Shown: piece after piece, positions 1 to 64,000 of the stretch
How positions within the stretch are numbered: position 1 is the stretch's first letter
How the letters are laid out: each line of letters starts with the position of its first letter
Assembly (NCBI RefSeq): GCF_035917335.1
Contig: NZ_CP109067.1
Location: forward strand, 7,315,001 to 7,379,000
Origin: Micromonospora sp. NBC_01813
Lineage (GTDB): Bacteria; Actinomycetota; Actinomycetes; Mycobacteriales; Micromonosporaceae
Direction: 5' to 3'
Length of the DNA stretch: 64,000 nucleotides
Translations under genes and position numbers: made by a program
The notes under the pieces: generated by a model
Seen by the model: the letters and a program-made list of their open reading frames with translations, nothing else
Database searches by the model: none
Told to the model about the DNA's origin: nothing

Positions 1-180
1 ACCTGGGAGCACATCGGCTACCAGGTGACTCAGACAGGGCGCCGGGCTGGGTGCCGGGTAGGTGGTTCCTTGCCCGACCGGCAGAACGACACGGGCTGTC
101 AGGAACTGCTGATCCCCGCCCGGCTCGGCGCCCATCCAACCAATCCGGGGCAGGTCGATGGTGGATCCGAAGGTCGGTGA
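1..180 (+). CDS. Possible 3' end of an unidentified AICE gene (partial)
   Basis: Frame 1 is open from the window edge to a TGA at 178-180 and has high third-position GC (about 70 percent), as coding DNA here does. The stop overlaps the start of the next gene, a common arrangement in this element. The 59 visible residues show no motif I recognise. It may be a chance open frame. Confidence 0.3.
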   Translation, partial: TWEHIGYQVTQTGRRAGCRVGGSLPDRQNDTGCQELLIPARLGAHPTNPGQVDGGSEGR

Positions 181-490
181 CGTGTTGCACATCGGTGCGC
201 AGGCGTCGGTGCAGTTCGCCGGTACCCGGTCGCTGATCCTGCGGGTGACGGCCGTACGGAAGAAGCCGACGTATGAGGGTTGGTGCTGGTTGACCGGCTA
301 CGTCCTGGACCTGCACGGCGATGCGGTCGAGCGGCGTGAGGTGTTCGTCCAGCGGGCGGGGCTGCGCCGGATGGTCCTTCACGATCAGCGACCCGGCATC
401 GGGGGACAACGGCCGGCGTCGGGGATGGCGCCGGCAGGCGTGAGGATGGAGGAGAACCGTGGCGTTCGATATCCGGGTCAAGCTCGGTGA
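158..490 (+). CDS. Small AICE protein, paralogue of the next gene
   Basis: This 110-residue protein of unknown function starts at ATG 158 after a GGGGCAGG stretch. Residues 5-75 align by eye with the following 79-residue protein: a V/LGD start, a central L-x-V-T/x-x-V-R stretch, a GWCWLTGYVLDL block matching EWIWLEGVKLND, and a final RAGLRRM matching RASLL. The C-terminal 35 residues are unmatched and overlap the next gene. The two look like a tandem duplication. No signal peptide or membrane segment is visible. Small unknown genes of this kind are common at the regulatory end of AICEs. Confidence 0.6.
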   Translation: MVDPKVGDVLHIGAQASVQFAGTRSLILRVTAVRKKPTYEGWCWLTGYVLDLHGDAVERREVFVQRAGLRRMVLHDQRPGIGGQRPASGMAPAGVRMEENRGVRYPGQAR

Positions 491-698
491 CACGATCCGG
501 CTGCAACCGGTGGACCGGTACCGGCCGGCGGACGGGCCGACCGCGATGCGGCTGACCGGCGTACGACTGATCACGAACCGACCGGACAGCGACGAGTGGA
601 TCTGGCTGGAAGGCGTCAAACTCAACGATGACGGCTCATGGGGTGATCACGCGTTGGTGATGGCGCGGGCGTCACTACTGGCACCCGAGCCGAATTGA
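459..698 (+). CDS. Small AICE protein, paralogue of the preceding gene
   Basis: This 79-residue protein starts at GTG 459, preceded by GGAGGAG at 448-454, a strong ribosome binding site that fixes the start. It shares a pattern with the upstream gene (LGD near the N-terminus, EWIWLEGVKLND in the middle, a terminal RASLL), so both probably adopt the same small fold. Function is unknown. It overlaps the upstream gene by 32 bp in another frame and is followed 4 bp later by the next small gene, so it is probably co-transcribed with both. Confidence 0.65.
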   Translation: MAFDIRVKLGDTIRLQPVDRYRPADGPTAMRLTGVRLITNRPDSDEWIWLEGVKLNDDGSWGDHALVMARASLLAPEPN

Positions 699-702
699 GT
701 CG

Positions 703-894
703 ATGGTGCGACTGGCGTACGTCCGGGACCAGCTACGGGCGGCGCAACGGCTCCTTGACCGGCACCCCGGACCTGACCGTGATGGTCGGTGTCCGGGGTG
801 CGGTCTGACGGACTGCGGGTGGCGGCGGACCGCGCTGCGGGTGTTCGGCCGGCACGGCTACCTGCCGCGACGTTGGCCGAATGGCCGGACGTGA
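703..894 (+). CDS. Small cysteine-containing AICE protein
   Basis: This 63-residue basic protein has a CPGCGLTDC motif around residues 30-38, three cysteines that could ligate zinc or form part of a small zinc finger. It begins 4 bp after the previous stop, although no strong ribosome binding site is visible. Many short genes with CxxC motifs occur in AICEs, but I cannot assign a function. The high Arg content in the second half (RRW, GRR) could suit nucleic acid binding. Confidence 0.5.
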   Translation: MVRLAYVRDQLRAAQRLLDRHPGPDRDGRCPGCGLTDCGWRRTALRVFGRHGYLPRRWPNGRT

Positions 895-909
895 GGCACC
901 CGGCGGTGA

Positions 910-939
910 TGGACAGATCGTCACCTACCTGGATAGCCT
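910..939 (+). promoter_or_regulatory. Putative promoter of the GntR gene
   Basis: TGGACA at 910-915 and TAGCCT at 934-939 are separated by 18 bp, a plausible actinobacterial SigA-type promoter. The predicted transcription start would fall on or next to the operator at 941-958, which would allow autorepression. Predicted by eye only. Confidence 0.4.
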
Positions 940-940
940 C

Positions 941-958
941 TTGACAAGCTGAGTTGTC
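941..958 (+). promoter_or_regulatory. GntR operator, copy 1
   Basis: The 18-bp sequence TTGACAAGCTGAGTTGTC contains a perfect GACAA/TTGTC inverted repeat with a 6-bp spacer. Near-identical copies lie at 2393-2410 and 2431-2448, upstream of pra. The copy here lies just before the GntR gene, so it is the likely autoregulatory site. Confidence 0.6.
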
Positions 959-976
959 GTCTTGGGGGTGGGTTGG

Positions 977-1705
977 GTGCCGATCGAAGTCGCGCAACCC
1001 AAGTACGTCGTGATCGTCAACGCGATGCAACAGCGCATCGATGACGGCACCTACCCGCCGGGCGCGATGCTGCCCAGTGAAACCGAACTGGTACGGGAGT
1101 TCCGTGCGTCCCGGCCGGTTGTCGTGCGAGCGCTGGACATGTTGCGCCAAGACGGCTGGATCGACTCCCGTCAGGGCAAGGGCAGGTTCGTCATCGGCCG
1201 TCCCGGTAGCGCGTCGACCAGGGCCCGCGAGCGGTACGCCGCTCTCGACCAGCCGGAACCGGCCGGCTCCACCGTCCTGGCTGCTGAGGTCATCCCGGCA
1301 CCACCACGGGCGGCTGCCGCGCTCGACATCGAACCGGGAACGCCGGTCGTCGCGCGTCGTCGACTGATCGCGGTCGACGACCTGGGGCCGGTGGAGCTGG
1401 CCACCGCGTACCTTCCCGTTGATCTCGCCGCCGGCACCGACGTCGGCGGTACGGCGGTGCTCTCCGATGGGCTGCTGCGGCACCTGGCGACCCGTAAGGG
1501 CGTCAAGTTCGATCACGTCGCCGAACGGATCTCGGCCCGGCTGCCCCGCGACGACGAAGCATCCCTGTTGAAGGTCAGCCCGACTGATCCCGTGGTAACG
1601 GCCCTGCTGTCCATCTGCGACCGCACGGCAACCCCGCTGTTCGCGGTCGACGTGGTGCTTCCTGCTTCCCGCCACGACCTGGAAGACGTCTACCCCCTCG
1701 ACTGA
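977..1705 (+). CDS. GntR-family (HutC/UTRA type) transcriptional repressor, KorSA-like
   Basis: This 242-residue regulator has an N-terminal winged helix (residues 5-70: PPGAMLPSETELVREF, then SRPVVVRALDMLRQDGW) and a C-terminal UTRA ligand-binding domain (about 90-240). In AICEs the equivalent KorSA protein represses pra and so keeps replication, excision and transfer off. GTG 977 was chosen because the conserved N-terminus (PIEVAQPKYVVI) starts there; TTG 962 and GTG 968 are in-frame alternatives. The 18-bp palindromes before this gene and before pra are its likely operators. The ligand is unknown. The family call is secure, while the KorSA-like role is inferred from context. Confidence 0.85.
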   Translation: MPIEVAQPKYVVIVNAMQQRIDDGTYPPGAMLPSETELVREFRASRPVVVRALDMLRQDGWIDSRQGKGRFVIGRPGSASTRARERYAALDQPEPAGSTVLAAEVIPAPPRAAAALDIEPGTPVVARRRLIAVDDLGPVELATAYLPVDLAAGTDVGGTAVLSDGLLRHLATRKGVKFDHVAERISARLPRDDEASLLKVSPTDPVVTALLSICDRTATPLFAVDVVLPASRHDLEDVYPLD

Positions 1706-1890
1706 CATGGTTCAGGTCGTCGAGAAGCGAGTATTTTTCGAGTCGAGTAAGAGCGTGACCTGCCACTTCGGTTCCAAGCCTGCGCCCACTACAGTGTTGC
1801 TCGCGAGTGCCAATCAGCCTTCGTGGCCGTGATGTGCTGTCGTCTCCGGGTGCACGGGAGGCGAATGCCCTCCCGGCTAGGGGGTGTTTG

Positions 1891-2061
1891 GTGCCGACAT
1901 CGCAGGACCCAAACGGCCAGGTTGGCCGAGGCGCCGGGCGGGCTGACACCAGTCGGTGGAAGTCCGCAGGCGAAGCAGGCGTCTTGATCCTAAAGATCCT
2001 TGCTGGACTTGCGACGTTCCTCGGGGCCATAGCCTCGTGGAACGGGTGCGGACCCGCCTAA
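1891..2061 (+). CDS. Small putative membrane peptide of the AICE
   Basis: This 56-residue frame starts at GTG 1891, preceded by AGGGGGTG at 1880-1887. Residues 32-52 (LILKILAGLATFLGAIASW) could form one membrane helix. Its TAA stop lies in the loop of a perfect 12-bp hairpin, which suggests a real transcript end. The frame stays open upstream to 1807, so the start is uncertain. I do not recognise a family. A function in entry exclusion or mating would be speculation. Confidence 0.4.
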   Translation: MPTSQDPNGQVGRGAGRADTSRWKSAGEAGVLILKILAGLATFLGAIASWNGCGPA

Positions 2062-2078
2062 CGAACGGCGGGTCCGCA
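2047..2078 (+). terminator. Hairpin terminator after the small membrane ORF
   Basis: A perfect 12-bp inverted repeat (2047-2058 and 2067-2078; arm TGCGGACCCGCC) encloses an 8-nt loop that contains the upstream stop codon. No T-run follows, as is common for actinobacterial terminators. It separates the GntR segment from the repeat locus and pra. Confidence 0.6.
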
Positions 2079-2132
2079 AGGTGGGGCCTCCGCCTCTTCG
2101 TTTGCCGGCGCCGGGGCGGGGGCTCCATGCAT

Positions 2133-2281
2133 GATGCAGACCTAGGGCTGCATCGTAATCACCTATAGCTTAGTGGTGGAAGCTAGGTTTGAGGAACCAG
2201 ACTTGAAGCTAGATAGATTAAATTCGAGCAACTAGGATTCAGGACTGGCTGATTTCTAGCTTGTAACGGGCTCGAAGCTAG
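2133..2281. repeat. Low-GC repeat locus: candidate clt/oriT or replication origin of the AICE
   Basis: This non-coding stretch is much richer in A+T than its surroundings. It holds a 7-bp inverted repeat (GATGCAG 2133-2139 and CTGCATC 2148-2154), then three exact direct copies of GAAGCTAG (2179-2186, 2205-2212, 2274-2281) and one inverted copy differing at one base (CTAGCTTG, 2256-2263). Six CTAG tetramers occur within 140 bp, although CTAG is normally rare in high-GC genomes. Streptomyces TraB translocases bind clusters of 8-bp repeats at clt, and Rep proteins bind iterons, so either role fits. Which one applies is inference. Confidence 0.55.
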
Positions 2282-2392
2282 CTGGGGTAAATCTTGAGTG
2301 GCCAGGGTGAGAGTTAGTTGACTGGTAACCTCCCCGTCCTCGTCTCACCCAGGGCTGACGGTGAGTCGATCGCAGCGCTTCGGACCGGGTAC

Positions 2393-2448
2393 TTGACAAG
2401 TCGAGTTGGCAGGAGCTACCTTCGATCCACTTAACAAGTCAACTTGCC
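2393..2448 (+). promoter_or_regulatory. pra promoter with two GntR operators
   Basis: TTGACA (2393-2398) and TACCTT (2417-2422), 18 bp apart, form a plausible promoter. Two operator copies surround it: TTGACAAGTCGAGTTGGC (2393-2410), covering the -35 box, and TTAACAAGTCAACTTGCC (2431-2448), just past the expected transcription start. Both match the 18-bp site before the GntR gene. Binding here would block pra and probably the downstream transfer and replication operon. Confidence 0.6.
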
Positions 2449-2491
2449 GGCTTGTTGGGTTCGGTCTCTCTTCCCCTCGGAGGTATCTGCT

Positions 2492-2917
2492 GTGGTTCCT
2501 GCGTCGATCAAGGTCCCGGTCCCGTTCGAGTACGTGTTCCCCGCCGGTGCGCTGTTCCTGGGCGTCGATGCTCAGGTCGACTTCGACCGGCGTGGGGAGG
2601 CGGACAACCAGGCGCGGGACAAGGAGACCGGTGAGCGGGTCTGGGTGGTCCGTGTGCTGGATCTGGACGCTGAGGCGGGCAAGTTCGGTCGGTCCACTGA
2701 GGTCAAGGTGAAGATCGTGGCCGGGCAGCGTCCGGTGCCGCCGTCGTCGACGGTGCCGGGGTATCCGCCGGCGGTGGAGTTCGACGGGTTGACCCTGACC
2801 CCGTACGTGGACTCGAACCGGTGCCGGGCGTCGGGTCAGTGCCGGGCGCGGATGGCGTACTCCCTGCGGGCCACCGGCATGCAGCCGGCTTCGGCCCACG
2901 CTCCCGCCGCTGCCTGA
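2492..2917 (+). CDS. pra: Pra-like activator of AICE replication, integration and excision
   Basis: This 141-residue protein matches the family annotated as plasmid replication, integration and excision activator. Recognisable family features are the central DKETGERVWVVRVLD block, VKVKIVAG, the EFDGLTLTPYV block and the C-terminal ARMAYSLRATGM. In pSAM2, Pra switches on rep, xis and int expression. GTG 2492 is supported by GGAGG at 2479-2483; the frame also extends upstream without such a site. The promoter just upstream carries two candidate GntR sites, the arrangement expected for KorSA control of Pra. Confidence 0.82.
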   Translation: MVPASIKVPVPFEYVFPAGALFLGVDAQVDFDRRGEADNQARDKETGERVWVVRVLDLDAEAGKFGRSTEVKVKIVAGQRPVPPSSTVPGYPPAVEFDGLTLTPYVDSNRCRASGQCRARMAYSLRATGMQPASAHAPAAA

Positions 2918-3017
2918 CCGCTTCATCTCTCACGCGGGGCGGGCCGATTCCCCGCCAAGAGTCCCGGCCCGTCCCGCGCTCTCAACCCTTCAACCCCTCG
3001 TGAAAGGGGGCCGGGCT

Positions 3018-3191
3018 GTGACGCCCATGCTAGTGAACCTCGACCTGAGCGCACCGCGCCGCCGTGAGGTCTGGCGCCATTGCGAGATCTGCGACGACGT
3101 GGCCGCGATGCCGCCGCACGTGTTCATCTGCGACGCCTGCGCGCTCGTCGTCTTCCTCGACCAGCCGGCGGGCGGTGACGACCGTGGCTGA
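3018..3191 (+). CDS. Small zinc-ribbon-like AICE protein
   Basis: This 57-residue protein begins at GTG 3018, preceded by GAAAGGGGG. It has two cysteine pairs, CEIC and CDAC, about 17 residues apart, the spacing of a small zinc ribbon. A GTG at 3000 is an in-frame alternative start. Its stop overlaps the start of the next gene by 8 bp. The family is not named. In this position between pra and the translocase, AICEs often carry several short conserved proteins of unknown role. Confidence 0.6.
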   Translation: MTPMLVNLDLSAPRRREVWRHCEICDDVAAMPPHVFICDACALVVFLDQPAGGDDRG

Positions 3192-3414
3192 CGAACCGCA
3201 GTCCTTCGCCGCTGAGCTGTCGACACTGCTCAACAGCCGACCGACCTGGACGGCGTCCGCCGAGGAACGCGCCGCCTGGTACGACCGCAAGGCCGACCTG
3301 TTCAACCGGACTGCGGCTGACACATCGTCGCCGGGAGTCGCCGGTGAGGCGTCCGACCTGGCGGAGATCGCCCGTGAGCAGGCCAACCGCATCCGGCGGG
3401 GGTGGTCGGCGTGA
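3184..3414 (+). CDS. Small AICE protein of unknown function
   Basis: This 76-residue, largely helical and acidic protein begins at GTG 3184 (VADEPQSFAAEL), inside the end of the previous gene. It has a WTASAEERAAWYDRKADLF block and a second helix (ASDLAEIAREQANRIRR), which suggest a small helical bundle or a partner protein. The frame is open upstream to 3064, but that part is Ser/Arg rich and is a shadow of the preceding gene. Its stop overlaps the next start (GTGA at 3411-3414). Function is unknown. Confidence 0.55.
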   Translation: MADEPQSFAAELSTLLNSRPTWTASAEERAAWYDRKADLFNRTAADTSSPGVAGEASDLAEIAREQANRIRRGWSA

Positions 3415-3629
3415 GGTTCCGTCGTCGTCTGCTCGCTGGTGTGTTGTGGTCCTGGCTGGCGGTGGGCCGCCGGGTGGTCGGTCTCCGGGATCTGCCGGCG
3501 TTGGTGGATGAGATCCGGTGTCCGTGTTGTGGGCGGTGGGTCCCTCCGCGTCGGTTCGATTCGCTGCACATGGCGTGCCGGACCTGCATGGCGACGCTGG
3601 GCCGTCCGGTCCGTTGGTCGGGGCGGTGA
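3411..3629 (+). CDS. Small zinc-ribbon-like AICE protein
   Basis: This 72-residue protein has an Arg-rich N-terminus and two CxxC pairs: CPCC near residue 38 and CRTC near residue 57. The start at GTG 3411 overlaps the previous stop and is preceded by GGGGTGG. Its stop overlaps the translocase start (GTGA, 3626-3629), so translation of the two is probably coupled. It is the second CxxC-CxxC protein directly before the translocase gene. A role in transfer is possible from position only. Confidence 0.55.
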   Translation: MRFRRRLLAGVLWSWLAVGRRVVGLRDLPALVDEIRCPCCGRWVPPRRFDSLHMACRTCMATLGRPVRWSGR

Positions 3630-5086
3630 CCCTGATGCCGTTGATCAACATCATTCCGGGGGAGAAGGTCCCGGTCGCGCCGATGAACGTGCGGCTGCCG
3701 TCGTGGCGGATGCCGGGCTGGCTGCTCCTGCTGTGGTGGCTGGCCCGTGGCCTGGTCCGGCTGACGGTGCTGGCGGTCCGCTACTGGTGGATCTCCGGCC
3801 CGGCCGTTGCGGTGACGTGGGTGCATCTGGAGTACGGGCCGCTCGTCCTGGCCGCCGTCGTCGCCGGCCTCGCCGGGGTGTGCGTGGCGTGGTGGCGGCT
3901 GCATCCGGGGTCGTGGTGGCGGTTCGGCTGGTATCCGTTCGTTGGGCGGTGGCGTCGGTTGTGGGTCTACCGGCGTCGTTGGGTCGCGGTCACCGCTACC
4001 TGCGGGTTGGCGGTGATCTTCGACGGGGTCCGCTACGTGCCGCGTCTGGTCCGGGTCGTTTCGGACCGGTTCGGGGACACGGTGACAGTGCGGATGCTGC
4101 CCGGTCAGGTGCCGGATGACTGGGCGCGCAACGCGGACCGGTTGGCGCACGGCTTCCACCAGCGCGAAGCGCGGGCGGCGGGATGTGCACGGCCGGATCT
4201 GGTGGCGGTGCGGTTCACCCGCCGGGATCCCCTCGCCGCTGTGGTGGCGTCGCTGCCGGTGCCGGCCGTACCCGACCTGACTGGCCTGCCGCTGGGCGTC
4301 CAGGAGGGCGGGGAGCCGTATCGGCTGCGGTTGGCGGGGTCGCATGTGCTGATCGCGGGGGCGACGAACTCCGGCAAGGGGTCGGTGATCTGGTCGCTGA
4401 TCTCGGCGTTGGCGGGCGGTGTCCGCTCCGGGCTGGTGGAGCTGTGGGTGTTCGACCCGAAGGGCGGCATGGAGTTGGCGGCGGGGCTGCCGTTGTTCGC
4501 CCGGTTCTGCTACCAGGACCCGGACACCATGGCCGGTGTCCTCGAAGAGGCCGTGAAGCGGATGCGGGTGCGGGCGGACCGGCTTCGTGGGGTGACCCGG
4601 CAGCACACGCCGAGTCGGGATGAGCCGTTGATCGTGGTGGTCGTCGACGAGCTGGCGGCGTTGACCGCCTATCTGACTGACCGCAAGGTCCGCGACCGCA
4701 TCAAAGAGGCGTTGGGTTTGCTGCTGTCGCAGGGCCGGGCCGTGGGTGTGCATGTGGTGGCGGCGTTGCAGGACCCGCGTAAGGACGTGCTGCCGTTCCG
4801 GGACCTGTTCCCGACCCGGATCGCGTTGCGGATGACCGAGCCGGAGCAGGCTGACATGGTCCTCGGCGACGGTGCCCGTGACCGGGGCGCGGCCTGTGAC
4901 CGGATTCCGGAGACGCTGCCGGGCGTCGGCTACGTCGTCCTCGACGGTGTCCGCGAACCCGTCCGGGTCCGCTTCGCCTACCTGTCCGACGACGACATTC
5001 GCGGCCTGGGGCGGGCGTACCGGCACCTCGACGACACCGACACCGACACCGACACCGGCGGCGGCGTGCCGGGGGTGGTGGCGTGA
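3626..5086 (+). CDS. FtsK/SpoIIIE-family conjugative DNA translocase (TraSA/TraB-like)
   Basis: This 486-residue protein would pump double-stranded AICE DNA between mycelial cells, as Streptomyces TraB and TraSA do. Two or three hydrophobic segments at residues 25-95 should anchor it in the membrane. The ATPase domain has a Walker A GATNSGKG near residue 245 and a Walker B LIVVVVDELAAL near 337. GTG 3626 overlaps the previous stop and matches the start of recognisable sequence (LMPLINIIPGEK); the frame extends to 3518 without support. The tail has a short run of Asp-Thr repeats from a GACACC hexanucleotide repeat (5035-5056), likely prone to slippage. It overlaps the Spd-like gene by 4 bp. 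Confidence 0.88.
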   Translation: MTLMPLINIIPGEKVPVAPMNVRLPSWRMPGWLLLLWWLARGLVRLTVLAVRYWWISGPAVAVTWVHLEYGPLVLAAVVAGLAGVCVAWWRLHPGSWWRFGWYPFVGRWRRLWVYRRRWVAVTATCGLAVIFDGVRYVPRLVRVVSDRFGDTVTVRMLPGQVPDDWARNADRLAHGFHQREARAAGCARPDLVAVRFTRRDPLAAVVASLPVPAVPDLTGLPLGVQEGGEPYRLRLAGSHVLIAGATNSGKGSVIWSLISALAGGVRSGLVELWVFDPKGGMELAAGLPLFARFCYQDPDTMAGVLEEAVKRMRVRADRLRGVTRQHTPSRDEPLIVVVVDELAALTAYLTDRKVRDRIKEALGLLLSQGRAVGVHVVAALQDPRKDVLPFRDLFPTRIALRMTEPEQADMVLGDGARDRGAACDRIPETLPGVGYVVLDGVREPVRVRFAYLSDDDIRGLGRAYRHLDDTDTDTDTGGGVPGVVA

Positions 5087-5739
5087 TGGCGTCGACCAGC
5101 GGTCCGACCCGCGCGGAGCGGGCGGAAGGCGTGCTGTTGGTGCTGATCCTGCTCGTCGTCGGCAGCCTGGCCGGGGCGGCGTCGTTCACCCACGTGCACG
5201 ACTGGACGATGGACAACTCCCCGGCGGGTACGGGGGAGTGGTTCGGCTGGGCCAACGCCGCGATCTCCGAACTGATCCCCCTGGCCGCGTTGTTGACGAT
5301 TCGGCGGCGGCGTCGCACGGGTGGGCCGGTCGGCTATCCGATGTTCCTGCTCGTCTGCGCGGTCTGCCTGTCCCTGGCCGCACAGTTGGCGGTGGCCAAG
5401 CCGGGGATCTCGGGCTGGTTGCTGTCGGCGGTGCCGGCGTTGGCGTTCCTGGGCCTGTCGAAGCTCGTCCTGTCCACGAAACCCGCCACCCCCGCCCCGG
5501 TCCCGGCCGGCGTCGACCAGCCGGACAACCAGCGGCCGGCGGCTGCCGTCGACCAGGTCGACACCGACAACGCTGCCCCGGTCGTGCTCGACCAGCCTGC
5601 CCGGCCCGTCGACCAGGTGCCGACGGTCGAACAGGTCCGCCCAGCCTCTGGTGTGCGTCGGGGTGTGGTGCCCGTGCCGCTCGCGGGGTTCCCGACCCGC
5701 AACGGCTCGACGGTGACCGGTGTGGAGGCTGACCAGTGA
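5083..5739 (+). CDS. DUF2637/SpdB-like membrane protein of the transfer operon
   Basis: This 218-residue protein has about four membrane helices in its first 130 residues (LLVLILLVVGSLAGAASF; a segment near AISELIPLAALL; MFLLVCAVCLSLAAQLAV; LLSAVPALAFLGLSKLVL), then a Pro/Asp/Val-rich tail. This matches the DUF2637 and spread proteins encoded beside translocase genes in Streptomyces plasmids and AICEs, where they help spread plasmids within the recipient mycelium. It overlaps the translocase stop and the rep start (GTGA at 5736). Adjacent GTG 5083 and ATG 5086 are both possible starts. Confidence 0.72.
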   Translation: MMASTSGPTRAERAEGVLLVLILLVVGSLAGAASFTHVHDWTMDNSPAGTGEWFGWANAAISELIPLAALLTIRRRRRTGGPVGYPMFLLVCAVCLSLAAQLAVAKPGISGWLLSAVPALAFLGLSKLVLSTKPATPAPVPAGVDQPDNQRPAAAVDQVDTDNAAPVVLDQPARPVDQVPTVEQVRPASGVRRGVVPVPLAGFPTRNGSTVTGVEADQ

Positions 5740-7586
5740 CTCACCCCGAACCCATGCCCACCTCGGCGGGTGTGGGCGCCGCGATCCCGGACAACGCATC
5801 GCCGCTGTCGGTGGTGCCGCGTCCGGGGTCGCGGGCGGCCCGGATGCGTCAACCCCTGGCCAAGGACGCCCTGCGGCAGCTGGCGGAGCAGCATCAGGTG
5901 TGCGTGCGGCCGGTGGTGCTGCGTCGCACCGACACCGTGACCGGCCGTACCGATGTCGTCGAAGTGCCCTGCGGGGCCACATTGGCGGCGAAGTGCAAGC
6001 CGTGCGCGGAACGCGGCCGCAGGTTGCGGATTCAGCAGATCCGGGAGGGCTGGCACCTCGCCGACGAACCGGCCGTCCGCCCGGACAAGCCAGGTGAGGA
6101 CGTGCTGTCGCTGGTCCGGCTGCGGGCGCACCTCGAGTTCGAACGGCACGCCCTGGCCTATGAGTCGATGCATCCGGATGCGCGGGCGGCGCAGGTCGCC
6201 GACCTGGATGACGCGATCGTCGAGGTTGATGAGGCGTTGGCGGAATCGAACCTACGCGGCCGGTTGACCCCGACCGAGCGGGATGAGCGGCCTCGGCGAC
6301 GGCGGTCGACCCGCCGACGCCAGGACACCCCGGAGCTTCCTCGGCTGCCTGTCGACTCGCGTACGGTCGGCCGGGCCTACACCGGCCGGCAGGGTAAGAC
6401 GTATCGGCCGTCGATGCTGCTCACGCTCACCCTTGACAGTCACGGCCCGGTGCACTCGCACTTTCGGCGTGGTGGCTACGTGGTGCCGTGTGAGTGCGGG
6501 CAACGGCATCAACCACACGACCCGGTGCTGAGCACGCCGGTGGATCCGGCCAGCTACGACTACCGGCGGGCGGCAGTGGACTCGATCCACTTCGCGCGGG
6601 TGCTGGACCGGTGGTGGCAGAACCTGCGCCGGGCGGCGGGCTGGAACGTCCAGTACGCCGGGGCCGTCGAGCTGCAACGCCGACTTGCCCCACACGCGCA
6701 CTTCGCCATCCGGGGGACGCTGCCGCGCAAGCTGTTGAAGCAGATCGCCGCCGCGACGTACCACCAGGTGTGGTGGCCGCGTTTCGACCAGCCCGTCTAC
6801 CGGGTCGACAAACCGCCGGTGTGGGACGTCGACCAACAGGCGTACGTCGACCCGAAAACACGCGAGCCGCTACCCACCTGGGCTGAGGCGCTCGATGAGC
6901 TGGAGGAACCCGGCACCCCACCCGCGTACGTCGCCCGGCTGGGTCGGATCGACGCGCGCGGAATCGACCAGGGCACCAAGGACGCGGAACGCTCCATCCG
7001 CTACGTCACGAAGTACGTCACCAAGGACCTGACCGACCAGGCCCGGCCACGCTCCGACCCACAGAAGGCGCACTTCGACCGGCTCCACGCCGAACTGTCG
7101 GTCCTGCCCTGCTCGCCGACCTGCGCCAACTGGCTGCTCTACGGCGTCCAGCCGGACAAGGCCAAACCCGGCCTCACCCCCGGCCGCTGCACCGGCAAGG
7201 TTCACCAGCGGGCGACGCTCGGCTTCACCGGCCGGCGGGTGCTGGTCTCCCGGCAGTGGTCCGGCAAGACCCTCGCCGACCACCGCGCCGACAACCGGGC
7301 CTGGGTCCGGGCGATTCTCGCCGGGAACCTCGCCGACAACGACGACCAGGCCGACACCGACGACGGCGGCCAGTCGGGCGGGCAGGCAGACGGGCAGGCA
7401 GACAACCCGGACCGCTACCGGTTCGAACTCGCCCGGCCCGACGACCCTGACGTCCCGCCCCTGCAACACCGCATCCTGCGGGCCGTCTCCGAGCGCATCC
7501 GCTGGCGCACCACGCTCACCAACGCCCGACAACGCGCCTCCGGCGCTGTTTCGGCAACGCCTCAACCCCTGACCCTCGCAGCCTGA
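5736..7586 (+). CDS. RepSA-type rolling-circle replication initiator
   Basis: This 616-residue protein matches the replication initiators of pSAM2-like AICEs. An N-terminal Cys cluster (CGATLAAKCKPC, residues 80-92) is a likely zinc site. The HUH metal-binding motif is in LAPHAHFAIRG, near residue 320. A later SIRYVTKYVTKDLT block, near residue 422, probably supplies the nicking tyrosine. The C-terminus has a second Cys pair (CSPTC) and a low-complexity GQADGQAD stretch. It should nick the origin and start rolling-circle replication of the excised element. GTG 5736 overlaps the previous stop. Xis follows after 23 bp. Confidence 0.87.
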   Translation: MTHPEPMPTSAGVGAAIPDNASPLSVVPRPGSRAARMRQPLAKDALRQLAEQHQVCVRPVVLRRTDTVTGRTDVVEVPCGATLAAKCKPCAERGRRLRIQQIREGWHLADEPAVRPDKPGEDVLSLVRLRAHLEFERHALAYESMHPDARAAQVADLDDAIVEVDEALAESNLRGRLTPTERDERPRRRRSTRRRQDTPELPRLPVDSRTVGRAYTGRQGKTYRPSMLLTLTLDSHGPVHSHFRRGGYVVPCECGQRHQPHDPVLSTPVDPASYDYRRAAVDSIHFARVLDRWWQNLRRAAGWNVQYAGAVELQRRLAPHAHFAIRGTLPRKLLKQIAAATYHQVWWPRFDQPVYRVDKPPVWDVDQQAYVDPKTREPLPTWAEALDELEEPGTPPAYVARLGRIDARGIDQGTKDAERSIRYVTKYVTKDLTDQARPRSDPQKAHFDRLHAELSVLPCSPTCANWLLYGVQPDKAKPGLTPGRCTGKVHQRATLGFTGRRVLVSRQWSGKTLADHRADNRAWVRAILAGNLADNDDQADTDDGGQSGGQADGQADNPDRYRFELARPDDPDVPPLQHRILRAVSERIRWRTTLTNARQRASGAVSATPQPLTLAA

Positions 7587-7609
7587 ACCCCTCGGAGGAA
7601 TCCACCCCA

Positions 7610-7795
7610 ATGGACGACGAGCTGTTGACCGTCCCTCAGGTACTCAGCGCACTCAACGGCGTATCTCGGCGGACCTTCTACCGCTGGCGTGAGCTGGGCC
7701 TCGCCCCGGATTGCATCAAGCTCCCAAACGGTCAGTTGCGCGTTAGCCGGCGTGACCTGTGTGCCTGGCTCGAACGGCATCGGGAGGCGGCGTGA
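7610..7795 (+). CDS. xis: Excisionase, MerR-type winged helix
   Basis: This 61-residue protein is essentially one helix-turn-helix of the excisionase/MerR type: LLTVPQVLSAL, then SRRTFYRWRELGLAP, then LRVSRRDLCAWLERH. It has a clear GGAGG at 7594-7598. In AICEs, Xis binds the att region and directs the integrase toward excision. Its stop overlaps the int start (GTGA at 7792), which fits coupled expression with Int. Size, fold and position all agree with the assignment. Confidence 0.88.
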   Translation: MDDELLTVPQVLSALNGVSRRTFYRWRELGLAPDCIKLPNGQLRVSRRDLCAWLERHREAA

Positions 7796-9177
7796 AGTCC
7801 CGCGCTGTGCGGGTGTGGGACATCCGCGTCAACAAGGGCGGCAAGAAGAAGACCTACACCGTCCGGTGGATCGTCGGCGGCCGGGAGAAGTCGCAGAACT
7901 ACGCCACCCGTGCCCTTGCCGACAATTTCCGGTCGGACCTGATGCAGGCCATCAACCGGGGCGAGGCGTTCGACTCGGTGACCGGCCTGCCTGATTCGAT
8001 GATGGCGGCCAAGGAAGCGCAGACCTGGCTTGAGTTCGTTCAGTCGTACGTCGACATGAAGTGGCCCGGTGCGGCGGCCAAGTCGCGGGCCAGCCTGGTT
8101 GACGCGTTGGCCACCGTTACCCCGGCCCTGGTCCGGGACCTGTCGGGTCGGCCGGGGCCGGGGGAGCTGCGGCGTCTGCTGGTGGATCACCTGCTGCCGC
8201 CGGCTGTTCGGCAATCCGACGTCCCGCCGGAGTTGGCGCCTGCTGCGCGTTGGCTGCGCCGCGCTTCGCTGCCCCTCGTCGAGCTGGGGCAGGCGGCAAC
8301 GGTCCGGGGCGCGCTCGACGTCCTGGCGTTGACGCTCGACGGGCGGGCGGCTGCGGTGACGACGGTCCGCCGGAAGCGGTCGGTGTTCTACAACGTGCTG
8401 CAGTACGCGGTGGAACTGGAACTGCTCGACTTCAACCCGGTCGACAAGCTCCGGGTGCGGTCGACCCGGAAGAAGGTCGCGGTGACGGTTGACCGGCGAG
8501 TGGTGGTCAACCCGCTTCAGGCGGCGGAATTGCTGACCGCGTTGTCGTATGTCGGGCGGCGGGGCCGGGTCCGCAAAGGTGAGCGCCTGGTGGCGTTCTT
8601 CGCCTGCCTCTATCTTGCGGCGTTGCGGCCCGGTGAGGCGTTGGGCCTGCGTGAGCAGGACTGCCACCTTCCGGCAACTGGGTGGGGCCGGCTGACGCTG
8701 GTCGACAACCGGCCGCAGTCCGGCAAGCGGTGGACCGACAGCGGCGAGGCGCACGATCGGCGCGGGCTCAAACATCGGGCCGACGCCGAGTCACGCGGCG
8801 TGCCGATCCCGCCGGAGCTGGTGACGATCCTGCGGGAGCACATCGACCGGTACGGCGCGGCAGACGATGGCCGGTTGTTCCGTAGCGAGCGGGGCAACGT
8901 CGTGGCGGCGTCGACGTACTCGCGGGTGTGGGAGGAAGCGCGGGCGTTCGCGTTGACTCCGCATCAGGTGGCGTCGCCGTTGGCGGGTCGGCCGTACGAC
9001 CTGCGGCACGCGGCGGTGTCGTTGTGGCTCAACGCCGGTGCTCCGGCGACTGAGGTCGCTGAGCGGGCCGGGCATTCGGTCGACGTGCTGTTGAAGGTGT
9101 ACGCGAAGTGCATCGACGGCCAGGAGGCGACGGTCAACCAGCGGATCGGCGACGCGTTGCAGGGCTTTGGTGGGTAG
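7792..9177 (+). CDS. int: Tyrosine recombinase integrase of the AICE
   Basis: This 461-residue integrase catalyses site-specific insertion into, and excision from, the tRNA-Arg gene. The N-terminus is a basic arm-binding domain (VNKGGKKKTYTVRWIVGG), and a core-binding SAM-like domain follows. Catalytic residues visible: Arg279 in LAALRPGEALGL, the box II YDLRH with Arg405, His428 in AGHS, and the nucleophile Tyr437 in LKVYAK. GTG 7792 has GGGAGG upstream and overlaps the xis stop; an ATG-side extension to 7759 lies inside xis. It is the last gene before the attachment site, as is usual. Confidence 0.93.
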   Translation: MKSRAVRVWDIRVNKGGKKKTYTVRWIVGGREKSQNYATRALADNFRSDLMQAINRGEAFDSVTGLPDSMMAAKEAQTWLEFVQSYVDMKWPGAAAKSRASLVDALATVTPALVRDLSGRPGPGELRRLLVDHLLPPAVRQSDVPPELAPAARWLRRASLPLVELGQAATVRGALDVLALTLDGRAAAVTTVRRKRSVFYNVLQYAVELELLDFNPVDKLRVRSTRKKVAVTVDRRVVVNPLQAAELLTALSYVGRRGRVRKGERLVAFFACLYLAALRPGEALGLREQDCHLPATGWGRLTLVDNRPQSGKRWTDSGEAHDRRGLKHRADAESRGVPIPPELVTILREHIDRYGAADDGRLFRSERGNVVAASTYSRVWEEARAFALTPHQVASPLAGRPYDLRHAAVSLWLNAGAPATEVAERAGHSVDVLLKVYAKCIDGQEATVNQRIGDALQGFGG

Positions 9178-9375
9178 GCTCGCGGTGTCGGCCACCAGTC
9201 CGGATCTTGCTCCGGGCACCGGGTGTGACCTGGGGAAACGCCTTCAAGATCAATCCGTGAATAGTCCGTGGCTGGCGACAAACGGCGGCTTCCGGTGGCA
9301 TCCGGCTGCATGTGGTGGATCATCAACGGATCTGCGTACGCGCTGGTCAGCTGGCGTTTTCGCTGATCTCTGGGG
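9178..9375. other. Integrase-to-tRNA spacer (att arm region)
   Basis: This roughly 200 bp without a gene lies between the int stop and the tRNA 3' end. Integrase and Xis arm sites are expected here, but I could not pick out a convincing repeat by eye. Confidence 0.4.
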
Positions 9376-9420
9376 TGCCCCCGGCAGGATTCGAACCTGC
9401 GACACACGGTTTAGGAAACC
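9376..9420. other. Predicted attachment-site core (3' half of tRNA-Arg)
   Basis: AICE integrases recombine within the 3' part of a tRNA gene, and the element restores that end. The int gene lies on this side, so the segment from the acceptor end to the anticodon arm is the expected att identity region. The matching copy should lie to the left, outside the window. The exact length is inference. Confidence 0.5.
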
Positions 9421-9448
9421 GATGCTCTATCCCCTGAGCTACGAGGGC
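9376..9448 (-). tRNA. tRNA-Arg (anticodon CCT)
   Basis: Read on the minus strand, this 73-nt sequence folds as a tRNA. The acceptor stem GCCCTCG pairs with CGGGGGC (one G-T pair), the D arm has GCTC/GAGC, the anticodon loop is TTCCTAA with anticodon CCT, and the T arm contains GGTTCGAATCC. The discriminator is A and CCA is not encoded. One mismatch sits at the top of the anticodon stem. It reads AGG codons as Arg. It is the integration target of the element. Confidence 0.93.
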
Positions 9449-9535
9449 GCGACGGCCCAGTCTAGCGACCGGTGATCGACCCGGGATGGCAGGGACCGGC
9501 GGTGGCCCGTCGCGCCTGTCCCGGCCCGCCGGCGG

Positions 9536-10195
9536 TCAGGTCACCAGACCCCGGCGGTACGCGTACACCACGGCCTGGACGCGGTCACGCAGATCCAGCT
9601 TGGTGAGAATGCGTGACACGTACGTTTTGACGGTCTCCTGGCTGATCACCAGGGTCGCGGCGATCTCACTGTTGGACAGGCCGTTGGCGATCAGCCGGAG
9701 CACCTCCAGCTCGCGTGGGGTCAGCGGTACGCCCGCCGGTGGGCTGTCGGCGGGGCGGATCCGGGCCGCGTACCGGCCGACGAGTTGGCGGGTCACCTCC
9801 GGGGCCAGCAGCGCCGCGCCGGTGGCGACCGTACGGATGCCGTGCAGCAACTGGGCCGGTGGCGCGTCCTTGAGCAGGAACCCGCTCGCCCCGGCGCGCA
9901 GCGCCTCGTACACGTACTCGTCGAGGTTGAAGGTCGTCACCACGAGCACCTTGACGGGATCCGCGACGCCGGCCCCGGCGAGCCTGCGGGTCGCTCCGAT
10001 ACCGTCCAGCACCGGCATCCGTACGTCCATCACCACCACGTCGGGGCGTAGTCGGCCGGCGAGGTCGACGGCGGCCTGCCCGTCGCCGCACTCGCCGACC
10101 ACCTCAAGGTCGGGCTGCGCGCCGATGATCGTCGCGAAGCCGGTACGGATCAGCGCCTGGTCGTCGCAGATCAGCACCCGAACCGGCGGGCTCAT
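9536..10195 (-). CDS. LuxR/NarL-family response regulator
   Basis: This 219-residue regulator has an N-terminal receiver (VRVLICDDQALIRTGF, phosphoacceptor Asp in VVVMDVRMPVLDG, VVTTFNLDEYVYEAL, switch Lys in FLLKDAP) and a C-terminal LuxR helix-turn-helix (LTPRELEVLRLIANGLSN, then VKTYVSRILTKL). It overlaps the histidine kinase by 4 bp (ATGA), so the two form a two-component pair. Targets are unknown. The CPBP membrane protease at the head of the operon suggests an envelope stress or peptide-related signal. Confidence 0.93.
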   Translation of the reverse strand: MSPPVRVLICDDQALIRTGFATIIGAQPDLEVVGECGDGQAAVDLAGRLRPDVVVMDVRMPVLDGIGATRRLAGAGVADPVKVLVVTTFNLDEYVYEALRAGASGFLLKDAPPAQLLHGIRTVATGAALLAPEVTRQLVGRYAARIRPADSPPAGVPLTPRELEVLRLIANGLSNSEIAATLVISQETVKTYVSRILTKLDLRDRVQAVVYAYRRGLVT

Positions 10196-11346
10196 GCCGG
10201 GCTGCCGGTGGGGATGCGGGCGCGGACCAGGAAACCGCCGCCCGGCTGCCGGCCGGCGTCGAAGTCGCCGCCGAGCAGGTTGACCCGCTCGGCCAGGCCG
10301 GCCAGGCCGCGTCCCGCGCCGCCGGGTGACCCGGCGCTCGACCCCGATCCTGTGCTGCTGACCGTCACCTTGATCTCCGTCTCGTCGTACCGGACGTGCA
10401 CCACGGTCGGTCCGCCATGGTCGTACTTGAGTGCGTTCGTCAGGGCCTCCTGGACGACCCGGTAGGTGGTCGCCTCGGCGCTGCCGGTCGACTCCGGCGG
10501 CCCGCCCTCCTGCGTGAACTCCACCGGTTGGCCGGCCTGCCGGGTCTGCTCGACCAGTGCGCGCAGGTCGCCTATGGACGAGGTGGCCGGCGTACCGCTG
10601 TGATCGGGGTTGAGCAGGTCGAGCAGGTTCCGCAGGTCCGAGATCGCCCGCCGGCCGGTGTCGGTGATGGTGGTCAGCGTCTGGTCGAGGCGGTCCGGGG
10701 CGGCGGTCAGGTAGCGTGCCGCCTCGGCCTGCACCACCATCGCCGTCACGTGGTGGGTCACGACGTCGTGAAGTTCGCGGGCGATCCGGGTGCGTTCGGC
10801 GATCCGGGTGCTCTGCGCGACGTGCCGGCGGTGCTGCGCCTCGGCCGCCCTGGACGTCCGCAGCCACGCCCCGGCACCCCAGGCCAGGGCCAGGGCCAGG
10901 TAGAACGTGACGAAGCCGGCCAGGCCTTCGGCCGATCCGCGCTGGTCGAGAGCGACGGCCAGCAGCACGTACGCGGCGGAGGCCGCGATCAGGGTGGCAC
11001 GCCGGTGCCGGTCCAGATGGGCTCCGGCGCTCAGCAGCGCGATGGGTAGCGCGGTGCCCGCGACCGTGTGGTAGCCGAGCAGTTGGTCGATCGCGAAGCC
11101 GGCCGACACCAGGGCGAGGCAGCTGCCCGGCCAGCGGCGGCGGCCGGCCAGCGGCAGACACTGCAGGGCGACCACGGCGATGGCCAGCGTGTCGAACGGG
11201 CGGTCGGACAGGTCACCGAGTCGCGTACCCCGGTTGTCGAGCGCCGGCACCGCCGTCGCGAGGGCGAGCAGCAGCGCCAACGGAAGATCCCGAACCGTGA
11301 CGTCGCACCGCCGCCACAGCTCCGGGACGCTCCGGAGGTCGATCAC
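10192..11346 (-). CDS. NarL-type sensor histidine kinase
   Basis: This 384-residue kinase has about four to six membrane helices in residues 15-160, a HisKA_3 dimerisation box with the phosphorylated His in RIARELHDVVTHH near residue 195, and a C-terminal HATPase domain (RVVQEALTNALKY, then GAGRGLAGLAERV). There is little extracellular loop, so it probably senses through its membrane part. It overlaps both its response regulator (downstream) and the CPBP protease (upstream) by 4 bp, so the three are co-translated. Confidence 0.92.
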   Translation of the reverse strand: MIDLRSVPELWRRCDVTVRDLPLALLLALATAVPALDNRGTRLGDLSDRPFDTLAIAVVALQCLPLAGRRRWPGSCLALVSAGFAIDQLLGYHTVAGTALPIALLSAGAHLDRHRRATLIAASAAYVLLAVALDQRGSAEGLAGFVTFYLALALAWGAGAWLRTSRAAEAQHRRHVAQSTRIAERTRIARELHDVVTHHVTAMVVQAEAARYLTAAPDRLDQTLTTITDTGRRAISDLRNLLDLLNPDHSGTPATSSIGDLRALVEQTRQAGQPVEFTQEGGPPESTGSAEATTYRVVQEALTNALKYDHGGPTVVHVRYDETEIKVTVSSTGSGSSAGSPGGAGRGLAGLAERVNLLGGDFDAGRQPGGGFLVRARIPTGSPA

Positions 11347-12179
11347 GCGCTGACCGTAGCAACCGGCCCGACTTCAGCCGTACGCCGACGGCGGGCGACG
11401 ATGTGCCCGCGCCGGTGGGCCAGCCACAGGAACACGACGGTCAGGATCATTCCGGCGGCGACCGCGTACAGGCTTCCCTCCGGTCCGAAGGCCCCGCCGG
11501 TGAGCAGGGCCGGGCCCGAGGTCGTGGCGTCCAGCAGCCCGTCCGGCTGGCCGGTGCCGGAGACGGCGGTGCCGAATATGCCGCCGGCGGCGAAGTTCCA
11601 GCCGAAGTGCAGCCCGATCGGCAGCCACAGGCTACGGGTGGCGACGTAGCAGGCGGCCAGCATGAAGCCGGCCTCGATGGCGATCGCGGTCGCGCCCCAC
11701 AGCCCGGCGTCCGGGTTGGGCAGGTGCGCCAGGCCGAACACCACGCCGGTCAGCAGCAGCGCGATCCAGGTGCCGGTGCGTTCCTCGACGATCCGGAACA
11801 GGACGCCACGGAACAGCAGTTCCTCGGTGACGGCGACGGCGGCCATGAACCCGACGAGCGCCAGCGCGCCCGACACCGAGCCCAGGCCGTGGACGTGGTA
11901 GCCGCCCAGGAAGGCGATGTTGACGATGACGGCCGCGAACATGGCGACCCCGATCAGTACGCCCCGGATGGTCCCGGCCGTCGCCCCGGGCCAGGCGAGC
12001 TCCGTCGGCGCCCGGTCTTCGGTACGCCGTACCACCCAGGCGTAGACGACGACCGCGGCGATGGCCGTCGCGGCACCGGCGGCCAGCGTGAACCAGGGGT
12101 TGCCAGGGCCGGCGGCGACGACCCGGCTGCCGACGAATCCGACTGCCGCGACGGCCAGGAGTTGTTTCACCAGACGCAT
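11343..12179 (-). CDS. CPBP-family intramembrane metalloprotease
   Basis: This 278-residue polytopic membrane protein has the CPBP (CAAX protease/bacteriocin-processing, ABI) signature: EELLFRGVLFR near residue 120, a second motif VVFGLAH with His, and HFGWNF with the last His. These residues bind the catalytic zinc. The family cleaves prenylated proteins or peptides in the membrane, or gives immunity to bacteriocins. It is first in the operon with the histidine kinase and regulator, which suggests signalling tied to membrane proteolysis. The substrate is unknown. Confidence 0.88.
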   Translation of the reverse strand: MRLVKQLLAVAAVGFVGSRVVAAGPGNPWFTLAAGAATAIAAVVVYAWVVRRTEDRAPTELAWPGATAGTIRGVLIGVAMFAAVIVNIAFLGGYHVHGLGSVSGALALVGFMAAVAVTEELLFRGVLFRIVEERTGTWIALLLTGVVFGLAHLPNPDAGLWGATAIAIEAGFMLAACYVATRSLWLPIGLHFGWNFAAGGIFGTAVSGTGQPDGLLDATTSGPALLTGGAFGPEGSLYAVAAGMILTVVFLWLAHRRGHIVARRRRTAEVGPVATVSA

Positions 12180-12308
12180 TGCTGCTCCTTCGACGTGACC
12201 GTGGCTGAGGCGCCGCAGTCGACGTCGAAAGGCTATGAAGGAAGTAGGCCGTCAGTCGTCACCGTCGGGTGGACACTGTCGGGTAGCTCGCAAGGGGGAC
12301 AAGGAGGC

Positions 12309-13088
12309 CTACGCGCCCTGTCCCTGATTCTGCATGAGGCCACCGTCCATGAAGTACGTGGACCCGGTGACGTAGTCGGCATCGTCACTGGCCAGGAAGA
12401 CAGCCAGCTTGGCGATCTCCGCCGGCTGGGCGGCCCGCTTCCACGGGATCGACTGCACCTGCTCCGCCAGGAACTTCGGGTCGTCGATCGCCTGCTGGTT
12501 GAACGGGGTGAGCACCATGCCGGGCCCGATGTTGTTGACGTTCATGTGCATCGGGGCGACCTCCAGCGCGAGACTCTTGGCCAACTCCAGCATGCCGCCC
12601 TTGCTGGCGTCGTAGTCCGCGCCGCCGGCCCGGGCGACCTCCTGGTGGATGGAGGTGATGTTGATGATCTTCCCGTGGCCGCCCTGGTCGCGGCGGTGCC
12701 GCACGAAGCGCCGACAGCAGAAGAACATCCCGTACAGGTTGGTGCGGATCGCCCGGTCCCAGGTCTCGGTGTCCAGATCCGCCACCGGGGTTCCGGAGGC
12801 GTCCACCCCTGCGTCGTTCATCAGCACGTCCAGGGTGCCGAACTCGGCGAGTGCCTCGTCGAACATCGCCTCGACCTGGTGCTCGACGCTGATGTCGCCC
12901 TGCACCACCACGGCCCGCTGGCCGGCCTTCTCGATCTCGGCCTTCGTGTGGTTCGCTCCGGCGTGGTCGTGCAGGTAGTGCACCACGACGTCGGCGCCCT
13001 CCCGGCCGAACTCGATCGCGGTGGCCTGCCCGATACCCGAGTCCGAGCCGGTGATGATCGCGGTCCTGCCCGCCAGTCGTCCCGTCAT
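12309..13088 (-). CDS. SDR-family oxidoreductase
   Basis: This 259-residue classical short-chain dehydrogenase has a Rossmann TGSDSGIG cofactor loop near residue 14, NDAG near residue 90, Ser in NITSI and the catalytic YDASK. The order agrees with glucose 1-dehydrogenase-like and 3-oxoacyl-ACP reductase-like SDRs. The substrate cannot be told from sequence. It is transcribed in the same direction as the glycosyltransferase/GH130 operon upstream and lies 60 bp past the GH130 stop, so read-through is possible. A Met-rich segment (PMHMNVNNIGPGM) replaces the usual INAIAPG. Confidence 0.88.
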   Translation of the reverse strand: MTGRLAGRTAIITGSDSGIGQATAIEFGREGADVVVHYLHDHAGANHTKAEIEKAGQRAVVVQGDISVEHQVEAMFDEALAEFGTLDVLMNDAGVDASGTPVADLDTETWDRAIRTNLYGMFFCCRRFVRHRRDQGGHGKIINITSIHQEVARAGGADYDASKGGMLELAKSLALEVAPMHMNVNNIGPGMVLTPFNQQAIDDPKFLAEQVQSIPWKRAAQPAEIAKLAVFLASDDADYVTGSTYFMDGGLMQNQGQGA

Positions 13089-13148
13089 CCTGCCTGCTCC
13101 CTCCGAGGCTGGCTGCCACGTCGGCCCGAGGCTGCCCCGAGGGCGCGC

Positions 13149-14645
13149 TTACCCGCTTGCCCCGGACCTAACCGGTTCCACCATCGCGGCGAGCAGCGCG
13201 GCGACGGGTACGGTGGCGAAGCCGACCCGGGCGTCGCTGGCACCGTACGGCAGCCACAGCTCACCGTCGTGGATCAGCCCACCGCAGGAGTAGACGACGT
13301 TGGGGACGTACCCGTCCCGGTCGCCGTCGTCGGGTGCCAGCAGCGTCCCCGGCAGTCGTGCGACGACCCGTTCCGGTCGACGCAGGTCGAGCAGGAGCGC
13401 GCCGATGGCGTACCGGCGCATCGGGCCGACGCCGTGGGTGAGGACGAGCCAGCCGTCGGCGGTCTCGATGGGGGAGCCGCAGTTGCCGACCTGGATGAGT
13501 TCCCAGCTGTCCCGTGGGGTGTGCAGCGGGATCTGCTCCTGCCACCGGCTCTCGGCGTCCAGGCAGGTCAGCCCGATGGACTCGCCGTCGGTGCGGCACA
13601 GCGCGAGGTGCCGGCCGTCGACCGTACGCGGAAACAACGCGACGCCCTTGTTGCGGGCGCCGGGCCCGCGCATCGGGGTGATCTCGAAGCGGCGCAGGTC
13701 GCCGCTGGCCAGCGCGCGGGTGGCGATGCGCCGTCCGTCGTAGGCGGTGTAGGTGCCCCGGTACGTCGGTCCGCCCTCGTCGGTGAACCTGACGAGTCGC
13801 ACATCCTCCAGGCCGTTGCTCTCCGCCGGGGTGGCCGGCCAGAGCACCCGTTGGTGCAGGGCGGTCCCGGCGGGAAAGGTCGTCGCGTAGCTGGCGGCGT
13901 CGGTGCGGCGAAGGTCTTCGAGGGTGCCCGGACCGGTGCTGCGCGACAGCAGGTCCGGTGGCAGTTCGGCGAGCACCCGCTCGAAGGTGGCCTCGTCGTA
14001 CTGCTCCGGAAGGGCATCCAGGACGGTCGCGGTGACCTCGTTGTCGCAGTCCTGTTCGGCCAGTCCGGCGGCGAGCAGGTCCCGGTGGTGCCGGACGCCC
14101 ACCCGCCTGCCGACGATCAGCGGGCCGCCGCGGTCGGTGACGGTGATCCGCCGGCCCGGCCCGAGGACGGCGGTGGCGAACCCGACGGACGACAGGTGGC
14201 CCTCGCCGATCTGGCGCAGGCTGACCGCGACCCGCAGTTGCCCGGCGTCCAGCCCGGCCTGGTCGGGGTGGGCGACCATCGACGGGTTGCACAACGCCGC
14301 CGCCTCGACCGCGTACTCGTGGCTGAAGTAGGCGCCGACCAGCAGCCGGGCGCTGGGGGACAGGTCCCGGGCCCGGGCGATCCGGTGCCCGACCAGGTCG
14401 TAGTGGTGGCGGAACGTGTCTTCGAGGTCGTGGTGTCGAGCACCGAACCGGTCGAATATGTCCGCCAGCAGTCGGCCGGTCTCCTCCTCGTCGAGTCGCG
14501 CGACGCGGTCGACGAGCCCTCGGGTACGGGCACGTACCACGGCGTCGTCCTCGCCGGGGACGAAGAGCTTGATGATGACCCGACGCGGATCCGGGGCGAT
14601 GGTGACGTCCTGACGGACGGCGGCGACGGCGGCAACGTCGGTCAC
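13149..14645 (-). CDS. Glycoside hydrolase family 130 protein (glycosidase or phosphorylase)
   Basis: This 498-residue protein has a five-bladed beta-propeller GH130 domain: NPSMVAHPD, SNGLEDVRLVRF, GTYTAYDG, NKGVALFP, GNCGSPIET, LTHGVGPMRRYAIGA and the metal- and substrate-site block YSCGGLIHDGELWLPYGASD. GH130 enzymes act on beta-mannosides by phosphorolysis or hydrolysis. The N-terminal 150 residues form a separate helical part (DLEDTFRHHYDLVGHRI) seen in long GH130 proteins. GTG 14645 overlaps the stop of the upstream glycosidase-like gene (GTGA). With two GT4 enzymes upstream, it probably builds or turns over a mannose-containing glycan. Confidence 0.85.
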   Translation of the reverse strand: MTDVAAVAAVRQDVTIAPDPRRVIIKLFVPGEDDAVVRARTRGLVDRVARLDEEETGRLLADIFDRFGARHHDLEDTFRHHYDLVGHRIARARDLSPSARLLVGAYFSHEYAVEAAALCNPSMVAHPDQAGLDAGQLRVAVSLRQIGEGHLSSVGFATAVLGPGRRITVTDRGGPLIVGRRVGVRHHRDLLAAGLAEQDCDNEVTATVLDALPEQYDEATFERVLAELPPDLLSRSTGPGTLEDLRRTDAASYATTFPAGTALHQRVLWPATPAESNGLEDVRLVRFTDEGGPTYRGTYTAYDGRRIATRALASGDLRRFEITPMRGPGARNKGVALFPRTVDGRHLALCRTDGESIGLTCLDAESRWQEQIPLHTPRDSWELIQVGNCGSPIETADGWLVLTHGVGPMRRYAIGALLLDLRRPERVVARLPGTLLAPDDGDRDGYVPNVVYSCGGLIHDGELWLPYGASDARVGFATVPVAALLAAMVEPVRSGASG

Positions 14646-15694
14646 GGCAGCCGCCGGGCGTGTTGCAGGGTGGCGATGAGCGCCAGGGTGGATTCGGCGC
14701 CCTGGTTGAGGTTGGGCCCCTGGGGCGTCAGCCCGTCGTAGCCGCCGCCGGTCGCCGGGCTCCACATCGGTGTACCGAGGTCGTTGTCGCCGAGGAACCA
14801 GCCGATCGCCTGGCGTACCCCGGTCTGCCAGGTGGGGTCGCCGGTGACCTTGGCGGCGGTGGCGCAGGCGTCGGCGAAGGCGGCGACCTCGATCGGTTGT
14901 TGGTCGTGACGCAGCCGTACGGTGCCGGGTCGCCACCCGTCGACGGGTACGACCGACAGGTGCCCGGCGAGGAGCTGTACGTCGTGCAGCCAGGTCAGCA
15001 TCCGTAGACCGTCGTCGAGCGGCGGCCCGCCGTGGGGTAGTTGACTGGCGGCGATGACGACTTCGGCGAGAGCGGCGTTCGCGTACGTCAGCCGGGGCTG
15101 GGGCCAGGGCCACCGCGGGTCGGCCCCCGGTGCGCCGATGCTGGTGGCGGCGTCGGCCAGCAGCGCGGCCGCCGAGGTGTGGGCCGGGTGGCGGCGCAGT
15201 ACCTCGGCGGCGCCGAGTCCGGCGAAGGCCATCGCGTGCGGGGCGGGGGAGCGCAGGCTAGCCCCCCGGTCGAAGGCGACCAGCGCCTCCTCGCGGATCC
15301 AGCCGGCGGGGCTGCGGGCTGCTGCGGTGCCCAGCCCCCACAGCGCCCGCCCCCACCAGTCGCCGAGTCCGGGTTCGTCGCTCCAGCGCCGGTCGTGCCC
15401 GAGCCGGTTGTGGAAGGCACCGCTGGCGTCCTGCGCGTGGGTCAGGAAGGCAAGGTAGCGCTCCGCGAGCCGCAGGACCTCGCTGGTCGGTTGCGGTTGG
15501 CGGCTGGTGACGACCAGGCCGCGGGCGACGTCGTCGGTGCAGTAGCCGTGCTCGCGGCGGACGGTGGCATGTCGCGCGTGCTCGAACAGGCCGGTGTCGT
15601 CACTCAACCGACTCAGGTGCGCGAAACTCGGTGCCGGTACGCGGTACCCGCGCCAGGTGTCCGCCGTGCCGGGGCGACCGGTGGTCGCGGTCAC
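14642..15694 (-). CDS. (alpha/alpha)6-barrel glycosidase-like protein
   Basis: This 350-residue protein has repeated helical pairs typical of alpha/alpha barrels acting on sugars: HARHATVRREHGYCTDDVAR, then RRWSDEPGLGDWWGRALWGL, then RLTYANAALAEVVIAASQL, then LNQGAESTLALIATLQHARR. Such proteins are encoded next to GT4 and GH130 genes in several actinobacteria. The catalytic mechanism is not established from sequence. It is coupled by GTGA overlaps to the GT4 gene before and the GH130 gene after. It was placed here by domain pattern and context, so the family name is less certain than the general fold. Confidence 0.68.
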   Translation of the reverse strand: MTATTGRPGTADTWRGYRVPAPSFAHLSRLSDDTGLFEHARHATVRREHGYCTDDVARGLVVTSRQPQPTSEVLRLAERYLAFLTHAQDASGAFHNRLGHDRRWSDEPGLGDWWGRALWGLGTAAARSPAGWIREEALVAFDRGASLRSPAPHAMAFAGLGAAEVLRRHPAHTSAAALLADAATSIGAPGADPRWPWPQPRLTYANAALAEVVIAASQLPHGGPPLDDGLRMLTWLHDVQLLAGHLSVVPVDGWRPGTVRLRHDQQPIEVAAFADACATAAKVTGDPTWQTGVRQAIGWFLGDNDLGTPMWSPATGGGYDGLTPQGPNLNQGAESTLALIATLQHARRLP

Positions 15695-16893
15695 GCCGGT
15701 GCCACACCGACGGCAGCCACACCGACGGCGGTGGCGACACCGACGGCCGCCGGGTTCACGATGAGCGGGCGGGCGGCGATCAGCGGTTGGGTGGCGATGA
15801 GCCGCTCGGCGAGGGCCGCGTAGCGCGCCGCCACCGTCGGCCACCGTGGCTGCGCCGCCAGCGGCCAGGCGCGGCCGGCCAGGCGTGCGGCCAGACCTGG
15901 TTCGGTCAGGATCCGGCCGATCGCCGTCGCCAACGCCGCCGGATCGCGGTGGGGCACGACCAGACCGGGGCCGCCGGTGAGCAACTCGACGGCGTGCGGG
16001 AACGCCGTGGCCACGACCGGCACGCCGGCGGCCACCGCCTCGATGAGCACCCCGGAGGTGACCTGTTCCTGGGAGTCGTAGGGCAGCACGACCACGTCGG
16101 CGGAGCGGATCAGCCGGCCGAGGGTCGGCAGATCGTGGTAGACGTCCTGGTAGTCGACGGCGTGCGCGACACCCAGTTCGGCACCGAGCTGGTGCAACCC
16201 CGACCGGTACGTCTCCCCGTGGTGCTCGAGCACCTTCGGGTGGGTCCGGCCGGCCACGGTGTACGTCGGTGTCGGGTCGAGGTGCTGCAGTCGGGCGAGC
16301 GCCCGCAACGACCACTCGACACCTTTGCCGGGACCGATCAGACCCCAGGTCAGCAGGTGCGGGCGGGCCCGGCGCTCGACCGGTACGCCGACATGTTCGC
16401 CGACGCCGTGCGGAATCACCGTGACCTTGCCCGGCGGCACCGCGTAGCCGACGATCAGCCGGTCGCGGGCCGTGTTGGTCATGGTGACGATCGCCCCGGC
16501 GGCGGCGACGATCTGCTCCAGCAGCGACTTCTGCCGGGCGGACGGCCGGCGCAGCACGGTGTGCAGGACCACGATGCTCGGGCCGGTGAGCCGACGCAGC
16601 AACGGCAGGATGTCCTCGCCGTCGGTGCCGGGATAGATACCGTACTCGTGTTGGACGATCGCCACGTCGAAGGTGTTCAGCGCCGCGGCGGCGTCCCGCC
16701 AGCCGGCCGGGCCACCGGTCGACCAGGTGTGCACCACGCCGGACCCGGACCGCAGGTCGTCGCCGGGGTCGGTGACCCGCACGATGCCGCCCCGGGTGCC
16801 GTCCGCGGTCAGGCTGGCTGCGAGGGCCGAGTTGAACGTGGCCAGTCCGCACTTAGTCGGTGGGTGGCTGCTGAGGAAACCGTAGCTGGGCAC
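15691..16893 (-). CDS. GT4-family glycosyltransferase
   Basis: This 400-residue GT-B enzyme starts GFLSSHPPTKCGLATF, a hallmark of GT4 proteins from these operons, and has a C-terminal domain with ADVVVLPYDSQEQVTSGVLI, EAVAAGVPVVAT and the nucleotide-sugar binding Glu residues. The C-terminus ends in a Val-Gly-Ala repeat (VGVATAVGVAAVGVAPA) encoded by a short DNA repeat at 15700-15750, which may be dispensable. GTG 16893 was chosen because the conserved sequence starts at once (PSYGFLSSHPP). Donor and acceptor sugars are unknown. It lies 47 bp after the second GT4 gene. Confidence 0.85.
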   Translation of the reverse strand: MPSYGFLSSHPPTKCGLATFNSALAASLTADGTRGGIVRVTDPGDDLRSGSGVVHTWSTGGPAGWRDAAAALNTFDVAIVQHEYGIYPGTDGEDILPLLRRLTGPSIVVLHTVLRRPSARQKSLLEQIVAAAGAIVTMTNTARDRLIVGYAVPPGKVTVIPHGVGEHVGVPVERRARPHLLTWGLIGPGKGVEWSLRALARLQHLDPTPTYTVAGRTHPKVLEHHGETYRSGLHQLGAELGVAHAVDYQDVYHDLPTLGRLIRSADVVVLPYDSQEQVTSGVLIEAVAAGVPVVATAFPHAVELLTGGPGLVVPHRDPAALATAIGRILTEPGLAARLAGRAWPLAAQPRWPTVAARYAALAERLIATQPLIAARPLIVNPAAVGVATAVGVAAVGVAPA

Positions 16894-16940
16894 GGTAGTG
16901 GCCTTCCGGGTGTCGGTCGTCGCCGCCGTACGGGGGGCGG

Positions 16941-17966
16941 TCAGCGGGTGAGGTGGTCGTACACGGCCAGATAGTCGGTGACCATCCGGTCCGCTCCGAA
17001 GCGGTGCCGGGCCCGTTCCCGGCAGGCGGCCCGATCGAGCCGGGCCGCTGCGCAGACCGCGTCGACGGCCGTACCGATGGCCTTGTCCGGGGCCTTGTCG
17101 TCGGGGTGCACGAGGTATCCGGTCACCCCTTCGTCGACGACTTCCGGCATCGATCCCCGGGCGTAGGCGACGACCGGGGTGCCGCAGGCCATCGACTCGA
17201 CCACCGACAGCCCGAACGGTTCGTCGAAGGCGATCGGATGCAGCAGCGCGGCGCTCGCGCCGAGTACCTCCGCACGTCGGCGCGGGCCGACCGAGCCGAG
17301 GAAGACGACCTGGTCGCCGTCGATGTGTGGGGCCACCTGTTCGGCGAAGTACCGCTCGTCCTGCACGATGCCGCAGATGGTCAGCGGCCGACCGGCGAGC
17401 CGGGCGATCTCGATGGCGGTGTGGGTTCCCTTGTCGGGGTGGATGCGGCCGAAGGCGGCCAGGCCGTCGCCGGCCTCGCGGGTGAAGGGCAGGCCGGCGA
17501 GGTCGACGCCGTGGTGCACCGTGGCGAGGTAGTCGAGCTCGGCGCTGCGATCGGCGTCGGAGATCGACACGTAGGAGGAACGGGCCCGGGCGTACGCGGG
17601 GAGGATCCCCGCCCCGGAGAAGCCGTGCACGGTGGTGAGCAGCGGGGCGCGGCAGTGCGCGGCGAACGCCAGCGGCAGCCAGTCGAGGTGGCTGTGCACC
17701 AGGTCGAACCGCGTCGACTGCGCGAACGCGTGGGAGACGTGCATGGCCTCCCACACCCGGCCGTCCAGGTCCGGGTCGTCGGCGTACCCCCGGGGGCAGA
17801 CGCCGTCGAGGGCGGCGGAGGTGACCGAGTCCAGTGTCGCGAACAGCGTCACGTCCACGCCCCGGCGGACCAGCCCTTCGGCCAGCAGACCGGTCACCTG
17901 TTCCCATGGGCCGTAGTGGTACGGCGGGGTCCGCCAGGCCACCGGGCCGAGCAGGGCGACCTTCAC
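16941..17966 (-). CDS. GT4-family glycosyltransferase
   Basis: This 341-residue GT-B fold enzyme starts KVALLGPVAWRTPPYHYG and has the DLVHSHLDWLPLAF segment, FGRIHPDKG (the phosphate-binding loop region), and the GT4 donor site FDEPFGLSVVESMACGTPVV with the E-x7-E pattern. Such enzymes usually transfer mannose or glucose from GDP-, UDP- or ADP-sugars. GTG 17966 overlaps the stop of the 57-residue ORF upstream (GTGA), so the longer frame to 18047 is not needed. It works in the same operon as the second GT4, the barrel glycosidase and GH130. Confidence 0.88.
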   Translation of the reverse strand: MKVALLGPVAWRTPPYHYGPWEQVTGLLAEGLVRRGVDVTLFATLDSVTSAALDGVCPRGYADDPDLDGRVWEAMHVSHAFAQSTRFDLVHSHLDWLPLAFAAHCRAPLLTTVHGFSGAGILPAYARARSSYVSISDADRSAELDYLATVHHGVDLAGLPFTREAGDGLAAFGRIHPDKGTHTAIEIARLAGRPLTICGIVQDERYFAEQVAPHIDGDQVVFLGSVGPRRRAEVLGASAALLHPIAFDEPFGLSVVESMACGTPVVAYARGSMPEVVDEGVTGYLVHPDDKAPDKAIGTAVDAVCAAARLDRAACRERARHRFGADRMVTDYLAVYDHLTR

Positions 17967-18136
17967 TGGGCGGGCGCGTCCGCCAGATCGGCTGGTTCGA
18001 GCCGCAGGGTGGCGAGCACCCCGTGGTGCTCCCCGGGATCGACCCACTCCGGCAGTTCACGCTCGACCCAGTCGGCTCGGAGCTGCTGGTCACGGTCGCG
18101 AAGAATACTGACGATCTTGTGCCTGGCGATTTTCAA
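17963..18136 (-). CDS. 57-residue conserved-context protein between lapA and GT4
   Basis: This very short gene starts at TTG 18136, preceded on its strand by GGGAG at a good spacing. It overlaps the lapA stop (TTGA) and its own stop overlaps the GT4 start (GTGA), so it is stitched into the operon on both sides. The product begins KIARHKIVSILRDRD, continues with an acidic DWVERELPEWVDP stretch, and ends acidic. It is highly charged and lacks a membrane segment. No family is recognised. The double coupling and the binding site are the main evidence that it is real. Confidence 0.6.
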   Translation of the reverse strand: MKIARHKIVSILRDRDQQLRADWVERELPEWVDPGEHHGVLATLRLEPADLADAPAQ

Positions 18137-18513
18137 CGGTTACTCCCTGAAGAGGTCGTGCCGGGGGAGCCTTGGCCGGTGATCCTGGTGGTCTGAGGGG
18201 TGCGGTCCCGGCGCTTGGCCAGTCGCCGCTTGACGAGGCGTCGGATGCCGGCGTGCACGGTCACCAGCAGTACGCCGGCCACCGCGGCCAGCAGCAGCGC
18301 GACGCCCACTGGCACCTGCCCGTGGGCACCGAAGAAGTGGACCTCCGTACGCTGACCGTTCTGCAGGATGAAGATCAGCAGCAGGAGCAGCACCACGGCG
18401 GACGCCCCGAACGCGATCAGCGAACCATCCGCGCGGGTGCGCGCCACGGGGCGTGGTCGGTCGTTGACCACGGGTCGGGGCTGCTCGCTGGTGGCGTTGG
18501 CGGGATTGGTCAT
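18133..18513 (-). CDS. LapA-domain (DUF1049) membrane protein
   Basis: This 126-residue protein has two membrane helices (ALIAFGASAVVLLLLLIFI-type segment at about 32-52 and VGVALLLAAVAGVLLVTV at about 68-88) separated by LQNGQRTEVHFFGAHGQ, the core pattern of the LapA/DUF1049 family. The termini are basic and disordered. The family is linked to envelope polysaccharide assembly in Gram-negatives; its role in actinobacteria is unclear. As the first gene of the glycosyltransferase operon, it may act at the membrane with those enzymes. Its stop overlaps the next small gene. Confidence 0.8.
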   Translation of the reverse strand: MTNPANATSEQPRPVVNDRPRPVARTRADGSLIAFGASAVVLLLLLIFILQNGQRTEVHFFGAHGQVPVGVALLLAAVAGVLLVTVHAGIRRLVKRRLAKRRDRTPQTTRITGQGSPGTTSSGSNR

Positions 18514-18759
18514 CGGGACCTCTGTTTCGACGGTGGTACGCGAAGACGCGAACCGCAGCCATCGGGGTCCAGGACGACATCCTCAGCCTACTCCCTGGCC
18601 GGCCTGTTCGCTGCGATGGACGGTTCGGAGCGGCCACGTCCGGGCGCCAACTGCTCGAAACCACGTACCCGCAGACTCGTCGGACGACCAAGTAATAGTG
18701 CGGGTGAGGCGGGGTACGCGCCGGACGGGACACCGACGAACCGCACCCGGAGGACGATG
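18514..18759. promoter_or_regulatory. Divergent intergenic region (lapA operon / P19-like gene)
   Basis: This 246 bp between two divergent genes should carry both promoters. A GGAGGA at 18749-18754 is the ribosome binding site of the rightward gene. No clear -35/-10 pair or repeat was found by eye. Confidence 0.4.
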
Positions 18760-19467
18760 ATGACGACACCGGCCGAGCGCCCGCCGATGCGGGAAAGCAA
18801 CGAAGCGACCGAGGCGCAGCTGGCCGTCGCCCGGCAGCAGGGGCACGCGTACGCGAACGCGCTGCGGGCCATGGCCGCCGAGGACGGCGCGCTGAGCCGC
18901 CGGGCCGGCGACTACGTGGTGTCGTTCGTCAACGAGCGGGCCGAGGGCATGTACGAACTCGCCGACGGGCAACTGGTGTGGCGGGAGGCCGCCGTCGAGG
19001 CGAACGTGCATCTTGAGGTGGCGGTGGCCGACGCCGCCGACGGCCGGTTCGTGCCCGGCCTCCGCGTCGAGATCGACATCACCCGGGACGGGCGACAGGT
19101 CGTCTCGGCCGGGCTGCCGTTCCTCTGGCACCCGTTCCTGTACCACTACGGCGGCAACGCCAGCGTGCCCGACCCGGGGCCGTACGACGTCACGGTGCGG
19201 ATCGCCCCGGCGACGTTCATGCGCCACGACCCGGTCAACGGCAAGCGGTACGCCGGCCCGGTCGAGGTGCGTTTCGACCGGGTGACACTCGCCAACGGGC
19301 GCAAGACCAGCCCGGACGCGCAGCCCCGGGGCGTCGCCGCGCCCACGATGGACGGATCCGGCGGGCGGGACTGGGCAGATGTCGCGGCGACCGCGCGCAG
19401 CTCCGACGATCCTCGGGCCCGTACCCCGCACGACGCGGCCGGGGTGCCCTCGGTGGCCCGGCCCTGA
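18760..19467 (+). CDS. P19/Fe2+-transport-like domain protein without signal peptide
   Basis: This 235-residue protein carries the P19/Tp34 iron-protein fold: NVHLEVAVADAADGRFVPGL, LPFLWHPFLYHYGGN, YDVTVRIAPATFMRHDPVNG and KRYAGPVEVRF. The His and Met residues in these blocks are the metal ligands of periplasmic P19 proteins, which bind copper or iron. There is no signal peptide: the first 60 residues are hydrophilic and helical, so it probably stays in the cytoplasm. The C-terminal 45 residues are low complexity. GGAGGA at 18749 serves ATG 18760 (ATG 18757 is possible). No FTR1 or efflux partner gene is adjacent, so its role is open. Confidence 0.72.
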   Translation: MTTPAERPPMRESNEATEAQLAVARQQGHAYANALRAMAAEDGALSRRAGDYVVSFVNERAEGMYELADGQLVWREAAVEANVHLEVAVADAADGRFVPGLRVEIDITRDGRQVVSAGLPFLWHPFLYHYGGNASVPDPGPYDVTVRIAPATFMRHDPVNGKRYAGPVEVRFDRVTLANGRKTSPDAQPRGVAAPTMDGSGGRDWADVAATARSSDDPRARTPHDAAGVPSVARP

Positions 19468-19475
19468 CCGGCGGG

Positions 19476-20678
19476 TCAGCTGCGGCGCAGCGCGAGCATC
19501 GCGATGTCGTCGACCAGCGGGCGGCCGTCCACCAGGGCGGCCATCACCGCCGAGCAGGCTGCCTCGGCGCTGGACCCGGTGAGCGCCTGACAAAGCTGCT
19601 GGAGCCCGGTGTCGATGGTCGGCCCGCACCGCTCCACCAGCCCGTCGGTGAAGAAGAACAGCAGCGCGCCCGGATCCAGCTCGACGGAGCTGTTGCGGCG
19701 GTGGCGGCGAATCCGGGTGCCCAGCGGGAGGTCGGCCGGCACCGGCAGGCAGTAGGGGGCGGTGCCGGCGATCGCCACCGGCGGCGGGTGCCCGGCGGTG
19801 GACAGCGACATCACCGTACGGCCGGGGTCGATGGTCGCGTAGCACACCGTCGCCATCATGCCCGGCTCGAAGTGCTGCATCTTGCGGTCGAGGCGGGCGA
19901 GCACGTCGGCCGGGTCGGTCGATTCCAGCGCGTACGCGCGCAGCGAGCTGCGTAGCCGGCCCATCACGGTCGCGGCGTGCAGGCCGCGCCCGGTGACGTC
20001 ACCGATCGCCACCCCCACCCAGCCGTCGGGCAACGGGAGTACGTCGTACCAGTCACCGCCGACGCCGGCGTCGTGCCCGGCGACGTAGCGGGCCGCGAAC
20101 TCCAGACCCGGCACGGCCGGCAACCGGGTCGGCAGCAGATCGTGCTGCAGCGCGAGGGTGGTGGCGCGGTCGACGTGCCGCTCCCGGGCCTGGCTGGCCA
20201 GGGCGATCCGGTCGGCGACCAGCGACAGCAGTTGTTCGTCGTCGGCCAGATGCTCCCGCACCCGCCGGGAGGCCACGTGCAGCACTCCGCCGACGGTGCC
20301 GCCGACGGTGATCGGCACCGCCAGCAGCGAGCGGATGCCCTGGCCACGCAGCCCGGGGTGGGCCAGTTCGTCTTCGTCCGGGTCGGTCAGGCGCACCGGC
20401 GCACCGCTGGACAGCACCTCCCCGGCGTAGCCGCGATGCAGTGCGAGCCGCACCGGATGGCCGTGGTAGGCCTCGATGCCCCAGGCGGCGGCGGTGACGA
20501 ACTGCTGGGAGTGCGCGTCGAGCAGACACACGGCGACCGTGTCGACGTCGAGTAACTGGCCGGTCCGGGCCGCCGACTCGACCAGCAACGAGTCGAAGCT
20601 GAGCCGCGACAGGGCGGGGTCGGTGACCGCCTCGATGCGCATGAGGCGCTCGCCCGCGCTCCCACCCTCGACCTGCAC
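19476..20678 (-). CDS. GAF-PP2C (SpoIIE/RsbU-type) protein phosphatase
   Basis: This 400-residue soluble protein has a GAF sensor domain (about 25-160) and a C-terminal PP2C phosphatase domain (about 185-398): AGVGGDWYDVLPLPDG and AIGDVTGRGLHAATVM hold the metal-binding Asp residues, then STAGHPPPV and LLFFFTDGLVER. Proteins of this type dephosphorylate anti-anti-sigma factors and so tune alternative sigma factors. No anti-sigma gene is next to it, so the partner is unknown. It lies 21 bp past the carrier-protein gene of the NRPS operon; whether it is co-transcribed is uncertain, but it probably has no biosynthetic role. Confidence 0.88.
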   Translation of the reverse strand: MQVEGGSAGERLMRIEAVTDPALSRLSFDSLLVESAARTGQLLDVDTVAVCLLDAHSQQFVTAAAWGIEAYHGHPVRLALHRGYAGEVLSSGAPVRLTDPDEDELAHPGLRGQGIRSLLAVPITVGGTVGGVLHVASRRVREHLADDEQLLSLVADRIALASQARERHVDRATTLALQHDLLPTRLPAVPGLEFAARYVAGHDAGVGGDWYDVLPLPDGWVGVAIGDVTGRGLHAATVMGRLRSSLRAYALESTDPADVLARLDRKMQHFEPGMMATVCYATIDPGRTVMSLSTAGHPPPVAIAGTAPYCLPVPADLPLGTRIRRHRRNSSVELDPGALLFFFTDGLVERCGPTIDTGLQQLCQALTGSSAEAACSAVMAALVDGRPLVDDIAMLALRRS

Positions 20679-20699
20679 GACCGCAGCCTAATGCAGCGG

Positions 20700-20981
20700 T
20701 CACCCGGTCGCGGCGACCTCCGTGGCCGGCTCGGCCCGTTGGGCGTCGCCGATCGCCAGGACCAGATTGTCTACTGTGTCAATTCTTCGTCCGGGCACGT
20801 CGAACTCGACCTCCACGCCGAGCTCCGACTCGATCGCGTCGACCAGCCGCAGCAGGCCGAGCGAGTCGACCCCCATGGCGACCAGCGATCCGCCGCCCAG
20901 CACCTGTTCGACGGGTACGTCGCCGCCGGTCGCGGCGCTGACCAACTCCGCCACCCGCTGGCGTAGCTTCGCCTCATCCAT
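20700..20981 (-). CDS. Stand-alone acyl/peptidyl carrier protein
   Basis: This 93-residue carrier protein has the phosphopantetheine Ser40 in AMGVDSLGLLRLV, with an acidic helix II as usual for ACPs. It has a GGAGCAGCA ribosome binding site. It is the last biosynthetic gene of the leftward NRPS operon, 43 bp after the C-A-T gene. The operon also has a free adenylate-forming ligase, so the simplest model is that the ligase loads a carboxylic acid onto this carrier, which then feeds the first condensation domain. That pairing is inference. Confidence 0.88.
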   Translation of the reverse strand: MDEAKLRQRVAELVSAATGGDVPVEQVLGGGSLVAMGVDSLGLLRLVDAIESELGVEVEFDVPGRRIDTVDNLVLAIGDAQRAEPATEVAATG

Positions 20982-21024
20982 TGCTGCTCCACATCCTGTT
21001 CTCGGTACTGCCGGAGGTGTCCGG

Positions 21025-24000
21025 TCAGCGTCCGGCTACCGTCTCCCGGACGATTTCGGCGATTTCGGCGATCGTCGGCGCGTCGAAGAAGGTCTCCAAC
21101 GGCACCTCGACGCCGAGCCGTCGGTGGATCCGGCTGCTGATCCGGGTGACCGTCAGCGAATGCCCGCCCAGGTCGAACAGGTCCTCGTCCACCCCGATGT
21201 CGGCGATCTGCAGCACGTCCTGCCAGATGAGGCGGATCTCCTCGACGATCGGATCCGCGACCGGGTCAGCGACGTCACCGGCACCGGTGTCTGCCGGCTG
21301 CTGATCCGGTTTCGGCAGCGCCGCCCGGTCGAGCTTGCCGTTCGGGCTGGTCGGCAGCTGGTCCAGCAGCACCCAGGCGGCCGGCACCATCGCGGTGGGC
21401 AGCGTCAGCGTGAGGTGCTGCCGCAACTGCGCGACGGTCGGCGCGGCACCCTGCGGCACCAGGTACGCCACCAGCCGGCCCGCGCCGTCGTCGGCCCCGT
21501 TCCCGTCGGCCGCGTTGTCGTCGGCCCCGTTCCCAGCGGTCAGCAGGACCGCCGCCTGGGCCACCGACGGATGCTCCAACAGTCGGGCGGTGATCTCTCC
21601 CAGCTCGACCCGGTGGCCGCGGATCTTCACCTGGTCGTCGGCGCGGCCGAGGAACTCGATCCGCCCGTCCGGCAGCCACCGGCAGATGTCCCCGGTCCGG
21701 TAGAGCCGCCCGGTCGAGCTGTCGCCGATGCCAGCGTCTGCCCCGTCGGCCCCGCCGAACGGGTCGGTGACGAACCGTTCGGCGGTCAGCTCCGGCCGGT
21801 GCAGGTAGCCGGTGGCGACACCCCGGCCGCCGAGATACAGCTCGCCCGCGACCCCGATCGGCACCGGCCGCCGGTGCTCGTCGAGCAGGTACGCGGTGGT
21901 GTTGGCCACCGGCCGACCGATGGTCACCTCGGTCGGCTCCGGCTCGATCTGCGCCATCGTCGCGTAGATCGTCGCCTCGGTCGGGCCGTACCCGTTGACC
22001 AGCCGGTCCACCCGGGCCCGCAACCGTCGGGCCAGCGGCACCGGCAGCGCCTCGCCGCCGGTCACCGCCACCACCCGGTCGTCCAGGCCGGCCTCCAGCA
22101 GCACCCGCCAGCCGGACGGGGTGGCCTGCAGGTGGGTGACGCCGGCCTGGCGGGCCAGCCGCAGCACGCCCGCGCCGTCCAGGGCGCTCACCCCGGCGGC
22201 GACCACCACCCGGCCACCGGTGGTCAGCGGCAGATAGATCTCCACCGCGGAGATGTCGAACGCCAGCGACGTCAGGTGCAGCCACCGGTGCTGCGGCCCG
22301 CCACCGAACTGTTCCCGCATCGCCAGGACCAGGTTGGCCAGCGCGCCGTGCGGCACCGCGACGCCCTTGGGTCGACCGGTCGAGCCAGACGTGTAGAGCA
22401 CGTACGCTAGGTCGGCCGGGCCGGGCTGCGGCCCCACCGACGGGGACGTTTCGGCGGCGGCGGGTCCGGTCAGGTCGACCTGGTCGAGGGCGAGCGCCGG
22501 CGTGCCGGCCGGCAACTGGCCGGCGCCGGCGGCGGTCGTCAGCACCAGCACCGGATCCGCGTCGGCCAGGATCATCTCCTGGCGGGCGGGCGGATACGTC
22601 GGGTCGACCGGCACGTAGCCGGCGCGGCAGCGCAGCACCGCGAGCAGCGCGACGATCGCCTGCCAGGACCGGTCCAGCGCCACCGCGACCAGCGACCCCG
22701 GTTCGACGCCGCGCGCACGCAGCAGCTCGGCGAGCCGGGCACTGGCCCGGTCGAGTTCGGCGTAGCTGAGGCTGTGCGCACCGTCGACCACCGCGACCGC
22801 CGCCGGGTCGCGCCGCACCTGCTCGGCGACGAGCGTCAGTACGGTGACCTGCGGTGCGACCGCCCGGCCGGTGGTGTTCCAGGCTCGGCAGACCAGTTCG
22901 AGTTCGTCGGCGGGCAGCAGCGGCAGGTCGACGACCGGCTGCTCCGGGTCGGTGGTGACCGCGGCGAGCATGGTCTGCAGGTGGCTGCCGATCCGGGCCA
23001 CCGCTTCCACCGGCAGCACCGCCGGGCTGTGCTGCAGGCTCAACTCGACGGTGTCCGTACCGTCGGGGTGTGGTCCGTCGACGACCTGGACGTGCAGCGC
23101 GTTACGGGCGGCGCCGCCGAACAGCGTCCACTCCACGGTGGTCGCGACCTGATCGAAGACGGGCTCCGGCCCGCGTCGGCGGTATCCGAAGGAGACCGGG
23201 GTCACCGACGTGGCCGGGCGCAGTCCGGTGACCACATGGGCCAGCGGCACGCAGCGGAACGCGTTCAACGCGCGTACCTGCTCGCGGACGGCCAACGCGT
23301 GCTCGCGGAAACTTCCGTCGGTGACCGCGACCCGGACCGGCAGTTCGTTGACGAACAGCCCGACCTCGTCGGCGGTCCCGGCGGTCCGGGTCGACAGGCC
23401 GACCCCGACCGGCACCTGATCGTTGCCGTAGCGGGCGAGGACGGTGTGCAGCACCGTCAGCAGCAGCTCGAACCGGGTCACGCCGAGCTTGCGGCGGGCC
23501 TGGTCGAGCCCGGAGACCAGGTCGGGCGCGAGGGTGAGCCGCACCGCGTTGCCCGGCTCGGCGGCGGTCGGCGTGCGGGTCGACCCGGGCAGCACCACCC
23601 CACCCGGCCCCGACCAGTGGGTGGCCCAGTGGTCGCGGGCCGCCGCCGACTCGGCGGCCACCCGGTCACGTTCGACCGCCGCGCGGTCGGCGTACCCGGT
23701 CGTCGCCGCCGGCAGGTCGGCCGGCCGACCCGACCGGGCCGCGTCGTACGCCGTCGCCAGGTCCCGGACCAGCACGTCCTTGGACATCCCGTCGAAGACC
23801 AGGTGGTGGGCGGTGACCAGGAGCAGTCGGCGGTCGTCCGCACCGGTCAACAGCAGGAACCGGGCCAGCGGCCCGGTCCGCAGGTCGTGCCGGCGGGCGA
23901 TCTCGGCGGTGACCGCGTCGTCGAACGATCCGTCGGCGAGGTCGACCTCGCGCAGCGCCGGGCCCGGTGCGGCCGGCACCAGCCGGGGTACGCCGTCGGT

Positions 24001-24189
24001 GTCGTCGACCCGGGTGGCCAGCACCGGATGCCGGGCGAGCACCGTGGCGCACGCGGTGGCGAGCGCGGTCCGGTCCAGATCGGCGGCGAACCAGATCCCA
24101 AGAGCCATGTGGTACGCCGTACCGGCGACCCCGGCCTGTTCGGTGAACCAGACGGCATGCTGCGCGTACGTCGCTTCGGCGGTGCTCAC
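21025..24189 (-). CDS. NRPS module C-A-T (Gly-like specificity code)
   Basis: This 1054-residue module has a condensation domain at about 1-430 (active site HHLVFDGMS), an adenylation domain at about 440-930 (LYTSGSTGRPKG, NGYGPTEATIYA, YRTGDICRW, NGKLDRAALP) and a carrier domain with Ser1011 in DLGGHSLTVTR. Aligning by eye to GrsA gives the 10-letter code DIVQVGGIYK, which resembles my memory of glycine codes (DILQLGLIWK); confidence in the amino acid is low. A short GADDNAADGNGADDG repeat sits in the A subdomain. GTG 24189 overlaps the ligase stop. There is no TE, so it should pass its product to another module. Confidence 0.9.
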   Translation of the reverse strand: MSTAEATYAQHAVWFTEQAGVAGTAYHMALGIWFAADLDRTALATACATVLARHPVLATRVDDTDGVPRLVPAAPGPALREVDLADGSFDDAVTAEIARRHDLRTGPLARFLLLTGADDRRLLLVTAHHLVFDGMSKDVLVRDLATAYDAARSGRPADLPAATTGYADRAAVERDRVAAESAAARDHWATHWSGPGGVVLPGSTRTPTAAEPGNAVRLTLAPDLVSGLDQARRKLGVTRFELLLTVLHTVLARYGNDQVPVGVGLSTRTAGTADEVGLFVNELPVRVAVTDGSFREHALAVREQVRALNAFRCVPLAHVVTGLRPATSVTPVSFGYRRRGPEPVFDQVATTVEWTLFGGAARNALHVQVVDGPHPDGTDTVELSLQHSPAVLPVEAVARIGSHLQTMLAAVTTDPEQPVVDLPLLPADELELVCRAWNTTGRAVAPQVTVLTLVAEQVRRDPAAVAVVDGAHSLSYAELDRASARLAELLRARGVEPGSLVAVALDRSWQAIVALLAVLRCRAGYVPVDPTYPPARQEMILADADPVLVLTTAAGAGQLPAGTPALALDQVDLTGPAAAETSPSVGPQPGPADLAYVLYTSGSTGRPKGVAVPHGALANLVLAMREQFGGGPQHRWLHLTSLAFDISAVEIYLPLTTGGRVVVAAGVSALDGAGVLRLARQAGVTHLQATPSGWRVLLEAGLDDRVVAVTGGEALPVPLARRLRARVDRLVNGYGPTEATIYATMAQIEPEPTEVTIGRPVANTTAYLLDEHRRPVPIGVAGELYLGGRGVATGYLHRPELTAERFVTDPFGGADGADAGIGDSSTGRLYRTGDICRWLPDGRIEFLGRADDQVKIRGHRVELGEITARLLEHPSVAQAAVLLTAGNGADDNAADGNGADDGAGRLVAYLVPQGAAPTVAQLRQHLTLTLPTAMVPAAWVLLDQLPTSPNGKLDRAALPKPDQQPADTGAGDVADPVADPIVEEIRLIWQDVLQIADIGVDEDLFDLGGHSLTVTRISSRIHRRLGVEVPLETFFDAPTIAEIAEIVRETVAGR

Positions 24190-25748
24190 GTGACCCTCCC
24201 GGTGCTGTGTTGGTCGTCGACGGGTCGGTGTTCGCCGAACAGCGTCGTCAGTTGTCGTTTGAGGACCTTGCCGGCCTCGTTGCGGGGCAACGCCTCGGTG
24301 AGGACCAGCCGGGCCGGCAGTTGGTAGTCGGCGAGCCGGTTGGTGAGGAACGCGCGTACCGAGGCGAGGTCGAGGTCGGTGCCGGTGCGGCCGGGTCGGG
24401 GCACCAGCACGGCGGCGACCGCCGCACCGAGGACCGGGTGCGGTACGGCCAGCACGGCGGCCTCGGCGACGGCCGGATGCTCGTGCAGGGCCGCCTCCAC
24501 CTCCAAGGTGGAGATCTTGAACGCGCCAGACTTGATCATGTCCTGGTGCCGGTCGGCGAGGTAGAGGTAACCGTCGGCGTCGAGCCGACCGAGGTCGCCC
24601 ATCCGGACCCAACCGTCCCGGAAGGTGGCCCGGTTGGCACCCTCGTCGCGGTAGTAGGCGCGTGGGTGCGCGCACCGCAGCCACACCTCCCCGACGGACC
24701 CCGCCGGCAGCGGCCTGCCCTGCTCGTCGGCGATCCGCAGCTGCCCGTCGACGGCGCGGCCGACCGAGGCCCGGCGCCCCGGGTCGTAGACCATCACCGT
24801 CTGCGCGGGGGCGGCCTCGGTCGACGAGTAGTAGTTGACGATCGTCGCGGCCGGAAACGTCGCTGCGAGCCGGGCGGCCACCGCCGGTGGCAGCGCCGCC
24901 GCGGTGGACCCGATCAGCACCACCCCCGAGGTGTCCCGCCCGCGTAGTGCGCCCGAGTCGAGCAGCTCGATCGCCATCGACGGCACCAGGAAGATGGTCC
25001 CGGTGCCGGGTGTGGCGACCAATCGCGCGAACCGGGCGGGGGTGAACCGGGCCAGGGTCGACGCGGTCGCCTTCGCGGTCAACGCGTTGAACAGCATCGT
25101 CTGCCCGGCGTTGGTGCCGATCGGGAAGGCGTGCAGGAACCGTTGCGAGTGGGCCAGCGCCAGCCGGCGTGCCTGGTTCGGCGCCCCGGCGACAAGATTG
25201 GCATGGCTGGCACCGACGCCCTTGGGCCGCCCGGTGGTGCCCGAGGTGTAGAGGATCTGCGCCAGGTCGTCCGGCCGCACGTCAGGTGCCGACCCGCCAC
25301 CACCGGCCTCGCCACCGCTACTGGCCCCGGCGGCGACCAGGTCGGCGACGGGCCGGACGGCCACCCCGGGCGGCGTCGGCGGGGCGGCCCCGGTGGCACC
25401 GCCGCCGGCCAACGGACCGTGGATCACCAACCGGGCGTCGCAGTGCCGCAGCGCGTACGCCAGCTGGGCCGGCGCGAGCCGGTCGGACAGTGGCACCGCC
25501 ACCGCCCCGGCGAGCAGCACCCCGCAGTACGCGACCGCGTACCCGGTCCAGTCGCGGGCCCCGAAGACCAGGCCGACCCGGTCCCCGGCGGTGACGCCGT
25601 CGGCGTGCAACGTGGCGGCGACCGCGCGGGCACCGGCCTGCCATCCGGCGAACGTGAGCTGGTCGACGCCGTGCACCTCGATCGCCACCCGGTCGGGGTG
25701 CAGCGTGCAGCGCCAGTCGAGCAACTCCGGCACGGTCTGGGCACTCAC
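24186..25748 (-). CDS. Stand-alone adenylate-forming ligase (acyl/aryl-AMP ligase)
   Basis: This 520-residue class I adenylate-forming enzyme has ILYTSGTTGRPKG, NYYSSTEA, GWVRMGDLG, GAFKISTLEVE and the catalytic Lys in NEAGKVLKR. It lacks the Asp that anchors amino groups in NRPS A domains and resembles acyl-CoA or fatty/aryl acid-AMP ligases more than amino acid activators. It probably activates the starter carboxylic acid and transfers it to the free carrier protein or CoA. It overlaps both NRPS genes by 4 bp, so all three proteins should be made in a fixed ratio. Confidence 0.88.
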   Translation of the reverse strand: MSAQTVPELLDWRCTLHPDRVAIEVHGVDQLTFAGWQAGARAVAATLHADGVTAGDRVGLVFGARDWTGYAVAYCGVLLAGAVAVPLSDRLAPAQLAYALRHCDARLVIHGPLAGGGATGAAPPTPPGVAVRPVADLVAAGASSGGEAGGGGSAPDVRPDDLAQILYTSGTTGRPKGVGASHANLVAGAPNQARRLALAHSQRFLHAFPIGTNAGQTMLFNALTAKATASTLARFTPARFARLVATPGTGTIFLVPSMAIELLDSGALRGRDTSGVVLIGSTAAALPPAVAARLAATFPAATIVNYYSSTEAAPAQTVMVYDPGRRASVGRAVDGQLRIADEQGRPLPAGSVGEVWLRCAHPRAYYRDEGANRATFRDGWVRMGDLGRLDADGYLYLADRHQDMIKSGAFKISTLEVEAALHEHPAVAEAAVLAVPHPVLGAAVAAVLVPRPGRTGTDLDLASVRAFLTNRLADYQLPARLVLTEALPRNEAGKVLKRQLTTLFGEHRPVDDQHSTGRVT

Positions 25749-28700
25749 CGGGCGCTCCGGGCCAGTTGCCGCTGCTGCCGCGCCAACCGCGCCTGCCGCG
25801 CTTCGAGCCCGACCAGGTCGTCCGGTGGGGCGTCCGGCACCTCGTCGTCGAACCGCGACAACACCCGGGTTCGCAGCGAGACGACCGCGGTCAGCGCGAT
25901 ACACAGTCCGAAGGTGATGTAGAGCAGCGCGATGCCGCGACCGGGCCCTACCCCGATCACCACGCCGACCGAGGAGGCCAGCGCGCCGCCCGGCATCAGC
26001 AACGGCTCCATCGCACTGGTGGCCAGCGGCGCGATCACCCCCCAACCCAGCGGCATGGTCGACCAGGCCACCATCTGGTTCAGGGCGAACACCCGACCGT
26101 GGAACCGGGGCGGCACCTTGATCTGGACGATGGTGTTGTAGACCCCGTTGACCAGGCCCAACGCGCAGTACATGCCGAACACGCCGGCTCCGATGACCAG
26201 CAGGTTCGGCCGCAGCCCGGTCAGCACGCAGGCCACCGCGATGCCCAGCGTCCCGACCAGCACCACCCGCATCCGGTAGCGGCGTGGGCCACCCCAGACC
26301 AGCATCACCAGGCCGCCGACGGCCGCCCCGACCCCGCCGATCAGCGCGATCCGGGCGACCTGCGCCAACTCGGCGAAGCCGAGGACCAGCGGGGAGACCA
26401 GGAACAGCACCGGGAACAGGAACAGGTTGAGCGCGGCGAAGAAGGTGAGCATGCCGCGGAACTCGCGACGGCTCAGCGAGTAGCGCAACCCGCCGACGAT
26501 CTCCTGCCAGAGGCTCTCCCGTCGCTGCAACGCGAGCGTGCGGGGGAAGCGGATGACGATCAGCACCACGACGGCGAACACGTAGGCCACCACGTCGATG
26601 ACCATGATGCCGGGCAGTCCGACCGCCTCCAGCAACGCCACCGCCAGCAACGGGACCATGAACTGGGTCAGTCCGACGGCGGTCTGGGTCAGCCCGTTGG
26701 CGTGCCCGAGGAAGCGTTTGGGCACCAGCTGCGGCACCGCCGACACGAAGGCCAGCCGCTGGAAGGCCAGCACCACCGACAGCCAGCCGACGAGCAGGTA
26801 GAAGTGCCAGATCTCGGCCCGGTCGGTGAGCAGCAGCCCGGCCAGCACCGCCTTGGCGCCCCCGGCGGCGACGCTCGCCGCCAGCAGGACCCGCCGCCGG
26901 CTGGTCCGGTCGATCACCGCCCCGGCCAGCGGTGCGATCAACAGCCCGGGGAGCAGGCTGACGATCGAGAAGAGCGCGAACCTGGCCAGCGAACCGGTCT
27001 CCAGATAGATCCACAGCGGTACGGCGAAGTTGGTCAACGCGGTGCCGGTGGTGGTGATGATCTGCCCGACCGCGATCAGCCCGAACCGGCCCAGGCTCGG
27101 CTGTGGTGCCGCCGACGTCCGAGCCGCCGACCCGGCACCGGGCGGACCGGGTCCGTCGTGGGTGCCGACCGGCGGGCCGGGTCCGTCGCCGCCCGCGCCC
27201 GGACTGCGGTCGGAGACGGCCTGCAGTCGCCACGCCGAGTCGTCGACCGGGTCGGAACCGGCGCCGGCCATGGTGTCGTCGGCCGGTGGCGGCGGCGCGG
27301 CGAGCCGCAGGTGGGTGCCGGTGACGATCTCCGCCAGCTCGTCGGCCCGGTACTTCAGGAAGTAGTGGCCCGCCTCGTCGACCACCGCCAACGCGGTGCG
27401 GTCGGACAGGAAGTGCCACTCCTGGAAGCGTTCCTCATGGAAGTCGGTGCCCCGGTCCCGTTCGCCGACCACCGAGATCACCGGTGCCCGAAGCTTGGTG
27501 ACCTGGTCACGCAGCAGCGCGGTGAAGTAGTCCTCGGAGACCCGGGCGTCGTGGCGCATCGCCCGGATCAGGAAGGCAACCTCGTCCGGGTCGAGCGAGC
27601 CGATCGAGGTGCCCTGCGCCTGCAGCCAGGTGCGGTAGATCCGGTCCGAGCGGATCCGCTCCACCAATCGCAGCCGCAGCAGCGGGCCGAAGATCCCGCC
27701 GGTCGGCCGACCGAACGGAAAGACCGCCCCGAGGTACACCGCGTCCAGTTCCCGGCCGGCGGCCTCCAACCGGCGGGCCACCTCGACGGCGAGCGCGCCG
27801 CCTGGACCGCAGTGCCCGTACAGGATCAGTGGTCCCTCGACGCGGGCCAGGATCTCGGCGACCACGCCCCCGGCGACCTCCTCGATGGGCGCGGGCTCGT
27901 CGGCCAGGCCGATGTCGTGTCCGGGCACCGCCACCGACAGCAGCCGGTAGCCGGCTGGCAGCGCGTCGGCGAGCGGCTGGTACACCACCGCGCTGCCGCC
28001 CCCGTACGGGACGCAGACCAGGGTGGCGACCGCCGGGCCGGCCGGCGCCGGGGCGGTCAGTTCGTGCAGCAGCGCGCCTCGGTCGGCGGCGCCGTCGGTG
28101 AGCAGGTCGGCGAGTTCGCGTACGGTCCGGTGCCGGAACAGGTCCATCACGCTGACCGTCGGTGGCCCGCCGTCACCGGTGTGCACGCCCGGTAGCTCCC
28201 GGCGCAACCGGGCGACCACCTGGGTGGCCAGCAGCGAATGCCCGCCCAGGTCGAAGAAGTCGTCGGTGGCCCCCACCCGGGGCACCTTCAGGACGGCCCG
28301 CCAGATGTCGGCGATCAGCGTCTGCACCGGCCCGGTCGGCTCGACGTACGCGCCGGTGGGTTGCTCGTCGACCGGGTCCGGCAGCGCCGCGCGGTCGATC
28401 TTGCCGTGGTCCTGCAGCGGCAGCCGGTCCAGCCAGCGGTACCGACCGGGGATCATGTGTTCCGGCAGCCGGTCGGCGAGCGCCCGGCGCAGCTCGGCCG
28501 GTGCCAGCTCCGACGCCGGGGCGGATGGTTCCAGGTAGCCGACCAGCCGGTCGCCGCGCAGCACGACGGCGGCCTGCCGCACCCCGGGCAGCTCCCGCAG
28601 GGCCGCCTCGATCTCGCCCAGCTCCACCCGGTAGCCACGGATCTTGACCTGGTGGTCGGTGCGGCCGAGGAAGACCAGCTGCCCGTCGGCCCGCCAGCGG

Positions 28701-31375
28701 CCGAGGTCCCCGGTGCGGTAGAGCCGGGCGCCGGGCGGCCCGAACGGATCCGGCACGAACCGCTGCCCGGTCAACTCGGGCCGGCGCAGGTAGCCCCGGG
28801 CCAGCCGGTCACCGCCGAGGTACACCTCGCCGGGCACCCCGACCGGCACCGGGCACATCCGGGCGTCGAGCACGTACACCCGCGCGTACGGCAACGGGCG
28901 GCCGATCGGCACGCTGCCCGGCCCGTGTTCGTCGGCCGAGACCCGGTACGTGGTGACCCCGACGGTCGCCTCGGTCGGTCCATAGTGGTTGAAAACCGGT
29001 ACGCCGTGGCCGGCCAGCTCGGCGGCCCAGTCCAGATCGGCCGCCTCGCCGCCGAGGATCAGCGCCCGGCGGGGCAGTAGCCGTGCGGTGTCGACCTCGG
29101 CGGCCAGTGCCCGAAGGTGCGACGGCGTCATCTTCAGGTAGTCGATCCGGCCGGCACGCAGCGCGTCGGCGAGCTCCTCGCCGGTGCACCGCCTCGGCAC
29201 CAGGTGTACGCAGCCCCCGGTGGCCAACGCGAGGTAGAAGACCGTGACACTGAAGTCGAACGACAGCGACTGCAGCAGCGCGTACCGGCTGGTCGGCACG
29301 ATGTCGAACCGGTCGGCGACCCCGTCGAGGTAGTTCAGCACCTGGCGGTGCGCGACCGCGACGCCCTTGGGGACACCCGTCGAACCCGAGGTGTAGATGA
29401 CGTACGCCAGGTCGTCGCCGCTCGCGCCGTCGGCCGGCGGATGCGTCGGCCGCCCGGCCACCACCGAGGCGATCCGGTCCAGGCAGGTCGCGTCGGCCAG
29501 CGGATTCGCCGGGCCGTCGCCGCCATCCCCGAGCCCGGCGCGGGTCGCGGTGTCGGTCAGCACCACCGTCGGGGCGGCGTCGGCGAGCATCAGCGCCAGC
29601 CGGGCCGGCGGCTGTTCCGGGTCGAGCGGCAGGTAGGCACCACCGGCCCGCAACACCCCGAGCAGCGCCACCGCCAACTCCACCGACTGCTCCAGGCAGA
29701 CCCCGACCAGCTGGCCGGGTCCGACGCCCTGCTGCCGCAGCTGGTGGGCCAGCTGGTTGGCGCGGCGGTCCAGGTCGGCGTAGTCGATGCGGGCGTCGCC
29801 GCAGACCACGGCCGGTGACCGTGGCGTCGCGGCGGCGTGCCGGGTGATCAGGTCACCGAGGGTGGCCACCCCGGCGGTGGCCAGCCGGGGCCGGTCGGCC
29901 GCCGGGACCGGCCCGGTGCCGAAGTCGAGCAGCTGTCGCCGCTGCCCGTCGTCGAGCAGCGGCAGGTCGACGACCGGCCGGTCGGGTTCGGCGACCGCGG
30001 CGCGTAGCAGCGCCTGGAAACGGTCGGCGAGCCGCGCCACGGTCGCCCGGTCGAACAGGTCGGTGTTGTAGACCAGCATCGCCCGCAGCCCGTCGTCGGC
30101 CTCGCTGACGTACAGCGACAGGTCGAACCGGGCGGCGGCGGCGTCGCTGCCGAACGGCGCGGTGCCGATCCCGGCCGGCCAGTCGCTCACCGCCCGGGAG
30201 TAGTTCTGCAGCGTGAACAGCACCTGGAACACCGGGGCCCGGCCGACGTCGCGGGTGACGTTCAGCTCCTTGACCAGCCGTTCGAACGGGATCTCCTGAT
30301 GGCTCAACGCGCGCAGCACCCGGCTGCGGGTACGGCGTAGCAGCTCGCCGAAGCCCGGCTCACCGCCGCTGCCAGCGGTGCCGGTGCTGCCGCTCCCAGC
30401 GGTGTCGCTGCCGGCGGTGGCGGACAGGTCGGCCCGGATGGCCACCGTGTTGACGAACAGCCCGACCAGGCCCTCCACCTCCGGCACCACCCGGCCGGCG
30501 ACCGGGGAGCCGACGGCGAAGTCCCGCTGCCCGCTGTGCCGGAACAGCACCGCCTGCCAGCCGGCGAGCAGGGTCATGTAGAGGGTGCTGCGGTAGGTCC
30601 GGCCCAGCCGGCGCAGCCCGGCGGTGAGGTCGGCGTCGAAGGCGAAGCGGTGCACGTCCCCGGCGTACGACGCGACGGCCGGTCGGGGCCGGTCGGTCGC
30701 CAACTCCAGCGGTGGCACCCCGGCGAGCGCCTCGGACCAGTAGTCGAGCTCGCGGCGCGCGGCCGGGCCGTCGCTGCGTTCCCGCTGCCAGGCGGCGTAG
30801 TCGGTGTAGTCGATGGTGGGCGGCGCGGGGACCGGGCGGCCGTCGGTGAGCGCCCCGTACAGGCCGGCGACCTCGGCGAGCAGCAGGTTCAGCGACCAGC
30901 CGTCGCTGACGATGTGATGCATCCCGACATGCAGCACCTGGTCGGTGGGGCCCAGGCGGACCAGCAGCGCCCGCAGCAGCGGCGCGGTCGCCAGGTCGAA
31001 GGGCGTGCGCACGGCGGCGTCGACCACCTCGCGCGCAGCCGCCTCGTCGACGGCGTCGACCATCGTGAACGGCACGCTCACCTGCCGCGCGACCTCGACC
31101 TGGGGCGCGCCGTCACGACTCTCGGTGAACCGCATCCGCAGGCTGTCGTGCCGGGCGGCGGCGGTGTCCAGCGCCGCGCGCAGCAGGTCGGCGTCGACCG
31201 GCCCGCGCAGCCGTACGGTGCTGTGCACGACGTACGCGGCGGTGCCCGGGGTCAGCTGCTCGGTGAACCAGATGCGCTCCTGACCGAACGATAATTCCGG
31301 ACTTTGCCCTTTTCGGTGCTGAATCCCATGTGATTGAATCGGGACGTCCTGCGCTGGTAAGTCGAGATTCGTCAC
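25745..31375 (-). CDS. NRPS C-A-T-TE fused to an MFS transporter
   Basis: This 1876-residue fusion has a condensation domain (25-450, HHIVSDGWS), an A domain (505-1000, IYTSGSTGVPKG), a carrier Ser1047 in DLGGHSLLATQ, a thioesterase (about 1117-1370) and an MFS transporter of about 12 helices (1428-1850). The A-domain code read by eye is DFTKIGHVGK, very close to aspartate codes (DLTKVGHIGK). The TE nucleophile motif is GHCGPG, so Cys1189 (codon 27809-27811) replaces the usual Ser. A Thr/Gly/Ser repeat lies in the C domain near residue 340. GTG 31375 has GAAGG upstream; ATG 31408 and a start at 31492 are alternatives. It should release and export the product. NRPS/MFS fusions are known from other actinomycetes. 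Confidence 0.9.
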   Translation of the reverse strand: MTNLDLPAQDVPIQSHGIQHRKGQSPELSFGQERIWFTEQLTPGTAAYVVHSTVRLRGPVDADLLRAALDTAAARHDSLRMRFTESRDGAPQVEVARQVSVPFTMVDAVDEAAAREVVDAAVRTPFDLATAPLLRALLVRLGPTDQVLHVGMHHIVSDGWSLNLLLAEVAGLYGALTDGRPVPAPPTIDYTDYAAWQRERSDGPAARRELDYWSEALAGVPPLELATDRPRPAVASYAGDVHRFAFDADLTAGLRRLGRTYRSTLYMTLLAGWQAVLFRHSGQRDFAVGSPVAGRVVPEVEGLVGLFVNTVAIRADLSATAGSDTAGSGSTGTAGSGGEPGFGELLRRTRSRVLRALSHQEIPFERLVKELNVTRDVGRAPVFQVLFTLQNYSRAVSDWPAGIGTAPFGSDAAAARFDLSLYVSEADDGLRAMLVYNTDLFDRATVARLADRFQALLRAAVAEPDRPVVDLPLLDDGQRRQLLDFGTGPVPAADRPRLATAGVATLGDLITRHAAATPRSPAVVCGDARIDYADLDRRANQLAHQLRQQGVGPGQLVGVCLEQSVELAVALLGVLRAGGAYLPLDPEQPPARLALMLADAAPTVVLTDTATRAGLGDGGDGPANPLADATCLDRIASVVAGRPTHPPADGASGDDLAYVIYTSGSTGVPKGVAVAHRQVLNYLDGVADRFDIVPTSRYALLQSLSFDFSVTVFYLALATGGCVHLVPRRCTGEELADALRAGRIDYLKMTPSHLRALAAEVDTARLLPRRALILGGEAADLDWAAELAGHGVPVFNHYGPTEATVGVTTYRVSADEHGPGSVPIGRPLPYARVYVLDARMCPVPVGVPGEVYLGGDRLARGYLRRPELTGQRFVPDPFGPPGARLYRTGDLGRWRADGQLVFLGRTDHQVKIRGYRVELGEIEAALRELPGVRQAAVVLRGDRLVGYLEPSAPASELAPAELRRALADRLPEHMIPGRYRWLDRLPLQDHGKIDRAALPDPVDEQPTGAYVEPTGPVQTLIADIWRAVLKVPRVGATDDFFDLGGHSLLATQVVARLRRELPGVHTGDGGPPTVSVMDLFRHRTVRELADLLTDGAADRGALLHELTAPAPAGPAVATLVCVPYGGGSAVVYQPLADALPAGYRLLSVAVPGHDIGLADEPAPIEEVAGGVVAEILARVEGPLILYGHCGPGGALAVEVARRLEAAGRELDAVYLGAVFPFGRPTGGIFGPLLRLRLVERIRSDRIYRTWLQAQGTSIGSLDPDEVAFLIRAMRHDARVSEDYFTALLRDQVTKLRAPVISVVGERDRGTDFHEERFQEWHFLSDRTALAVVDEAGHYFLKYRADELAEIVTGTHLRLAAPPPPADDTMAGAGSDPVDDSAWRLQAVSDRSPGAGGDGPGPPVGTHDGPGPPGAGSAARTSAAPQPSLGRFGLIAVGQIITTTGTALTNFAVPLWIYLETGSLARFALFSIVSLLPGLLIAPLAGAVIDRTSRRRVLLAASVAAGGAKAVLAGLLLTDRAEIWHFYLLVGWLSVVLAFQRLAFVSAVPQLVPKRFLGHANGLTQTAVGLTQFMVPLLAVALLEAVGLPGIMVIDVVAYVFAVVVLIVIRFPRTLALQRRESLWQEIVGGLRYSLSRREFRGMLTFFAALNLFLFPVLFLVSPLVLGFAELAQVARIALIGGVGAAVGGLVMLVWGGPRRYRMRVVLVGTLGIAVACVLTGLRPNLLVIGAGVFGMYCALGLVNGVYNTIVQIKVPPRFHGRVFALNQMVAWSTMPLGWGVIAPLATSAMEPLLMPGGALASSVGVVIGVGPGRGIALLYITFGLCIALTAVVSLRTRVLSRFDDEVPDAPPDDLVGLEARQARLARQQRQLARSAR

Positions 31376-31432
31376 CCGGATTGCCTTCAATCTGTCTGCC
31401 TGAACCATCAGAGTGACTGTCGTGATCGACAC
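31376..31432. promoter_or_regulatory. Divergent promoter region of the NRPS cluster
   Basis: The two start codons lie only 57 bp apart and the surrounding 250 bp is clearly richer in A+T than the cluster. Both operons probably have promoters here, overlapping the annotated 5' ends. If the rightward gene starts at GTG 31458 or ATG 31509, the spacer is longer. No operator was recognised. Confidence 0.4.
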
Positions 31433-32968
31433 ATGGGAATCAACTTTTGGGGCATCGTGGTGCAGACGAACGATCGATTCGACGCAAGTCATGCCGTCGT
31501 ACTGTCAGGAATGCGATTCGCGGATGCCGTGGTGCCGGACGAGTGGGCCAACGAGGAGTTGGCGTACGCGGAGTTCGGTGGTGGCCGGACCGAGACGGGC
31601 CCGATGACCTGGGCTCAGCAGGTGATGTGGCGGGCAGCCATGTTGTCGAAGACCCAGCATCTGTTCCTCAACCTGCGTCGGGTGCTTCCGGTGCCGAGGC
31701 GCGCTCCCGGCGACCTGCCGAGCGTCACCCGCGCGATCGGGCAGCTGGTCGCCCGGCACGGCGGGCTGCGTACCCGGGTCTGCCTGGTCGCGGACGGCAC
31801 CTCGCAGCAGGAGACCGCCGCGTCCGGTTCGGTGCCGATCCTGGTGGTCGCCGGTGACGGCGACGGCACGCAGGCCGCCGCCGGCCTCACCCGCCGGCTC
31901 GGCGACGTGGCCTTCGACCACGGTCGGGAGTGGCCGGTGCGGTTCGCCGTGGTGCTGGTCGACGACCGGGTACGCCAGGTGGTGCTGATCTTCAGTCATT
32001 CCACGGCCGACGCGTACGCGGTCGACGTGATCCTGCGTGACCTGCGGGTGCTGCTGCTGCGCGGCGAACTGTCCACCCCGGCCGGGCTGCAGTCGGTGGA
32101 CGTCGCCCGTTGCCAGCACGGGCCGGACCAGGTGCGGTCGGGCCGCGCCGTGGCGTACTGGGCCCGGCAGTACGGTCGACTGGCCGGAACCGTGTTCGAC
32201 CAGGTGGCGCCGGAGCTCACGCCGCGACTGCACCGGGGCACCCTGGTCTCCCCGGCGATCGCCACCGCCGCCCGGATGATCGCCGCCCGGCACCGGGTCA
32301 GCCTCTCCACCGTCCTGCTGGCGGCCAGCACCGCGCTGAGCGCGGGCACAGCCGGGCGCCAGGTCTGTGGATTGTTCAACATGGCGCACAACCGCTTCCG
32401 CCCCGAGTACCGCAATGCGGTGGCGAACCTCGGCCAGATCGGATTCTGCGTGCTGGACATCGCCGATCGGCCGAGCTTCTTCGAGCTGCTACCACGAATC
32501 TACCGGGTCGCGCTAGACGGCTATTTGCACGCCTACTATGACGCGGCCGCGATGCGAAAGAATTTCGAGGACCTCGGGTACGACTACACCACGGCATTCC
32601 TGCCGTACTACTATTTCAACGACGTCCGACTGCCCGTCGGCAATGCGGTCGACGATGTGGAGCCGGTCGCCGAGGGCGTCCTGCGGGCCGCCGCCGAGCG
32701 CAGCGAATTCTCCTGGACCGACGGGCTCGACGTCGCCTCCTGGCACCAGCTGATCCACGTCGTGGACGCCCCGGACGCCGTCGGCGTCACGTTGAGCACC
32801 GACACCCGGTTCCGGCCGCCGGCCACGATCGAGCCGTACCTGCGGGACCTGGAGACACTGCTGATCGACGCCGCGTACCGGGACGTCCCCTGGCCCTGGC
32901 AGCCCCGTCGGTCGGCGGCGGCCGGCTTGTCGGCGAGCGCCGGCGGACCGGGCCGAGCCGGCAGGTGA
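31433..32968 (+). CDS. Stand-alone condensation-domain-like protein 1
   Basis: This 511-residue protein shows the condensation-domain fold: an N-terminal MTWAQQVMWRAAM, the active-site region IFSHSTADAYAVD, then NMAHNRFRPEYRNAVANL and NLGQIGFCVL, which match the C-domain DFGWG-side core only loosely. The canonical HHxxxDG is SHxxxDA: His189 (the general base position) and Asp193 remain, while the first His is Ser. It could be an acyltransferase, esterase-like tailoring enzyme or inactive scaffold. It overlaps the next paralogue (GTGA at 32965). The start is uncertain: ATG 31433, GTG 31458 or ATG 31509, none with a strong binding site. Confidence 0.72.
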   Translation: MGINFWGIVVQTNDRFDASHAVVLSGMRFADAVVPDEWANEELAYAEFGGGRTETGPMTWAQQVMWRAAMLSKTQHLFLNLRRVLPVPRRAPGDLPSVTRAIGQLVARHGGLRTRVCLVADGTSQQETAASGSVPILVVAGDGDGTQAAAGLTRRLGDVAFDHGREWPVRFAVVLVDDRVRQVVLIFSHSTADAYAVDVILRDLRVLLLRGELSTPAGLQSVDVARCQHGPDQVRSGRAVAYWARQYGRLAGTVFDQVAPELTPRLHRGTLVSPAIATAARMIAARHRVSLSTVLLAASTALSAGTAGRQVCGLFNMAHNRFRPEYRNAVANLGQIGFCVLDIADRPSFFELLPRIYRVALDGYLHAYYDAAAMRKNFEDLGYDYTTAFLPYYYFNDVRLPVGNAVDDVEPVAEGVLRAAAERSEFSWTDGLDVASWHQLIHVVDAPDAVGVTLSTDTRFRPPATIEPYLRDLETLLIDAAYRDVPWPWQPRRSAAAGLSASAGGPGRAGR

Positions 32969-34356
32969 ACCAGGTGGACTTCGCCGGTGAGCCGGCCGGC
33001 AGCGCCCCGCTGACCTGGGGTCAACTGGCCATCTGGCCGCACCGGGCGGCGATCGACGCCCCACACCGGGTGCTGAACCTGCCGCGCACGCTGCGGGTGC
33101 CGGACCGGGTGGACGCCGACGTGGCCCAGGTGAGTACGGCGATCCGGCGGCTCGTCGAGCGGCACCACTCGCTGCGTACCCGGATCCTGGCCGGCCCGGA
33201 CCAGCTGCGACAGGACGTCTCGGCGACCGGCACGTTGCCGGTACGGCTGCGCACCGTAGCGCCGTCGGCGGCCGACCCGCAGGGCGCGCAGGCCGCCCGC
33301 GACCTCGCCGCCGACCTTGCCGCCACCGACTTCGACCATCGCCGGGAGTGGCCGCTGCGGGTCGGCCTGGTCCAGATCGGCCGGCGGGTACGGCAGGTGG
33401 TGTTGGTGTTCAGCCACGTCGTGGTCGACTTCCACGCCGCCGAGATCCTGCTGCGGGACCTGCGGCTGCTGCTCCTGCGCGGCGCGGTCACGGTGCCGGC
33501 GGGCTGGCAGTCGGTGGACGTCGCGAACCACGAACACGACCACGAGGCGGCCCGGTCGGACCGGGCGGCGCGCTACTGGCTCGGCCAGTTCGCGAAGCTC
33601 CCACCGCAGATGTTCGCCCCAGCCGCCAGCGTCGGTGCGCAGGTCAGCGTCGGTGGCGACACTGGCCCGGCGCCGCGCTACCTGGTGGGCCGGTTGGTCT
33701 CGTCCGCCGTCGACACCGCGACCCGGGCGATCGCCGCCCGGCACCGGGTGAGCACCGCGACCGTGCTGCTGGCGGTGATCGCCGCCCGGGTCGCCGCCCG
33801 GGCCGGGCTCGACCGGTGCGGGCTGGTGATGATGTCCAGCAACCGGTTCCGCGCCCGGTACGACACCGCCGTCGCCAGTCTCAACCAGATCGGGCTCTGC
33901 CAGCTGGAGCTGCCGGCCCGGTCCGCACAGGTGGCGGACCGGGCCGGGTTCGCCGACCTGCTGACCGGGGCCTGGCAGGCGTCGCTGGCGGCGTACCGGC
34001 ACGCCTACTACGACCCGGTGGCGCTGGCGAGGGCGTTCGCCGCGCAGGGCCACGATCTGGCCGGTGCGCTCGCCCCGTACTGCTTCGTCAACGACCTGCG
34101 GCTGCCGCACGAGGCCGGGCCGGTGCCAGCGGTGCCACCGGGGCGGCTGCGGGCGATGGCCGACGGGACCTCACTCACCTGGGACGTCGCGCCGGCGCGG
34201 TTCGCCTGGCGATGCCGGTTCCAGGTGATGGACGCCCCGGACGGTCTGGCGCTGGTGGTGACGGCGAACACCGACTACCTGCCGGCCGGCGATGTCGAGG
34301 AGTTGCTGCGGGGGATCGAGACGGCGCTGGTCGCGGCCGCTTGCGACGACTACTGA
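32965..34356 (+). CDS. Stand-alone condensation-domain-like protein 2
   Basis: This 463-residue paralogue of the preceding protein shares LTWGQLAIWPHRAAI, ATDFDHRREWPLRVGLV, VFSHVVVDFHAAEILLRDL, TRAIAARHRVSTATVLLA and NRFRARYDTAVASLNQIG. The active-site motif is SHxxxDF with His151 and Asp155 kept and the first His replaced by Ser, the same change as in its partner. GTG 32965 overlaps the upstream stop, so the pair is made together and may form a heterodimer. It ends exactly one base before the stop of the convergent membrane-protein gene. Its substrate is presumably an intermediate or product of the divergent NRPS. Confidence 0.72.
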   Translation: MNQVDFAGEPAGSAPLTWGQLAIWPHRAAIDAPHRVLNLPRTLRVPDRVDADVAQVSTAIRRLVERHHSLRTRILAGPDQLRQDVSATGTLPVRLRTVAPSAADPQGAQAARDLAADLAATDFDHRREWPLRVGLVQIGRRVRQVVLVFSHVVVDFHAAEILLRDLRLLLLRGAVTVPAGWQSVDVANHEHDHEAARSDRAARYWLGQFAKLPPQMFAPAASVGAQVSVGGDTGPAPRYLVGRLVSSAVDTATRAIAARHRVSTATVLLAVIAARVAARAGLDRCGLVMMSSNRFRARYDTAVASLNQIGLCQLELPARSAQVADRAGFADLLTGAWQASLAAYRHAYYDPVALARAFAAQGHDLAGALAPYCFVNDLRLPHEAGPVPAVPPGRLRAMADGTSLTWDVAPARFAWRCRFQVMDAPDGLALVVTANTDYLPAGDVEELLRGIETALVAAACDDY

Positions 34357-35349
34357 TCAGGTCCACGGAGCCATCGGGTACCAGGGGATGATGTCGCGGC
34401 GGGCCAGCAGACGGACGTCCCAGTAGAGAAACATGAAGGCGCCCGCCGCGATCAGCGCGACCGCCGTGACCACGGTGATCCGGCGCGGGTTGGCGGCAAA
34501 CCACCGTTGCAGGCGGCCGCCGAGGAGGAACGTCAGCGCCAGCAGCAGGACCGCCATCACCAGGATGTTGCCCAGCGACTGGAGCACGAACGCCGCCGCG
34601 CCGTACAGCGGGTTGCCGCTCTCCGCCGCGTCGCGGAACAGCTGCCGGAACAACGCGAACGGCCGTCCGATCAGGAAGCCACCGACCAGGGCGCCCATCA
34701 GCACCATCGGCGCGTTCGGGAATCGGTTGGCCACCCGGGCCAGCGGGTCGGGCACGATGCCCAGTGCCGCCAGTCCGAGGTAGACCATGACCAGGCCGAT
34801 CACGCCGTACACCACCATCGACTGGATCGACCGGGGGGACAGCGAGCCGGGGGTGTTCGCCACGGTGGAGAACTGCGGCATGCTGGTGCCGACGAAACCG
34901 ACCACCGCGCCGTAGAGAGCGGAGACGCCGATCATGCCGACGGCGAGCCAGCCGAGCGGACGCAGCGTGAGCCGGAGCCGGTCCAGTCGGCTGCCACCCT
35001 TGCCCAGCAGCGGGGCCATGGTGCCGAAGACCGCCACGTTGCAGGCGGTGAAGGTGCCGGCCAACCCGGAAACGAAGGCGAAGGCGATGCCGGCGGCGAT
35101 GCCGGCGATCGCGGTCTCCTTGGCGTCGTGGCCGAGCAGGGTGTTGGCGACGTTGTCGCCGATGGTCTGGTCGACGAACTCTGCCGACCAGATGACGGTC
35201 AGCAGGAAGCCGCCGAGGACGGCGAGGAGCGCGATCAGGCCACGGCGACGCGGAAAGTAGCCGTTGACGAACAGCGAGCTGGGTGGGCTGTCGGGGGCTG
35301 GCGAGCGGGTGGTCTCCGGGGCCTGGGTCGTGGAGCGCAGCTGCGACAT
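34357..35349 (-). CDS. Polytopic membrane protein, CcdA/DsbD-like pattern
   Basis: This 330-residue protein has about eight hydrophobic segments and a short basic N-terminus. The segment AFVSGLAGTFTACNVAVFGT resembles the first cysteine-containing helix of CcdA/DsbD electron-transfer proteins (pattern G-x5-PC), but only one Cys is seen and the Pro is absent, so redox activity is doubtful. It starts at ATG 35349 after GGAGCAGA. Its stop abuts the stop of the second condensation-like gene, so it may be part of the same cluster or its edge. Function is unknown. Confidence 0.6.
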   Translation of the reverse strand: MSQLRSTTQAPETTRSPAPDSPPSSLFVNGYFPRRRGLIALLAVLGGFLLTVIWSAEFVDQTIGDNVANTLLGHDAKETAIAGIAAGIAFAFVSGLAGTFTACNVAVFGTMAPLLGKGGSRLDRLRLTLRPLGWLAVGMIGVSALYGAVVGFVGTSMPQFSTVANTPGSLSPRSIQSMVVYGVIGLVMVYLGLAALGIVPDPLARVANRFPNAPMVLMGALVGGFLIGRPFALFRQLFRDAAESGNPLYGAAAFVLQSLGNILVMAVLLLALTFLLGGRLQRWFAANPRRITVVTAVALIAAGAFMFLYWDVRLLARRDIIPWYPMAPWT

Positions 35350-35505
35350 TCTGCTCCTTCGGCACGTTAGGTAGGTGAGCGACCACTATGGGTGATCGCA
35401 GGTGCACTTAGGATGACCGCCGTATCGGTGATTGCCTTCTTCGAGATTGCGCAGTCTGCGGGCGGCGGCTCCCGAGCCGCCTGCGGCTCGGCTTGACGGC
35501 AACGG

Positions 35506-35519
35506 TGGGAGCGCTCCAC
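35506..35519. promoter_or_regulatory. Possible CebR/CelR-type operator
   Basis: TGGGAGCGCTCCAC contains a perfect 10-bp palindrome (GGAGCGCTCC) and matches 12 of 14 positions of the TGGGAGCGCTCCCA box that LacI-type cellobiose regulators bind in other actinobacteria. It lies 22 bp before the TrmB-like regulator gene, near TTGACG at 35493. No such LacI gene is adjacent, so the role is uncertain. Confidence 0.35.
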
Positions 35520-35541
35520 TATCTGCCTCGTCGGCCAGGGG

Positions 35542-36510
35542 ATGGAGTCGGAGTTGCTGAGCGCGTTCGGGCTGTCCGAGACGGCCGGGCGGGTGTACCT
35601 GAACCTGGTCGGCGCGGCACCCGGCACGGTGCCGGACCTCGCCGACGCCCTGACCGTCGACCCGGTGGACGTCGCCGCCGCCGTCACCGAGCTGACCCAG
35701 GCCGGACTGGTACGGGTGGTCGACGGACTGGTCGACGCCGCACCACCGGAGCTGGCCATCGACGCGCTGCTCATGCAGCGCATGCGCCAACTGCAGGAAG
35801 CCCGGATCAGCCTGGGGGAGTGGCTGCGCCAGCGGGTCGCCGGGCCGGCCGACCAGGGCGTCGCGATGGTGGTCGGCGCGGCCGCCATCACCCAGACCTT
35901 CGACCAGTTCCTGCGCGGCGCCCAGGACGAGGTGCTCGGCTTCGACCGCCCGCCGTACGCCAGCGACTACTACGACAATCCGACCGAGCTGGACCTGCTC
36001 GGTCGCGGCGTGAAGTTCCGGGTCGTCTACGACCGGCGGGTGCTGGAACGCCCGCACGCAATCGACCAGATCGGCCGGTTCGTCGCCGCCGGGGAACAGG
36101 CGCGGATCGCCGCCGGGGTGCCCGGCAAACTCGCCGTCGCCGACCGCCGGCGGGCGCTGCTGTCCTTCCCCGGCCGCGACGAGACCGCCGAACCCTGGGC
36201 GCTGATGGTGCAGGGTGCCACCTGGGTCGACGTACTGGTCGCACTCTTCAGCGAGGTGTGGGACCGGGCCACCCCGCTGCGACTGGCACCCGCCGCCGTC
36301 GACGACGTCGACCGGTGGACCGTGCCGACCGCCGTCGACCGCCGGATCCTCTCCCTGCTGATGTCCGGCCTGCCGGACAAGGCGGTCGCCAACCAGCTCG
36401 GCATGTCGCTGCGAACCGTGCAGCGCCGGCTGCGGCAACTGATGGACGTCACCGGCAGCGCGACCCGGATGCAACTCGGCTGGTACGCCGCCCGCAACGA
36501 CTGGCTCTGA
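35542..36510 (+). CDS. TrmB-type sensor fused to a LuxR helix-turn-helix
   Basis: This 322-residue regulator has an N-terminal winged helix (residues 3-60, FGLSETAGRVYLNLVGAAP), a central TrmB-like sensor region (about 105-235, including EVLGFDRPPYA) and a C-terminal LuxR helix-turn-helix (VDRRILSLLMSGLPDKAVAN, LGMSLRTVQRRLRQLM). Regulators of this layout often sit beside secreted proteases or natural-product genes in Streptomyces. It lies between the NRPS cluster and the convergent subtilase gene and could control either. The ligand is unknown. Confidence 0.85.
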   Translation: MESELLSAFGLSETAGRVYLNLVGAAPGTVPDLADALTVDPVDVAAAVTELTQAGLVRVVDGLVDAAPPELAIDALLMQRMRQLQEARISLGEWLRQRVAGPADQGVAMVVGAAAITQTFDQFLRGAQDEVLGFDRPPYASDYYDNPTELDLLGRGVKFRVVYDRRVLERPHAIDQIGRFVAAGEQARIAAGVPGKLAVADRRRALLSFPGRDETAEPWALMVQGATWVDVLVALFSEVWDRATPLRLAPAAVDDVDRWTVPTAVDRRILSLLMSGLPDKAVANQLGMSLRTVQRRLRQLMDVTGSATRMQLGWYAARNDWL

Positions 36511-36558
36511 CCCACCGGGGTCCCGCGACCAGGTTCGACCGGCCTCGACCTGGAAAGT

Positions 36559-36597
36559 GACCTGCCCCGCCCCCGTCGTGTGGGGGCGGGGCAGGTC
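36559..36597. terminator. Strong bidirectional terminator
   Basis: A perfect 16-bp inverted repeat (36559-36574 and 36582-36597; arm starts GACCTGCCCCGCCCCC) encloses a 7-nt loop. It lies between the convergent regulator and subtilase genes and can end both transcripts. Confidence 0.88.
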
Positions 36598-36637
36598 GCG
36601 GTAGGCATGGTTACCTACGGTTCGCGAAGTGACATCC

Positions 36638-39600
36638 TCAGGTGACCGTTACGGTCACCGTCACCGGGATTGCCGGCATCTTCGGACTGTCACTGAGCAT
36701 CAGGAGGGTAGCGACGTGCTCCCCCGGTGCCAGACCGGTAGCGTCGATGGTGAGCTGCACCGCACCTTTCGCCCCTGGTTGAACCGTTCCGGTCGGTGCG
36801 GTCACCGACAGCCACGACACATCGCCGTACGCCGGTAGCCCGCCGTCCACGTGGTACGCCGTCGCCCGGTTGAACTGGGTCGGTGCCTGACCCATCACCC
36901 ACAGGTCACCGTTGTCGTCCAGGCTCAACCCGGCCCCGCTGATCGGGTCCGGATCCGGGTCCGGGACCGAGCCGAGGATCGCGCAACTGTCCGGGTCCAT
37001 CGCCCAGATCGCCTCGCCGGTGTGGTCGTTGTTGATGCCCCAGAGCACGTTGTGCTCCTCGTTGAGCGCCAGGCCGCCGATCCACGGCACCGCCGGCACG
37101 CACTCGCCGAGCACCGCTCCCGGCACGTCGTGGCCGAACCCGGCGATCCGCTGGATCCGGCCGTCGCCGGCCAGGTAGAACGTGTCGTCGGAGCTGCGGT
37201 ACGTCAGGCCGTAGTAGTACCCGCCCATCCAGTCGCCGGTCAGCGTCTCGCGCACCTCGAGCGTGTCCGGGTCGAAGCAGACGATCGGCAGCTCACCGAC
37301 GATCGACAGGCTCGGCCCGCACATCAGGTCCCGGTCGGCCAGGTAGGTCAGGTCCGACGGCCAGCCGTTCATCGGCTCCACCACGCCGTCCCCGCGCAGC
37401 TGCCCGTCGGTGCCGTAGCGCATCAGCTGTCCCCAGAAGTAGCTGTCGGAGACGAACAGCTCCCCGTCGCGGTAGCCGATGCCGTACGCCCGGTTCAGGT
37501 CGGTCAGCGGGAACGAGCTCAACACCCGGCCCGGCACCGACGTCGGCGGGGTCGGCGAATCGATCTCCCGTACGCTCCAGTTCGCCGCCGTGCCACCGTG
37601 GTTGGTCAGCGTCACCGTCGGGGTGCGTACCCCACCGGAGCGCGCGGTCACCGACACCGCCGCCTTGTTGGCGCTCAGCAGCGGCGCCAGCAGCCCGATG
37701 TCGTGCCGGTGCATCCGGGACGCGGCCACCGTGACCTGCTGGCCGGGTCCGCCGTACCCGGTGGTGCTGGCCACCACCACGACGTCGCCGGCCGGCACCT
37801 CCAGCTGGTAGAAGCCGTCGGCGTCGGTGACCGTGGTCGACGGCGGCAGCGCCGACATCGGCACGACCGTCACGGTCGCCCCGGCCAGCGGCTGCCGGTC
37901 GTTGGCGTCGCGGACGGTGCCGCGCAGCAGCCCGGCGCCCGGCAGCCGGAACGTCACCGCCGTCGACTCGTCGAGCACCGGCTCGTCGACGCCGTACGCC
38001 AGCCCGTCGCGCCCACCCGGGGCCTGGATGCCGACGGTGGCGCCGCCGCCGATCCCGGCCGGTGCGTCGGTGTCGAGGTTGCGGTACTGCACGGTCACCG
38101 TGCCGTCCTCGCCGAGCACCACCTGGACGTCGACCCGGGCGCCGGCCGAGTCCCGCACCGCCGCCCGCAGCCAGCTGACCACGAACCTGCGGTCCGGGGC
38201 GGTGCCGGTGCGCAGCGTGCGCACCGTCGACCGGTGGTCCAGCAGCAGATCGTCCCAGAAGGCGAAGATCGCGCCCGGCCCACCGCGTACCGGCAGCGCC
38301 TGGTTCGCCCCGGTCGCCCCGGCGGTGTCGGCGCCGAAGGTCAGATGGCCGTCGCTGTGCACGGTCACCTCGCGCTGGGTGTCACCGTAGAAGGTCACCG
38401 GCCAGGGCAGTTCGACCGTACGGCTGGCGTCGTCGCCGGTCAGCGGCAGGATCGCACCCCCGGTCAGCCAGCCGGCGGTGGCCTCGCCGACGGCGTACCC
38501 GTGCCGGTCGGTCTTGGCGGACAGGGCGACGTCGAGCACCTCGTCGCCGTCGACGGTCAGCGGCACGGTCAGTGGCGCCAGCCAACGCCCGGCGTCGACC
38601 ACCACGTCGTAGTCGGCGGCCGGCAACATGCCGGAGTAGCGGCCGTCGGCGCCGGTGACGAAGCCGGGGAAGCTTTCGCCGGCCAGGGCCACCCGGGCAC
38701 TGGCGACCGGCGCGCCGGCCGGGTCGACGACCAGCCCGGAGACCGGATGCCACGGCGCCGACTCGGAAACGTCGACGGTCTGCGTCGCCTGCCCGTCGGC
38801 CGGCACGGTGACGGTCCGCCGCTGGGTCTGCTGGGCGAAGAAGCTCACGGTCAGCGTGTAGTCCCCGGCCGGCACCCGGCCGAGTTCGATCCGACCGTCG
38901 GCACCGGTGCGGCCGCTGCGGGTGATCACCTCGCTGGTCAACGTCACCGCCGCACCGGGCAGCGGATGCCCGGACCGGGTCGCGTCGACCACCACCCCGC
39001 CGAGCGGCCCGCTGGCGGCGGCGGTGACCAGCGCGTACGCGTCGAGGTGGCCCTCGCCGTACAGGTTGTTCTTCTCCGCCGTCCCACCGCAGGTCAGGTC
39101 GGCCACGTTCGGGGCGGTACGGTCCAGCAACTCGCGGGTGCCGGCCACGTCGCGGCGCAGGTTCGGCACCGCCGACCAGGCCAGCGCGATCGCGCCGGTG
39201 ACGTGCGGGGCGGCCATCGACGTACCGCTGGCGGTGCGGTACTGCCCGCCCGGGTAGGCGGACAGCACGTCGACACCGGGGGCGGTGATGTCCGGTCGGA
39301 CGGCACCGTCCGGGCCGGGGCCACGGCTGGAGAAGTAGCCGATGGTGCCGTCGCGGTCGACCGCGCCGACGCCGTACGCCGACGCGCTCAGCCCCGGGTA
39401 GCCGGCGGTGGCGCAGCCGTTCTCCCCGTTGTTGCCGATCGAGAAGACCGGGAAGATGCCGGCGGCCAGCCAGGTGGCGACGACCTGGTCGTAGTAGGTG
39501 GTGGTGCGGTCGTCGGTGCCCCACGAGTTGTTGATGATGTCCGGCGACAGGTCCGGTCGCGGGTTCGCCCCGTCGGGGTCGGTCGGGGCGACCATCCACT

Positions 39601-40603
39601 GCCCGGCGGCCAGCACCGACGGGTCGGTGCAGTAGTTGTACTCGCAGCCCTTGGCGGCGATCCAGCTGGCGTCCGGGGCCACCCCGATGACGGTGCCGTC
39701 GCCGTCGTCACCGAGCACGCTGCCGATGGTGTGCGTGCCGTGGCCGTAGTTGTCGCACGGCGTCGCCGCCGGGCAGATCCCGGTCGGGTCGAACCAGTTG
39801 TACGCGTGGTCGACGACCCGGCTGCTGCCGGCGCCCCGATACTGGCGGGCCAGCGCCGGGTGGTCGAACTGCACACCACTGTCGATGCTGCCGACGACGA
39901 TGCCGGCGCCCCGGGCACCGTAACTGTCCCAGACCCGGTCGGCGCCGATCTGGCTGAGGTTCCACGGCACGCCGCCGGCAGCGTCCGCGCCGGTGTCGTC
40001 GCTGGTCTTACCGGCCGGGCCGCCGTCGGTGCCGGCCGGGCTGCTCGCGGCGATCGGGTCGCCGAGGGTGCTGCGGCCGACCGGTGCGATCCGGGCCACG
40101 TCGGCGCGGGCGGCCAGCTCGGTCAGCAGCGCCAGGTCCGCGGTCACCTCGATCACGTTCGCGATCCAGTACGGGGTGAAGTCCGCGTCGCGGCGACTCA
40201 GCAGCTCGCGTACCCCCTGCTGGCTGCGCTCGGCGTGGGTGACCTTCTGCTCGTGGACCCGGGTGGTCCTGGCGACCCGGCCGGCGCGGCCGCTGTCCGG
40301 TCCATCGGCCTGCCGGGCGGCCTGCTCCCGGGCCTGCTGCTCGACGCGGTCCAGTTCGGTGGTGTCCAACGTGCCCTGATCGGCCAGTTCGACGAAGAAG
40401 GACACCTCGGCGCCGCCGGTCGCCGAGCGCAGCACCAGCGGGTCCACTTTGCGCAGCGGTTCGGCTTCGCGCAGCTGCTCGGCGGCCGGGCCGCCACCGG
40501 GTGTGGCGGCTTCGGGCCGGGCGCTGGCGGCGGTGGCCGGGGCGGCGAGCAGCAGGCTGAGCGTCAGCGCGGTGCCGGCCAGCCAGCGTCGCGATCTGGA
40601 CAT
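36638..40603 (-). CDS. Secreted S8 subtilisin-like serine protease with carboxypeptidase-regulatory-like repeats
   Basis: This 1321-residue exoenzyme has a signal peptide (RRWLAGTALTLSLLLAAPATA), an I9-like propeptide (about 40-200) and an S8 domain with Asp241 in GSIDSGVQFDHPA, His288 in GHGTHTIGS and Ser462 in GTSMAAPHVTG. Three carboxypeptidase-regulatory-like beta domains follow (GGVVVDATRSGHPLPGAAVT, SGLVVDPAGAPVASARVAL, GTVRDANDRQPLAGATVTV). A propeller-like region and a C-terminal Ig-like part (VQLTIDATGLAPGEHVATLL) end the protein. GAGGAGG precedes ATG 40603, so the longer frame is rejected. No sortase motif is seen. It probably degrades extracellular proteins. Confidence 0.92.
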   Translation of the reverse strand: MSRSRRWLAGTALTLSLLLAAPATAASARPEAATPGGGPAAEQLREAEPLRKVDPLVLRSATGGAEVSFFVELADQGTLDTTELDRVEQQAREQAARQADGPDSGRAGRVARTTRVHEQKVTHAERSQQGVRELLSRRDADFTPYWIANVIEVTADLALLTELAARADVARIAPVGRSTLGDPIAASSPAGTDGGPAGKTSDDTGADAAGGVPWNLSQIGADRVWDSYGARGAGIVVGSIDSGVQFDHPALARQYRGAGSSRVVDHAYNWFDPTGICPAATPCDNYGHGTHTIGSVLGDDGDGTVIGVAPDASWIAAKGCEYNYCTDPSVLAAGQWMVAPTDPDGANPRPDLSPDIINNSWGTDDRTTTYYDQVVATWLAAGIFPVFSIGNNGENGCATAGYPGLSASAYGVGAVDRDGTIGYFSSRGPGPDGAVRPDITAPGVDVLSAYPGGQYRTASGTSMAAPHVTGAIALAWSAVPNLRRDVAGTRELLDRTAPNVADLTCGGTAEKNNLYGEGHLDAYALVTAAASGPLGGVVVDATRSGHPLPGAAVTLTSEVITRSGRTGADGRIELGRVPAGDYTLTVSFFAQQTQRRTVTVPADGQATQTVDVSESAPWHPVSGLVVDPAGAPVASARVALAGESFPGFVTGADGRYSGMLPAADYDVVVDAGRWLAPLTVPLTVDGDEVLDVALSAKTDRHGYAVGEATAGWLTGGAILPLTGDDASRTVELPWPVTFYGDTQREVTVHSDGHLTFGADTAGATGANQALPVRGGPGAIFAFWDDLLLDHRSTVRTLRTGTAPDRRFVVSWLRAAVRDSAGARVDVQVVLGEDGTVTVQYRNLDTDAPAGIGGGATVGIQAPGGRDGLAYGVDEPVLDESTAVTFRLPGAGLLRGTVRDANDRQPLAGATVTVVPMSALPPSTTVTDADGFYQLEVPAGDVVVVASTTGYGGPGQQVTVAASRMHRHDIGLLAPLLSANKAAVSVTARSGGVRTPTVTLTNHGGTAANWSVREIDSPTPPTSVPGRVLSSFPLTDLNRAYGIGYRDGELFVSDSYFWGQLMRYGTDGQLRGDGVVEPMNGWPSDLTYLADRDLMCGPSLSIVGELPIVCFDPDTLEVRETLTGDWMGGYYYGLTYRSSDDTFYLAGDGRIQRIAGFGHDVPGAVLGECVPAVPWIGGLALNEEHNVLWGINNDHTGEAIWAMDPDSCAILGSVPDPDPDPISGAGLSLDDNGDLWVMGQAPTQFNRATAYHVDGGLPAYGDVSWLSVTAPTGTVQPGAKGAVQLTIDATGLAPGEHVATLLMLSDSPKMPAIPVTVTVTVT

Positions 40604-40904
40604 TGGGGTTCCTCCTCGGACAGGCGCCGTCGAGTTGACGTGCCGCCGATGATTCTGCGGTGGACCCGGGCCCTTTCCGGTGCTCACGACGGTGGCGGGT
40701 GGCGGACATGGCGCAACTCCGCCACCTGCGTGAACGTGCGCCTCGTCGGCGTACCGCAGGATGGTGTCGGCGGCAACCGGGCCGAAACGCCGCAGTTACC
40801 CGCCGGCCCAGCGGGGCGAAGCGCCGCCGTGATCCGTCAGGCCCGGCAAGGCGAAGCGCCGCCGGCTCAGCCGGCGGCGCTCCAGGTGACTCAGGTTGCG
40901 TGGC
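40604..40904. other. Intergenic region upstream of the subtilase
   Basis: This 301 bp holds the subtilase promoter and ribosome binding site on the right-to-left strand and the terminator hairpin of the sugar transporter operon at 40856-40880. GCGAAGCGCCGCC is repeated at 40816-40828 and 40851-40863 in G+C-rich spacer. No gene is seen. Confidence 0.5.
40856..40880 (-). terminator. Terminator of the chvE-gguA-gguB operon
   Basis: A near-perfect 12-bp inverted repeat (40856-40867 and 40869-40880; arm GCGCCGCCGGCT) with a one-base centre lies 24 bp past the permease stop on the minus strand. Confidence 0.7.
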
Positions 40905-42086
40905 TCAGCGGGCGGCGAGCCCGGCCCGGCGCTTGGTCCACACGTCGAAGGCGACCGCCGCGAGCAGCACCGCGCCCTTGACGAGCATGACGTTCTCACT
41001 GGGCGCGCCGATCAACGACATTCCGTTGTTGATCACGCCCATGATCAGACCGCCGGTGACCGCCCCGATGACCTTACCGACGCCGCCCTGCACGGCGGCC
41101 CCGCCGATGAACGCGGCGGCGATCGCGTCCAGCTCGAAGGTGTTGCCGGCGGTCGGCCCGGCCAGGTTGAGCCGGCCGGCGAAGATGATCCCGGCGACCG
41201 AGGCGAGCACGCCCATGTTGACGAAGATCCAGAAGACGACCGACCGGGCCTTCACGCCGGAAAGCACCGCGGCCTGCAGGTTGCCGCCGATGGCGTAGAT
41301 CTGCCGCCCGAAGACGGCCCGGCTGGTCAGCAGCGAGTAGCCGAGCACCAGACCGGCCAGCAGCACCAGCACCCAGGGCAGGTTGTTGAACCGGGCCAGC
41401 TGCACGACGACGAACAGCACCGCGGCCGACGCGCCGACGATCTTCAGCACGAACAGTGGCAGCGGTTCGACGGCCTGGTCGTAGCCGAGCCGGGCGACCC
41501 GCGCCCGCCACTGGCTGACCGCGATCCCGCCGACCGCGAACAGGCCGATCAGCAGGCTGGTCAGGTCCGCGCCGCCGAGTGGACCCAACCCGATGTTGCC
41601 CAGATAGCCCTCACTGAAGCCGTTGGCCAGGGTGCGGACCGGGTCCGGGAACGGCCCGATGCCCTGGTTGCCGAGCACCGTGAGGGTCAGCGCCCGGAAC
41701 AGCAGCATCCCGGCGAGGGTGACGATGAACGCCGGGATGCCGAAGTACGCGATCCAGAAGCCCTGCCAGGCACCGATCGCGGCACCGGCGAGGACGGTGA
41801 TCAGCAGCGCCAGCGGCCAGGGCACGTCGTGCTTGACCATCAGTACGGCGGCGATCGCCCCGGTCACCCCGACGACGGAGCCGACCGACAGGTCGATGTG
41901 TCCGGCGATGATGATCAGGATCATGCCGATCGCCAGGATCAGCACGTACGAGTTCTGCACGATGATGTTCGAGATGTTCTGCGGCTGCAGCAGCGCGCCG
42001 TCGGTCAACACGGCGAACAACGCGACGATCAGCCCGAACGCGATGTAGATGCCGCTCTCGCGGATGTTGATTCGGGCGGCGTTCAC
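40905..42086 (-). CDS. gguB: Multiple-monosaccharide ABC transporter permease
   Basis: This 393-residue permease has about ten membrane helices. The family signature [18 protein letters not shown] and [10 protein letters not shown], plus the cytoplasmic [20 protein letters not shown] (contact with the ATPase) and [20 protein letters not shown], mark it as RbsC/XylH/GguB type. It forms the channel for sugars delivered by the ChvE-like protein. It overlaps the ATPase gene by 4 bp. The long form (about 390 residues) is that of GguB/MmsB rather than RbsC. Confidence 0.9.
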
Positions 42087-43621
42087 CGGCCGGCCTCCTG
42101 TCCCTGCACCATGTGCTGCATCAGTCGTTCCTGGGTGGCGTCGGCCCGCTGAACCTCACCGGTGATCCGGCCGGCCGACAACGTGTAGATCCGGTCGCAG
42201 AGCCCGATCAGCTCGGGCAGCTCCGAGGAGATGACCAGGACCGCCGTGCCGGCGTCGGCGATCTGGTTGATGATCGAGTAGATCTCGAACTTGGCGCCGA
42301 CGTCGATGCCACGGGTCGGCTCGTCGAGGATCAGCACGTCCGGGTCGGTGAAGATCCACTTGGAGAGCACGACCTTCTGCTGGTTACCGCCGCTGAGTTT
42401 GCCGACGATGCTCGCCACCGTGGGTGCCTTGATGTTCATGCTGGCGCGGTACTCCTGGGCCACCCGGTGCTCGGCGCCTTCGTTGACCCAGCCGCGCCGG
42501 GCCAGCCGGCTCAGCCCGGCCGCCGACACGTTGCGCTGGATGTCCTCGATCAGGTTCAGGCCGTACCGCTTGCGGTCCTCGGTGGCGTACGCCAGTCGGT
42601 GGTCGATCGCGTCGCGGACCGACCGCAGTGTGACGGGCTCGCCCCGGACGTAGATCTGCCCGCTGATGTCGCGGCCGTACGCGCGGCCGAAGACGCTCAT
42701 CGCCAACTCGGTGCGCCCGGCACCCATCAACCCGGCCAGCCCGACGATCTCGCCCCGGTGCAGGGTCAGGTTCGCCCGGTCGACCACCACCCGGTCCCGA
42801 TCGGGGGAGTGCACCGTCCAGTCCTCGATCCGCAGCGCCTCGGCACCGATCTTCGGTGTGTGGGGCGGGAAGCGGTGCTCCATCGACCGGCCGACCATGC
42901 CCGAGATCAGCCGCTCCTCGGTGACCTCGTCGCGCGCCACGTCGAGGGTCTCGATCAGTTCGCCGTCGCGCAGGATGCTGATCGTGTCGGCGATGTCCAG
43001 GATCTCGTTGAGCTTGTGCGAGATGATCACACAGGTGATGCCGGCGTCGCGCAGCCCGCGCAGCAGGTCCAGCAGGTGCGCCGAGTCGTCGTCGTTGAGC
43101 GCCGCCGTCGGCTCGTCCAGGATCAGCAGCTTGACCTCTTTGGACAGCGCCTTCGCGATCTCCACGAGTTGCTGCTTGCCGACGCCGATCCCGGCGACCG
43201 GCACGGTCGGATTCTCCGCCAGGCCGACCCGGGCCAGCAGCCGGGCCGCCTGGTGGTTGGTGTGGTTCCAGTCGATCAGCCCACGCTTGGTCTGCTCGTT
43301 GCCGAGGAAGATGTTCTCGGCGATCGACAGCTGGGGGCAGAGCGCCAACTCCTGGTGGATGATGACGATGCCCCGGTGCTCGCTGTCGCGGATGCCGGCG
43401 AAGTGGCACGGCTGCCCGTCGAAGGCGACCTCTCCGGCGTACGACCCGTGCGGGTAGACGCCGGAGAGCACCTTCATCAGGGTCGACTTGCCGGCGCCGT
43501 TCTCGCCGCAGATGGCATGGATCTCGCCCCGGCGTACGCTCAGGTTCACGTCGTGCAGAGCGCGTACGCCGGGGAAGGTCTTGGTGATTCCCCGCATCTG
43601 CAGGATGGCGTCGGCGGTCAT
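42083..43621 (-). CDS. gguA: Multiple-monosaccharide ABC transporter ATP-binding protein
   Basis: This 512-residue protein has two fused ABC domains typical of carbohydrate CUT2 transporters. The first has Walker [17 protein letters not shown] near residue 40, signature [13 protein letters not shown] and Walker [12 protein letters not shown]. The second has [19 protein letters not shown] (the degenerate Walker A usual for this family), the signature [14 protein letters not shown] and [14 protein letters not shown]. It powers the GguB permease. Its start lies 7 bp downstream of the binding-protein stop. Confidence 0.93.
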
Positions 43622-43628
43622 GGTCTGC

Positions 43629-44771
43629 TCAGCCCAGCTGCTCGGCCGTGTAGTAGCCGCTGTCGATCAGCACCTCGTAGTTGCTCTTGTCGACGATCAC
43701 CGGCTCGAGCAGGTAGGACGGGACGACCTTCTCCCCGTTGTCGTAGTCGGTGGTGTTGTTGACCTCCGGCTCGCCACCGCTGAGGATCGCGTGCGCCATC
43801 TCGACCGTCTTGTCGGCCAGCTCCCGGGTGTCCTTGAAGATGGTCGAGTACTGCTCGTCGGCGAGGATCGACTTGACCGAACCCAGCTCGGCGTCCTGGC
43901 CGGTGACCACCGGGTAGGGCTGGCCGGCGGTGCCGTACCCGCTGCTCTTCAACGCCGACAGAATGCCGATGGAGAGCCCGTCGTACGGTGACAGCACCCC
44001 GTCGACGGTGACGCCGCCCTGGTAGGTCCGGGTGAGCACGTTCTCCATCCGCTGCTGGGCGGTGGCCGGGTCCCAGCGCAGGATGGCGACGGTGCTGAAG
44101 TCGGTCTGTCCGCTCTGCACGACCAGGGCGCCCGAGTCGATGTGCGGCTGCAGCACCGACATGGCGCCGTCGAAGAAGAACGTGGCGTTGTTGTCGTCGG
44201 GCGACCCGGCGAACAGCTCCACGTTGAACGGTCCGGTGGCCGTGCCGACGGAGCCGTCCGCGTTGAGCATGCCGAGTCCGACCAGCAGGGAGGTGGCCTG
44301 CTGTACGCCGACCTTGAAGTTGTCGAAGGTGGCGTAGTAGTCCACGTTGGGGCTGTTACGGATCAGCCGGTCGTAGGAGATGACCGGAATGTTCTGTTCG
44401 GCCGCCTGCTGCAGTTGGGTGGTGAGCGCCGTGCCGTCGATCGAGGCGACGATCAGCAGCCGGGCACCCCGGGTGATCTGGTTCTCGATCTGGTTGACCT
44501 GGGTCGGGATGTCGTTCTCGGCGTACTGGAGGTCGACCTGGTAGCCGAGACTCTCCAGGGCGGCCTTGACGTTGTCGCCGTCGCTGATCCAGCGCTCAGA
44601 TGAACGCGTCGGCATGGTGACGCCGACCAGGGCTCCCGCGGTGTCACCGCTGGTGCCCTGCTGGTCGACGGTCTTCTCGCTGGACCCGCAGGCGGTCAGG
44701 GCGGCGGTCAGCACGGTGGCCGCGCCGATCACGGCCAGCCGTCGGGTCATGGTGATGGTATGCAGTTCCAC
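43629..44771 (-). CDS. chvE: ChvE-type multiple-sugar-binding lipoprotein
   Basis: This 380-residue periplasmic-binding-fold lipoprotein has signal and lipobox [18 protein letters not shown], with the lipid-modified Cys28. The mature part has [20 protein letters not shown] and [20 protein letters not shown], the ChvE family features, with Trp and Asp/Arg residues expected to stack on pyranose sugars. ChvE proteins bind arabinose, xylose, galactose and glucose. GTG 44771 has GAGGGGAG upstream; ATG 44750 is an alternative with a very short signal. An operator-overlapped promoter lies at 44945-44972. Confidence 0.9.
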
Positions 44772-44944
44772 GAGCGTCTCCCCTCAGGTGGGATGCCGCG
44801 CGAGCGGTCGTCGCGGGCGGGAGGTGCCGGGTTCGCAGGCCGCGGCCGAAGGTGCCGGTCGAGGCCCGGGGACGTGGCAGGCACGCGGACGGCATCGCCG
44901 ACCGCGTGGGATGTGTTGCCTGGTCGTTGGCGATGTGGACAGCA

Positions 44945-44972
44945 GTGTTATCGCTAACAAGATTACTGTCAA
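44945..44972 (-). promoter_or_regulatory. chvE operon promoter with LacI operator
   Basis: On the minus strand, TTGACA (44972-44967) and TAACAC (44950-44945) are 16 bp apart. The palindrome TGTTATCGCTAACA (44946-44959) covers the -10 box and half of the spacer, so a bound repressor would block RNA polymerase. Similar palindromes lie at 46739-46752 and, more weakly, at 46347 and 46503. Confidence 0.68.
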
Positions 44973-45168
44973 GGGCTTCTACGCAAGTTTGGTGAAATCC
45001 CCGCGAAACATCCACGAACCTGATTGGTTGGTCGGTTCGCGGGCTGCGGGGCATCGACGTGGGTGTAGTCGACGGTCGGGTGTCCCGGGTGGTTGTGGGG
45101 AGTCCGAGATGGACGAATGCTGGGCGGATGGAAATCGAGGGCGGGAACCCGTCGACCCGCCGGCGGGG
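44973..45168. other. Spacer between the LacI gene stop and the chvE promoter
   Basis: This 196 bp lies downstream of the LacI gene. A clear hairpin terminator was not found by eye, so LacI transcripts may read into the chvE operon. No further gene is seen. Confidence 0.3.
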
Positions 45169-46182
45169 TCAGTGTGGGGCGGCGACGCTGTCCCGGGGGA
45201 CCAGGGTCGGTTCGATGGTGTACCGCTCGTCGCTGCGCGAGCCGGACTCGATCTGTCGCAGCAGCAGGGCCAGGCTGGCCTTGGCCACCGCGTCGAAGTC
45301 GGGCCGCACGGTGGTCAGCGGCGGAGTGAAGTAGGCCGCCTCCGGCACGTCGTCGAAGCCGACGATGCTCACCTCGTCCGGCACCCGGCGGCCCCGTTCG
45401 CTGAGCGCCCGCAGGATGCCCAGCGCAAGGTGGTCGTTGGCGGCGAAGATGGCCGTGACGTCACGCATCCGGGCCAGCATCTGACCCGCCCGGTAGCCGG
45501 AGGCCGCGCTCCAGTCGGCGGGGACCAGCGGTGGGACCTCCGCGCCGGCGTCGCGCAGCGCTTCCTCCCAGCCGGCGATCCGTCCGGCGCTGTCGAACCA
45601 GTCCGCCGGGCCGGACACGTGCCAGACGGTGGAGTGGCCGGCGTCGAGCAGGCATCGGGTGGCCGCCCGGGCACCGGCGGCCTGGTCGACGGTGACCAGG
45701 GCGGTGTTGCGTTGCGGGTCGCCGTCGATCGTCACCAGCGGGACCCCGGCCGGCACCTGCTCCACGGCCTCGCCGGCCGAGACCACCGGGGCGATCACCA
45801 CCAGCCCGGCGACCCGCTGGTCGAGGTGGCGCTCCACCACCCCGGCGATCGACTGGCGGTCCAGGCTGCGGACGCTGCCGACGTTGACGGCGAAGCCGGC
45901 GGCGCCGGCGGCCTGTTCGAAGGCGGCCAGCAGCGAGGCGGGGCCGTAGAGGGTGGAGTTCTGGGCCACCACCCCGATCACCTGGGACTTTCCGGTCACC
46001 AGGGCCCGGGCGGCTCGGTTCGGGCGGTAGCCGAGCTCGGCGATGGCGGCACGGACCCGCAGCCGGGTCTGCTCCCGGACGTTCGGATGGCCGTTGAGCA
46101 CCCTGGAGACCGTCTGGTGGCTCACCCCGGCAAGTCGGGCCACGTCCGTCATCGCAGGTTCCCGGACGACTCTGCTGCTCAC
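45169..46182 (-). CDS. LacI-family regulator of the pentose transport and catabolism genes
   Basis: This 337-residue LacI protein has a helix-turn-helix (MTDVARLAGVSHQTVSRVLN, residues 11-30), the hinge helix YRPNRAARAL near residue 55 and a periplasmic-binding-like effector domain with IFAANDHLALGILRAL and VSIVGFDDVPEAAYFTPPLT. GTG 46182 has GAGGTGGG upstream; ATG 46152 is also possible. It sits between the chvE operon and the ytfQ-like/araBDA genes, and TGTTA-N4-TAACA palindromes lie before both, so it is their likely repressor, released by L-arabinose or a derived sugar. The effector is inferred, not shown. Confidence 0.9.
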   Translation of the reverse strand: MSSRVVREPAMTDVARLAGVSHQTVSRVLNGHPNVREQTRLRVRAAIAELGYRPNRAARALVTGKSQVIGVVAQNSTLYGPASLLAAFEQAAGAAGFAVNVGSVRSLDRQSIAGVVERHLDQRVAGLVVIAPVVSAGEAVEQVPAGVPLVTIDGDPQRNTALVTVDQAAGARAATRCLLDAGHSTVWHVSGPADWFDSAGRIAGWEEALRDAGAEVPPLVPADWSAASGYRAGQMLARMRDVTAIFAANDHLALGILRALSERGRRVPDEVSIVGFDDVPEAAYFTPPLTTVRPDFDAVAKASLALLLRQIESGSRSDERYTIEPTLVPRDSVAAPH

Positions 46183-46346
46183 GGTTGCCCACCTCAAGTC
46201 CGGCCGGGTCGTGCCGGCACTGCCGATGATCTTCCAGACCTGGCGGGGTGCCGGGTCGACGGAGCTGGACCGGCCGTGCGGCGGCCTGGGTGCCCATGCT
46301 GCCGGGACTAGTTGCGTCACCCGCGCGACAGCTCCGTCACCAGCGA

Positions 46347-46360
46347 GGTTAGCGGTCACC
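46347..46360. promoter_or_regulatory. Weak LacI-like site near the LacI gene start
   Basis: GGTTAGCGGTCACC keeps the GTTAGCG half of the TGTTANCGNTAACA pattern but diverges in the other half. At 165 bp upstream of the regulator start it could serve autoregulation. Confidence 0.3.
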
Positions 46361-46502
46361 CACCGCGAGATGCTATCGCCTACCACCGAGTCGGGGCATC
46401 TGCCGTGAACCGGAAGGTCTCCTCCGCTGTGACCAGGAAGGTCCGCTGCCCGGTCAGTCTCGGGGCGGCCGAGCGGATATCCTGGCCGGAGATGGCTGTC
46501 TA

Positions 46503-46516
46503 TGTTATCGCTCATC
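46503..46516. promoter_or_regulatory. Half-matching LacI-like site
   Basis: TGTTATCGCTCATC matches the first ten positions of the chvE-promoter site (TGTTATCGCT) and then diverges. It may be an auxiliary site. Confidence 0.3.
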
Positions 46517-46738
46517 TGTCGAGTTGGGTGCCTGCCGTGGACCTGGAAGGCGCTCCGCGCAACAGACCGGTAACGGCGACGATGCACCCCCTTGACGCGC
46601 TCGATGAGAACGGTAACACTCCTGAAACGCGGAGGTTGGCCCCCAGCCGCCGATGGGCTCCGCTCCAGCTTGGCCGCCTGGAGAGGGCCGTAAGGGCCGA
46701 AGGTCCTGAAGCACCACAAGGTCTTCGGTCAGCCCCAA

Positions 46739-46752
46739 AGTTAACGCTAACA
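46739..46752. promoter_or_regulatory. LacI operator of the ytfQ-like/ara operon
   Basis: AGTTAACGCTAACA matches the chvE-promoter palindrome at 12 of 14 positions and keeps both GTTA and TAAC arms around the central CG. It lies about 90 bp before the GTG of the sugar-binding gene. Confidence 0.62.
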
Positions 46753-46841
46753 ATCGGTCCGCCCGATCCCCCGGGATCGTTTCGACCGCCCGGCCGTCCG
46801 GCCAACCGGCGGATGGCATCGGCCTCAGCGGGAGGTATGCA

Positions 46842-47819
46842 GTGCTCAGACGTATTTCCGCCGTGATGTTCGCGGCGATGATGGTGGCGACCACCGCCGC
46901 GTGCGGTGACTCCGGTAGCGATGGCGGCGGGAGCGGCAGCGACAAGATCGTCCTCGGCTTCTCCCAGGTCGGTGCCGAAAGCGGCTGGCGTACGGCGAAC
47001 ACCAAGTCGGTCCGGGATTCCGCTGCGGAGGCCGGGATCGAGCTGAAGTTCGCCGACGCGCAGCAGAAGCAGGAAAACCAGATCAAGGCGATCCGCAACT
47101 TCATCGCCCAGCGGGTCGACGTGATCGCGTTCTCGCCGGTGGTCGAGTCCGGCTGGGACACGGTGCTCAAGGAGGCCAAGGACGCCGAGATCCCGGTGAT
47201 CCTGACCGACCGCGCCGTCGACTCGGCCGACGACACCCTGTACGAGACCTTCATCGGCTCCGACTTCGTCCTGGAGGGCAAGCTCTCCGGTGAGTGGCTG
47301 GTCGAGGAGTTCGCCGACGAGGCCGGCCCGGTCCGCATCGTCGAACTGCAGGGGACCACCGGTTCGGCGCCGGCCAACGACCGCAAGCAGGGCTTCGGTG
47401 AGGTGATCGCGGCCGACCCCAAGTTCGAGATCATCGCCTCGCAGACCGGCGAGTTCACCCGGGCCAAGGGCAAGGAGGTCATGGAGGCCTTCCTGCAGGC
47501 GCACCAGGACATCGACGTGCTCTTCGCGCACAACGACGACATGGGTCTCGGCGCGATCGAGGCGATCGAGGCCGCTGGTCTGGTGCCCGGCCAGGACATC
47601 ACGATCATCACCATCGACGCCGTGCGCGACGGCATGCAGGCGCTTGCCGACGGCAAGATCAACTTCATCGCGGAGTGCAGCCCGTTGCTCGGGCCACAGC
47701 TGATGGAGCTGGTCGAGAAGGTGCACGCCGGTGAGACGGTGGAAAAGCGGGTCGTCACCGAGGAGACCACCTTCACCCAGGAACAGGCAAAGGAAGCTCT
47801 GCCCACCCGGGAGTACTGA
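46842..47819 (+). CDS. YtfQ-like sugar ABC transporter substrate-binding lipoprotein
   Basis: This 325-residue lipoprotein has a signal with lipobox AAMMVATTAAC (Cys21) and a sugar-binding fold like YtfQ: VLGFSQVGAESGWRTANTKS near residue 38, then VDVIAFSPVVESGWDTVL, QGFGEVIAADPKFEIIASQ and LFAHNDDMGLGAIEAIEAAG. E. coli YtfQ binds furanose sugars (galactofuranose and arabinofuranose). With araBDA downstream, arabinose is the likely substrate here. GTG 46842 has GGGAGG at good spacing. A strong hairpin follows the stop and probably stabilises this message. Confidence 0.9.
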   Translation: MLRRISAVMFAAMMVATTAACGDSGSDGGGSGSDKIVLGFSQVGAESGWRTANTKSVRDSAAEAGIELKFADAQQKQENQIKAIRNFIAQRVDVIAFSPVVESGWDTVLKEAKDAEIPVILTDRAVDSADDTLYETFIGSDFVLEGKLSGEWLVEEFADEAGPVRIVELQGTTGSAPANDRKQGFGEVIAADPKFEIIASQTGEFTRAKGKEVMEAFLQAHQDIDVLFAHNDDMGLGAIEAIEAAGLVPGQDITIITIDAVRDGMQALADGKINFIAECSPLLGPQLMELVEKVHAGETVEKRVVTEETTFTQEQAKEALPTREY

Positions 47820-47825
47820 TCCCGA

Positions 47826-47864
47826 CCGTGGCCCTGCCCGGCGTCGCGCCGGGCAGGGCCACGG
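47826..47864 (+). terminator. Intra-operon hairpin after the binding-protein gene
   Basis: A perfect 18-bp inverted repeat (47826-47843 and 47847-47864; arm starts CCGTGGCCCTGCCC) with a TCG loop lies 6 bp past the stop. It probably acts as a partial terminator or mRNA-end stabiliser, so that binding protein exceeds the membrane parts, as for other sugar transport operons. Confidence 0.75.
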
Positions 47865-47929
47865 ACGGTGTTCCCACCGGCACCCGAGCTGCGCCGGGCC
47901 GGCGGCAGCCACAGCAGTGAGAGGTTCAG

Positions 47930-49452
<1,523 letters not shown>

Positions 49453-49456
<4 letters not shown>

Positions 49457-50643
49457 GCGACGCCCGCCGACAACTGACCGCGCTTGGCAAGCAGCGGCTG
49501 TTCTGGCCGGTGCTGATCCTGGCGGCCCTGCTGCTCAGCAACCTGTTCTTCACCCCGGGCTTCTTCTCGATCGAGATGCGCAACGGCCATCTGTACGGCT
49601 CGCTGATCGACATCCTGCGGGCCAGCACCCCGCTGATCCTGGTCGCGGTCGGGATGACCGTGGTCATCGCCACCGGCGGGATCGACCTGTCGGTCGGGTC
49701 GGTCATGGCCATCTCCGGTGCGATCGCCTGCCTGCACATCAGCGGCCTGACCGACCAGAACAGCGTCGCCGGAATGTTCCTGGCGGTCGCCATGGCGCTC
49801 GGGTTGTCGCTGCTGCTCGGCCTCTGGAACGGCGCACTCGTCTCGCTGATCGGCATCCAGCCGATCATCGCCACGCTGATCCTGATGGTCGCCGGTCGCG
49901 GACTGGCACAGCTGATCACCGACGGGCAGATCATCAACGTCAACTCCGCGCCGTACAAGGTGATCGGGGCCGGCTACGCGCTCACCCTGCCGGTCTCGGT
50001 GCTCATCGTCGCCGGGGTCGTCACCGCCGCCGCGTTGCTGATCCGGCGCAGCGCGCTGGGCATGCTGGTCGAGTCCGTCGGTGGGAACCCGACCGCCAGC
50101 CGGCTGGCCGGCATCCGCGCCCGGCAACTGGTGATCCTGGCGTACGTCTTCACCGGGCTCTGCGCCGGCATCGCCGGCCTGATCTTCAGCTCCAACGTCT
50201 CCAGCGCCGACGGCAACAACGCCGGCAACCTGATCGAACTCGACGCGATCCTCGCCGTCGTCATCGGCGGCACCGCGCTGACCGGCGGCCGGTTCTCCCT
50301 CGCCGGTAGCGTCCTCGGCGCGGTGATCATCAAGTCGCTGGACATCACCATCTACACCATCGGCATCCCCAGCGAGGCGACGCTGCTGTTCAAGGCGCTC
50401 GTGGTGATCGTGCTCTGCCTGGCCCAGTCGTCGGCCTTCCGCGCCCGGATCTCCGGCCTCGGTCGAGGCGGTGCCGGCCGGGGCGGGCCGCCCCGGCCAC
50501 CCGGATCCCCACCCGGGCAGCGCAGTGGCGAATCCACCGGCGACTCGACCGGTGACGGCCCCACCGGTGACGGCCAACCACGGCAGGCCGGACCGGCGGC
50601 ACAGACAGCGGCGGGACAGACAGCGGCGGAGGCACCGGCATGA
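49453..50643 (+). CDS. YtfT-like sugar ABC transporter permease
   Basis: This 396-residue permease has about nine helices, with the CUT2 signatures [40 protein letters not shown] and ELDAILAVVIGGTALTGG. The C-terminal 60 residues are a Gly/Pro/Ser/Thr and Gln/Ala-rich tail not found in typical YtfT proteins (about 330 residues). It overlaps the ATPase (ATGA) and the second permease (ATGA). The transporter uses two different permeases, as in the YtfQRT-YjfF system. Confidence 0.92.
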
Positions 50644-51662
50644 TCGACGTCAGCGACCCCCGGCAGCAGACCGCGGCCGTGCCGATGGCCACTGCCCGCA
50701 CCCGGCGCTACTGGCCGCAGCAACGGCACCTGCCGGTCGCGGCCACCCTCACCCTGCTGGCCACCATGTACGGGCTCGGCGCGCTCAACTACACCGGGTT
50801 CTCCCAGCCGCAGATCGTGCTGAACGTCTTCGTCGACAACGCCTTCCTGCTGGTCGTCGCCGTCGGCATGACCTTCGTCATCCTCACCGGTGGGATCGAC
50901 CTGTCGGTCGGCGCCGTGGTCGCGTTGACCACGGTCTGCGCCGCCGTACTGCTGCGCGCGGGCTGGCCGGCCGAGGTGGTCCTGCCGTTGGTGCTGCTGA
51001 TCGGCACCACGATCGGCCTGCTGATGGGCCTGATCATCCACTTCTTCGACATCCAGCCGTTCATCGCGACGCTGGCCGGGATGTTCTTCGCCCGGGGGCT
51101 CTGCCACCTGATCACCAGCGACTCGATCCCGATCACCGACGCGTTCTGGACCACGGCGGCGCAACACCGGATCCGCTTCGGCGACGGCTACTTCATCTCG
51201 GTCAGCGTGGTCATCGCGCTCGTCGTGGTGCTGATCGCGGCGTACGTGCTGGCCTACACGCCCTTCGGGCGCAAGGTGTACGCCATCGGCGGCAACCCCC
51301 AGTCGGCGTTGCTGATGGGCCTGCCGGTCGGGCGTACCCGGATCGCCGTCTACACCATCAGCGGGTTCTGCGCGGCGCTCGGCGGGGTGCTGCTCAGCTT
51401 CTACATGCTCTCCGGCTACAGCCTGCACGCCCAGGGCATGGAGTTGGACGCGATCGCCGCGGTGGTGATCGGCGGCACGCTGCTGACCGGCGGATCGGGG
51501 TACCTGTTCGGCACCGTCCTGGGCGTCGGGGTGCTCGGTCTCATCCAGACGATCATCGCCTTCCAGGGGGACCTGAGTTCCTGGTGGACGAAGATCGTCA
51601 TCGGGGCGCTGTTGTTCGCCTTCATCATCCTGCAACGTCTGGTGACCCGGCGGCGCGGATGA
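50640..51662 (+). CDS. YjfF-like sugar ABC transporter permease
   Basis: This 340-residue permease has about nine helices and the pattern VILTGGIDLSVGAVVALTTV, then YAIGGNPQSALLMGLPVGRT and ELDAIAAVVIGGTLLTGGSG. It is a second, distinct subunit paired with the upstream YtfT-like protein. Its stop is followed 43 bp later by araB, so transport and catabolism are probably in one operon. Confidence 0.92.
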   Translation: MIDVSDPRQQTAAVPMATARTRRYWPQQRHLPVAATLTLLATMYGLGALNYTGFSQPQIVLNVFVDNAFLLVVAVGMTFVILTGGIDLSVGAVVALTTVCAAVLLRAGWPAEVVLPLVLLIGTTIGLLMGLIIHFFDIQPFIATLAGMFFARGLCHLITSDSIPITDAFWTTAAQHRIRFGDGYFISVSVVIALVVVLIAAYVLAYTPFGRKVYAIGGNPQSALLMGLPVGRTRIAVYTISGFCAALGGVLLSFYMLSGYSLHAQGMELDAIAAVVIGGTLLTGGSGYLFGTVLGVGVLGLIQTIIAFQGDLSSWWTKIVIGALLFAFIILQRLVTRRRG

Positions 51663-51705
51663 CTTGCCATAGTGGTCTGACAGGACTCCACCGCAGGGAG
51701 AACGG

Positions 51706-53388
51706 GTGAACACCGACCAGTACACCATCGGCGTCGACTACGGCACGCTGTCCGGACGGGCCGTCGTGGTCCGGGTCGCAGACGGCGCCGAACTCGGCTC
51801 GGCGGTCCACGAGTACCGCAACGCCGTCATCGACCGGACGCTGCCGTCGAGCGGCAAACCGCTGCCGCCGGACTGGGCGCTGCAGGATCCGCAGGACTAC
51901 CGCGACGTGCTGCGGTACGCCGTACCGGCCGCGCTCGCCGAGGCCGGCGTCGACCCGGCGCGGGTGATCGGGATCGCCACCGACTTCACCGCCTGCACGG
52001 TGCTGCCGGTCCGCGCCGACGGCACCCCGCTGTGCCAACTCCCCGACCTGGCCGACCGGCCACACGCCTGGCCGAAACTGTGGAAGCACCACTCGGCGCA
52101 GCCGCAGGCCGACCGGATCAACGCCTTGGCGCACGAGCGCGGTGAGCCGTGGATCGGCCGTTACGGCGGCCGGATCTCCGCCGAGTGGCAGTTCGCCAAG
52201 GCGCTGCAGCTGCTGGAGGAGGATCCGGAGGTCTACGCCCGCACCGAGCGGTGGATCGAGGCCGCCGACTGGATCGTCTGGCAGCTGTGCGGCGTCGAGA
52301 CCCGCAACGCCTGCACCGCCGGCTACAAGGGCATCTTCCAGGACGGCAGCTACCCCGACCCGGCGTACCTCGCGGCGCTGCATCCGGACTTCGCCGACTT
52401 CGCGCAGACCCGGCTGGCGCACCCGATCCTGCCGCTGGGCGCGCGGGCCGGCGGGCTCACCGCCGAGGCCGCCGGCTGGACCGGGCTGCCGGTCGGCATC
52501 GCGGTCGCCGCCGGCAACGTCGACGCGCACGTCACCCCACCAGCCGCGCGGGCGGTCGCCCCCGGCCAGCTGCTCGCCGTGATGGGCACCTCCACCTGCC
52601 ACGTGATGAACGGCACCGAGCTGGTCGAGGTACCCGGCATCTGCGGCGTCGTCGACGGTGGCATCACCGCCGGGGCGTACGGCTACGAGGCGGGCCAGTC
52701 CGGCGTCGGTGACATCTTCGCCTGGCTGGTCGACAACGGGGTGCCGCCGGCGGTGCACGACGAGGCCGCCCGGCTCGGCCTGAGCGTGCACGAGCTGCTC
52801 ACCCGCCAGGCCGCCGACCAGCCGGTCGGTGGGCACGGCCTGGTGGCCCTGGACTGGCACAGCGGCAACCGGTCCGTCCTGGTCGACCACCATCTGTCCG
52901 GGGTGATCGTCGGGCTGACCCTGGCCACCCGGCCGGACGAGATCTACCGGGCGTTGATCGAGGCCACCGCGTTCGGCACCCGCACCATCGTGGAGACGTT
53001 CGAACGCGCCGGCCTGCCGGTCACCGAGTTCGTCGTCGCCGGCGGGCTCAAGCGCAACAAACTGATCATGCAGATCTACGCCGACGTGCTGCGCCGGCCG
53101 GTCAGCGTGGCCAGCTCGGAGCAGGCGCCGGCGCTCGGCTCGGCGATCCACGCGGCGGTCGCCGCCGGTGCGTACCCGGACGTGGTCACCGCCGCCGAGT
53201 CGATGGGCGCGGTGGAGACCGCCGTCTACCAGCCGGACGCGGATCGGGCCGCCGGCTACGACCGGCTGTACGCCGAGTACCAGTTGCTGCACGACCACTT
53301 CGGCACCGGCGCCGACAAGGCGATGCACCGGCTGCGGGACATCCGCAACGCCGCACTCGCCCGCTCCGACCGGGAGGTTTCCGCGTAA
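51706..53388 (+). CDS. araB: Ribulokinase
   Basis: This 560-residue FGGY kinase phosphorylates L-ribulose to L-ribulose 5-phosphate. The N-terminus TIGVDYGTLSGRAVVV and the ATP-binding MGTSTCHVMNG and VAGGLKRNKLIMQIYADVL are typical of AraB. GTG 51706 follows GGGAGAACGG. The TAA stop overlaps the araD start (TAATG). Order araB-araD-araA is common in Gram-positive arabinose operons. Confidence 0.95.
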   Translation: MNTDQYTIGVDYGTLSGRAVVVRVADGAELGSAVHEYRNAVIDRTLPSSGKPLPPDWALQDPQDYRDVLRYAVPAALAEAGVDPARVIGIATDFTACTVLPVRADGTPLCQLPDLADRPHAWPKLWKHHSAQPQADRINALAHERGEPWIGRYGGRISAEWQFAKALQLLEEDPEVYARTERWIEAADWIVWQLCGVETRNACTAGYKGIFQDGSYPDPAYLAALHPDFADFAQTRLAHPILPLGARAGGLTAEAAGWTGLPVGIAVAAGNVDAHVTPPAARAVAPGQLLAVMGTSTCHVMNGTELVEVPGICGVVDGGITAGAYGYEAGQSGVGDIFAWLVDNGVPPAVHDEAARLGLSVHELLTRQAADQPVGGHGLVALDWHSGNRSVLVDHHLSGVIVGLTLATRPDEIYRALIEATAFGTRTIVETFERAGLPVTEFVVAGGLKRNKLIMQIYADVLRRPVSVASSEQAPALGSAIHAAVAAGAYPDVVTAAESMGAVETAVYQPDADRAAGYDRLYAEYQLLHDHFGTGADKAMHRLRDIRNAALARSDREVSA

Positions 53389-54080
53389 TGACGACAACCA
53401 CCACCATCCACTCCGCCGAGATCGCCGCCGATATCACCCGGCTGCGCGACGAGGTGTGCCGGCTGCACGAGCAGCTGACCCGCTGGGGGCTGGTCACCTG
53501 GACCAGCGGCAACGTCTCGGCCCGGGTGCCCGGCGCCGACCTGCTGGTGATCAAGCCGTCCGGGGTCAGCTACGACGAGCTCACCCCGGCGCACATGGTC
53601 GTCACCGACCTGGACGCCAACCTGGTCGAGGGCGACTACGCCCCGTCGAGCGACACCGAGGCGCACGCCTACGTCTACCGGCACATGCCACAGGTCGGCG
53701 GGGTGGTGCACACCCACAGCCCGTACGCCACCGCCTGGGCGGCCCGGTGCGAGCCGATTCCCTGTGCGATCACCGCGATGGCCGACGAGTTCGGCGGCGA
53801 GATCCCGGTCGGCCCGTTCGCGTTGATCGGCTCGGACGCGATCGGCCGGGGCATCGTCGAGACGCTGTCCGGTCACCGGTCCCCGGCGGTGCTGATGCGC
53901 CAGCACGGCCCGTTCACCATCGGCGCCACCGCCAAGGCGGCGGTCAAGGCGGCGGTGATGTGTGAGGACGTCGCCCGCACGATCCACCTGGCCCGCCAGC
54001 TCGGTCCGGTCGAGCCGTTGCCGCAGGCCGCGGTCGACGCGTTGTACGAGCGCTATCAGAACGTGTACGGCCAACGGTGA
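53388..54080 (+). CDS. araD: L-ribulose-5-phosphate 4-epimerase
   Basis: This 230-residue class II aldolase-family enzyme interconverts L-ribulose 5-phosphate and D-xylulose 5-phosphate. Visible are [12 protein letters not shown], the substrate phosphate site [12 protein letters not shown], zinc ligands in [13 protein letters not shown] (two His) and the distal His in [12 protein letters not shown]. Its start overlaps the araB stop by one base, giving coupled translation. The zinc-dependent fold and length match AraD rather than the related fuculose aldolase. Confidence 0.94.
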
Positions 54081-54123
54081 GCTGCGGCCGGCGGATTGTT
54101 GTACTAAAGGGGGATCTGTGGTG

Positions 54124-55632
54124 ATGGAGGCAGGGATGCGGACCGCGCAGGTGTGGTTCCTCACCGGCAGCCAAGGGCTGTACGGCGAGGACACGTTGCA
54201 GCAGGTGGCCGAGCAGTCCCAGGAGATCGCCGAGCGGCTGGGCGCCGCCGACGGGCTGCCGGTCCAGGTCGTCTGGCAGCCGGTGCTGACCAGCCCCGAG
54301 GAGATTCTGCGGGTCTGCCTGGCTGCCAACGCCGAGCCCGGCGTAGTCGGTGTCGTCGCCTGGATGCACACCTTCTCCCCGGCGAAGATGTGGATCTCCG
54401 GCCTGGACGCGTTGCGCAAGCCGCTGCTGCACCTGCACACGCAGTCCAACGTCGCGCTGCCCTGGGCCGAGATCGACATGGACTTCATGAACCTCAACCA
54501 GGCCGCGCACGGCGACCGCGAGTTCGGCTACGTGCAGACCCGGCTCGGAGTGGCCCGCAAGACCGTCGCCGGCCACGTCAGCGACCCCCGCGTCGTCAGG
54601 AGGATCGCCGGCTGGGCGCGGGCCGCGATCGGCCACACCGAGCTGCGCTCGCTGAAACTGGCCCGGTTCGGCGACAACATGCGCAACGTCGCCGTCACCG
54701 AAGGCGACAAGGTGGAGGCGCAGCTGCGCTTCGGCGTCTCGGTCAACACGTACGGGGTGAATGAGCTCGTCGAGGCGGTCGACGCGGTGCCGGACACCGA
54801 CGTCAAGGTGCTGGTAGACGAGTACGAGCAGCGGTACCGGGTCGACGCCGCGCTGCGGGCCGGCGGCGACCGGCACGACTCGCTGCGCTACGCCGCCCGT
54901 ATCGAGCTGGGCCTGCGGGGCTTCCTCACCGAGGGCGGCTTCAACGCCTTCACCACCAACTTCGAGGACCTCGGTGGGCTGCGGCAGCTGCCCGGCCTGG
55001 CCGTACAGCGGCTGATGGCCGACGGCTACGGCTTCGGCGGCGAAGGCGACTGGAAGACCGCGGTGCTGGTCCGCACCCTGAAGGCGATGTCGGCCGGCAC
55101 AACGGGCGGTACGTCGTTCATGGAGGACTACACCTACGACCTGACCCCGGGTCAGGAGCTGATCCTCGGCGCGCACATGCTGGAGGTCTGCCCGAGCATC
55201 GCCGCCGACACCCCGTCGTGCGAGATCCACCCGCTGGGCATCGGCGGCCGCGAGGATCCGGTCCGGCTGGTCTTCGACGCCGAGCCGGGCCGGGCGGTTG
55301 TGCTCGGCATGGTCGACCTGGGGGAGCGGTTCCGCCTTGTCGCCAACGAGATAGACGTGGTGCCGCCGGCACAGCCGTTGCCGAAGCTGCCGGTGGCCCG
55401 GGCGGTGTGGCGCCCCGAGCCGGACCTGCCGACCTCGGCGGAGGCATGGCTGACCGCCGGCGGCCCGCACCACACCGTGCTGTCCCAGGCGGTCACGGTG
55501 GATGAGCTGCACGACCTGGCCGAGATGACCGGCACCGAGTTGGCGGTCATCGACGCCGACACCACGGTCCGGCGGTTCGCCGCCGAGTTGCGCTGGAACC
55601 AGGCGTACCACCGGCTCGCCAGGGGCTTCTGA
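54124..55632 (+). CDS. araA: L-arabinose isomerase
   Basis: This 502-residue isomerase converts L-arabinose to L-ribulose. It has the family start [16 protein letters not shown], the [18 protein letters not shown] block, the metal site residues in [15 protein letters not shown] and FMEDYTYDL, and [12 protein letters not shown]. Starts at GTG 54118, GTG 54121, ATG 54124 and ATG 54136 are all in frame; AAAGGGGG precedes the first three and GGAGG precedes the last. ATG 54124 is a compromise. Together with araB and araD it completes the pathway to D-xylulose 5-phosphate. Confidence 0.95.
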
Positions 55633-55640
55633 CGCGCTGC

Positions 55641-55666
55641 CGAGCGTCGCGAGCTCGCGACGCTCG
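55641..55666. repeat. 26-bp perfect palindrome
   Basis: CGAGCGTCGCGAG is followed without a spacer by its reverse complement. It lies 8 bp past the araA stop and abuts the next long hairpin. It could extrude as a cruciform or act as a terminator stem. Confidence 0.75.
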
Positions 55667-55725
55667 CGAGTGGAGGGCTGGGGCACGTAATTCCGCCGGA
55701 ATTACGTGCCCCAGCCCTCCACTCG
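55667..55725. terminator. 28-bp perfect hairpin (terminator or REP-like element)
   Basis: A perfect 28-bp inverted repeat (55667-55694 and 55698-55725) with a GCC loop contains a low-GC core, CACGTAATTCC. It directly follows the 26-bp palindrome. It can terminate the ara operon, but its length, perfection and unusual core suggest a mobile palindromic element such as a REP. Confidence 0.75.
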
Positions 55726-55818
55726 GCGCGGTCAGCTGGCGCCCGATCGGCGATCGTCTGCCTGACCGGGGACACGGACCGGCGATGCTCCGTCAGAGCG
55801 TTGCGATCAGCCCGCTCG

Positions 55819-56043
55819 TCACCGCCACGCGTTCTCCATCGCTGCGGGGTCGGCGAGATCCGCGAATGCCGCTGCGGACCGTTGCCAGGCCTCTGCGGTG
55901 ACTGTGTGCTCGCCGGGAGGGCTGACGTTCTCCTCGAACCTACGGCGTAGGTACTCGTTGCGGGACAGCCCGAGGTTGGCGGCGGCGGCGTCGATGCGGT
56001 CGACGGCTTCCTGACTAAGATCGCGGACGAGAATATTGGGCAT
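55819..56043 (-). CDS. Orphan VapB/FitA-like ribbon-helix-helix antitoxin
   Basis: This 74-residue protein begins PNILVRDLSQEAVDRIDAAA, an Arc/CopG ribbon-helix-helix, followed by LGLSRNEYLRRRFEE. The C-terminus is disordered and would normally neutralise a PIN-domain toxin. Its stop overlaps a GTG (55822), where such a toxin gene should start, but that frame ends after nine codons at 55793. So the toxin seems lost and the antitoxin is an orphan. It may still act as a small DNA-binding protein. Confidence 0.8.
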   Translation of the reverse strand: MPNILVRDLSQEAVDRIDAAAANLGLSRNEYLRRRFEENVSPPGEHTVTAEAWQRSAAAFADLADPAAMENAWR

Positions 56044-56133
56044 GACGCACCTCCCGGTCCAGGTCGGCGCTATCAGGATATCGCCTGGACGGGTCGTGCC
56101 GGCTGCTCTGACCGAGTCTGTATCGCCGCCCGT

Positions 56134-57414
56134 TCAGTGCCGGGCGCGTACGCCGCGACCGGCCCACCAGACGACGACCCCGAGCGCGAAGACGACCAGC
56201 CCGGTCAGCACCGCCGTGCCGGGCAGGGTGGCGGCCAGCAGCAGACAGCCGGCGATCCCGACGACCGGCACGGCCTTCGGCAACGCGCCCTCCTGACGGC
56301 TCAGCGTCAGCGCGGCGGCGTTGGCGATCGCGTAGTAGATCAGCACCCCGAACGAGGAGAAACCGATCGCGTCCCGTAGGTCCGCCACCGAGACCAGGGC
56401 GACGACGGCGATCCCGACGGCGATCTCCGCCCGGTGCGGGACCTGGCGGCGCGGATGCACCGCGTCCAGCCCGGCCGGCAGGTGCCGGCCCCGGGACATG
56501 GCGAAGACTGTCCGGGACACCCCGAGGATCAACGCCAGCAACGCACCGAGGGCCGCGATAGCCGCTCCGACCCGCACCACCGGTGCCAACCAGCCGGCAC
56601 CGGCGTCGGTCACCACCGCGACCAGCGGCGCGGTCGCGTCGGCCAGCCCGGCCGGCCCCAGTACGTTCAGCGCCGCGACGGCGACCAGGGTGTAGACGGC
56701 CAGGGTGATGCCAAGCGCGATCGGGATGGCCCGGGGGATGGTGCGCTGCGGGTCGCGTACCTCCTCGCCGAGGGTGGCGATCCGGGCGTAGCCGGCGAAG
56801 GCGAAGAAGAGCAGTCCGGCACCCTGCAGCACGCCCCAGCCGTCGACCAAAGCGCCGGCTGCCACTGCGCCGGCCGGCGTCGCGTCGTCGGCGGTCGCGG
56901 TGCCGCCCAGTAGCCCGGTCACGACTACCGCCGCCAGCACCACCAGGACGACCGTGACGATGATTCGGGTCGCCAACGCCGACCGGTGCACGCCGAACAG
57001 ATTCAGCACGGTCAGTGCGGCCACGGCAGCGATCGCGACCGGTCGGGCGTACTCCGGTGCCAGGTAGGTGCCGACGGTGAGCGCCATCGCCGCGCAGGAG
57101 GCCGTCTTGCCGACCACGAAGCCCCAGCCGGCCAGGTGGCCCCACAGGTCACCGAGCCGGCGCCGGCCGTACGCGTAGGTGCCGCCGGACTCCGGGTAGC
57201 ACGCTGCCAGCCGGGCAGACGACATGGCGTTGCAGTACGCGACGACGGCGGCGACGCCGAGGGCGAGCAGCAGCCACTGGCCGGCGGCGGCTGCGGCTGG
57301 CGCGAACGCGGCGAACACGCCGGCGCCGATCATCGCGCCGAGCCCGACGATCACCGCGTCGCCGGTGCCGAGTCGCCGGGCCAACTCGGCCGGTGGGCCG
57401 TCGGTCGGGTTCAC
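56134..57414 (-). CDS. APC-family amino acid permease
   Basis: This 426-residue transporter has about twelve helices. The first has the APC signature VIVGLGAMIGAGVFAAF; later are CYPESGGTYAYGRRRLGDLW and FAFAGYARIATLGEEVRDPQ, which line the substrate path. Substrates are amino acids or related amines. GTG 57414 overlaps the preceding stop (GTGA). Upstream are a small membrane protein and SURF1. The three are tightly linked, but no common pathway is evident. Confidence 0.9.
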   Translation of the reverse strand: MNPTDGPPAELARRLGTGDAVIVGLGAMIGAGVFAAFAPAAAAAGQWLLLALGVAAVVAYCNAMSSARLAACYPESGGTYAYGRRRLGDLWGHLAGWGFVVGKTASCAAMALTVGTYLAPEYARPVAIAAVAALTVLNLFGVHRSALATRIIVTVVLVVLAAVVVTGLLGGTATADDATPAGAVAAGALVDGWGVLQGAGLLFFAFAGYARIATLGEEVRDPQRTIPRAIPIALGITLAVYTLVAVAALNVLGPAGLADATAPLVAVVTDAGAGWLAPVVRVGAAIAALGALLALILGVSRTVFAMSRGRHLPAGLDAVHPRRQVPHRAEIAVGIAVVALVSVADLRDAIGFSSFGVLIYYAIANAAALTLSRQEGALPKAVPVVGIAGCLLLAATLPGTAVLTGLVVFALGVVVWWAGRGVRARH

Positions 57415-57782
57415 CAGGCAGCGAGCGAGCGGACGTAGTTGACCTGTTCGTGGATCAGCTGCACCTGCGGCTGCATCGTTACCGGGATCTGCGTGACGTA
57501 GTGCCACGCGCCATTGCTGACCGACACCTGCACCGTCCCGACGTAGGTCGTCTCCTTGACCAGCAGGAACAGCAGGCTGAACACGGTCAGCACACAGAAT
57601 CCCACGATCGCGACGACGATGGCCCAGGTAGGTGTCCGTTGGGTTGCGTACCAGTGGTCGTGGACCTGCCACTGGGTGCCGGCCAGCGGAATCGACCCGA
57701 CCGGGGTGTGTACGGTGGCGGTGGTGACCTGGATGTCACCGATCTTCGCCACCACCGGCTCCGGCATCGGGTAGGGATTCAC
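57411..57782 (-). CDS. Small single-span membrane protein of unknown function
   Basis: This 123-residue protein has an N-terminal soluble part (VVAKIGDIQVTTATVHTPVG), one or two hydrophobic segments (TWAIVVAIVGFCVLTVFSLL, continuing FLLV) and a C-terminal soluble part (TTYVGTVQVSVSNGAWHYV). It is probably bitopic. GTG 57782 shares one base with the SURF1 stop and its own stop overlaps the permease start. It resembles unnamed actinobacterial membrane proteins, but I have no function for it. Confidence 0.72.
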   Translation of the reverse strand: MNPYPMPEPVVAKIGDIQVTTATVHTPVGSIPLAGTQWQVHDHWYATQRTPTWAIVVAIVGFCVLTVFSLLFLLVKETTYVGTVQVSVSNGAWHYVTQIPVTMQPQVQLIHEQVNYVRSLAAW

Positions 57783-58579
57783 TACGGCACGACCCGGTCG
57801 GCTGTCCCGGGGGCTGGGGCCGGTCGTCGGCCGAGTGCCTCCCGGCGGGCCACCCAGCCGAAGCCGAACAGGGCCATCGCCGCGAAGATCCACCACTGGA
57901 CCACGTACCCGCCGTTCTGCCAGCTGTTCTCGTGCCGGACCGGGATCGCGACGAAGGCAGGGTCGGCGGCGGGCTCCTGCTCCTGCAGCAGCACGTAGCC
58001 GCCGTGCACCGGGTACGGCAGTTCGGCGGCGAGCGCGGCGGGGGCGATCCGGCGGGTCTCCAGCTTGCCGTCGCGGCGGGTGACCGAGCCGGACATCCGC
58101 TCCGGCTGACGCAGCAGCCCGGTGACGGTCACCTCACCCGTCGGCGCGGCCGGCACCTGCGGCTGGGCGTTGGCCCCGCCGTCGCCCGGCGGCACCCAGC
58201 CCCGGTCGACCAGTACGGCGGAGCCGTCGGCCAGCACCAGCGGGGTGAGGATCTCGAAGCCGACCCGGCTGTTCACCGTGCGACTGCGCACCAGTACGTC
58301 GTTGCCACTGTCGTAGCGGCCGGTCGCGGTCACCCGGGTCCAGGTCGTCGACTCGGGCGGCGGCGGGCCGGCCGTGCCGGGCGTGGCCCCGGCCACGCCG
58401 GTCAGCTGCGACAACTCCACCGGGGTATGCGTCGCGGCGGCGTCGATCCGGTCGTTGACGGCGCTGCGCTGGTGATAGCGGTCCAGCTGCCAGTTACCGA
58501 GCTGGACCATCACCGCGGCGGCGACCAGCGTCAGCGCCAGGTAGCCCAGCCAGCGTGGGGTCAGCAGGAACCGGTACAC
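57782..58579 (-). CDS. SURF1-family protein (cytochrome oxidase assembly)
   Basis: This 265-residue protein has the SURF1 layout: an N-terminal membrane helix followed by LGNWQLDRYHQRSAVNDRID, a large extracytoplasmic domain containing VLVRSRTVNSRVGFEILTPL and VLVDRGWVPPGD, and a second helix near the C-terminus (WWIFAAMALFGFGWV). SURF1 helps insert heme a into cytochrome c oxidase subunit I. No oxidase genes are nearby. It starts at GTG 58579. Confidence 0.93.
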   Translation of the reverse strand: MYRFLLTPRWLGYLALTLVAAAVMVQLGNWQLDRYHQRSAVNDRIDAAATHTPVELSQLTGVAGATPGTAGPPPPESTTWTRVTATGRYDSGNDVLVRSRTVNSRVGFEILTPLVLADGSAVLVDRGWVPPGDGGANAQPQVPAAPTGEVTVTGLLRQPERMSGSVTRRDGKLETRRIAPAALAAELPYPVHGGYVLLQEQEPAADPAFVAIPVRHENSWQNGGYVVQWWIFAAMALFGFGWVARREALGRRPAPAPGTADRVVP

Positions 58580-58700
58580 ATCACGGAGGCTACCGGGTAG
58601 CGTCTAACGGTTGTTCCACCGCTCCGTCGGTCGTGACGGCGCGGTACGGTCCGCCCCAGCCCGGCTGCGCCGGGCGCACCTCACGACAGAGGAGTCGCAG
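58580..58700. promoter_or_regulatory. Divergent region SURF1 / cobB
   Basis: This 121 bp separates the divergent SURF1 and cobB genes. GGAG at 58691-58694 is the cobB ribosome binding site. A cobalamin riboswitch was looked for and not found; the region is too short and has no recognisable B12 box. Confidence 0.4.
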
Positions 58701-60350
58701 ATGCCGTCCGTGCCCCGCCTGGTGGTGAGCGCCCCCGCCTCCGGACACGGCAAGACCTCAGTGGCGATCGGGCTGACCGCCGCGTTGCGTGGGCTGGGCC
58801 TGAGCACCGCGGGGCTGAAGATCGGCCCGGACCACACCGACGCCGCGTACCTCGGGGCGGCGGCCGGGCGTCCCGGCCGCAACCTGGATCCGATGCTGGT
58901 GGGCACCGGCCGGATCGGTCCGTTGCTGGCGCACGGGGCGGCCGGGGCGGACGTCGCGGTGCTGGCCGGGGCGATGGGACTGTTCGACAGTCTCGGCACC
59001 CGGGCGGACAGCGCGTCGACGGCGACCGTCGCCACCGTGCTGCGGGCACCGGTGCTGATGGTCGTCGACGCCGAGTCGATGGGCCAGTCGGTGGGCGCGC
59101 TGGTGCACGGGTTCCGGGCGTACGACGACATGCTCTGGCTCGGCGGGGTGATCCTCAACCGGGTCGGATCGTCCCGGCACGAGCAGGTGCTGCGGGACGC
59201 GCTCGACGAGATCGGCGTGCCGGTGTTCGGCGCGCTACACCGGGGTGAGCTGTCCCCGGGGATTCCGCGCCCGGCGGGGGTGGTCCCGGTCGCCCAGCAC
59301 ACCATCGACACGGTTCGGCTGATCCGCCGGTTGGGCGAGGCGGTGGACGCCGTGGTGGATCTGGACCGGGTGCTGGCCCTGGCCCGGTCGGCCCCACCGC
59401 TGCCGGGGCCGGCCTGGTCGCCGGGCGACGCCCTCGCGGCCGAGGCCGAGGCGGCCGGTACGCCGTTGCCGCCTCCGCCGCCCCGGCGTCCGGTGATCGC
59501 GGTGGCCGGCACCGCCGAGTTGGTCTACGGCTACACGGAGACCGTCGAGTTGATCACTGCCGCCGGCGGTGCGGTGGTGCCGGTGGATCCGCTGCGCGAC
59601 GAGTCACTGCCGGAGGCGACCGCCGCGCTGGTGTTGCCTGGTGGCCTGCCGGAGACCTACCTGCCGGAGCTGTCGGCCAACCGGGTGCTGACCATGGCGG
59701 TGGCCGACCTGGCCCGGGCCGGGCTGCCGGTGCTGGCCGAGGGCGCCGGGCTGCTCTGGTTGGTTCGCGAGTGTGACGGTCGGCCGATGGCCGAGGTGTT
59801 CGACGCCGCCGCGATGACCACTGACCGAATGATCGTCGGCTACCGCGAGGCGACGTCCCGGGCTGCCACGCCGGTCGCCCCGCTCGGTGCCCGGGTGATG
59901 GGGTACAAGCAGCACCAGGTGGTGGTCGCCCCGCGCGCCGGTCACACCCCTGCCTGGACCTGGGGCAACGGCGTGCCGGAAGGCTTCGTCTGGCGTCGGG
60001 TGCACGCCTCCCAGTTGACGTTGCACTGGGCCGGGGCGCCGGAGATCGCCCGGCGGCTGGTGGCCGCCGCCGCTGGCGTCGACAGCCGGATGGCCGCCGG
60101 GGACGGCCGCGGTCATGCCGGGGACGGGCGTGGTCCCGTGCCGGACGGGCGTGGTCCCGTGCCGGACGGGCGTGGTCCCGTGCCGGACGGGCGTGGTCCT
60201 GCGGGGGACGGGCGGGGTCCCGTGCCGGACGGGCGGGGCGGCGCCGGCCCCGGCGACGCCGCCATGCACCCGCCGATGCCCAGGCCCACCCCGCTGGCCG
60301 AGGAGGACACCGATCAGCTTCTGGTGCACTCAGCCGATGATCTCGGCTGA
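58701..60350 (+). CDS. cobB: Cobyrinate a,c-diamide synthase with altered glutaminase site
   Basis: This 549-residue protein should amidate cobyrinic acid using ATP. It has the N-terminal P-loop SAPASGHGKTSVAIGL and the GATase-like C-terminal half (ALVLPGGLPETYLPEL, then VMGYKQHQVVVAP, and QLTLHWAG). The nucleophile motif reads AEGAGLLWL where CobB/CbiA proteins have AEC(G/A)GL: Gly348 replaces the catalytic Cys (codon 59742-59744, one base from TGC). Glutamine use may be lost and free ammonia used instead, or the residue is a sequencing error. A 21-bp minisatellite adds a GRGPVPD repeat at residues 467-516. It ends in a 21-bp overlap with the convergent PBP gene. Confidence 0.9.
   Translation: MPSVPRLVVSAPASGHGKTSVAIGLTAALRGLGLSTAGLKIGPDHTDAAYLGAAAGRPGRNLDPMLVGTGRIGPLLAHGAAGADVAVLAGAMGLFDSLGTRADSASTATVATVLRAPVLMVVDAESMGQSVGALVHGFRAYDDMLWLGGVILNRVGSSRHEQVLRDALDEIGVPVFGALHRGELSPGIPRPAGVVPVAQHTIDTVRLIRRLGEAVDAVVDLDRVLALARSAPPLPGPAWSPGDALAAEAEAAGTPLPPPPPRRPVIAVAGTAELVYGYTETVELITAAGGAVVPVDPLRDESLPEATAALVLPGGLPETYLPELSANRVLTMAVADLARAGLPVLAEGAGLLWLVRECDGRPMAEVFDAAAMTTDRMIVGYREATSRAATPVAPLGARVMGYKQHQVVVAPRAGHTPAWTWGNGVPEGFVWRRVHASQLTLHWAGAPEIARRLVAAAAGVDSRMAAGDGRGHAGDGRGPVPDGRGPVPDGRGPVPDGRGPAGDGRGPVPDGRGGAGPGDAAMHPPMPRPTPLAEEDTDQLLVHSADDLG
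60101..60247. repeat. 21-bp minisatellite inside cobB
   Basis: Six full 21-bp units and a partial one run from 60101. Three (60122-60142, 60143-60163, 60164-60184) are identical; the others differ by a few bases. Each unit encodes a seven-residue GRGPVPD-like repeat in a predicted disordered linker. The length is a multiple of three, so expansion or loss keeps frame. Confidence 0.9.
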
Positions 60351-62495
60351 CGGCGGGGCGAACTGGCGTACCGGTCGGTCCTTGAGCGCGTTCTTCAACG
60401 TGCCGGCCGCCGAGTCGACGGGCTTCTGCGACTGCCAGTCGCCGACGGCGTTGAACGGGTTGTCCGGATCGGCGATGAAGCTGGCCACCGCGAGTTCCGG
60501 GGTGTAGCCGGTGAACCAGGCGGACCGGGTGCTGTCGGTGGTACCGGTCTTGCCGGCCACCGGTCGCCCGACCGCCTTGGCCACGCCGTCGGCGGTGGAC
60601 CAGCCGCCGCAGCTGCCGGTGGCCGGCCGGTCGCCGACCGGGCAGCGGGCCGCGTCGGTGGCGGCTCGGGCCACGTCCGGCGAGAACGCCGCGTGGCAGC
60701 GTGGCGTTGCCACGTCGACCTCGACCCCGGTCAACGTCTGGTAGGTGACCGGGCTGCCGTCCGGGTTCTCCACCGACACCACCGGGGAGTCCTCGCAGTG
60801 GCTGCCGTCGGCGGCGATGGTGGCGTACGCGTTCGCCATCTCCAGCGGTGTCACGTCGGACACGCCAAGGGTGAACGCACCCCACTTGCTGGCGTGCTCC
60901 GGCGAGGCGTTGCGCTTGTCCACGTCGGTGCGCCAGCGCAGCCCGAGCCGTTCGGCCATCTGTACGGCCTTCTCGGCGCCCACCTGCTGCAGCAGCCAGA
61001 CGAAGTAGGTGTTGACGGACTTGCCGAACCCGGACCACATGTAGTGGTAGCCGGCCATCGCACCGCTGGCGTTGCTCGGACACCACCGACCGCCGCAGCT
61101 GCTGGTGCCCTCACCGCCGTCGTAGATGGAGTTGATCCGGTGCGGCGCGTTGAAGCCGGACCGCAGTGGCATGCCGGCGTCCAGCGCGGCCAGCATGGTG
61201 AACATCTTGAAGGTCGATCCGGCCTGGTAGCCGGGCAGGTCTCCGCCGCCGAGCAGCGGGGTGACGGTGTTGGGGTAGTTGCCTTTCAGTTGGCCGCGCA
61301 GGCTGGGGTTGGAGTGCGCCCCGTTTTCGCTCTGGTCCAGCGAGTAGACCCGGTTCAGCGCCATCGCCTTGACGTGTCCGGTGCCGGGTTCGACGGCGAC
61401 CAGTCCGTGGGCGAACGGGCTGCCGATCGACTCGCGGGAGGTGATCTGGTCCTGCGCCGCCTTCTGCATGCCCGGGTCGAGGCTGGTGACGATGCGGTAT
61501 CCGCCGGTACGCAGGTTGGCCAGCCGCTCCGATGGGCTGTCGCCGAACGCCTTCTGCCCCATCCACCATGACTTGAGGTAGTCGCAGAAGAAGCCCCAGT
61601 CGTTGTGGTCCTGCGGCACCGAGACGCATTCGTTCGGTGGGGTGCTCAGGTTGAGTTGGATCGGTTCGGCCTTCGAGCGTTCCGCCGCCGCCGGGGAGAG
61701 GTAGCCGAGGGCGGCCATCCGGTCGATGACGTAGTTACGCCGTTCGGTGGCGGCACCCTGGTCCGAGGTGGCCGGGTCATACTCCGACGGGGCCTTGACC
61801 AGGCCGGCGATCAGCGCTGCCTCGCTGGCGGTCAGCGCCCGGGGATCCTTGGAGAAGAAGATCTCCGAGGCGGCGTAGATGCCGTACGCCCGGTGGCCGA
61901 AGTACGCGGCGTTGAGGTACCGCTCCAGGATCTCCGGCTTCGACATCTGCTTTTCCAACTCCATGGCGATCCGGATCTCGCGGATCTTGCGCCCGGGGGT
62001 CTGTGCGGTCGCGGCCTGCAGTTCCAGCGGGGTCTGCGCGGTTTCCTGCAGCGCCAGCCGGACGTACTGCATGGTCAGGGTGGAGCCGCCCTGGGACACG
62101 CCGCCGGCCTGGGAGTTGGCGACGAAGGCCCGCGCGACGCCCTTGGGGTCGACGCCGCTGTGCTGGTAGAAGCGGTTGTCCTCGGAGGCGACGATCGCCT
62201 GCTGGATGAACGGCGACATCTCGGTCAGCGGTACGTACTTGCGGTGTTCCTCGTAGAACATCGTCAGCAGGGTTCGGCCGTCGGCCGCGTACACGTAGGT
62301 GGTCTGGGCCGGTGCCGTGTCCCGCAGCTTGCTGGGGATCTGGTCGATGGCCTTGGTGCTGGCGATGACCCCCAGGCCGGCGATGGCGGCCATCGGGTAC
62401 GCGGCGGCGGCGACCACCACACCGGCGATCAGACCGGCACGGAGCAGTTGGACGAGGCGGCCATGGCGAGCGGGATTCCGGGTGCGCTTCCTCAC
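60330..62495 (-). CDS. Class A penicillin-binding protein (glycosyltransferase/transpeptidase)
   Basis: This 721-residue bifunctional enzyme builds and cross-links peptidoglycan. One N-terminal helix (LIAGVVVAAAAYPMAAIAGL) anchors it. The GT51 domain has the catalytic Glu in VASEDNRFYQHSGVD and QGGSTLTMQYVR (about 70-250). The transpeptidase domain has the active Ser in AGSTFKMFTMLAAL, SVN in GFGKSVNTYF and KTGTT near residue 640. GTG 62495 was used because the conserved N-terminus (basic RKRTRNPARHG) begins there. It ends in the extracytoplasmic space without a PASTA domain. The gene overlaps the cobB 3' end by 21 bp, tail to tail. Confidence 0.94.
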   Translation of the reverse strand: MRKRTRNPARHGRLVQLLRAGLIAGVVVAAAAYPMAAIAGLGVIASTKAIDQIPSKLRDTAPAQTTYVYAADGRTLLTMFYEEHRKYVPLTEMSPFIQQAIVASEDNRFYQHSGVDPKGVARAFVANSQAGGVSQGGSTLTMQYVRLALQETAQTPLELQAATAQTPGRKIREIRIAMELEKQMSKPEILERYLNAAYFGHRAYGIYAASEIFFSKDPRALTASEAALIAGLVKAPSEYDPATSDQGAATERRNYVIDRMAALGYLSPAAAERSKAEPIQLNLSTPPNECVSVPQDHNDWGFFCDYLKSWWMGQKAFGDSPSERLANLRTGGYRIVTSLDPGMQKAAQDQITSRESIGSPFAHGLVAVEPGTGHVKAMALNRVYSLDQSENGAHSNPSLRGQLKGNYPNTVTPLLGGGDLPGYQAGSTFKMFTMLAALDAGMPLRSGFNAPHRINSIYDGGEGTSSCGGRWCPSNASGAMAGYHYMWSGFGKSVNTYFVWLLQQVGAEKAVQMAERLGLRWRTDVDKRNASPEHASKWGAFTLGVSDVTPLEMANAYATIAADGSHCEDSPVVSVENPDGSPVTYQTLTGVEVDVATPRCHAAFSPDVARAATDAARCPVGDRPATGSCGGWSTADGVAKAVGRPVAGKTGTTDSTRSAWFTGYTPELAVASFIADPDNPFNAVGDWQSQKPVDSAAGTLKNALKDRPVRQFAPPSAEIIG

Positions 62496-62605
62496 GGCCT
62501 AAACGTAAGCCGGATAGCCACAAAAGATGTCCAAAAGGATTAACACCACAAGGCGAATCGTGTCACAAGCGTCACCCTTCGTCGATTTCCACCCCACCAG
62601 CCGGC

Positions 62606-63667
62606 ATGATCCCCGACATGCAGCAGCACGACCTCGGACATCACGGGGATGTCGAGGCCACCCCCGGACTGGTCGACCTCGCGGTGAACGTGCGGGCCGG
62701 TGAACTGCCCCGCTGGCTGGCCGAGCCGATCCGGGCCAGCCTGGCCGACCTCGCCCGCTATCCCGACCAGCAGGCGGCCCGCGCGGCGCTCGCCGCCCGG
62801 CACGGCCGTACGCCCGACGAGGTGCTGCTGACCGCCGGGGCGGCCCAGGGCTTCGTGCTGATCGCCCAGGCGTTGCGCGACGCCCGACGCCCCGTGGTGG
62901 TGCATCCACAGTTCACCGAGCCGGAGGCCGCGCTGCGCAACGCCGGGCACCGGCTCGACCGGGTGCTGCTGCGCGCCGACACCGGATTCACCCTCGACCC
63001 CGACCAGATCCCGGCCGACGCCGACCTGGTGATCATCGGGAACCCGACCAACCCGACGTCGGTGCTGCACCCCGCCGACACCATCGCAGCCCTGGCCCGA
63101 CCCGGCCGTACCGTCGTCGTCGACGAGGCGTTCGCCGACACCACCTGCGCCGCCGGCGTGGCCGGCGAGCCGCAGTCCCTCGCCACCCGCCGTGACCTGC
63201 CCGGACTCGTCGTCGTCCGCAGCCTCACCAAGACCTGGGGGCTCGCCGGACTGCGGATCGGCTACCTGCTCGGCCCACCGCCGCTGCTGCGCCGGCTGGC
63301 CACCGCCGCGCCGCTGTGGCCGGTCGCCACCCCGGCGCTGGTCGCCGCCGAGGTCTGCGCCAGCCGGCGGGCGGTCGGCGCCGAACGCCGCATCGCCGCC
63401 GCGCTGGCCGCCGACCGGGGACATCTGGTACGCGGCCTGCGTGAACTGCCCGCAGTGACCGTCGCCGGCACCCCGGCCAGCGCGTTCGTGCTGCTCCACG
63501 TCGTCGGGGCCGACCAGATCCGGCTGCGGCTGCGCGACCGGGGCTACGCGGTACGCCGAGGGGACACCTTCCCCGGTCTGGGTGCCGACTGGCTGCGGGT
63601 CGCGGTACGGGACACTGCCACCACCGACGCGTTCCTCTCCGTGCTGTCCAAGACCCTGGAGGACTGA
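62606..63667 (+). CDS. cobC: Rv2231c-type PLP-dependent CobC (threonine-phosphate decarboxylase-like)
   Basis: This 353-residue fold-type I PLP enzyme resembles histidinol-phosphate aminotransferases and CobD/CobC decarboxylases. Visible are LTAGAAQGFVLIAQAL, NPTNPTSVLHP, VVVDEAFAD (Asp binds the pyridine N) and the PLP Lys in SLTKTWGLAGLRIGY. It is expected to make the (R)-1-amino-2-propanol phosphate side chain of cobalamin. Its stop overlaps the cobT start by one base, which supports the cobalamin assignment. A distinct histidine-biosynthesis role cannot be ruled out by sequence alone. Confidence 0.85.
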   Translation: MIPDMQQHDLGHHGDVEATPGLVDLAVNVRAGELPRWLAEPIRASLADLARYPDQQAARAALAARHGRTPDEVLLTAGAAQGFVLIAQALRDARRPVVVHPQFTEPEAALRNAGHRLDRVLLRADTGFTLDPDQIPADADLVIIGNPTNPTSVLHPADTIAALARPGRTVVVDEAFADTTCAAGVAGEPQSLATRRDLPGLVVVRSLTKTWGLAGLRIGYLLGPPPLLRRLATAAPLWPVATPALVAAEVCASRRAVGAERRIAAALAADRGHLVRGLRELPAVTVAGTPASAFVLLHVVGADQIRLRLRDRGYAVRRGDTFPGLGADWLRVAVRDTATTDAFLSVLSKTLED

Positions 63668-64000
63668 TGCTCGACGCGACCCTGGCGGCGATCCGACCCC
63701 CGGACGACGAGGCGATGGCGCAGGCCCGGGACCTGCATGCCCGGCTGACGAAACCCGCCGGCTCGCTCGGCGTACTGGAGGAACTGTCGGTCCGGCTCGC
63801 CGGCCTGGCCGGGACCTGCCCGCCGCCGATACCGCAACCGGGCGCGGTAGCGATCTTCGCCGCCGACCACGGGGTGCACCGGCAGCGGGTGACCGGCTGG
63901 CCGCAGGAGGTGACCGCCCAGATGGTGGCGAACTTCCTTGCCGGCGGTGCGGTGGTGAACGCCTTCGCCCGGCAGGCCGGGGCGAGCGTCACCGTGGTCG
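63667..64000 (+). CDS. cobT: Nicotinate-nucleotide--dimethylbenzimidazole phosphoribosyltransferase (N-terminal part)
   Basis: The window ends inside this gene, leaving 111 codons. The start DATLAAIRPPDDEAMAQARD, the LTKPAGSLGVLEELSVRLAG block and AVAIFAADHGV are the CobT/CobU N-terminal signature. It transfers ribose phosphate to the lower ligand of cobalamin. The ATG lies in a TGATG overlap with the cobC stop, so the two genes are co-translated. Confidence 0.92.
   Translation, partial: MLDATLAAIRPPDDEAMAQARDLHARLTKPAGSLGVLEELSVRLAGLAGTCPPPIPQPGAVAIFAADHGVHRQRVTGWPQEVTAQMVANFLAGGAVVNAFARQAGASVTVV

What the first reader, a model, noticed from the sequence alone, without database searches (positions are those of the whole stretch)
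27809..27811. Thioesterase with Cys instead of Ser in the NRPS/MFS fusion
The TE active-site motif is GHCGPG, so the nucleophile is Cys1189 (TGC codon on the minus strand) rather than the normal Ser of GHSxG. Cys-type NRPS thioesterases are rare; in obafluorin biosynthesis (ObiF) a Cys TE is linked to beta-lactone release. This TE is followed in the same chain by an MFS exporter, which suggests a strained or reactive product released next to its transporter.
Basis: partly seen in the sequence, partly recalled or inferred. Interest (0 to 1): 0.75.

Follow-up and report, generated by a model that had tools for sequence, protein, structure and literature searches.

The report
Cysteine release enzyme fused to exporter
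A bacterial peptide-making enzyme ends in an unusual cysteine-based release domain, kin to two such domains known to close strained four-membered rings, joined in one chain to the pump that probably exports the product; the end residue here looks like aspartate, so the predicted beta-lactone is unlikely for this copy, but the family it belongs to looks large and little studied.

Summary
The Cys is real. TGC at 27811-27809 (-) is Cys1228 of a 1915-aa C-A-T-TE-MFS protein (25745-31492, -), at the nucleophile elbow; 131 of 133 related TE rows have Cys there. The TE falls in one supported clade (100/99) with ObiF1 and SulM and shares their displaced catalytic Asp. ObiF1 is its best PDB match by sequence; ObiF1 and SulM are its best by fold. 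The MFS fusion is real, needs one origin on the tree (39 rows, 100/97), and is common in this bacterial family.

The beta-lactone reading needs correction. The terminal A domain reads Asp (DFTKIGHVG), no hydroxylase was recognised in the cluster, and 8 of 16 genomes with this cluster lack a TauD hydroxylase match. Sister TE-MFS enzymes often read Ser, Thr or Cys instead (24 of 36 non-redundant MFS rows read Ser/Thr/Cys/Asp, against 7 of 40 Ser-TE controls). Two MFS-free sister groups sit beside SHMT-family or diaminopropionate-type genes. Side-chain capture therefore looks like the theme of the clade; here it would give an aspartyl anhydride, with hydrolysis nearly as likely. No report of the TE-MFS family was found in the papers searched. 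New variant of a known kind.

The parts
25745..31492 (-). NRPS2: C-A-T-TE-MFS single chain (1915 aa from the ATG at 31492; the true start may be nearer 31390-31375)
   Evidence: start estimate
27305..28042 (-). thioesterase domain (about aa 1151-1396)
27809..27811 (-). TGC codon of the nucleophile Cys1228 (GHCGPG elbow)
27455..27457 (-). Asp1346, catalytic Asp at 'position II' (after strand beta7), aligned with ObiF1 Asp1254 and SulM Asp2926
27365..27367 (-). His1376, catalytic His, aligned with ObiF1 His1284
27650..27652 (-). Arg1281, invariant in the 31 aligned sequences, aligned with ObiF1 Arg1190 (R1190A loses about 10-fold product, PMC6668435)
27656..27658 (-). Arg1279, Arg in at least 70% of each of two Asp-type groups and in 6 of 35 Ser-type rows; candidate binder of the Asp side chain (inference)
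25883..27127 (-). C-terminal MFS exporter domain (about aa 1456-1870), after a Pro/Ala/Gly-rich linker
28400..29845 (-). terminal adenylation domain, pocket code DFTKIGHVG (Asp-like)
24186..25748 (-). acyl-AMP ligase (ANL family), probable starter-acid activation
21025..24189 (-). NRPS1: C-A-T, pocket code DIVQVGGIY (Gly-like, uncertain)
20700..20981 (-). free-standing acyl carrier protein
31511..32968 (+). condensation-like acyltransferase 1 (SHSTADA; ORF open from 31433)
32965..34356 (+). condensation-like acyltransferase 2 (SHVVVDF); fused with the first into one 943-974 aa protein in 7 of 7 Micromonospora context loci, split in the window and L216

Best explanation
Cys1228 is the nucleophile of an ObiF/SulM-lineage thioesterase that ends a short acyl-peptide assembly line (ligase + ACP -> C-A-T -> C-A(Asp)-T-TE) and is joined to an MFS pump. 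The chain would move from the carrier protein onto Cys1228 as a thioester. It would then leave by attack of the terminal residue's own side chain: a four-membered ring in sister enzymes that read Ser, Thr or Cys, and here, with Asp, a five-membered aspartyl anhydride that could persist, acylate something, or open to the acid. The product would be exported by the pump in the same chain. Shown by sequence or model: the Cys, the triad residues, the clade, the fusion, the pocket codes. Inferred: thioester transfer, side-chain capture, export.
Against: Asp has no beta-OH, NH2 or SH, so the four-membered ring of ObiF/SulM cannot form without prior modification; an aspartyl anhydride is labile in water and I know of no such natural product (recalled). 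A Cys nucleophile alone does not prove cyclisation: AB3403 has one and its product is unknown (PMC11298585). 17 of the 44 non-redundant terminal codes could not be assigned. A Ser-elbow subclade lies inside the same lineage (L264, L265, L267), so Cys is not strictly required there. No product, expression or transport data exist.
Confidence: 0.45

Rival explanations
1. Hydrolytic release: Cys1228 takes the chain and water frees a linear acyl-X-Asp peptide, which the fused MFS exports. The Cys is inherited from the ObiF/SulM lineage and no ring forms in the Asp-type branch.
For: Asp has no beta-nucleophile of the ObiF/SulM kind; Arg1279 could hold the side-chain carboxylate out of reaction; the nearest Ser outgroup in my tree are type II TEs, which PMC11298585 also finds grouped with SulM and ObiF1 (section 10).
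Against: Terminal residues of the clade are skewed to nucleophilic side chains, which a plain hydrolase would not need; no MFS-fused TE read here has Ser (117 of 119 MFS rows Cys, 1 Gly, 1 unread).
Confidence: 0.35
2. Beta-lactone of beta-hydroxy-aspartate: a hydroxylase acting in trans hydroxylates the loaded Asp, then the TE closes a beta-lactone as in obafluorin.
For: Asp pocket codes also serve beta-OH-Asp (PMC12283262). A TauD enzyme 60% identical to the one beside the Asn/Ser TE-MFS clusters exists in this genome at G000:C1:7258859-7259767, and 8 of 16 genomes with the Asp-type cluster have some TauD match.
Against: The own-genome gene lies among ketosynthases of another region, about 55 kb before the window starts. 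No TauD was found in 14 of 14 Asp-type contexts, and 8 of 16 Asp-type genomes have no match at E <= 1e-20. Pfam showed no P450 or other oxygenase among the 33 window proteins scanned; the rest of the genome was not searched for these.
Confidence: 0.1
3. Transfer release: the acyl-Cys thioester is taken by an outside amine or alcohol, perhaps with help from the two condensation-like proteins encoded next to it.
For: Condensation-like proteins that keep SHxxxD accompany the Asp-type clusters of the window, L216 and 7 of 7 Micromonospora context loci; PMC6668435 ascribes the hydrolysis seen with ObiF1 C1146S to the higher reactivity of a thioester than an oxoester towards a hydroxyl.
Against: These proteins may simply join the starter acid; of the four Streptomyces/Kitasatospora Asp-type contexts only L020 has one of this group, without the motif by my pattern.
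Confidence: 0.1
4. Editing enzyme: the domain is a fused type II proof-reading TE, not the release enzyme.
For: The nearest Ser relatives are type II TEs, which share the position-II Asp (PMC11298585).
Against: It follows the terminal T domain in cis, is separated from the type II rows by a 100/99 branch, and has the Cys of the two release domains ObiF1 and SulM.
Confidence: 0.03

Closest known systems
ObiF1 thioesterase domain (obafluorin, PDB 6n8e; PMC6668435)
   Same: Cys nucleophile in GHC elbow, catalytic Asp at position II, small residue at position I, His, conserved Arg1190/Arg1281; same clade; best PDB match
   Different: 33% identity; ObiF1 is followed by an MbtH-like domain, not an exporter; its terminal residue is a beta-hydroxy-homophenylalanine, here Asp-like; no SHMT-family gene among the 33 window proteins scanned by Pfam
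SulM thioesterase domain (sulfazecin, PDB 8w2c; PMC11298585)
   Different: 24% identity and only fifth by sequence; SulM motif is Gln-Cys-Asn, here His-Cys-Gly; SulM terminal residue is diaminopropionate; long branch in the tree
Type II thioesterases (RifR, BorB, RedJ)
   Same: fold, position-II Asp, nearest Ser outgroup; BorB and RifR rank above SulM by sequence
   Different: Ser elbow in RifR and BorB as printed, stand-alone proteins, other side of a 100/99 branch
AB3403 and EntF release domains
   Same: C-A-T-TE order; AB3403 also has a nucleophilic Cys (PMC11298585)
   Different: their catalytic Asp is at position I; only weak sequence similarity here (E 0.0071 and 0.61)

Membership tests
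ObiF/SulM lineage of Cys thioesterases | Cys at the nucleophile elbow | tested here: met
   131 of 133 related rows
ObiF/SulM lineage of Cys thioesterases | catalytic Asp at position II (after beta7), none at position I | tested here: met
   definition from PMC6668435 and PMC11298585
ObiF/SulM lineage of Cys thioesterases | monophyly with ObiF1 and SulM to the exclusion of type II TEs | tested here: met
   100/99, 100/100 (there with a small Ser-elbow subclade inside); SulM is a long branch
ObiF/SulM lineage of Cys thioesterases | closest fold among solved structures | tested here: met
   (model mean pLDDT 76.8, pTM 0.82)
Obafluorin-type beta-lactone pathway | terminal residue with a beta-hydroxyl | tested here: not met
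   terminal code DFTKIGHVG reads Asp; a prediction from sequence, not an assay
Obafluorin-type beta-lactone pathway | enzyme in the cluster that makes the beta-hydroxy residue (SHMT-type transaldolase or hydroxylase) | tested here: not met
   none among 33 window proteins scanned by Pfam (3 of these had no family, among them 34357-35349 beside the cluster); no TauD in 14 Asp-type contexts
Obafluorin-type beta-lactone pathway | beta-lactone product | not testable with these tools
   needs mass spectrometry
SulM-type beta-lactam-forming TE | Gln-Cys-Asn motif and diaminopropionate terminal module (criteria of PMC11298585) | tested here: not met
   motif His-Cys-Gly; Asp-like code
TE-MFS fusion family described here | Cys-TE followed by MFS in the same chain, single origin | tested here: met
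   119 of 133 rows with MFS; 39 tree rows one clade 100/97

The most novel reading that the evidence does not exclude
The TE-MFS enzymes are a family of release-and-export machines: each closes a small strained or reactive C-terminal ring by side-chain capture (beta-lactone from Ser/Thr, beta-thiolactone from Cys, aspartyl anhydride from Asp, possibly a lactam from Orn) and passes it to a pump in the same chain so that it does not react inside the producer. It would be a large untapped source of such warheads in actinomycetes, with the window as a branch that makes an anhydride.
Probability: 0.25. Interest if true: 0.85.

Novelty: new variant of a known kind. Interest (0 to 1): 0.6.

Why it matters
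The two characterised members of this TE lineage that I know of and could compare (ObiF1, SulM) both close four-membered rings. The window leads to a wider set of such TEs, with matches at E <= 1e-20 in 91 of 200 sampled genomes of its bacterial family, most of those inspected with the pump fused on, and with the terminal residue reading Ser, Thr, Cys or Asp on one scaffold. That makes it directly testable whether the Cys/position-II triad dictates ring closure, what it does with Asp, and why release and export are tied together.

Tried and rejected
Sequencing or annotation artefact: rejected, Cys conserved. EntF-like siderophore release: not favoured, as the catalytic Asp is at position II and EntF is only E 0.61; among the neighbours scanned I recognised no siderophore genes, though 18172-19467 has a weak Fe2+-transport hit (E 1.2e-5). 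TauD-dependent beta-hydroxy-Asp: weakened. A fold search with the TE-MFS model (mf94b76d6ed28) could not be run because the machine was busy. The MFS part alone has no PDB relative at E <= 0.001 by sequence; a crude hydropathy count gave 8 segments, while the model shows a long helical bundle. Paper searches for such fusions: searches returned no papers; some searches gave listings with nothing on NRPS-TE-MFS fusions by title or abstract start.

Limits. The tables were capped or cut; I examined 110 loci (30 given automatically, 80 fetched). 'Type II Ser' is a label by position for L189-L196, whose elbows my alignment did not read; the own-genome rows L001, L003, L004 read GHSMG. L161 (Gly elbow) is counted under 'Cys_MFS' in the trees. 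The 40 controls were picked from the list, passing over short frames, and were not thinned; 26 of their 40 codes were unassigned (one unreadable), and in 4 of 40 the A domain was over 700 aa from the TE. One search's Fisher test used a hand count of 25 of 44; one search recounted 26 of 44 (p 1.2e-4; MFS only 24 of 36, p 1.8e-5). Position I was read at window Gly1255, while the alignment puts ObiF1 Gly1173 on Ala1256, the next residue. Of the 8 TauD-positive genomes, three matches are below 40% identity only. Papers: passages of PMC6668435 and PMC5490192; passages and section 10 of PMC11298585; passages and section 12 of PMC12283262; others as listings only.

Full report
What is there. The codon 27811-27809 (-) is TGC, in a YGHCGPG motif, inside a 1915-residue ORF at 25745-31492 (-). 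Pfam gives Condensation, AMP-binding, PP-binding, Thioesterase and MFS along the chain. The operon continues with an acyl-AMP ligase (24186-25748), a C-A-T module (21025-24189) and an acyl carrier protein (20700-20981). Two condensation-like proteins that keep SHxxxD run the other way (31511-32968, 32965-34356).

The Cys is a conserved feature. A search of named genomes returned 80 loci of a longer, capped list; 30 of them hold the same TE followed by the MFS, in Micromonospora and kin, Streptomyces, Kitasatospora, Streptacidiphilus, Streptosporangium and Actinomadura. These 30 have GHC, an Asp after strand beta7 and the His. A search of 200 genomes of the window's family found TE matches in 110 at E <= 1e-12, of which 91 are at E <= 1e-20 by my count. 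In 396 genomes drawn from the phylum, 5 matched at E <= 1e-20, the window's own genome included. I examined 110 loci from the family search (30 automatic, 80 fetched) together with those found before. Of 133 rows at 64 bits or more, 131 have Cys at the elbow, one has Gly (L161) and one is half of a split TE (L188). 119 of the 133 carry the MFS domain. The 11 rows under 64 bits have no MFS domain and group with type II TEs.

What is released. The terminal A domain reads DFTKIGHVG, an Asp-like code. A published survey gives DLTKVGHVGK for both Asp and Asn domains, mostly Asp, and DLYNMSLIWK (Cys), DVWHLSLVDK (Ser), DFWNIGMVHK (Thr) and DILQLGMIWK (Gly) (PMC12283262; codes of this set). Across the Cys-TE set, 100 of 127 readable terminal codes read Asp (55), Ser (39), Cys (5) or Thr (1). 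Among the tree rows, thinned at 72% identity, it is 26 of 44 readable (24 of 36 with MFS), against 7 of 40 type I Ser-TE controls from the same family (p 1.2e-4 and 1.8e-5; 26 of the 40 control codes were unassigned and the controls were not thinned). Two MFS-free sister groups point the same way. The three rows of the DMYxLGLMD group (L176, L177, L178) each sit beside an SHMT-family gene; the obafluorin transaldolase was first taken for a member of that family (PMC5490192), but the nearest solved structures of the gene in L206 are labelled SHMT. The five rows of the DIWQSTA group (L179, L184-L187) each sit beside ATP-grasp ligase, lyase and TauD genes, and L207, the wider view of one of them, also has an SbnA-like enzyme. 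SbnA-type enzymes make diaminopropionate precursors (recalled). So the lineage seems tied to terminal residues whose side chain can attack the thioester.

The window copy is the awkward case. Asp offers only a carboxylate. A beta-lactone would need beta-hydroxy-Asp. No TauD hydroxylase was found in the 14 Asp-type contexts searched, although TauD genes stand beside Asn/Ser TE-MFS clusters (L199, L202, L213, L214). The window's genome has one close TauD, but about 55 kb before the window, among the ketosynthases of another region, and of 16 genomes with the Asp-type cluster 8 have a match and 8 have none at E <= 1e-20. I therefore put side-chain capture (aspartyl anhydride) and hydrolysis close together, with the beta-lactone well behind. 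Arg1279, Arg in at least 70% of each of two separate Asp groups and in 6 of 35 Ser-type rows, may bind the carboxylate.

The exporter. In the TE-MFS model (mean pLDDT 77.1) the last TE helix and the first MFS helix are about 68 residues apart, mostly at low confidence. The fusion's single origin on the tree and its presence in 119 rows suggest that having release and export in one chain matters, but no transport was shown. I found no paper on such a fusion in the held library (searches returned none; some searches gave listings without one).

Verdict. Filed as a new variant of a known kind.

Noticed in passing
window 3518-9448: FtsK/SpoIIIE, pSAM2-type RepSA and integrase genes next to a tRNA-Arg: looks like an actinomycete integrative and conjugative element.
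   Followed up: no
window 40905-55632: Two sugar-type ABC transporter sets with a LacI regulator, a FGGY kinase and L-arabinose isomerase: an ordinary sugar-use locus.
   Followed up: no
L264, L265, L267: ObiF/SulM-lineage TEs with Ser at the elbow (GHSAG, GHSSG); in L264 and L267 a TauD and an SbnA-like gene lie near: a natural Cys/Ser switch worth testing.
   Followed up: partly
L199, L202, L213, L214: Clusters with TauD, C-A(Asn)-T and C-A(Ser)-T-TE-MFS, and small MbtH-cluster and ketoreductase/dehydratase-cluster proteins: predicted hydroxy-Asn/Ser peptides, the best place to look for a beta-lactone.
   Followed up: partly
L206 8565-14062: Cys-TE module (GQCSGV) directly followed by an SHMT-family gene, reminiscent of the obafluorin pathway; homologues also in L177 and L178.
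   Followed up: partly
L038 14357-18226: A C-T-TE-MFS protein in which no A domain was detected, after a C-A(Ser)-T module.
   Followed up: no
L161: A TE-MFS protein with Gly in place of the Cys (GHGGAG), in a 769-aa open frame in which no A domain was detected; possibly a decayed or repurposed copy.
   Followed up: no
window 36638-40687: Large subtilase-family (S8) protein with carboxypeptidase-regulatory repeats.
   Followed up: no
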